Program-made: the position numbers and the translations under genes | Source of the DNA: a virus | Virus record (IMG/VR): IMGVR_UViG_3300044591_001807 | Span: 1-25,597 of that record | Strand: one strand, 5' to 3' | Length of the DNA: 25,597 nt | Notes under the pieces: generated by a model | Database searches by the model: none | What the model was told of the DNA's origin: nothing | Seen by the model: only the letters and a program-made list of their open reading frames with translations | Part shown: positions 1 to 25,597 of the stretch, piece by piece | How positions within the stretch are numbered: position 1 is the first letter of the stretch | Layout: each line of letters opens with the position of its first letter

Positions 1-548
1 GCTACAACGTGTCCGCTAGTCTTGGCCTTCTTTACAACGCCATCAAATGACTTGTATAGGTCATCGCTAGACAAAGCTGTATTTCCATTAAGGATTACAT
101 CTTCAATATCGTTACCTGCTTGTGTTGCCATCAAACGGGCAATGTGATCTTCTAGATCTGGACCTTCAATATTGTCTTCTAGAGACTCAGTTGAAAGCTC
201 CCAGTTCAAGCGAAGTTTCTTTGTTTGAAGAGAGATCTTTGAGAAAGTAACTGCTGCGTTTGAGCCAGTTGTATCTCCTTCTGTTGCGAGAGTCATAAGC
301 TTCTCACCAACGGACATACGATCAATCTCTGCTGTATCGCTTCTCATTCTGACTGTACGGGCGACTTTTCCAATTACGGTTGCGTCGAACATATAATCTA
401 GAAAGCGGGCTGATTGTTCTGCATTTAGAAGACCACCGTTGCCAGCTTCGCTAGCTACGTGAACTCCTGCTCCACCTGTGGTAGAAGCAAATGTACCTGT
501 AGCAGTTGTGCCTGCTGCGATTGCCTTTTCTAATGTTTCATTACTCAT
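1..548 (-). CDS. Major capsid protein, HK97-fold type (3' end outside window)
   Basis: This reading frame starts with ATG at 548 and stays open to the window edge, giving about 182 residues of N-terminal and middle sequence. It begins MSNETLEKAIAAG and contains an N-arm rich in Thr, Ala and Gly. It then carries stretches typical of HK97-fold capsid proteins: ARFLDYMFDATVIGKVARTV, RMRSDTAEIDRMSVGEKLM, and later DIEDVILNGNTALSSDDLY, where the 'ILNG' loop is common in this family. It lies directly after the prohead protease, as expected for the head module. Its ribosome binding site (AAGGTAGGTG) overlaps the protease stop codon, which suggests strong coupled translation. The assignment rests on motif recognition plus gene order; the C-terminal half cannot be inspected. 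Confidence 0.85.
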   Translation of the reverse strand, partial: MSNETLEKAIAAGTTATGTFASTTGGAGVHVASEAGNGGLLNAEQSARFLDYMFDATVIGKVARTVRMRSDTAEIDRMSVGEKLMTLATEGDTTGSNAAVTFSKISLQTKKLRLNWELSTESLEDNIEGPDLEDHIARLMATQAGNDIEDVILNGNTALSSDDLYKSFDGVVKKAKTSGHVV

Positions 549-565
549 ATTATATTTCACCTACC

Positions 566-1894
566 TTATTTAATTAATTCTGTTACGGAACCGAGGAAAG
601 AACCGTTCCACTTTGATTTTTTGATTGTTACTTCCTGTGACCCGCCAAGGTCAGAGGACTTCTTAATTGCAGTCTCTGATTCTACTGCATCGACACGCTT
701 TTGTACGCCATCAATCGTGTTCTTGATATCTTCTACAGCCTTTGAAAGTGCTGCATTTTGTTCTGCCAATTCTGAAATACGAACATCAGCGCTCTTGCTA
801 AATGCTTCAACTGTTTCTTTAATAGTTGAAACTTGAGTAGCATTTGCTTCTGAAGCCTTATTTAGTGTTTCTGAGAAAAAGCCTTTAAGATCGCCAAGCA
901 TCTTTGCAAAATCAGGTTCATCAACCACAACTTCTGATACGTCGGCTGCTTTTTCTAGAGATTCGGCAGAAGCGTCTGCTACTGCATCTGCAGGAGCTTC
1001 TTCAACAGCTGGTGCTTCCTCTGCGGGAGCATCTACTGCTGTGTCTTCTACGATTGCTTCTGGTGCTACTGCATCTTCTGCAATTACGTTTTCTGTATTT
1101 TCTGACACTTCTTTACCTCCTTCTATGTCTGCCTGTTTTGCAATTTGTGTTTCAGGCGTCGACAATCTTGACTTTTTGTGTAAATCAAGAATCTTATCTA
1201 TTTCTTTTGCTTTGTTAACATCGTTTGACTCTACCCAACCAATTAATGTTGCAGGCTTACCTGTAACTGGGGAATCATAAGATGACTCTTTTGATACAAA
1301 CACTGAATCAGTATCTGCACAATAAAAAATATTTTCTGCTACAACTTCTGTTGCCATTCCTTTAAATACTAGCTGACCATTCATTTTCTGAACAGACAAG
1401 ATGTTGCATAGTTCATTTGCTGGAGAGTCAACTACTGACAATTCCATCAATGCATATTCTTTAATAAATCTTACTGGCTTACCTGTAGACTTGTTAACTT
1501 CGTTTTCTGAATCTACAATCTTTCCGCCAATTGAAAATCCTGCTAATGTTCCATCTAGAATTTTTTCCCAAGTGTCTTGGGCACCTTTTGAAATGTATGC
1601 ATCAACATAAACTCCATTGTAAAATTCTTTTGTTGTTGGATCATAAAATGTTTCTGGCTTAAATGAAACCATTTTGCCAACTGCATTTGATCCATGCATC
1701 TCACGAATGTTTCCACGAAAACTTTCAAACGCTTTTAGACTTGCTTCAGCAGTAACAACATCGCCAGTCTGGTCGATATTATCTAAAGTTGCAAATCCTG
1801 AGACAGTTCTTTTTTCACGGTTAACTTTAGTAAAAGGAACCGATAATGTAAGGTTGTCGCCATGCGAAGACCATAGTGATTTTTCAATGTTCAT
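566..1894 (-). CDS. Prohead serine protease fused to scaffold-like domain
   Basis: 442 residues. Residues about 15-165 look like a phage prohead (maturation) protease of the HK97/U35 type. The probable catalytic His67 lies in REMHG and Ser121 in GTLAGFSIGG, followed by the conserved MELSVVDSPAN segment (about 150-160), which may supply the acidic residue. Residues about 255-330 are a low-complexity Ala/Glu/Asp/Val linker, and about 330-415 form a predicted coiled coil with heptad-like Leu, Val and Ile. The protein ends in a basic, Ser/Lys-rich tail. This acidic plus coiled-coil part is what a delta/scaffolding domain looks like, so protease and scaffold appear to be one polypeptide. The gene sits between portal and capsid genes. 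No ribosome binding site precedes its ATG; a -10-like TAAAAT lies 7 nt upstream instead. Confidence 0.88.
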   Translation of the reverse strand: MNIEKSLWSSHGDNLTLSVPFTKVNREKRTVSGFATLDNIDQTGDVVTAEASLKAFESFRGNIREMHGSNAVGKMVSFKPETFYDPTTKEFYNGVYVDAYISKGAQDTWEKILDGTLAGFSIGGKIVDSENEVNKSTGKPVRFIKEYALMELSVVDSPANELCNILSVQKMNGQLVFKGMATEVVAENIFYCADTDSVFVSKESSYDSPVTGKPATLIGWVESNDVNKAKEIDKILDLHKKSRLSTPETQIAKQADIEGGKEVSENTENVIAEDAVAPEAIVEDTAVDAPAEEAPAVEEAPADAVADASAESLEKAADVSEVVVDEPDFAKMLGDLKGFFSETLNKASEANATQVSTIKETVEAFSKSADVRISELAEQNAALSKAVEDIKNTIDGVQKRVDAVESETAIKKSSDLGGSQEVTIKKSKWNGSFLGSVTELIK

Positions 1895-1901
1895 ATGCTT
1901 A

Positions 1902-1930
1902 ATTTTATAACGTTATTGTATATAAGGCAA
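1902..1930 (-). promoter_or_regulatory. Candidate leaderless promoter before the protease gene
   Basis: On the minus strand TTGCCT (1925-1930) is followed after 17 nt by TAAAAT (1902-1907), and the ATG of the protease gene begins 7 nt further on at 1894. No Shine-Dalgarno-like sequence lies before this ATG. The -35 box matches consensus at four of six positions. The position relative to the ATG fits a transcript starting at or next to the start codon. The short intergenic stretch is AT-rich, so a chance match is possible. Confidence 0.4.
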
Positions 1931-1948
1931 ATAATCAGTTGAGTAAGG

Positions 1949-3532
1949 TTATTCGACTTGTCGTCCGTCGCCCTGAGTATTTCGGCCTTCTCCAGAAACA
2001 TCTGGGGAATTTGCAGACCTTTCAGAATCTCTAGATCTGGTTTTTCCTGCCTGTGCTCTTGCCTCTGCCTGTTGCTGTGGCTTTAATTCAACAACTTTAT
2101 CTCCGCCGTCAATAGGGACCAGACCCATTCTAATTCTTACCTCATTAGGGGTAATTACCTGCATCCTTAAATATCTCTCATCAATTTTTGACTGAGTATC
2201 TTCGTCGGTTAGAGTAAGCTCATTAAATTTAAGAAGTAAGGCATCTGTCATTTCTTCAATAATTTTATTTAATTTCTTTTCTAAATTCATTTGAGCTGGA
2301 CGACATACCTGCTCTCTGAATGTTTTGTCTGCATCTCTTGCGACTGCAAGGTTGACTCCTTCTGGAGTTCCAATTTTATTAATTGGGACACGATGAGATA
2401 ATAGAATTTCGTCTCTATTAGATTTACGATATACGTTAAATGAAGACTCCTGAGTTCCAGCTTCAATTGGCTCCATCTTAAATTCAACCTTTGAGTCTGG
2501 TGAATCTGGTGGAAGAGGAATGTATAAAGATCTATGATTTTTACCCCTTAGACCTACCTGGAAAAACTCGAGTAATTTACGCTCAGACTCTGTTGATAAC
2601 TTAGCACCCTTTACGGTGATTATATATCTTGGAACCGCCTTGTTCTCAAAGTAGTCAAGGTTGTACTTTCCTGCAAACTCGTTTCCAGCCATAGCATTTG
2701 AAGATGCCACGATATCTGGGATTCCATAGTAGTTATTTGTTGGCGTGTATTTCTTTAGATGAATAATTTCATTTGGTCTATCTAGTCCTCCTGCAATTGG
2801 GTTCTCTGTTTCTTGATCTCCAAAGTTGCGGAAGTATACTGCCTTACCGTATAACAACTGAATAAAGCCGTCACGAAGGCGACGAACACGCATTGTCTTT
2901 GCTGGGATATGTCCTATATATCCAATTCTTCCAGCAGAAGTTCTACCAATTTCTATATAACCATTTCCTGTTGCTTCAACATCAGTGTAGACTTTAATTA
3001 ATGTTTCTGTAAATGTTTCTTCTTCGTTGCACTGCTCTAGCCAATCATATAAGTCTTGACGAAGTCTATTTAGCTTTCTACGTGCACGATCTAATGCTTT
3101 ATCATCTGTAATATTATCAAATGCTTCTTGAGTCTTACGTGTTTCAATAAAGTCGTGTCCAAGACCAACAATATTTGAAACCTTAGCGTTAATTGCTGAA
3201 TAGTTGTATGGAGAAATTTCATAAATAGTTGAAAGGTAATCTAAGTTGTATGGTGGCTCTATAAGATCGAACATGGCGTAGCCAGTAATTGCTTGTGCCA
3301 ATAAATTTTGTTGTGTTTCAGTTCCTTCAATACCTTGAAATCTTTTTTGTAATTCCCTACTCATCTTTCGACGGAATGCAGGACTTAAACCCGATATCTT
3401 TGTGAGGTCTTCTCCGCTTACCTTAAATAGGTCTGTGCTTGTTTGCTCTCTTGGAGTATTAAACTTCATCCAGTCGGCAACATTAGATATAGCGATCTCT
3501 TGTGAATCATTGTCTTCTTCGTATTGAATCAT
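1949..3532 (-). CDS. Phage portal protein
   Basis: 527 residues, the usual size for a portal of the PBSX/HK97-like group. The portal forms the dodecameric ring at the capsid vertex through which DNA enters and leaves. Recognisable stretches are the N-terminal LDYLSTIYEISPYNYSAINA, NGYIEIGRTSAGRIGYIGHI, and NEIIHLKKYTPTNNYYGIPD (about residue 254). These are followed by a long helical region and LLSHRVPINKIGTPEG, with GVPPxxxG-like character. The last 35 residues (RSRDSERSANSPDVSG and on) are polar and probably disordered. The ATG at 3532 overlaps the stop codon of the preceding small gene by one base (TAATG), so translation is coupled. The next genes are the protease and capsid genes, as in a standard head module. 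No terminase gene is next to it within this window. Confidence 0.93.
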   Translation of the reverse strand: MIQYEEDNDSQEIAISNVADWMKFNTPREQTSTDLFKVSGEDLTKISGLSPAFRRKMSRELQKRFQGIEGTETQQNLLAQAITGYAMFDLIEPPYNLDYLSTIYEISPYNYSAINAKVSNIVGLGHDFIETRKTQEAFDNITDDKALDRARRKLNRLRQDLYDWLEQCNEEETFTETLIKVYTDVEATGNGYIEIGRTSAGRIGYIGHIPAKTMRVRRLRDGFIQLLYGKAVYFRNFGDQETENPIAGGLDRPNEIIHLKKYTPTNNYYGIPDIVASSNAMAGNEFAGKYNLDYFENKAVPRYIITVKGAKLSTESERKLLEFFQVGLRGKNHRSLYIPLPPDSPDSKVEFKMEPIEAGTQESSFNVYRKSNRDEILLSHRVPINKIGTPEGVNLAVARDADKTFREQVCRPAQMNLEKKLNKIIEEMTDALLLKFNELTLTDEDTQSKIDERYLRMQVITPNEVRIRMGLVPIDGGDKVVELKPQQQAEARAQAGKTRSRDSERSANSPDVSGEGRNTQGDGRQVE

Positions 3533-3876
3533 TACTGTCCCTCTGCCCTTAAATTTTTAATTTCGTCTTTATAGTTTCCAATATCCAAAGGATCAGGAAC
3601 TAGTCCCCACTTAAGTCTTTGCTCTTGTTCTGCGTATTCTTCATCTGTAATTTTGCGTCTTGCTGAAAGAAATTTAGGCCCGCCTTCATATATACCGAAT
3701 GTGCGAACTTCTCTAGCCAAAGCATCGATTCTGGATCTATTGCCTTTTTTCGACGTGATCGAAAGATAATTCCCATCTTCGTCTCCAATCCATCTGCCGT
3801 CTGGCATTTCCCAAACATATATGCCTAGCGTTGACTCTTCCTGCAGAATCTTTGTATTTGCTTTACTAATATCCAT
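3532..3876 (-). CDS. Small conserved protein preceding the portal
   Basis: 114 residues; I do not recognise a named family. The N-terminal part has a beta-rich motif with YVWEMPDGRWIGDEDGNYLS (residues 20-39). A basic helix with SRIDALAREVR (48-58) follows, and the C-terminal half is charged and helical with DEEYAEQEQRLKWGLVPDP (78-96). No signal peptide or membrane segment is visible. The gene heads the head operon and is translationally coupled to the portal (TAATG overlap), so a role in head or connector assembly is plausible but only inferred. Its ATG has no Shine-Dalgarno sequence. An extended -10 box, TGGTAAAAT, ends 8 nt upstream, suggesting a leaderless or nearly leaderless message. 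Confidence 0.8.
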   Translation of the reverse strand: MDISKANTKILQEESTLGIYVWEMPDGRWIGDEDGNYLSITSKKGNRSRIDALAREVRTFGIYEGGPKFLSARRKITDEEYAEQEQRLKWGLVPDPLDIGNYKDEIKNLRAEGQ

Positions 3877-3884
3877 AGAAGTTT

Positions 3885-3925
3885 ATTTTACCATTCTTTA
3901 TGGCCTAAGTCCAGCTTTTTGTCAA
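3885..3925 (-). promoter_or_regulatory. Candidate promoter for the head operon
   Basis: The minus strand carries TGGACT (3908-3913), a 17-nt spacer and TAAAAT (3885-3890) with an extended TGG just before it; the ATG of the next gene lies 8 nt downstream. A perfect TTGACA also occurs at 3920-3925, spaced 17 nt from a weaker CATAAA (3897-3902). The two possible core promoters overlap. Either would place the start of transcription within about 15 nt of the start codon at 3876. Confidence 0.5.
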
Positions 3926-3939
3926 GGCAGATGACAAAA
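3917..3939 (-). other. Inverted repeat after the LamG gene
   Basis: TTTTGTCA and TGACAAAA form a perfect 8-bp stem around a 7-nt loop, starting one base after the stop codon of the LamG gene. On the minus strand no U-tract follows the stem, so it is a poor intrinsic terminator. It overlaps the TTGACA of the downstream promoter, so it could instead be an operator site or a weak transcription block. Confidence 0.5.
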
Positions 3940-5694
3940 TTATATGCTTTGTAGAACGACCCAGTCATTATTATAATACTTTGTGGCTAATTCTGTCATG
4001 GTTATGGCATTTTCTGTAATTGATTCCACAGGCTTTCCGCAATAAAGCTCGAAGTGGGTTTCAATTTTTGATGCTGTTAACTCAGAGTTGTAGGTAGCAA
4101 TATTCTTATAAAGGTTGCTTGGCCCTCCCGACCCCGACATAAGCTCATAATTAAATCTTAATTCTGCAGTTACTGGATCAGTAAATACGATTACAATGTG
4201 ATGTGGCTCTTCTTCAACTAAATAGGAACTAATGTTTGTTTGATTAGTTACATCTACATTGTTTACATATATCTTGGCTATATTGGCCTTAGAAACCACT
4301 CCAGAGCCGTTCCAGGCTAGTCTGGTAGTAGAAGGGTTGTAGGCATACAAAAGGGTGTTAGCGGCCAACGTAAGGGGCGTAAAGAACATCTCTATAGACT
4401 TCACAGAAGTAGATGAATTTAAACTAAATCCTGATCCACTTTTAGCCCTAATTCCATTCATATAATGTCTTGATAAAATTGGGTAATTCAAGGAGCCTAA
4501 GTAATAATCAGTTGAAGAGGTTATTTTATCCCCAAAATTATCTGCATATATTGTTCTATCAGCATAAAATGTTATACAAAAGAATGATAGTTTTGGTAGA
4601 TATTTGCTTGCATCTGTAGTAGACATTGTAATTCTAATGTATACGTTACCGCTAGAGTTAAATGAATCTTTAGTATATTGTGGCAATGGCTGTCCATTTA
4701 CACACTGAGAATATGCAATTCCATCTACACTAGACTCTACTGTAATTCCTAGATCATTCCGCCATTCAATTTTTGAAGTAGTTAAGCCTATTTGTGAAGG
4801 AACGAAAAAGTAATCATTTATGATAAAGGTTTTGGCTTCGACTGTATCTGTTTTATAAAAAGAAATGTATCTGTTATTTGAATCGTAGTATGTGTTTTCA
4901 TCTACAAAATCTGACCACGCCTTGCTTGCTGGATATGAGTAGTCCATTACAGCTTTAATGTTTGCATCTGTTCCAGTGAATAATATTCCTTTATCTGGAT
5001 AAACAACATTAATTGCGGAAGTAGAAATATTTCCATCTACATAATGCTTTCTTATAGAATCAGGCTGTAGTCCATATCTGTATACAGCTGGAGCATCTAT
5101 AATAAATGTATCTCCGACAACTGATGTTGGGCCTACCTGTAATCCTAGTGTTGTGTTTGTAAATTTAAAATTAGATAAAGCTTTGGAGTCAACGGCAAAT
5201 GAATCTATATATAGGGTAATAGCTCCTACTGAGTAAACTCCGACAAGGTGTATGGACTTCTTACTGTATGTAACGCAGTATCTAATTGATTCTGTGTCTG
5301 ATACCTTAAATAATATATCTCCATTTTCCCAGAATAAACCTATGTCATTTGTTGGGTCTGCAAATATTGGTGTCTCTGAAGAAGATTCAATTGATGGGTG
5401 TATCCATGCCTCTATTGTAAAATCATTATCTGAAGTATATTTTGTTCCAAAGCCCGCTCCGACAGTTGCTCCATAATAATCTTTTGTAACAGGTAAAGTT
5501 ATATATGCTGTATTTGTAATGCGGGTTCCAGAAACTCCACCAGAAACTAAGGGAAGTATATTTGATACAGGAGATCCTACATAGGTAGCATTATTTCCAC
5601 ATCCAGAAATATCTGTAGCGGTTGTACCAGAAGACTCATCCAGGGGCCAGAAGCCTATTGGGTAGTCCTTGATAACCTTCATCTGATATGTCAT
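3940..5694 (-). CDS. LamG/concanavalin-like tail adhesin
   Basis: 584 residues. The N-terminus (about 8-215) has the signature of a LamG-type jelly-roll domain: DYPIGFWPLDESSGTTATDI near residue 10, then NNATYVG, FTIEAWIHPS and HLVGVYSVGAITLYIDS. These domains bind sugars or proteins and are common on phage receptor-binding proteins. The middle (about 250-400) is a further beta-rich region. A second LamG-like stretch is likely at about 410-550 (KSIEMFFTPLTLAANTLLYA, EPHHIVIVFT). No signal peptide is seen. The ATG has no ribosome binding site; TATAAT ends 6 nt upstream, which suggests leaderless expression separate from the oxygenase cassette. It is probably virion surface-exposed and host-binding; the exact tail position is unknown. 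Confidence 0.75.
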   Translation of the reverse strand: MTYQMKVIKDYPIGFWPLDESSGTTATDISGCGNNATYVGSPVSNILPLVSGGVSGTRITNTAYITLPVTKDYYGATVGAGFGTKYTSDNDFTIEAWIHPSIESSSETPIFADPTNDIGLFWENGDILFKVSDTESIRYCVTYSKKSIHLVGVYSVGAITLYIDSFAVDSKALSNFKFTNTTLGLQVGPTSVVGDTFIIDAPAVYRYGLQPDSIRKHYVDGNISTSAINVVYPDKGILFTGTDANIKAVMDYSYPASKAWSDFVDENTYYDSNNRYISFYKTDTVEAKTFIINDYFFVPSQIGLTTSKIEWRNDLGITVESSVDGIAYSQCVNGQPLPQYTKDSFNSSGNVYIRITMSTTDASKYLPKLSFFCITFYADRTIYADNFGDKITSSTDYYLGSLNYPILSRHYMNGIRAKSGSGFSLNSSTSVKSIEMFFTPLTLAANTLLYAYNPSTTRLAWNGSGVVSKANIAKIYVNNVDVTNQTNISSYLVEEEPHHIVIVFTDPVTAELRFNYELMSGSGGPSNLYKNIATYNSELTASKIETHFELYCGKPVESITENAITMTELATKYYNNDWVVLQSI

Positions 5695-5700
5695 AATTAT

Positions 5701-5729
5701 ATTATATACTAGATATTACCTTTTATAAA
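5701..5729 (-). promoter_or_regulatory. Candidate leaderless promoter of the LamG gene
   Basis: TATAAT (5701-5706) ends exactly 6 nt before the ATG at 5694, and a second overlapping TATAAT lies at 5696-5701. The -35 candidate TTTATA (5724-5729) is weak. No Shine-Dalgarno sequence occurs in the 20 nt before the ATG. Transcription from the first -10 box would begin at the A of the start codon. Confidence 0.45.
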
Positions 5730-6312
5730 AGAATATGGGAATTAGATATTTGTTCCCAGAGGTTGTTTCTGCAGGTTCATGAAATGTGTCCTTTGACTCA
5801 AAAACAACAACGCTTCCAGCTTCTGGCTTAATGGATATATTGAAATCTGGAAAGTTTATCTCTCCGCCTTCATAGTCGTCATTTAAATAGACAACCATTG
5901 AAACCGTTAGTGGATCTTGGTCATCATCATATGAGTCTATGTGGGATCCCATATATGCGCCAACATCATACTTCTTAATAAAAAAGGTTGTGGGCAAATA
6001 TCCTGGCTCAATACCTGTATCTTTGCAAAAAGACTCTTCGATATTTATAACTTTGTAAGCTAACATAGAGCAAAGCTTTGAGTTTATTTTATCTCCGACT
6101 GTTTGATTTTTAAAATTGTTAAGTCGACATTCCTTTTGTTTACCAAAAACATCATTGGTTCCAGAAGAAGATCTCCACTCTTGCCATGGACCTATTTGTG
6201 GAACATAAGATGGATCTAGATCAGACTCCTCTAGTTCTTTTAAAAATAGACCTGGATCCTCAATAACATTTCTGTAGTAATGCACCTTAGGATGAAGAAC
6301 TTCTTTAATCAT
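5716..6312 (-). CDS. 2OG-Fe(II) oxygenase, prolyl 4-hydroxylase-like (1 of 6)
   Basis: 198 residues, a minimal double-stranded beta-helix dioxygenase. The iron triad is visible: His124 and Asp126 in MGSHIDSYDD, and His178 in DTFHEP. Lys188, ten residues after the last His, is the usual 2-oxoglutarate ligand. The family motif VVYLNDDYEGGEINF (140-154) and IKPEAGSVVVF (161-171) are intact, so the enzyme should be active. The fold oxidises a substrate while converting 2-oxoglutarate to succinate and CO2; prolyl hydroxylation is typical of this subfamily, but the substrate here is unknown. It is the last oxygenase of the cassette and overlaps the preceding gene by 8 nt. Confidence 0.9.
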   Translation of the reverse strand: MIKEVLHPKVHYYRNVIEDPGLFLKELEESDLDPSYVPQIGPWQEWRSSSGTNDVFGKQKECRLNNFKNQTVGDKINSKLCSMLAYKVINIEESFCKDTGIEPGYLPTTFFIKKYDVGAYMGSHIDSYDDDQDPLTVSMVVYLNDDYEGGEINFPDFNISIKPEAGSVVVFESKDTFHEPAETTSGNKYLIPIFFYKR

Positions 6313-7012
6313 ATTTTGCCTTATATTGTAAAGGAGTTCCTTCTTCTTTAGCCTTAGCCCATTCCTTGTAAGTTTCTTCTTGCTCGGCTCTTGTTTGCTT
6401 CAATTCAGCTTCCCACTCCGCTATTTGTTCTGGAGTGTATACAGCATCAGCATTATCCCAAAAAGATCCTACTGTATATCTTTCTGCATTCTTAACAGTT
6501 GACACTTCGTGCTCGTTGCCATAACCACCTTTAAAGAATGCTAGTCTTCCTGGCTTTGGTTTAATGACTATGTCATGATGCTTAAAGTTTAAATCTCCAC
6601 CTTCAAAATTATCATTTAAATATAGGAATCCAGCATATTTACTTTTATAAAATGCAGAGGGAGTTCCATCTTCATGAGTATTGTCTGAATGAAAACTTGC
6701 AAACGCACCGACTACCCACTTTTGTGCATGATAACTAACTTCAGATAGCTCTCTACCAAAACATTCTTCTCCAGCCTTTTTAATTTTTTCTTTCAGTTGT
6801 GAAAAATAATCTCTTGGTAAGCCAAATAACAATAGGTTGTCATCGTGTGGCCAATATCCCATTGCAAAAGATCCGTAGAATGAGATTTGATTCCATTCTA
6901 AAAATCCTGCATTTACAATTCCATCCAGATATCCAATAATTGCACTACATTCTTCTGGTGTTATTAGATTATCTACAACAAAAACGTCATCCTTTAGCGT
7001 TACAATTTCCAT
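6305..7012 (-). CDS. 2OG-Fe(II) oxygenase, prolyl 4-hydroxylase-like (2 of 6)
   Basis: 235 residues. Residues 11-30 (FVVDNLITPEECSAIIGYLD) are the typical N-terminal helix region of these enzymes. The iron ligands are His108 and Asp110 in FHSDNTHEDG and His168 in GNEHEV, with Arg178 as the 2-oxoglutarate ligand. The YLNDNFEGGDLNF motif (131-143) and IKPKPGRLAFF (150-160) are conserved. The C-terminal 45 residues form a charged helix (PEQIAEWEAELKQTRAEQEE) not needed for catalysis, possibly for substrate or protein contact. The gene overlaps the preceding oxygenase gene by 26 nt and has an AGGA ribosome binding site inside it. The substrate is not deducible from the sequence. Confidence 0.9.
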   Translation of the reverse strand: MEIVTLKDDVFVVDNLITPEECSAIIGYLDGIVNAGFLEWNQISFYGSFAMGYWPHDDNLLLFGLPRDYFSQLKEKIKKAGEECFGRELSEVSYHAQKWVVGAFASFHSDNTHEDGTPSAFYKSKYAGFLYLNDNFEGGDLNFKHHDIVIKPKPGRLAFFKGGYGNEHEVSTVKNAERYTVGSFWDNADAVYTPEQIAEWEAELKQTRAEQEETYKEWAKAKEEGTPLQYKAKYD

Positions 7013-7868
7013 AGCCAGCTTCCTCTTCTCTTTCTAATGCCTCTAATGCATATTGTATATCTTGTTCAGACGGCATAACTCTTACGCCATCTTTAAAAAC
7101 TATATTGCCTCCGTAAACATCTTCGGCCATTCTTCTTCTCTCCATTTGAGCCCACTTAACTGCTCCATACTTTGATTGATTAGCTAGCCACTCTTCAGAC
7201 CCTTCGTATGGGTAAAACATAAAGTTTCTAATTAAATATTTATTTCCCTGGGTTGCTGTTCTCACTCCATGATAGTAAGGCTCTCCTGATGGGAATACCA
7301 TAATGTCCCCTGCTTCTGGTTTGTAGGCTGGAACAAACTCTCCGTCTACATAAAACTCAATTTCTCCACCTTCATAATCATCATTTATATAAACAGTACA
7401 AGTTATAAAAAATTGATTACCAGGCATATCTTTTTCTGTTTGCTTAAAATCAGTATGAAATTGCATAGTTAGATTATTTTTTAAAGTGTCTACATTTGTA
7501 TGATATTTACAAAATGATGAGGATCCTAACTCAGAATCTTTTGGAAGCTCTACATTATACTTTTCAATATAATGATCTAGTGCTACATTGTATGCGTCAA
7601 AAACTGTTTCGGCAGCCCAGTATTCGTTATCAAATGTTTCATTTTTTCCAAGCTGGTCTTGGACAGCATCTTTATGCTTTGTACTTGAGTATAAGCCAAA
7701 TGCACTCCATTGATACCACGGATTAAAATAATGTTCTCCAGAGTCTTTATCTTCCTCCGTTAAACCTTCTGTTGATTTTATAATTTCAAAGATCTTTTTA
7801 TGATCTGGTAGCAACCCTTTGTATACTTCAATTTTAGGGTATAACGTTTTTGATACTATATCACTCAT
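6987..7868 (-). CDS. 2OG-Fe(II) oxygenase, prolyl 4-hydroxylase-like (3 of 6)
   Basis: 293 residues, the longest oxygenase in the cassette. The catalytic set is complete: His138 and Asp140 (QFHTDFKQ), His200 (YYHGVR) and Lys210 for 2-oxoglutarate. The YINDDYEGGEIEF motif lies at 160-172 and AYKPEAGDIMVFPSG at 181-195. The N-terminal 130 residues hold a longer helical lid than in its neighbours, and about 70 extra C-terminal residues follow the core. It overlaps the preceding gene by 4 nt (ATGA), so it is translationally coupled. The core resembles cyanophage-type P4H-like enzymes; the target is unknown. Confidence 0.9.
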   Translation of the reverse strand: MSDIVSKTLYPKIEVYKGLLPDHKKIFEIIKSTEGLTEEDKDSGEHYFNPWYQWSAFGLYSSTKHKDAVQDQLGKNETFDNEYWAAETVFDAYNVALDHYIEKYNVELPKDSELGSSSFCKYHTNVDTLKNNLTMQFHTDFKQTEKDMPGNQFFITCTVYINDDYEGGEIEFYVDGEFVPAYKPEAGDIMVFPSGEPYYHGVRTATQGNKYLIRNFMFYPYEGSEEWLANQSKYGAVKWAQMERRRMAEDVYGGNIVFKDGVRVMPSEQDIQYALEALEREEEAGYGNCNAKG

Positions 7869-8536
7869 TCTGAATCCTTATCTAACTTAGAGATTGTCCA
7901 AAACCAAGGCGATGTGTATCTGGTACCTGCTGTAATTACATCGACACCATGAATATAATTCAAGTCTCCAGGGAAAAAATATGCTGCTTTTCTTTTAGGT
8001 CTTATTGCTACATCCTGTTTTGGAAAATGCAGTCTTCCGCCTTCATAATCTTCGTTTAAATAAAATATTGTTCCAATGTCATACCACGGGAAGTTTCCAG
8101 GCTTTCCAGCATCTGGACCTTCATGTAACTCTTTATCTGCATGTGGCCACTGCATAGACCCTACTGGCCATCTGACCAAGCATGGTCCTGTTGGATAAAC
8201 CTCTACATTAAAATGCTTTTCGATAACTGGCTTTAGCCTTTGGATAATCTGCTCTAGCATTACTGACACTTCGGGATTTCCTTTATCTAAAGAAGCTCTT
8301 GTGGCGACACGATCTCTCCATACGTCGTGCTGATAAATTACTGTTCCGTTTTCATTAACCACATCTTGTCCACCGTCCCAAATAGTGTTACCCTTTACAT
8401 AACTTAACAGAAATTCACACTCTTCTTCTGTAAGAAAGTTTTCCACCTCAACAATATTTTCTTTTCCTGCTCCAAAGTATCCTGAGGGTGTAATTGAGGT
8501 TCTATGTGTTCTTAAATCAGATTCATTAACGTGCAT
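7865..8536 (-). CDS. 2OG-Fe(II) oxygenase, prolyl 4-hydroxylase-like (4 of 6)
   Basis: 223 residues. The N-terminal VENFLTEEECEFLLSYV (31-47) is the classical start of the prolyl hydroxylase fold. The iron ligands are His132 and Asp134 in QWPHADKE and His196 in YIHGVD; Arg206 is the expected 2-oxoglutarate ligand. The YLNEDYEGGRLHF motif (159-171) is slightly divergent from its neighbours. Residues 118-131 (PCLVRWPVGSMQWP) and the final WFWTISK are richer in Trp than in the other copies, which hints at a different substrate pocket. A moderate AGGTAG ribosome binding site precedes the ATG, 17 nt after the stop of the upstream gene. Confidence 0.9.
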   Translation of the reverse strand: MHVNESDLRTHRTSITPSGYFGAGKENIVEVENFLTEEECEFLLSYVKGNTIWDGGQDVVNENGTVIYQHDVWRDRVATRASLDKGNPEVSVMLEQIIQRLKPVIEKHFNVEVYPTGPCLVRWPVGSMQWPHADKELHEGPDAGKPGNFPWYDIGTIFYLNEDYEGGRLHFPKQDVAIRPKRKAAYFFPGDLNYIHGVDVITAGTRYTSPWFWTISKLDKDSE

Positions 8537-8553
8537 TTTTTCTACCTATCATC

Positions 8554-9282
8554 TTATTCATATTTCTTGGGGACCCAAGTTTTTTGTTTGTAAACTCCAA
8601 ATTTTTCATTTCCAAGCTCGTCTTGCCTGTAAATTTTTGTATGAGCTTCATGCTTTTCAACCATTTCTTCTTGTGTAAAAAGGTTAACTTCAGACGTCCA
8701 TTCTTCTCTTTTATAAGGAAAAATTTGAGCGTAAGGAGTTCCTTTTTTAATAATACCTTGAAAAGTATTCTTTATAAAAAATGGCATAAGTCCTGGTGGC
8801 CCATACCTATCACTGTCAATTATACCGCTTGTAGTCAAAAAAGGCAGCTCAAAATGATTTATCGGATGTGTTATTAAAGCGCTATACCCCTCTGGCAAAG
8901 TAAATCCCCAGTTTGGATACCAATGATATGACTGCTTATAGTATCCATCTGGATAATAAAACTCACCCATATGAGGTCTAGAGTCACAAAATCCTTCAAA
9001 CCCCTTTTCTGGTTGAATATAAGTAACTTCATTATAGCTGGAAACAGCAACATCGCATGGAGTTGTTAACATATATCCAGATGAAAATACATCAAGTAGC
9101 GCTGGGCACGATTTAAATCCAGGGCCTTTTTTGTTTTTAGGTGGAAAATCTATAACCTTATTATCTTTGTCTGTCCAGTATTTACTGGCATTTAAAAACC
9201 AATTTGGGGTTGTTTTTTTTGCAGGAGACGGAGCGGTGTCCTTGTTATTATAAACTCTATTTGAATTAAAAACAATTTTCAT
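8554..9282 (-). CDS. Conserved phage protein, distant DUF6065-like relative
   Basis: 242 residues, no assigned function. Landmarks are CPALLDVFSSGYMLTTPCDV (about 59-78), ITHPINHFELPFLTTSGIID (about 137-156), and GIIKKGTPYAQIFPYKREEW (about 175-194). The ending G-x-P-x-AQIxP parallels the IKANEPFIAIMP segment of the neighbouring DUF6065-like protein, so the two are probably distant paralogues. No signal peptide or membrane helix is seen. It is embedded in the oxygenase cassette and its ATG overlaps the previous stop codon by 4 nt. This placement suggests a role in the same modification pathway, but nothing in the sequence proves it. Confidence 0.75.
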   Translation of the reverse strand: MKIVFNSNRVYNNKDTAPSPAKKTTPNWFLNASKYWTDKDNKVIDFPPKNKKGPGFKSCPALLDVFSSGYMLTTPCDVAVSSYNEVTYIQPEKGFEGFCDSRPHMGEFYYPDGYYKQSYHWYPNWGFTLPEGYSALITHPINHFELPFLTTSGIIDSDRYGPPGLMPFFIKNTFQGIIKKGTPYAQIFPYKREEWTSEVNLFTQEEMVEKHEAHTKIYRQDELGNEKFGVYKQKTWVPKKYE

Positions 9283-9995
9283 TTTGTTAAATCTTTAACT
9301 CCAAGCTTGATCGATTTAACTTCATGTTCCCCTAAATGGTTTCCCATGTAGTCTACAGCATCTCTATAGTAATCAGTCCATGTTCCTTCAGAATTTGCTT
9401 TTTCTGCTGCTTTCATGGCACCCTCCATTGTAAGCGGTATATCTCTTTTAATTAAAGGAGCATTTCTTTCTTCATCTAAATTAACTGTAGAATTATTTAA
9501 GTCTGTAAGAGATATTGGCATAATTGCAATAAATGGTTCATTCGCTTTTATTGTAATAGGGACAAAAGGTCTGGTAATTTTCCAGGCTACTGGTAGTGGG
9601 CCTTCAAAAAAAGATGTACTTAATATACTAGTAACCGCACTTGCCCCATCTGTAAAACTATTTGGAACTGGAAAGGAAAGAAGGCTATAGTTTTTATCAG
9701 TGACAAAACGTAGGTTAGTTTTAAAATTAATTGTTGCGTGTCCCCTACCCGTTTCACAATATTTTTCTCCCTGAAGGACTTTAACGTTATCTGGATAAGT
9801 ACTAGTAATTCCATCCCACATAAATGTTATATCTTCAGGGAAAGATAGCCCCCAGCCAACCTGGTTACTTAAAGTTAAAGGGAAACATCTATATGCATGC
9901 TTATGGGTAGTTTCGTCCATCCAATTTCTTTTTGCAGAAAGTGGAACTATGTTTGCAGAAAAATCTGAAACTTTATAAGCATTTAAATTAATCAA
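9279..9995 (-). CDS. DUF6065-like conserved phage protein
   Basis: 238 residues. HAYRCFPLTLSNQVGWGLSF (about 33-52), followed by WDGI, GRGHATINF and WKITRPFVPITIKANEPF, matches what I recall of the DUF6065 family, whose function is unknown. The predicted fold is beta-rich and soluble. The best start is TTG at 9995: a GGAAGAG ribosome binding site lies a suitable distance upstream and no in-frame ATG occurs early in the protein. It overlaps the preceding oxygenase gene by 8 nt and the following gene by 4 nt. As it sits in the middle of six oxygenases, a structural or recognition partner role is possible; this is inference. Confidence 0.75.
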   Translation of the reverse strand: MINLNAYKVSDFSANIVPLSAKRNWMDETTHKHAYRCFPLTLSNQVGWGLSFPEDITFMWDGITSTYPDNVKVLQGEKYCETGRGHATINFKTNLRFVTDKNYSLLSFPVPNSFTDGASAVTSILSTSFFEGPLPVAWKITRPFVPITIKANEPFIAIMPISLTDLNNSTVNLDEERNAPLIKRDIPLTMEGAMKAAEKANSEGTWTDYYRDAVDYMGNHLGEHEVKSIKLGVKDLTK

Positions 9996-10743
9996 CTGAT
10001 TTCTCTTCCATTAATTGTTCTGCTGGCTTAAACTTTTTCCCTTCAGTAATATGATTATATTCATAGCTAGCTTCAATTTCTCTGTACAGTGGTGTATGTG
10101 GAGCCTCTTGATAATCTAGCATGGTTACAATTGCATATTTTGTTCCTGATGTTACTGGCATTGCAGCATGAGAATATATAAAGGAAGATGGGAAAAGATA
10201 AAGGTCTCCAGCTCTTGGCTTTACCTTAACGCCAAGCTTGTCAAAAAATAACTCTCCTCCTTCGTAATCGTCGTTTATGTATCCAACTGAAGATAAAACG
10301 CAAACGTAGGAGTACCCGTGATCTGAGTGAACATTAAAGTGTTGATTTTTACCATACTTAATAAAATTAAAAGCTTCCCAATAATTCAATGGTGGAATTT
10401 GAAACATATTCATGTAGTCATAAACTGCTGAAAGTTGAGCAGCCTTTGACTCTCTCCAAATACTGCGTAGCTCAAATTCTTCTTCTGTGAAGTCTTCTGG
10501 CTCGACGTGTGTTCCGTTACCAAGCATTAAGGATCCGCCTTGGTTTTCTTTAATCTTGAAATCCCAAGCATCTCTATAATCTTTATTTAGGGTGTCGTAT
10601 CCAGTCTGAGCAAGGTTCCAGTGTTTCTTGCCTTGTGTTTTAGAAAGAACAGATTCTAGTCTAGTGTCTAAATTATATTCTTTTTTAAATACATCTCTAT
10701 ATACAATAATTCCTGGATAAATTGTTTCTGCATTTGGTAGCAT
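9988..10743 (-). CDS. 2OG-Fe(II) oxygenase, prolyl 4-hydroxylase-like (5 of 6)
   Basis: 251 residues. The iron triad is His139 and Asp141 (NVHSDHGYSY) and His192 (IYSHAAMPV); Lys202 is the 2-oxoglutarate ligand. YINDDYEGGELFF (155-167) and VKPRAGDLYLFPSS (174-187) are clear. It is closely similar to the preceding copy at 10744-11370: both share YGK-Q-F-HSD, the FPSSFIYSH motif and the SGTKY...VTMLDY ending, pointing to a tandem duplication. Compared with that copy it has an insertion around residues 66-100 (ENQGGSLMLGNG and the following acidic stretch). The ATG at 10743 directly follows the stop of the previous gene and has an AAGGAG ribosome binding site. Confidence 0.92.
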   Translation of the reverse strand: MLPNAETIYPGIIVYRDVFKKEYNLDTRLESVLSKTQGKKHWNLAQTGYDTLNKDYRDAWDFKIKENQGGSLMLGNGTHVEPEDFTEEEFELRSIWRESKAAQLSAVYDYMNMFQIPPLNYWEAFNFIKYGKNQHFNVHSDHGYSYVCVLSSVGYINDDYEGGELFFDKLGVKVKPRAGDLYLFPSSFIYSHAAMPVTSGTKYAIVTMLDYQEAPHTPLYREIEASYEYNHITEGKKFKPAEQLMEEKSVD

Positions 10744-11370
10744 TTAATTTGACTCCTTCTTATGCTTTTTGTCAATATAGTCATCATATTCTTTTGAATG
10801 GGCATCATCGTTATAGTCTAACATGGTGACAAAAGAATACTTGGTTCCAGAATTTACTGGAAGAGCTATGTGAGAATAAATAAATGAAGATGGAAATATA
10901 ATTAAATCACCAGCTTTAGGCTCTATGTGTAAATCAAATTTAGGGAAAAACAATCCTCCGCCAGTATAGTTATCATTAGGATATCCTACCAAAGAAACGG
11001 CGGATTTGTATGACCAACCGTCGTCTGAATGCTCCTTAAAATATTGTCCTTTTCCATACTTTACAACATTTGTCCATTCCCAAAAATCCATTCTAATACT
11101 ATACATTTCGCAGTAATCTAGCACGGCTTCTTTTTGACAATTATATATGTCATTATATATATCTATATATTCTGGTAAATTATACATCTTGAGATCTTGG
11201 CAATCTCTATACTCTAGATCCTGATCTTCTAAGCATACGGTAGCTGTATTCCATTTTAAAACACCAGAATCTACCTTATCTTCAATTCTTTGAATTAAGT
11301 TTAAATCTTCTGGGAAAGAATTTGGGTATTTCCATATGCCAGGATATAGTTGTTGTTTATTATATATCAT
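10744..11370 (-). CDS. 2OG-Fe(II) oxygenase, prolyl 4-hydroxylase-like (6 of 6)
   Basis: 208 residues, the first gene of the oxygenase cassette. The iron ligands are His114 and Asp116 (KEHSDDGWSY) and His167 (IYSHIAL), with Lys177 for 2-oxoglutarate. The usual YEGGE is changed to YPNDNYTGGGLFF (130-142), the only copy lacking the acidic residue there. The FPSSFIYSH and VTMLDYNDD segments show a close relationship to the next copy. It has no Shine-Dalgarno sequence; a strong promoter-like TTGACT-N17-TATTAT ends 6 nt before the ATG. The mRNA is therefore probably leaderless, and the whole cassette (11370 to 5716) can be transcribed from here. Confidence 0.92.
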   Translation of the reverse strand: MIYNKQQLYPGIWKYPNSFPEDLNLIQRIEDKVDSGVLKWNTATVCLEDQDLEYRDCQDLKMYNLPEYIDIYNDIYNCQKEAVLDYCEMYSIRMDFWEWTNVVKYGKGQYFKEHSDDGWSYKSAVSLVGYPNDNYTGGGLFFPKFDLHIEPKAGDLIIFPSSFIYSHIALPVNSGTKYSFVTMLDYNDDAHSKEYDDYIDKKHKKESN

Positions 11371-11376
11371 AAATAC

Positions 11377-11405
11377 ATAATATCATATTTAAAAAACCTA
11401 GTCAA
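11377..11405 (-). promoter_or_regulatory. Leaderless-type promoter of the oxygenase cassette
   Basis: On the minus strand TTGACT (11400-11405, five of six consensus bases) is followed after 17 nt by TATTAT (11377-11382) with an extended TGA before it. The ATG of the first oxygenase starts 6 nt later at 11370. The -35 box overlaps the stop codon of the preceding FN3-Hint gene. No ribosome binding site is present. This is the best formed of the leaderless promoter candidates in the window. Confidence 0.65.
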
Positions 11406-12957
11406 TAGTATCTTGTAGGGTTTTACATCCGTTGTAGGCTAGCATTGACTCTGCAATTAATAGCCCCCAAGGTTCTCTATAAATCAAATACACCTTGGTG
11501 TCCTTTTTAACAATTTCAACCTTTTCAACATCTATAAATTCTAATTCATTGTCTTTATAGGATACAATTTGATCGCCTTGTTTTAATTTAGAGCTTGTAA
11601 TAAATTTGTATTTATTTGCTCTTTTTATTAAAATCTGTTCTTGTGTTGATAAATCATACTTTTCTTCATCATTTATTCTAACAATTGAAGCGTAGTCTTG
11701 TTCATTAATATCAAAGACTGTTGACTCAATGTAAGAAACATTTTCTAAAGAATCAGAGTTCCATGCATCTACAAGAGATATGCATTTCTTTGAAACTGAA
11801 CCAATAGTACAGTTTGGATCACCTTCTGGAATTTCGTCAAAGACTGCAGTTATAAGAATGTCGCCATTAACAATTTCTTTAGCTTTCTTATATCCGTCTT
11901 TTGTTAAGACGTTAGTGTTTTCTGGAATACAAAATCCTGGAGGACCAAAGAATCTAGGTGGCGAGAAGAATCCTGGAGGACCAAAAAATGTTGGTGGAGC
12001 AAAGAATCTCGGTGGGCTGAAGAACAGCGGCGGGCTGAAGAATCTAGGTGGGGTAAAGAACAGCGGTGGCACAAAGAATCTTGGCGGGGTGAAGAACAGC
12101 GGCGGGCTGAAAAACAGCGGTGGGCTAAAGAATAGTGGTGGCACGAAGAACAGCGGCGGGCTGAAAAACAGCGGCGGGCTGAAAAACAGCGGCGGGCTGA
12201 AGAATAGTGGTGGGCTGAAAAATAGTGGTGGGGCAAAGAACAGCGGTGGGGCGAAAAATAGTGGTGGTGCAAAGAATCCTGGAGGAGAGAAGAATGTTGT
12301 AACCTGATTAGATGTTGTTGGTGTTGAGTTTCCGTTTGCATTTACGGCAACTACGGTATAAGACTGGGTTGTTCCCATTGTTTCTCTGATATTAATTGTT
12401 GTTGCTGGTGGATTTCCAACAACCTCATATGGAGATGCTAATCCTCCTGGTTGAGCAGAGCTGTCTGAAGAAGTAATTATATACTTAGTTAAAGGCTTGC
12501 CTCCAGAAGTTGAAGCAGACCATGAAACAGTGTCTTGTCCTCTTAAATCGGTTGTGCTATGTCCTGGACCAGTTGTATTAGATGTTGAAGTTACTGTTGC
12601 TGGAGCAGCTGGAACTGTAGTAAATGTAACAGAAGATGAAGCAGCTGATGCTTCTGACTGACCATTAGCATTTGTTGCTTTTACTGTAGCTGTACCAACA
12701 GCTCCTTGAGGAATACCAATAACCGTAATAGGCGAAGATGTTCCAATTTCTGAAAATGATCCTTGTGCGCCACAATTTACAACAACTGTATAGCTTATAA
12801 TTGGTAACTGATCTGGTGGATAATCAAAAGATACTACTGCTGCTGCATTATTAAATGGGCGATTCGTTCCAACATCTGTTAGAGTTACATTGATAGGTGG
12901 TACTGGTAATTCAAAATCACCAGATAATTGAGCTCTTCTACCAACTTTTTTTGCCAT
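11398..12957 (-). CDS. FN3 - (FFxPPx)20 - Hint domain virion-like protein
   Basis: 519 residues with three parts. Residues about 16-221 are two fibronectin type III-like domains (ISYTVVVNCG, TVKATNANGQ; LTKYIITSSD, SYTVVAVNANGN). Residues 222-341 are twenty hexapeptides FFxPPx with x = S, A, V, T or G and then L, R, G or T. Residues 343-509 form a Hint domain, the autoprocessing fold of inteins and hedgehog proteins. It begins with Cys343 in FCIPENTNVLTKDGYKKAKE, then VNGDIL (363-368), SSKLKQGDQIV (455-465) and LIAESMLAYNGC (500-511). The catalytic block-B His seems replaced by Gln441 (TQEQ), and the terminal His-Asn is Tyr508-Asn509 before Gly. N-terminal cleavage or a thioester step may remain; full splicing looks doubtful. 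It lies between fibre genes and the prolyl hydroxylase-like cassette. An AAAGG ribosome binding site precedes the ATG. Confidence 0.85.
   Translation of the reverse strand: MAKKVGRRAQLSGDFELPVPPINVTLTDVGTNRPFNNAAAVVSFDYPPDQLPIISYTVVVNCGAQGSFSEIGTSSPITVIGIPQGAVGTATVKATNANGQSEASAASSSVTFTTVPAAPATVTSTSNTTGPGHSTTDLRGQDTVSWSASTSGGKPLTKYIITSSDSSAQPGGLASPYEVVGNPPATTINIRETMGTTQSYTVVAVNANGNSTPTTSNQVTTFFSPPGFFAPPLFFAPPLFFAPPLFFSPPLFFSPPLFFSPPLFFSPPLFFVPPLFFSPPLFFSPPLFFTPPRFFVPPLFFTPPRFFSPPLFFSPPRFFAPPTFFGPPGFFSPPRFFGPPGFCIPENTNVLTKDGYKKAKEIVNGDILITAVFDEIPEGDPNCTIGSVSKKCISLVDAWNSDSLENVSYIESTVFDINEQDYASIVRINDEEKYDLSTQEQILIKRANKYKFITSSKLKQGDQIVSYKDNELEFIDVEKVEIVKKDTKVYLIYREPWGLLIAESMLAYNGCKTLQDTID
11935..12294 (-). 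repeat. 18-bp coding tandem repeat, 20 units
   Basis: Twenty consecutive 18-bp units encode the FFxPPx hexapeptides of the FN3-Hint protein. On the plus strand the units read roughly GGCGGGCTGAAGAACAGC, with variation at the codons for residues 3 and 6. The middle units are nearly identical at DNA level while the outer ones are more divergent, the pattern left by slippage or unequal exchange at the centre. Unit number may thus vary among relatives without a frameshift, since 18 is a multiple of three. Confidence 0.97.
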
Positions 12958-12971
12958 TTAAATAACCTTTC

Positions 12972-13472
12972 TTAAGCTGTTAAATCACCGAATAGAAGCC
13001 ATGTGTTGGCGTCACGCTTTAAAATTGTTGCCATTGACCATTGAAATCTTAATTTTCTACCTGGAGTAAAGTTTAAAGTTACACCAGTAGCGGCTACAAC
13101 GGTAGTTTGGCCTGTTCCAGATTGCAAAATATCTATGGTTGTTCCAATTGGAAAGTCTACAACAGAATCAAGAGGTATCGTAAAGTTATTTGCAACCTGC
13201 ATTCTGATGTCAATAATTGTGTCTCTTTCATCTAAACTGCTAAGGGTATATGGAAAATATTTAGTGCTAATTCTTGTTAAAGAAGGCACTGCTATTTTAT
13301 CCTGAACACCATCTTGAAATCTTACTGTACCGCCTGAAAGATCAAGGGTTCCCTTTAGCTGGATATTTCCAGCTAAAGTTGTTTCCCCCTGAAATCCAGC
13401 ACGTTTATTTACAGATAGCGAGTTGACCTGAAGGTCTTCGTCGGTGTTAAACTTACCCTTGTTGAGAGCCAT
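12972..13472 (-). CDS. Tail-associated beta-rich protein
   Basis: 166 residues, unknown function. The N-terminal third (NTDEDLQVNSLSVNKRAGFQ) has the short repeated beta pattern of fibre shafts (TTLAGNIQLKGTLDLSGGTV). The C-terminal part (GTTIDILQSGTGQTTVVA, then KLRFQWSMATILKRDANTWL and GDLTA) is a module I associate with fibre and baseplate proteins of aquatic phages. No membrane segment is seen. The gene sits between the 1004-aa protein and the FN3-Hint protein and has an AAGGTAAAA ribosome binding site. It is probably a small fibre tip or attachment protein, inferred from position and composition. Confidence 0.65.
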   Translation of the reverse strand: MALNKGKFNTDEDLQVNSLSVNKRAGFQGETTLAGNIQLKGTLDLSGGTVRFQDGVQDKIAVPSLTRISTKYFPYTLSSLDERDTIIDIRMQVANNFTIPLDSVVDFPIGTTIDILQSGTGQTTVVAATGVTLNFTPGRKLRFQWSMATILKRDANTWLLFGDLTA

Positions 13473-13481
13473 AGTTTTACC

Positions 13482-16400
13482 TTATGCCTGAGCCTCTGTC
13501 CAAGATAGTCGTCCGAACACTGATGCTGTTGATGAACCAATGTTCTGTACAACAATAGTTAGAACGTCTGGACCATCTGGATAGATGTTGGCGTTAGCAG
13601 CTGATCCGCCACCGCCGAGGATTGAGTTACCAAGATCTCTAACTCCCGATAGGTCGATTGAGTTTGCTCCAGATCCTACGAAGAATCCTGCTGTAACTTC
13701 ACCACCAGCTACTGTAACGTTACCAGCAGATTGATAATCTGCAATCTGAGACAGTGAGGAGTTAGCAACGTTTGCAGCGTTACCGACTGCGTTTGTCCAA
13801 GTTGTTGAAGCCGAAGGTACACCATTAAGTATCGCTGTTACCAAAAGATTGGCGTTAGATGTTGAGGTTGTAACGTCAAGTGCTCTTAGCGTCAGCTGCA
13901 TTCTATTAATAAGTTCTCTTGCACCAAATGTTGATGCGATACCGTTATCTACAGAAGGTGCTACACGAATTGAAAACAGTGCTCTTGATTGCCCTGCTGC
14001 AATTGCGGTTGAACTTCTCTGTCCATATGTAAAGACGAGAGATTTATCATCATCATATCTTCCGTCCATAATAACTGAGGTACCCCAGTGTGATATGGAT
14101 GCTGAGAATGATGGATACGCTAGCTCTACCATTGTTGGAGCAACTGCGTCAAATGTAAACAATTGCGCTGATGTAGCTCCCATTGGCGCTGCGATTACTC
14201 CTGTTGGGTTTGCATCAAGTGCTGCCTTGCTTGTTTTAATTGTATTTCCATTGATAGCTGCAATAAATGTACCTTCTGGATATAAATCGTTAATAAGTCT
14301 CATTCCAACTTGTAGGTTGGCTGAGCTAGAAACTGTTCCTATAGAAGAACCAGATGCCTGAGTGATATTGATAGAGGCTTCTCCAGCTTTTCCTCTTGTA
14401 AGACCAGTAAATGATGTAGCAGATTTTCCAGAATAGTTTACATACTCAACATTAGTGTTGTCTTTAATTGCTAAAGTACCAGTTGGAGGGAAACCTGCTG
14501 TTGATCTTACTGCTAACGCCAAATCTGTGGTCAAAACAGTTTGTGTGGTTGCTGTATATGGAGGTGTTGTTGAAGACTCGTAGCGAGCTGGAAGGTTTCC
14601 GCTTCGCATATAGGCTTCTGTATTTACGTTATTGTTTGGCATCTTGTGGCAATAAATAACGTCACCCTTCGGACCTCTTACACCCCAACGTACGAAACCA
14701 GCTCCATACCAAGTATAGTCAATATAAAACATCTGCATCTTTGAAAGATCGATATTGTATTGAGATGGTCCTGTTCCATCTAGCTTATCAATATTAAATG
14801 ATGACTGTGGAATTTTTGTTTCTTGAGTTTTTGAAATTATTGCAAATTGAGTAGTAGCACCACGATAAGCAGGGCTAATAGTCATAGATGTATCATTTTG
14901 AATTGCAATAACTTTGTAAGACTGTCCTCTAATTACAATATAATCTCCTGGGATTAATTGCTTAGAGAAAAATGTTGGGAAGTAAGCACTTGACTGTGTG
15001 ATGGTTGCTCCACCAAAGTTAGCATTTACTTTTCCAGATAGCTGGAATGTAGAGTTTCTGCGAACTGCATTTAGTGTAGTTCCATCGTACTCCCAGTATA
15101 GACCGTTTTGATTATCAAACATTCCAAGTCTATTTTGGCATCCATACCATGACTCTACAGAAGCAAAAAAGTCTCCTGTTGCAATTGAAGATGAAGGTAT
15201 AGACAGTGCGTTATACTGGAACTTATCATCAGAAATTACGCTTTGAATTTCAAATGTTCCGTTGTATTCTGTCTGAGTACATCCGCCAATCTTAATCATA
15301 GTTCCTGGCTGTAAATTGTGCTTTTCTTTTGTTTGAACTGTTACAACAACTGTACCGTTGCTTTGGATATTTTCAATTCCTGCATAAGGCTTTAGAATTG
15401 TACCAGAAGAAGCCTGTAGGCCCTTACCAGATTGATATCTAAAGTAACGTCGAGTTTGACGAATACATGATGCATAATTTGAACCAGCATTTGTTCCAAA
15501 GATAACTCCGCCGTCATTTGGTCTATGTGCAAACTGTGATTGTGGTCTTACATAAATTATTGCTCCACCGCCAACAGTTCCTGTTGGGGCTACTGCGTGA
15601 TAGTAAGAAAATGTTTGTGGGCCAGTAATTTGAGCAACCTCTTGATTACCATTTGGAGGGTTAGTTGTTGCTGTTGCACCAATTACTACAATTTCATTAC
15701 CTATCGCAAGTCCGTGAGGAATTGTTGTTGTTACGGTAATTTTTCTTCCGCTATATGTAAATGAAGGGCTTCCGCCAATTGCTGATCCAGTAAAGACATC
15801 TCCTTGAACAACAAGTGTCTTATTTGGATCTAGAATTGCTTCAATTCCACTTCGGTTTACAGCATTTGCTGTATAGCTAAATGTTGATCCTCCGCCACCT
15901 GACTCAATAATAAAGTTACCATTTGCAGCTGTTAGATAAGTGTCAACTACGGTAATTGAAGTTCCGTTTGCTGGGGCAACACCAGAGCTAAGTGTTATTG
16001 AAACTGTTTTTGAGTTATTAGGAAAGCTAATTGCAGAAATGTTTGGGATTGGAGTTGGGCGAGCATAAGAATATGGTCTGTTGTTATAAAGTCCCAAGTT
16101 TTCCCATTTTGTTTGCTGAATACCATACTCAAAGTCGGTATCAATTAGAGCCTGTGGCTGAGTGACACGAAGCTTATTTGTTGTGTCTAACAAAACCTCT
16201 GCTGGCATAAATGTTTCTGAATGGTCATCAATTGTAATCTGAAGTTTATCAGTAGAACTCATTGATGCTGTATTGTATTCTAGAACAAGCGTAGTGTTTT
16301 CCACCATTGCTGAGCTTGTGCTTGTATTGTATGAAGTGCATCCCAAGCTAGGATCTGAAAAATTATAAATAACCTGATTGGTTGTTACGTTTGTAATCAA

Positions 16401-16496
16401 CAACAATCTTTCACGAAGAATTGTCTTCGGAATTGAAATTGTCTTTGTTGAAGGTGTAAATGTGTAGTGTGTTTCTAGAATTACTTTTCTTGCCAT
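13482..16496 (-). CDS. Large virion structural protein (tail/baseplate)
   Basis: 1004 residues, with no enzymatic motif visible. Residues about 150-440 contain at least three copies of a beta module of the type 'V-V-T..HGL..G..I.I.G....NG.F.I....F.Y' (for example TIPHGLAIGNEIVVIGA, EKHNLQPGTMIKIGGC). The middle has a Tyr/Trp-rich, capsid- or baseplate-like stretch (YYIDYTWYGAGFVRWGVRGP-like, about 595-615). The C-terminus (about 800-1004) is a compact beta domain with repeated Ser, Ala and Thr. Similar long proteins occur in marine T4-like and other aquatic phages as virion components; I do not know the exact role. An AGGAGAT ribosome binding site precedes the ATG, and only 3 bases separate it from the upstream fibre gene. 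Confidence 0.72.
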   Translation of the reverse strand: MARKVILETHYTFTPSTKTISIPKTILRERLLLITNVTTNQVIYNFSDPSLGCTSYNTSTSSAMVENTTLVLEYNTASMSSTDKLQITIDDHSETFMPAEVLLDTTNKLRVTQPQALIDTDFEYGIQQTKWENLGLYNNRPYSYARPTPIPNISAISFPNNSKTVSITLSSGVAPANGTSITVVDTYLTAANGNFIIESGGGGSTFSYTANAVNRSGIEAILDPNKTLVVQGDVFTGSAIGGSPSFTYSGRKITVTTTIPHGLAIGNEIVVIGATATTNPPNGNQEVAQITGPQTFSYYHAVAPTGTVGGGAIIYVRPQSQFAHRPNDGGVIFGTNAGSNYASCIRQTRRYFRYQSGKGLQASSGTILKPYAGIENIQSNGTVVVTVQTKEKHNLQPGTMIKIGGCTQTEYNGTFEIQSVISDDKFQYNALSIPSSSIATGDFFASVESWYGCQNRLGMFDNQNGLYWEYDGTTLNAVRRNSTFQLSGKVNANFGGATITQSSAYFPTFFSKQLIPGDYIVIRGQSYKVIAIQNDTSMTISPAYRGATTQFAIISKTQETKIPQSSFNIDKLDGTGPSQYNIDLSKMQMFYIDYTWYGAGFVRWGVRGPKGDVIYCHKMPNNNVNTEAYMRSGNLPARYESSTTPPYTATTQTVLTTDLALAVRSTAGFPPTGTLAIKDNTNVEYVNYSGKSATSFTGLTRGKAGEASINITQASGSSIGTVSSSANLQVGMRLINDLYPEGTFIAAINGNTIKTSKAALDANPTGVIAAPMGATSAQLFTFDAVAPTMVELAYPSFSASISHWGTSVIMDGRYDDDKSLVFTYGQRSSTAIAAGQSRALFSIRVAPSVDNGIASTFGARELINRMQLTLRALDVTTSTSNANLLVTAILNGVPSASTTWTNAVGNAANVANSSLSQIADYQSAGNVTVAGGEVTAGFFVGSGANSIDLSGVRDLGNSILGGGGSAANANIYPDGPDVLTIVVQNIGSSTASVFGRLSWTEAQA

Positions 16497-16499
16497 ATT

Positions 16500-19400
16500 C
16501 TAATCTCCTAATTGTATATCCACTGCTCTAAATGGATAAATTGATTTTTTAGCTGATTGACTCTCTGGACCCGACATGTATCTTGCCTCAAATTTAGATC
16601 CTACTGGAACGGGTTCGCCGAACTGTACAAATCCATCATTATCGAAGAAATATCCATCGGATGGAATCAAACTTAGCCAATGTTTTTCTTGGTTTCCCAA
16701 TATCTGTAGTATACCATTAATCGTTATCAAAAGCTTGTAAGGATTTTGTGGTATAAATACCTCTCCGTCATATGTTAGCTGGAATCTTGACTCAGATCCG
16801 TCAAAATAGACGGAAATGTCGTCCAGCGGATATATATCGGATCCAACTGATGAGGCAATTTGGTTTGCCAAATATGCCTTATTTACTGCATGCTCGTCAT
16901 CTATAGGCGCTGCTACAGATATTGGAGTGTTTCCAAAATCAACCCCGTTAATAATAACACTGTTTAATGTTTTATTTGTAAGAGTTGTTGTATTTGTTTC
17001 AGTGACTATTTTGTTAGATGCATTTACATCTAGCCCTAGTCCTGGAATTCTAAAGCTTGTTATTGAAGAGTTTCCTAATACAATTTGATTACTTGTATTT
17101 ACAGCAGTAGTTGCTGCGTTATATCCAATAACAATGTTATTTGATCCAGTAGTAATTGCAGCTCCAGCCAATGTTCCAAGCGCAACGTTTTGATTTCCGA
17201 GCAACAATTGTCCCGCAGCACCAGATCCAACAGCTACGTTATCTGAACCTTCTTGAACTGCACTTAATGCATCTAGTCCTAGCGCAGAGTTATTAGCACC
17301 CGAAGTTAGGTTTCCTAATACAAACTCTCCGACACCAGTATTATTATTAAATGTATCAACTACACCATATACTAAACCAGGAAGGTCTGGAGTTGCGCTT
17401 GGTATTTGATAAGTGCTTCCAAGAGCTACTGTGGTATCGGTTAGACCTATTGACATAATAATGCTTGAATTTGTCAACTTATTATTTGCAATAGATCCTG
17501 CAAGCATTGCATTTGTAACTGTATTATTTGGAAGTATTACAGTTCCTGTAAATGTAGGTGACGCAAGATTTGCCTTTAAATTAAGAGCTGTCTGCTGTGC
17601 TGTTGAAACTGGTTTGTTAGCATCTGAAGTATTATCAACGTTAGACAAACCTACGTCAGATTTTGTAATTCCAGTTGGGGTATTAATAACTGGAGACGTT
17701 AAAGTTTTATTTGTCAGAGTTTGAGCTGTGTTTAAATCTACAGTTGTTCCTGTATTAATACTAAAAGTATTTCCAGTAAGGCTTAAGCCATTTCCAGCTA
17801 AATATGTACCAGCTCCTGAAAATTGAGTAAATGTTATTGGGTCTGTCCCAATTGTAACAACACTCGTTGATGTTTGAACCCAGCCTGTATTGTCATTAAC
17901 TGTACCACCAGTGACAAAGATGAAGTCTCCGCCATCAACCTCTGATGGGGAATCAAAGTCTGTGGCACGAGACATCATTGCGCCATCATTTATAACATAA
18001 ATACCATTTTCGCTAGGTGTGTTTTGATTCTTTACTAAAATACGATTTCCTGCAGCTAAAGTAACACCATCAATTACATCTCCAACAGAAGTTGCAAACG
18101 ATATGTTTCCTGTAGTAGCTGCTACCGCAGACGGGTGTATGTGTAACCCTTCTGTTACCGAATCTACATAAGCTTTAGTTGCTGCATCTGTAGAAGCCGT
18201 TGGTGTTCCAAGATTTGTTATTTTGTATGTTGCTAAAGTTACATCACCAGTTGGTGCCCCAACAGAATTTAATGAAAATTCTGAAGGATCTACAGAAATT
18301 GCTCCTGTAGTATCATCATAGTCAAGACCGTTACCGACTACGGTTCCGATAGCATCCTGAGCTCTTTCATCTGTAAAATAAAGCGCTGTTCCTTCTGCAA
18401 TGTCTGAAGTGGTAAGGGCATCAGCGTGAGCTATTGCATTTGTTTGTGCTGCAGAAGCTGCTCCAAATGCGTCGTATGTGTTTGGAGTTACAGAAATTGC
18501 TCCAGTTGTATCGTTATAAGAAAGACCTGTTCCAACTGCATTTCCTACTGCGTCTTGAGCATTTTCATCTGTATATGTTACTGCTCCAGTTAAAGAAATT
18601 GAATTTGCTACATCATCATAAGATACTGAAATATTTGTGTGTGTGCCAGCTGCTAAAGCGGCTGCTACAGCATCTTGTGCTCTGTCATCTGTAAAGTATT
18701 TATTTGTACCACCTTCAGCCAAGGCATCTGTTGTAGAGTCCGCCACTCCATTTTCAGCAGTAATAGTAAGTCCGTTTTTATCTCCTGTAATTGATATATT
18801 AGACTTTGTAGCATTTGTAAGTAGTTCTGCTGCAAATGCTTTGGTTGCCAATTCTGCTGTGTCTGCAATACCATGAATATTGGTTGTATCAGATTCGTGG
18901 GTAGATAAGTCAGTTGATGACGCCTTACTGTTTAATTGTGTTTGTATAGAAGATGTTACACCGTCTACATAATTAAGTTCTGTTGTAGATAGTGTTGCAC
19001 CGTCAAGGATGTTTAACTCTGTAGAGCTTGCTGTTAAAGCCACATCCTCATTAATTTTAGGGGAATTTAAAGTTTTGTTTGTAACGGTTTGTGTTCCATC
19101 TGTTGTAAGAAGTTTAGATGTATCTGCAATACCGTGAATATTTGTTGTATCTGCCTCGTGGTTAGTTAAATTTGTTGCAACTGTTGTAAAGAATGTTGGA
19201 TCGTCATTAACTGCAGCTGCTAATTCATTTAATGTGTCTAGTAGGCCAGGTGCCCCGTCTACTAAATTGCTGACAGCGGTTGAAATATCTGATGTTAATG
19301 CTACTGTTCCAGAACTATTTGGAAGAGTAATTGTTCTATTTGCAGTTGGCTCTGTAGCAGTTAATGTTGTTGTATAGTCGTGAGCCTGATCGTTCCATAA

Positions 19401-19688
19401 AATGATTGAGTTTTCTGGAATTATTAAATCGCCATTTGAATCTAATTCTGCTGGGCCTCCAGGAGTTCCTTGATCTGCTACGAGGATGTAGTCACCAAGA
19501 CTATTGGTTAATCCAGAAGGAGTTACGTTTGCATAACTAGTTGTGGCTGTCCATGTAGAACCATTACCTATTTTAAACTTAAGGGTATCTGTTTCAATAC
19601 CAATTTCGCCTGCTCTTAATACTGGATTTGCTGAAACCCAATTTGCTGCGGTATCTCTTCGTAATTGAATTCTAATTGCCACTTGCAT
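16500..19688 (-). CDS. Long tail fibre / tropism determinant-like protein
   Basis: 1062 residues from ATG 19688; TTG 19700 would add four. The start MQVAIRIQLRRDTAANWVSA, then GEIGIETDTLKFKIGNGSTW, is the standard N-terminal attachment domain of phage tail fibres. The shaft carries repeated segments: TNKTLNSP/TNKTLTSP three times, TTNIHGIADT twice, STELNILDG/STELNYVDG, and several copies of AQDAV/AQDAI with similar flanks. Residues about 780-880 resemble the left-handed beta-roll of YadA-like trimeric adhesins (NNSALGLDAL, DNVAVGSGAA, NQNVALGTLA, NNIVIGYNAA). The C-terminal 110 residues form a separate beta domain (DDISVYFDGSESRFQLTYDG). It is probably a trimeric, host-binding fibre. The start overlaps the preceding gene by 17 nt, with a GGGGG run unusually close to the ATG. 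Confidence 0.88.
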   Translation of the reverse strand: MQVAIRIQLRRDTAANWVSANPVLRAGEIGIETDTLKFKIGNGSTWTATTSYANVTPSGLTNSLGDYILVADQGTPGGPAELDSNGDLIIPENSIILWNDQAHDYTTTLTATEPTANRTITLPNSSGTVALTSDISTAVSNLVDGAPGLLDTLNELAAAVNDDPTFFTTVATNLTNHEADTTNIHGIADTSKLLTTDGTQTVTNKTLNSPKINEDVALTASSTELNILDGATLSTTELNYVDGVTSSIQTQLNSKASSTDLSTHESDTTNIHGIADTAELATKAFAAELLTNATKSNISITGDKNGLTITAENGVADSTTDALAEGGTNKYFTDDRAQDAVAAALAAGTHTNISVSYDDVANSISLTGAVTYTDENAQDAVGNAVGTGLSYNDTTGAISVTPNTYDAFGAASAAQTNAIAHADALTTSDIAEGTALYFTDERAQDAIGTVVGNGLDYDDTTGAISVDPSEFSLNSVGAPTGDVTLATYKITNLGTPTASTDAATKAYVDSVTEGLHIHPSAVAATTGNISFATSVGDVIDGVTLAAGNRILVKNQNTPSENGIYVINDGAMMSRATDFDSPSEVDGGDFIFVTGGTVNDNTGWVQTSTSVVTIGTDPITFTQFSGAGTYLAGNGLSLTGNTFSINTGTTVDLNTAQTLTNKTLTSPVINTPTGITKSDVGLSNVDNTSDANKPVSTAQQTALNLKANLASPTFTGTVILPNNTVTNAMLAGSIANNKLTNSSIIMSIGLTDTTVALGSTYQIPSATPDLPGLVYGVVDTFNNNTGVGEFVLGNLTSGANNSALGLDALSAVQEGSDNVAVGSGAAGQLLLGNQNVALGTLAGAAITTGSNNIVIGYNAATTAVNTSNQIVLGNSSITSFRIPGLGLDVNASNKIVTETNTTTLTNKTLNSVIINGVDFGNTPISVAAPIDDEHAVNKAYLANQIASSVGSDIYPLDDISVYFDGSESRFQLTYDGEVFIPQNPYKLLITINGILQILGNQEKHWLSLIPSDGYFFDNDGFVQFGEPVPVGSKFEARYMSGPESQSAKKSIYPFRAVDIQLGD

Positions 19689-20097
19689 TACCCCCGTCAA
19701 TATAAGTATCTATAAAACTTGAACTAGCACTGCCTGAAGATGCAAAGATTCTAGAATCATCAACATACTCACCATAAGTTACTTCTTCAACAATACCTGT
19801 TGACTGGCTGTGTGTGTGCTCAAGAATTTCTTTTGGTCCTGCAACATCATACCAAACTTGTCCATTATATCCTTTAAATGTATTTTCTGATGTATCAAAG
19901 TACAACTCTCCTAATGTGGGAGTAGCTGGTGGTTCTGGTAAAACCGCAACACCTGTGGCTACATTTCCCCATGATGATCCAGAATAAATTCTTAATTTAC
20001 CAGTTGCACTATTGTAATAGATTGCACCAGGGGTTGCCACTGAAGGATCTGTAGCAAGTGCTGGTGGTGCTATAGGAGTTAAGAATTTTTTTGTCAT
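19672..20097 (-). CDS. Short fibre-associated protein
   Basis: 141 residues. It contains two copies of a tail-fibre-like motif of the form 'PG.IYYN....LRIYSGSSW' and 'LGELYFDTSENTFKGYNGQV' (about residues 23-45 and 60-85), a small beta unit often seen in phage fibres and in the neighbouring genes. The C-terminus is Ser-rich and ends TYIDGGNASGN. An AGGATAA ribosome binding site precedes the ATG, which lies 3 bases after the stop of the upstream fibre gene. It is likely a connector or accessory fibre subunit; the specific role is unknown. Confidence 0.75.
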   Translation of the reverse strand: MTKKFLTPIAPPALATDPSVATPGAIYYNSATGKLRIYSGSSWGNVATGVAVLPEPPATPTLGELYFDTSENTFKGYNGQVWYDVAGPKEILEHTHSQSTGIVEEVTYGEYVDDSRIFASSGSASSSFIDTYIDGGNASGN

Positions 20098-20100
20098 CTG

Positions 20101-21516
20101 TTATCCTACAATAACAACTCTGTATGCTCCAGCTGTTGGTTGGGACGCAAATGTCAGTGTTACTCTTGATGTGGAGGTGTGATCTACATCACATTCTACC
20201 TGATTGTATGGAGATGCAGTTGCATAAACCTGAACTGTTACGTCTCTTGTTCCTAGGTTGTGATCTGCGTAAAAAGTAAATGGTGCTGATTCTGTTGTGG
20301 TAATATCAGACTTCCATGTACGTGCTATGTCGTGATAATATCCACCCTGAAGGCCAACTTGCCACTTATCTGCTGTCTCGCTCCATAAGATTTCAGCATC
20401 TGCTTCTAATCCACGGTGTACAACAATTCCAGCATCTAGTGATGGTGCATTAGACTCTGGCATGTCAGAGTTAAGATTAATCTTATTATCTGAAATGTTA
20501 ACCTGTGTAGAGTTAACTGTATTAATTACACCAGCTACGTTTAAGTCTCCGCCAACATTAAGGTTGTTGGTAATTGTTACGTCATCTGGTAAACCAATTG
20601 TTACGGCTGCGCTCTCTGTGCCTGAACCAGAAACTGTAATTTCATTTGTTGTTCCAGAAATTGTTGCTACATAATTACCAGTTGTATCAGTTCCAAGTTC
20701 TACTGAGTTTGGCTGAATTGTAGCTGCAAAACTTACGTTACCGAGATTAGTTACTGTTCCAGTACCTGTTACATCTCCTGTAAGAGTAATATCAAAATCA
20801 TTTGTATCAAAATCAAGCTTTCCATTAGTATCATCGTATGTAACAGAAATTCCAGACTCTGTATTTGATGAAACCATTCCACCAACAATGTCTTGAACTC
20901 TTTCTGCATTTAATGTTACTGCACCTGATGTTACTGTAAAATCTGTTGAATCAAAACTTGCAACACCTTTATTTGATGAAGTTGCATCTTCTGCTGATAT
21001 GGTAACTGTGTTTTCTGTTACAGCAACATCAATTCCTTCTCCACCAGATACTTGCAATCCTTCTGTTAGTAATGAAATACCAGTTGTTCCAGTGTCTCCA
21101 TTAACTGTAAGTATTGTTGCTACATCTACTTCGCCTGCGGCTGTTAAGCGACCTTGAGCATCTACTGTAAATGTTGGGATCTTTGTTTGTGAACCATAGT
21201 TGCCAGCTGTTACCGCTGTATTATCCAAATCAATTGTTGTTGTTCCAGCTGGATCGCCGTATGTTGATGTTAAACCAACTCCGCCAACGATAGATGAACC
21301 AATAACATCTTGTATAACTTCTGTGGAGCCAGACATTGGCATCCATGGACCATTTGGTGATGCAAGTCCATTGTAGTAATACATCGTGTTGTTTGATGTG
21401 TCATAATAAATCTGTCCAGTTACTGGACTAGATGGAGCTGATGAAAGCCCCTGAATTCTGGCATTCTGAAGTTCATTCTTATTCAGATTTATGTCAGTTA
21501 CAAATAATCTTGCCAT
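20101..21516 (-). CDS. Tail fibre protein
   Basis: 471 residues. The N-terminus MARLFVTDINLNKNELQNAR, followed by GQIYYDTSNNTMYYYNG, is the attachment motif shared with the following short fibre protein. The body is a Thr/Val/Asp-rich beta shaft (TLTGDVTGTGTVTNLGNVSF, NNLNVGGDLNVAGVINTVNS). The C-terminus (about 390-471) has WKSDITTTESAPFTFYADHN and a final beta sandwich (RVTLTFASQPTAGAYRVVIV), which could be the receptor-binding or trimer-forming tip. A strong AAAGGAGATA ribosome binding site precedes the ATG. It belongs to the same fibre operon as the 1062-aa protein. Confidence 0.82.
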   Translation of the reverse strand: MARLFVTDINLNKNELQNARIQGLSSAPSSPVTGQIYYDTSNNTMYYYNGLASPNGPWMPMSGSTEVIQDVIGSSIVGGVGLTSTYGDPAGTTTIDLDNTAVTAGNYGSQTKIPTFTVDAQGRLTAAGEVDVATILTVNGDTGTTGISLLTEGLQVSGGEGIDVAVTENTVTISAEDATSSNKGVASFDSTDFTVTSGAVTLNAERVQDIVGGMVSSNTESGISVTYDDTNGKLDFDTNDFDITLTGDVTGTGTVTNLGNVSFAATIQPNSVELGTDTTGNYVATISGTTNEITVSGSGTESAAVTIGLPDDVTITNNLNVGGDLNVAGVINTVNSTQVNISDNKINLNSDMPESNAPSLDAGIVVHRGLEADAEILWSETADKWQVGLQGGYYHDIARTWKSDITTTESAPFTFYADHNLGTRDVTVQVYATASPYNQVECDVDHTSTSRVTLTFASQPTAGAYRVVIVG

Positions 21517-21530
21517 GTGCTATATCTCCT

Positions 21531-21986
21531 TTAAGACAGGTATGCTGTCCCACCGAATGGTTGAGCCATTGTCAGTGTAATTTTGTTAATACTATTATAG
21601 TCTATTCCTGTTTCTAATATATCGCCTGCGCTGTTCTTGACAGTTACATTTGGGTTGTAGCCCATATTGTGCACTATTTCAAGGTAGTGGTAGGATCCTG
21701 CATTTACAACTTGATTGATTGAGAAAGGGTATGTGAGGGTGCTTGTACTGAGTAAATAATTAGTTGCTCCTGCCCAAGAAGCGTCGTTGGGTTTTGGCCC
21801 ATAGAATCTAGTTGTTTGTTTATCGTAATAAAAATCGCCTTCAAAGCCTAGGTTATCTGCTGGAACACCATTTCCATTCAGAATTGTTTTTCCTCTAGGT
21901 CCTTGAGGACCAGGTGTATTTAAAACAATTTTATTAGTCTGTTCAGTTACTACTACTGTTGGGTTATTGTTATTGTTTATTGGCAT
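21531..21986 (-). CDS. Collagen-like tail fibre/tip protein
   Basis: 151 residues from the ATG at 21986; a TTG at 21989 would add one residue. The ATG overlaps the stop of the upstream gene by one base (TGATG), so translation is coupled. Residues about 24-35 contain a short collagen-like segment (NTPGPQGPRGKT), followed by a GDFYYDKQTTRFYGPK unit typical of fibres. The C-terminal 70 residues are a beta sandwich (YHYLEIVHNMGYNPNVTVKN) resembling small phage fibre tips. The role in host contact is inferred. Confidence 0.72.
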   Translation of the reverse strand: MPINNNNNPTVVVTEQTNKIVLNTPGPQGPRGKTILNGNGVPADNLGFEGDFYYDKQTTRFYGPKPNDASWAGATNYLLSTSTLTYPFSINQVVNAGSYHYLEIVHNMGYNPNVTVKNSAGDILETGIDYNSINKITLTMAQPFGGTAYLS

Positions 21987-22333
21987 CAAATGGTTACCGA
22001 TCTGCTCAACGTTATATATCCTTCAAGCAATTTAGTTTTATTTAAATTGCTATCGGTTAACATAAGGTCATATGAAGACTTTGGATAGAATAATTTATTA
22101 GTTTGAGTAGGGGTCATCTTAATTGTTAATTTACCACTTGGCTCATCAATGATTATTCCGCCAGCAGGTGATGTGAGACTAAAGGCTAGCTTGCTTCCGC
22201 CCTTTGTATCTCTTACCTGTAATTTTGCTGAACAGTCTGTAAGATTGATTGGATCTCCGTCGTTGTCTTTATATTCAACGGTAAATGTAAAGGTAGTGTT
22301 TTGATCCACTTCCCAATTTTTTTGTCCTGCCAT
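21986..22333 (-). CDS. Beta-sandwich tail/baseplate protein
   Basis: 115 residues, resembling the N-terminal domain of baseplate upper proteins: TFTFTVEYKDNDGDPINLTD, then CSAKLQVRDTKGGSKLAFSL and GKLTIKMTPTQTNKL. It is an Ig-like beta sandwich with no signal peptide or membrane helix. It is the first gene of the fibre block after the terminator-like hairpin and is coupled to the next gene by a TGATG overlap. The AGGAGAT ribosome binding site lies about 8 nt before the ATG. Identity as a BppU-like protein is a moderate guess. Confidence 0.65.
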   Translation of the reverse strand: MAGQKNWEVDQNTTFTFTVEYKDNDGDPINLTDCSAKLQVRDTKGGSKLAFSLTSPAGGIIIDEPSGKLTIKMTPTQTNKLFYPKSSYDLMLTDSNLNKTKLLEGYITLSRSVTI

Positions 22334-22354
22334 TTGCTAAATCTCCTAAATAGG

Positions 22355-22384
22355 AAAACTCCTATGCCAATTTTAGCATAGGAG
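22355..22384 (-). terminator. Rho-independent terminator after the holin-like gene
   Basis: On the minus strand CTCCTATGC and GCATAGGAG form a perfect 9-bp stem with an 8-nt loop, followed directly by TTTT (22355-22358). It lies about 24 nt after the stop of the holin-like gene. The U-tract is short, so termination may be partial, which would let some transcripts continue into the fibre genes. The loop also carries TGCTAAAAT, an extended -10-like sequence that could fire for the gene at 22333. Confidence 0.6.
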
Positions 22385-22407
22385 CTATCCTAATCTGTTA
22401 CTATTTT

Positions 22408-22635
22408 TTACTTCTTTGTGAACCCAAATGAGCTTTCGTTTGGATTAAGTGCCTTCAAAATAACTGGTAGACAAGCTGCAATACCACCCTTGATTAAATC
22501 TCCTGGGTCAGTATTTCCAGTCATGTAAAGAGCAATGGCAGCACCTAAAAAGTGACGACCATAGCTTGCTAACGCTGCTAGAATTTTTTCTTGCATTGTT
22601 ACCTTTCCATCATTGTTAAGATCTTGCTTTGGCAT
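22408..22635 (-). CDS. Holin-like small membrane protein with EF-hand
   Basis: 75 residues. Residues 5-16 (DLNNDGKVTMQE) form a complete EF-hand-type loop: Asp at position 1, Asn 3, Asp 5, Gly 6, Val 8, Thr 9 and Glu 12. Two hydrophobic stretches follow, about 18-39 (LAALASYGRHFLGAAIALYM) and 47-63 (LIKGGIAACLPVILKAL), separated by NTDPGD. The tail is short and basic (GFTKK). Size and double membrane segment suit a phage holin, but no endolysin gene is present in this window to support it. An AAGGAGGATC ribosome binding site, the strongest here, precedes the ATG, and a good promoter lies upstream. It could alternatively be a small membrane-anchored structural protein. Confidence 0.6.
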   Translation of the reverse strand: MPKQDLNNDGKVTMQEKILAALASYGRHFLGAAIALYMTGNTDPGDLIKGGIAACLPVILKALNPNESSFGFTKK

Positions 22636-22651
22636 AAGATCCTCCTTATTT

Positions 22652-22668
22652 CTGGGCCCTGTGCCCAG
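22652..22668 (-). other. Leader hairpin before the holin-like gene
   Basis: CTGGGC and GCCCAG pair as a 6-bp stem with a 5-nt loop in the leader of the holin-like gene, just before the AAGGAGG site. A second small inverted repeat, TTGGG/CCCAA, lies at 22674-22689 near the predicted transcription start. Neither is followed by a U-tract on this strand. They may stabilise or regulate the leader; function is not demonstrated. Confidence 0.5.
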
Positions 22669-22694
22669 GAATTTTGGGTTTTACCCCAATGTTT

Positions 22695-22723
22695 ATTATA
22701 TACCTCTTAAGCGGAAATGTCTA
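22695..22723 (-). promoter_or_regulatory. Sigma70-type promoter of the holin/fibre region
   Basis: TAGACA (22718-22723) is followed after an ideal 17-nt spacer by TATAAT (22695-22700) on the minus strand. The -35 box lies inside the 3' end of the ribonucleotide reductase gene. Transcription would start near 22688, giving a leader of about 53 nt with a strong ribosome binding site for the holin-like gene. The box sequences match consensus at 5/6 and 6/6 positions. Confidence 0.65.
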
Positions 22724-24641
22724 CTAATTCGCAATTTCCATCTGAACTGCATGCTAGCGTAGAGTTAATAGATGTTCCATCTTCTGTCTCATAAAAAGAT
22801 AAATCTTCCCAGCGAATGTTTTTTGGCATTTTGGCAAGGAGATCCTCGTATTCTTCTTTTGTTACTTCTTGATACGGAGCCTGCTTATAAGAGTGATCTG
22901 AATGCGGCAAGAATGAAATTCCAGAAACCTCATCAAAATGCTTATACACCCAAGCACCAACTTCCATCCATTCTTCTTCTTTTACAGAAACTGTAATTGA
23001 TGGCTTGTGCTCACACCATGCACGTTGGTATACCAACCATGTATTTAGGTGATCTAATGCTGTTAAATCATTTCTAACAATTGCACCTTCTGGTGCTTTA
23101 ACTGGAAATGAAAATACGTATGTGTCGTTTGGCTTCATAACATCATCTTCTACTGGAATTCCAACTTCCTTTAAAAATGTAGAAATTGGATCTCCCTTTG
23201 AGCCACGAACTGTACGAATATAATATGGTGAATGCCAAGGATGCATTCCTGAAGATACCCCGACTAATTGAGACACTGTACCAGAAGGCTTTACGCATGT
23301 AATAGCTGCAGACTCAGGAATCCCAATTTTCCCAGCCTCTTCTTTATTAACTTCACGAGCATACTCACGAAGTCTAGACAATGCATCTTCCAGCTTATCA
23401 AGACCCTGTTTTCCAGAAAAGAACTTGTGTCCAAATTGTCCTGTTAATGAAACTCCAAGTAATCTTTCTTCTTCTGTATTGTCCTTCCAAATTTTACGAA
23501 GGTATTTAAAGTCTGTTAGCGTTGATTGCCAAGTTCCAAGAATTGTTGCAAGGCGGACTTTATTTGCAACATCTTCATTTGTATCTTTTTCACGTAATAC
23601 GACTTCTGAAAGATTACAAAACTGGTAAGGACGTAAGATAATTTCTGAGCATGGGTTAGTTCCATAGTGAATATCTGGATCTCTTCTTCCATACTTGGCT
23701 GCTTGGGCTTGAGCTGCGGCCACATTGTATATACCTCGTTCTCCTGACTTTGAATCATAAAGATTTTTCCATTCTGCTATAAATTGTTCCATCTCTGGCT
23801 TGCGTGAATAAGCAACAGAGTTATTTGAAAGTGCACGTTGAGTATTATTTTCCCACCAGTTACCAGACTTTGCTGCGGCCATTTCAATATCGTTAATATT
23901 AGAAAGAGAAATCATTGCTGAGCGACGAACGCCTCCAACAACAACAACTTCACCGATCTTACACATAATATCATGTGCCTCAATAGGCTTTAGTTGTCTG
24001 CCTACTGCATTTTTAAATTTTGCAATTGTAAAATCAAAAAGATTAATTAGTGGTTGTGGTCCAGACGAACGACCACCCATTGTCTTAAGTCTTGCACCTG
24101 CTGGACGAACTTTTGAAACATCAATTGCTGGGATATGTCCAGTCCATAGCAAAGCAAGCAGTTCACGGTATGCCTTAGCCCAACCTTGTTTTGAATCTTC
24201 TACAACAATTACTGTATCTGATTTTTCAAGGGCTTCTGGAATAGCAGGAAGCTTATTAACATACTTGTATTCAACAGAGAATCCAACTCCAGTACCGCAC
24301 ATAAGAATATACATTGTTTCATCAAACGAACGTGGAGAATCTACTGGAACAAACGAACAATTATACCCAGCAACATTGTCACGATCTAATGCAGCGCCTG
24401 CAGTCATTACAGATCTCATTGACGGCATAACATTTCTATTAAAAACTGCAGACTTTAACTCTTCAATTAACTTTGATTCTGGTTCGTATGCATGTTCTTT
24501 GAAAAGACGATCTAGCATAAACTCAAAATATCTGTCTACTGTTTCTCCCCATGATTCACGGCGATTCTCTTCTGGAATCCATCTTGCATAACGTGACAAA
24601 GCAATAAAATTTTCGTATGGGTTTTCAATAGTTCTTGACAT
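22707..24641 (-). CDS. nrdJ: Ribonucleotide reductase, class II (adenosylcobalamin-dependent)
   Basis: 644 residues, reducing ribonucleotides to deoxynucleotides for phage DNA synthesis, with vitamin B12 coenzyme as radical source. Recognisable signatures of the monomeric (RTPR-like) class II enzyme: VMPSMRSVMTAGAALDRDNV, Cys95 in GYNCSF, CGTGVGFSVE (115-124), GARLKTMGGRSSGP, GGVRRSAMISL, and the active-site Asn329/Cys331/Glu333 in NPCSEI with Cys342 in QFCNLS. The C-terminal CSSDGNC (Cys631 and Cys637) is the redox-shuttle pair. PSGTVSQLVGVSSGMHPWHS is intact. It is about 95 residues shorter than the 739-residue Lactobacillus enzyme but all key residues are present. No intein is inserted. 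A weak AAAAGG ribosome binding site lies about 12 nt before the ATG. Confidence 0.95.
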   Translation of the reverse strand: MSRTIENPYENFIALSRYARWIPEENRRESWGETVDRYFEFMLDRLFKEHAYEPESKLIEELKSAVFNRNVMPSMRSVMTAGAALDRDNVAGYNCSFVPVDSPRSFDETMYILMCGTGVGFSVEYKYVNKLPAIPEALEKSDTVIVVEDSKQGWAKAYRELLALLWTGHIPAIDVSKVRPAGARLKTMGGRSSGPQPLINLFDFTIAKFKNAVGRQLKPIEAHDIMCKIGEVVVVGGVRRSAMISLSNINDIEMAAAKSGNWWENNTQRALSNNSVAYSRKPEMEQFIAEWKNLYDSKSGERGIYNVAAAQAQAAKYGRRDPDIHYGTNPCSEIILRPYQFCNLSEVVLREKDTNEDVANKVRLATILGTWQSTLTDFKYLRKIWKDNTEEERLLGVSLTGQFGHKFFSGKQGLDKLEDALSRLREYAREVNKEEAGKIGIPESAAITCVKPSGTVSQLVGVSSGMHPWHSPYYIRTVRGSKGDPISTFLKEVGIPVEDDVMKPNDTYVFSFPVKAPEGAIVRNDLTALDHLNTWLVYQRAWCEHKPSITVSVKEEEWMEVGAWVYKHFDEVSGISFLPHSDHSYKQAPYQEVTKEEYEDLLAKMPKNIRWEDLSFYETEDGTSINSTLACSSDGNCELVDISA

Positions 24642-24697
24642 TTTTAAATAACACCTTTTCTCCGCCCTGCGGTTTATGATTTTTTAGTTGAAGTCTA

Positions 24698-24706
24698 ATT
24701 CTACCA
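24698..24706 (-). promoter_or_regulatory. Possible extended -10 promoter before nrdJ
   Basis: TGGTAGAAT on the minus strand (TG-n plus TAGAAT) lies about 57 nt before the nrdJ start codon, in the 89-nt gap after the glycosyltransferase gene. No -35 box of quality is seen. The rest of the gap is AT-rich with a small CCGC/GCGG hairpin at 24662-24672 near the ribosome binding site. Confidence 0.3.
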
Positions 24707-24730
24707 AACTTTAATCTAAAGGGGAAGGGG

Positions 24731-25597
24731 TTATGATATTTTTTTAAATACTTCTTCAAATGCTTTATTGGTCAACTGATCCCAATTATATTCTTTATGT
24801 ATTTCAGTTGACTGAGCATAATAGTATCCAGAATATGCTTTAAAATTAATTGCTGCATCTTCTATTAAACTAACTAAATGATTGCTATCTGGCTTGTAAA
24901 CTTTTCCAGGATGCATAACATCCCATGGAGAATCTATAAGTGTAGAGTTTAACTTTAGAGGTCCTAAATATTTTTTGTAATCTGCCCAGTCGTGTGTTGA
25001 TATAACTGGCATACCTGTTGCAAGAGCCTGGAATGGAATAAATCCAAATCCCTCTCCATAAGTAGGATAGATCATAACATCATGTTGATGATACATGTCT
25101 ACTAGTTCGTTATCCTCTAAATCTCTTTCATCTAATTTAATATTACTATACATTTCGTGGGGAAGTCCAAGAATACTTCCATCTTTATCGTATACTCTAA
25201 GAACACTAGATTTATGAGCCTTTATTGTTAATGTATAATTAGGATTATTTCCAAACGCTTTTATAAATGCGTTTACTGTATCTTGTCCGCCTTTTCTTTC
25301 TGCTGGTTCTCCAACATGCAAGAACTTTACAACATTTGTAGACTCACGTTTTTTAGGTGACCAGATTGGATCTATGCCATGCGGAAAAACATTAGATACC
25401 TTAAATCCATTATTCTCATATACATCTTTACACCATTGAGATGTTGTCCAAAACTCGTCGCAAGAATTTATTTTTTCTCTCCACGATTCTGGAATAACTG
25501 TTGATTCCCATGGAGTATAACCAATCTGATATTGATTTCTATGTAATTTATAATTTGTAGGTTGTGAAAAATTAATTTGTAATTTAGCTTTAGGGTT
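24731..25597 (-). CDS. Glycosyltransferase, GT4-like (N-terminus outside window)
   Basis: 289 residues are visible; the frame is open to the window edge, so the true start is beyond it. The C-terminal half is a GT-B fold of the GT4 (group 1) type: NVFPHGIDPIWSP, then VKFLHVGEPAERKGGQDTV (the phosphate-binding GE..RKG signature), and YGEGFGFIPFQALATGMPVI. In the usual E-x7-E nucleotide-sugar motif the second Glu is Gln here (E-x7-Q). TSQWCKDVYENNGF lies in the preceding domain. It transfers a sugar from an activated donor to an unknown acceptor, possibly a virion protein, DNA or a host envelope glycan. No membrane segment is seen. It precedes nrdJ in the same direction. Confidence 0.85.
   Translation of the reverse strand, partial: NPKAKLQINFSQPTNYKLHRNQYQIGYTPWESTVIPESWREKINSCDEFWTTSQWCKDVYENNGFKVSNVFPHGIDPIWSPKKRESTNVVKFLHVGEPAERKGGQDTVNAFIKAFGNNPNYTLTIKAHKSSVLRVYDKDGSILGLPHEMYSNIKLDERDLEDNELVDMYHQHDVMIYPTYGEGFGFIPFQALATGMPVISTHDWADYKKYLGPLKLNSTLIDSPWDVMHPGKVYKPDSNHLVSLIEDAAINFKAYSGYYYAQSTEIHKEYNWDQLTNKAFEEVFKKIS

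Follow-up and report, generated by a model that had tools for sequence, protein, structure and literature searches.

Why would a phage carry six 2OG-Fe(II) oxygenase genes directly after a gene for a long proline-rich repeat? The question is raised by a 25,597-nucleotide stretch of viral DNA (IMG/VR record IMGVR_UViG_3300044591_001807; hereafter, the window). An original prediction proposed that the phage may hydroxylate its own repeat array or, alternatively, a collagen-like stretch elsewhere in the window, and that this might tune stability or receptor binding. Our comparative analysis supports the genetic pairing of array and enzymes but not the collagen-like substrate. From sequence comparisons, we consider it likely that the locus is a dedicated substrate–enzyme module in which a predicted virion protein of a tailed phage has its aromatic-proline array hydroxylated.

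An oxygenase cassette adjoins a repeat-encoding gene

The features of the region are as follows.

12972..13472 (-): tail/virion structural protein, encoded immediately before the array gene (match to phrog_8780 minor tail protein, 1.6e-14; conserved gene order)
11398..12957 (-): array protein gene, 519 aa, with FN3-like N-terminus, 20 x FFxPPx, and Hint-like C-terminal domain (relatives also compared)
12295..12957 (-): N-terminal region of the array gene, residues 1-221 (weak FN3 match; basic N-terminus by sequence)
11935..12294 (-): twenty FFxPPx hexapeptides, residues 222-341, 40 prolines; predicted substrate
11398..11931 (-): Hint/bacterial-intein-like domain from C343, ending ...MLAYNGC... 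(family profile and residues)
10744..11370 (-): 2OG oxygenase, class A, first copy (Pfam 6.8e-11; nearest PDB entry by sequence a prolyl 4-hydroxylase [P4H], E 3.2e-4)
9988..10743 (-): 2OG oxygenase, class A, second copy (Pfam; AlphaFold model with prolyl-hydroxylase fold)
9279..9995 (-): DUF6065 protein (Pfam PF19541, 1.7e-32; model with dUTPase-like fold)
8554..9282 (-): phrog_7084 protein (3.1e-34), distant relative of the DUF6065 protein (23% identity, alignment A4)
7865..8536 (-): 2OG oxygenase, class C (Pfam, class assignment, profile)
6987..7868 (-): 2OG oxygenase, class D (Pfam, class assignment, profile)
6305..7012 (-): 2OG oxygenase, class E (Pfam, class assignment, profile)
5716..6312 (-): 2OG oxygenase, class F (Pfam, class assignment, profile)
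3940..5694 (-): Laminin-G-like protein bounding the cassette, also present in relatives without the cassette

An HxD...H iron triad with a 2OG-binding Lys or Arg is the motif of the 2OG-Fe(II) oxygenase superfamily. All six cassette ORFs matched 2OG-FeII_Oxy_3 (PF13640), five of them above the Pfam gathering score, with the ORF at 7865-8536 just short of it (25.3 bits vs. the 27-bit cut-off). H124, D126, and H178 (residue numbers as in the first protein) were invariant in a six-way alignment, and a distal K or R was readable in each row. The ORFs, Pfam matches, and alignment thus agree with the earlier claim of six intact oxygenases with HxD...H and a distal Lys/Arg, and the first of these starts at 11370, 27 nt past the stop of the array gene, as had been described. 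Six paralogs had also been called an unusually large dose. The number holds, but an excerpt of a report on cyanophage S-SCSM1 gives 24 2OG oxygenase genes, with no repeat substrate named there (PMC9602691).

The array is maintained at the protein level

Counting returned exactly 20 FFxPPx units with 40 prolines, in keeping with the predicted twenty Pro-Pro hexapeptides. The first two bases of the F and P codons were identical across all units, while the third base differed in 44-62% of unit pairs; third-base variation with the first two bases fixed indicates that selection acts on the protein encoded in the FFxPPx frame. Two in-register units matched at least 120 stretches in viral_contigs, compared to 1 match for an out-of-register control in which the pattern was shifted by one base. 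The third-base pattern and this control rule out a chance repeat or a repeat read from the wrong strand.

The array is not itself collagen-like, as its repeat is FFxPPx and Gly-X-Y is absent. The stretch at about 21900 that had been suggested as a substrate comprises a single short GPQGPRG motif without a Gly-X-Y tandem repeat, and a collagen-like (plus S74) fibre gene was found near the cassette at only 8 of 126 array loci; a collagen-like stretch was accordingly rejected as a general substrate.

Neighbouring genes suggest that the array gene product is a virion-type (surface-type) protein. Its N-terminal region matched Pfam fn3 below the cut-off (E 0.0024). Array carriers differed among loci and had 2OG genes downstream; they included proteins with Hint tails, Cys-rich tails, short tails, and, in one case, an S74-like tail.

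The Hint-like domain of the array protein was overlooked in the original prediction. Hint and intein domains are characterized by a start Cys and a penultimate His-Asn. The top PDB match of the family profile (A5) was the bacterial intein-like (BIL) domain 2lwy (E 2.1e-9), whereas Pfam Intein_splicing matched 6 of 12 family members (E up to 0.1) and was below cut-off in the one member detailed. A start Cys was present in 59 of 71 array-protein tails, accompanied by HN, YN, or NN near the end in 51 and by HN in 30; the domain in the window has C343 at its start and YN where HN is expected. The phage version resembles BIL/Hint domains in its match to 2lwy and in the start Cys of most tails, but differs in being C-terminal on a repeat protein with little after it and in the absence of the start Cys from 12 of the 71 tails.

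Five oxygenase classes recur in a near-fixed order

The oxygenases sorted into five main classes (A, C, D, E, and F) in near-fixed gene order, with class A duplicated in the window. Among 69 rows with long downstream sequence (two from cellular contigs, L347 and L351), the orders included AACDEF (21), ACEDF (11), ACDEF (4), and AACEDF (4). Conservation of the metal triad was 0.97-1.00 across classes, and the K/R column of class F fell under the 93% listing threshold. The closest solved structures by profile were prolyl 4-hydroxylases for classes A, C, and F and prolyl 3-hydroxylase 1 for classes D and E. For a structural model of class A, the only class whose fold was compared, 45 of the first 50 Foldseek matches were titled prolyl hydroxylases, and Z scores reached 19.4. 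The prolyl-hydroxylase-like assignment is thus strengthened by profiles for five classes and by fold for class A. However, prolyl hydroxylases figure prominently among the structures solved for this subfamily, which makes the nearest match weak evidence on substrate.

Genes of the sulfotransferase and Asp_Arg_Hydrox (Asp/Asn-hydroxylase) families lay between array and oxygenases at 14 of 126 loci. Extensins and mussel foot proteins are eukaryotic aromatic and proline-rich repeat proteins matured by prolyl hydroxylation; their resemblance to the array would be an analogy of working only, and no homology is claimed. A more elaborate reading is that virion fibres mature by a RiPP-like, multi-step route, in which the five ordered classes hydroxylate the array, some lineages sulfate it, and an intein-like step releases or attaches it, yielding an adhesive akin to extensins or mussel glue. 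We regard this full sequence of events as doubtful.

It is also unlikely, in our estimation, that the enzymes act on the phenylalanines or variable residues of the array instead of proline. Phe content equals Pro content, 1506 of 1599 units (141 arrays, six from cellular contigs) have A, S, or G at position 3 while position 6 varies, and the existence of five separate classes points to at least two kinds of site. Nevertheless, the best solved relatives of all five class profiles are prolyl hydroxylases.

Arrays and oxygenases are linked across viral contigs

A same-strand 2OG gene was identified within 2.6 kb downstream of 93 of 101 distinct array genes (distinct proteins with 2.6 kb or more of downstream sequence available, identical array proteins removed), and eight had none within that distance. 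Class A accounted for 91 of the 93 near neighbours. Array loci also contained 321 2OG ORFs, distributed over 93 of 120 loci, vs. 1 weak match in 120 arbitrary viral loci; these 15-mer control loci were unmatched for phage kinship, unlike the portal set described below. Among the 120 pattern loci, 27 were without a 2OG ORF and 10 without an ORF bearing two in-register units. Pieces of the window itself (L017-L023) were excluded from counts; cellular contigs (L344-L354) were excluded from array-gene and downstream counts and included in class-order and unit statistics. The window, L001, and several other loci are near-identical copies.

When loci were instead anchored on the oxygenase, the array was present at 69 of 80 (64 of 76 new loci within the stretch examined, 4 of 4 already in the set, and L425, where it is located further along the record, beyond that stretch). 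At the remaining 11, the contig ended within 1.1 kb of the first oxygenase. These are the best 80 of 584 matches and therefore mostly near relatives; among them, no array-free cassette of this type, the observation named earlier as counting against the pairing, was found where enough upstream sequence was present. A match of class A strength (E < 1e-95) was detected in 16 of 25 records behind array loci. The other nine (8.5-29 kb) comprised two with E of about 1e-14 to 1e-16, four with a single weak match (1e-5 to 1e-6), and three with none. In this group of bacterial viruses, known from metagenomes, the FFxPPx array is thus nearly always followed by the same prolyl-hydroxylase-like enzyme set, a pattern that suggests viruses chemically finishing a fibre protein of their own.

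Searches beyond this set returned little. Among 50,697 phage records, none matched the cassette DNA, array protein, or DUF6065 protein at E 1e-5, although the repeats were likely masked as low complexity. Screening of 84,980 cellular genomes revealed 11 stretches with three units, six of them with an aromatic-proline array, and no 2OG match was found in the stretches examined of these array-bearing genomes. No description of this system was found in open-licence PMC literature (titles and abstract starts). Other 2OG clusters in the same phages had no aromatic-proline array in five stretches inspected, and distant 2OG relatives stood singly among other genes, without an array, in these phages and in two cyanophage contexts. 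Such lone relatives indicate that the superfamily has other uses.

Arrays and oxygenases are present or absent together in related phages

The portal protein is nearest, among named phages, to that of Streptomyces Stanwilliamsviridae. All 8 portal relatives with the array bear 4-6 2OG genes, while 18 of 19 array-free relatives have no 2OG gene in the stretch examined (Fisher 4e-6, kinship ignored; a kinship-aware test counts just 3 independent changes, sign test p 0.25). The exception (L294) has one 2OG gene and no FFxPPx array, and another repeat protein occupies that slot. Shared presence and absence, the check proposed earlier, is thus seen, with 3 independent changes behind it when kinship is considered. 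Eight array-free relatives (L278, L280, L281, L307, L309, L312, L330, and L343) keep the Laminin-G-like gene, a 114-aa gene, and the portal, and cassette-type oxygenases were not found in the stretches examined. L321 shows the same pattern, with two phrog_7084-like ORFs in addition.

These relatives bear on whether the cassette modifies an adjacent virion protein (the Laminin-G-like protein, the upstream tail proteins, or a collagen-like fibre), with the array gene as a fellow traveller. A tail-type gene and, at many loci, a Laminin-G-like gene flank the cassette, and some loci have the collagen-like and S74 fibre gene nearby. Yet the Laminin-G-like gene, 114-aa gene, and portal persist in inspected relatives whose examined stretches have neither array nor cassette-type oxygenases, collagen-like fibres occur at too few of the loci, and the array is the element common to differing carriers, making this explanation improbable. 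Least probable is that the oxygenases act on host proteins, glycans, or small molecules or shift 2-oxoglutarate, with the array site as a cargo hot spot: this interpretation is given for cyanophage 2OG oxygenases in the excerpted report (PMC9602691), and singleton 2OG genes elsewhere in the same phages and the variable cassette slot fit it, but a hot spot predicts neither the 93 of 101 same-strand followers, nor largely the same classes in near-fixed order, nor the 8/8 vs. 1/19 contrast among portal relatives.

A proposed mechanism and its relation to known systems

If the locus is a dedicated substrate–enzyme module, the array gene would make a virion-type protein with an FFxPPx middle, whose residues, most likely prolines and possibly their neighbours, would be hydroxylated by the class A, C, D, E, and F enzymes, each presumably acting at its own position or step. 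The array is very hydrophobic, and hydroxylation may make it soluble, stiff, or sticky for its role at the surface of the particle. The sulfotransferase-family and Asp/Asn-hydroxylase-family enzymes of some relatives could add further steps, and the Hint domain may self-cleave or join the array C-terminus to a nucleophile.

The best fold, profile, and Foldseek matches were bacterial P4Hs (Bacillus anthracis 3itq/5hv0 and Pseudomonas putida 4iw3) and PHD2, which have HxD...H and the distal K/R in common with the cassette enzymes. However, they share 14-20% identity with class A in Foldseek alignments, and the partners given in the titles of their entries are EF-Tu or HIF peptides rather than repeat arrays. 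T4-like cyanophage 2OG-Fe(II) oxygenases (phrog_61) share the same Pfam domain and PHROG; 169 phage records matched, all at <60% identity and without any single match that spanned 80% of the query, and the two contexts inspected had no array, unlike the cassette here. Chlorella virus PBCV-1 vCPH (5c5t) is likewise a viral prolyl hydroxylase, with Pro-containing peptides as substrates (fold Z 17.2; profile matches to class A, 3.6e-4, and class F, 1.6e-9), but is one enzyme of a eukaryotic virus, whereas the phages here tie several enzymes to one repeat array. An excerpted account states that the role of the PBCV-1 enzyme is unknown and that hydroxyproline was sought in purified chlorovirus virion proteins and not detected (PMC7019647).

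How viruses use prolyl 4-hydroxylase "remains cryptic," in the words of another excerpt (PMC9301287), and viral prolyl hydroxylases have so far been without a clear target. In many phage contigs, the genetics now connects a repeated peptide with an enzyme set that recurs beside it, making enzyme and candidate substrate directly testable. If the proposal is correct, oxygen- and 2OG-dependent finishing of the virus particle would add a new layer to phage biology, and the cassette would offer a compact set of enzymes with which designed repeat proteins could be hydroxylated.

The original prediction also left unmentioned that the cluster includes two genes other than oxygenases (9279-9995 and 8554-9282). 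The name DUF6065 was not found in open-licence PMC literature. The gene at 8554-9282 matched phrog_7084 only, with no Pfam match, and the model of the DUF6065 protein suggests fold similarity to dUTPase (E 1.3e-4).

Organization of the Array Gene and Oxygenase Cassette

The 25.6-kb IMG/VR virus record encodes a protein of tandem FFxPPx hexapeptides (the array), and the gene for this protein is followed by a cassette of 2OG-Fe(II) oxygenase (2OG) genes and their companions.

Genes of the window in order of transcription
Minus strand: glycosyltransferase-like end piece (by eye)
Minus strand: B12-dependent ribonucleotide reductase (TIGR02505 is the top NCBIfam match, scoring 310.6 versus a cut-off of 340)
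Minus strand: several tail/virion genes, upstream of the array gene
11398-12957, minus strand: array gene
Minus strand: two 2OG oxygenases
9279-9995, minus strand: DUF6065 gene
8554-9282, minus strand: phrog_7084 gene
Minus strand: four more 2OG oxygenases
Minus strand: Laminin-G-like gene, 114-aa gene, portal and head protease

The original prediction described twenty Pro-Pro hexapeptides, and these were confirmed as 20 FFxPPx units at residues 222-341. At the F and P codons, bases 1 and 2 are constant in every unit and only the third varies, with differences in 44-62% of unit pairs; it is therefore the peptide rather than the DNA that is conserved. That reading of the gene held for the repeat units but overlooked a C-terminal domain that starts at C343, an intein-like (Hint) domain encoded at 11398-11931 at the end of this phage repeat protein. 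A profile of twelve such tails matched inteins and, at E 2.1e-9, the bacterial intein-like domain 2lwy, as well as all 71 distinct long tails, some of which were used to build the profile. The start Cys is present in 59 of the 71 tails and missing from 12; among those with the Cys, the residues close to the end are HN in 30 and, as in the window, YN in 20.

When the sequences outside the array were grouped by BLAST, the array proved to be a module grafted on differing carriers: some have a Hint tail, others Cys-rich tails or nearly no tail, and one (L039) has a tail that by eye resembles the S74 chaperone. Another array type (FFPPYFPFFPP, FPPFFPP) was identified beside the same kind of oxygenases in three stretches (L323, L327, and L355). 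A few FFxPPx-like arrays were also detected in bacterial genome contigs (L351, L354, and L345), with no 2OG match in the stretch examined.

Gene order is strongly conserved among array loci: a tail-type gene, the array gene, optional extras, one or two 2OG genes, DUF6065, in some cases phrog_7084, several 2OG genes, and often a Laminin-G-like gene. Many of the 126 array loci (a count that includes the window) are incomplete; the frequent companions DUF6065 and phrog_7084 were identified in 86 and 43 of them, respectively. The DUF6065 protein is predicted to have a dUTPase-like fold (model pLDDT 82.8; E 1.3e-4; TM by query 0.39), and tblastn against 50,697 phage records returned no match to it. 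Sulfotransferase-family and Asp/Asn-hydroxylase-family genes lie between array and oxygenases in 14 of the 126 loci (PF03567, 27.0 versus a cut-off of 22, for the one sulfotransferase tested; PF05118, 46.7 versus 22.6). Eight of the 126 loci, L029 and L127 among them, have a collagen-like and S74-chaperone fibre gene at the cassette's far end (Pfam on L127 only).

The 527 distinct full-length 2OG sequences formed, at the chosen threshold, five large classes of 151, 101, 77, 76, and 68 members, with the rest in 14 small classes; the window's two class A genes belong to a single class. Class A was found in 65 of the 69 array rows (two of them cellular) that have 5.5 kb or more downstream; the counts for the other classes were 62 (C), 60 (E), 54 (F), and 53 (D). 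The commonest orders were AACDEF (21) and ACEDF (11). The HxD...H metal-binding residues are retained at 0.97-1.00 in each class.

Linkage of Arrays and Oxygenases

The array is most economically read as the probable substrate of the cassette, whose enzymes would tailor it, with the modified residues and the purpose left unspecified. This reading predicts tight, directional, same-strand linkage, joint presence or absence, retained metal ligands, a modular array on differing carriers, and the extra sulfotransferase.

Viral contigs were searched at the DNA level for two FFxPPx units in register, and at least 120 stretches matched; the same pattern one base out of register matched one. Throughout, 2OG genes were called with a profile built from the window's six oxygenases (E 1e-3); in 120 array stretches (1.07 Mb), we identified 321 2OG ORFs, spread over 93 loci, with 27 stretches lacking one. 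In 120 control stretches picked by an arbitrary 15-mer (0.99 Mb), there was one 2OG ORF (E 4e-4) and no array. A same-strand 2OG gene lies within 2.6 kb downstream of 93 of the 101 distinct arrays that have at least 2.6 kb visible downstream, and it is class A in 91 of these 93. The eight array genes without such a neighbor include three (L016, L056, and L096) where a second array gene in the same stretch is followed by 2OG genes, and four (L080, L101, L115, and L129) with class A-strength matches elsewhere in their records; the 16.8-kb record of L034 has no match of that strength. When 25 records (26 loci) were queried for 2OG matches, 16 matched at E < 1e-95, while one record matched at about 1e-14 and another at about 1e-16. 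Four had no match better than 1e-5 to 1e-6, and three had none; the nine below class A strength are 8.5-29 kb long.

Starting from the oxygenases, we took the best 80 of 584 loci from a class A profile search, which at 54-100% identity are mostly near relatives. An array was found in 64 of the 76 stretches that this search added and in all four that were already in the set; the record of L425 has one beyond the stretch examined (34 pattern matches). In the 11 remaining loci, the contig ends 1-1105 bp from the first 2OG gene.

The original prediction also proposed testing whether related phages gain and lose repeat gene and oxygenases together. Among the best 80 of 575 portal relatives (stretches found via the window's portal), the visible upstream sequence is 8 kb or longer in 27, and eight of these encode an aromatic-proline array with four to six 2OG genes each (the array of L340 being visible only in a longer stretch of its record). 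Eighteen of the 19 array-free relatives lack a 2OG gene in the stretch examined, which covers about 10 kb upstream at most, such that a cassette may lie elsewhere in those phages; the other, L294, has one 2OG gene. Among the 53 relatives with shorter upstream sequence, five have 2OG genes without an array: in L266, L272, L303, and L341 the first 2OG gene begins at the stretch edge, and L295 is closely related to L294. For the 27, Fisher's test gave 4e-6 with kinship ignored. The portal tree has three changes of the array state and four of the 2OG state; none of the three independent pairs has the 2OG state running opposite to the array change (p 0.25), a number of pairs too small to give significance.

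Affinities of the Oxygenases

Bacterial prolyl 4-hydroxylases were the top matches to the class A, C, and F profiles (E 4e-8, 2e-7, and 1e-9), and prolyl 3-hydroxylase 1 was the top match to D and E (5e-5 and 7e-9). Foldseek with a class A model (pLDDT 85.4, from 11 sequences) returned, among the first 50 matches, 45 prolyl hydroxylases by title and five PKHD-type or unnamed oxygenases. The model resembles the Trichoplax prolyl hydroxylase with peptide (Z 19.4), the algal prolyl 4-hydroxylase with (Ser-Pro)5 (Z 19.3), and the P. putida prolyl 4-hydroxylase with EF-Tu (Z 19.1). A fold that this predicted structure shares with prolyl hydroxylases is no proof of substrate.

Extensins and mussel foot proteins may be further parallels to the array and cassette. 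Virus-encoded prolyl hydroxylases are already known, and that of PBCV-1 is a parallel to the cassette; hydroxyproline is reported to have been looked for in the virions of PBCV-1 without being detected (PMC7019647). No paper listed by searches of the open-licence PMC literature describes a phage cassette in which five enzyme classes are linked with the phage's own candidate repeat substrate; that combination would be the new part. Distant 2OG genes without arrays are present in array-bearing phages and in cyanophages, and the claim is therefore limited to this cassette, not the superfamily. Three phage records (G016, G018, and G023) have 14-15 2OG matches in 107-113 kb; in five stretches of such records, the extra 2OG genes had other genes around them and no aromatic-proline array beside them.

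Phage Origin and Genomic Slot

Portal matches were identified in 270 named phage records, 127 of them Streptomyces phages, as were all 25 of those listed (58-60% identity). In two that were inspected, Genie2 and BillNye (both Stanwilliamsviridae), the order is glycosyltransferase, ribonucleotide reductase, endolysin, a large and a small hypothetical gene, and portal, with neither an FFxPPx array nor a 2OG match in the 41 and 35 kb examined. The window's tail genes and cassette therefore occupy a slot in a block that is conserved. In relatives with 78-93% portal identity, the contents of this slot differ. The slot of L294 (about 455-7501), which has no FFxPPx array, encodes a Tyr/Trp/Cys/Gln-rich repeat protein, three phrog_7084-like ORFs, and its single 2OG gene; genes resembling an epimerase and a sulfotransferase were also noted there by eye. 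Such differing contents, and those of L294 in particular, suggest that this slot may recurrently be filled by a repeat protein together with enzymes that tailor it.
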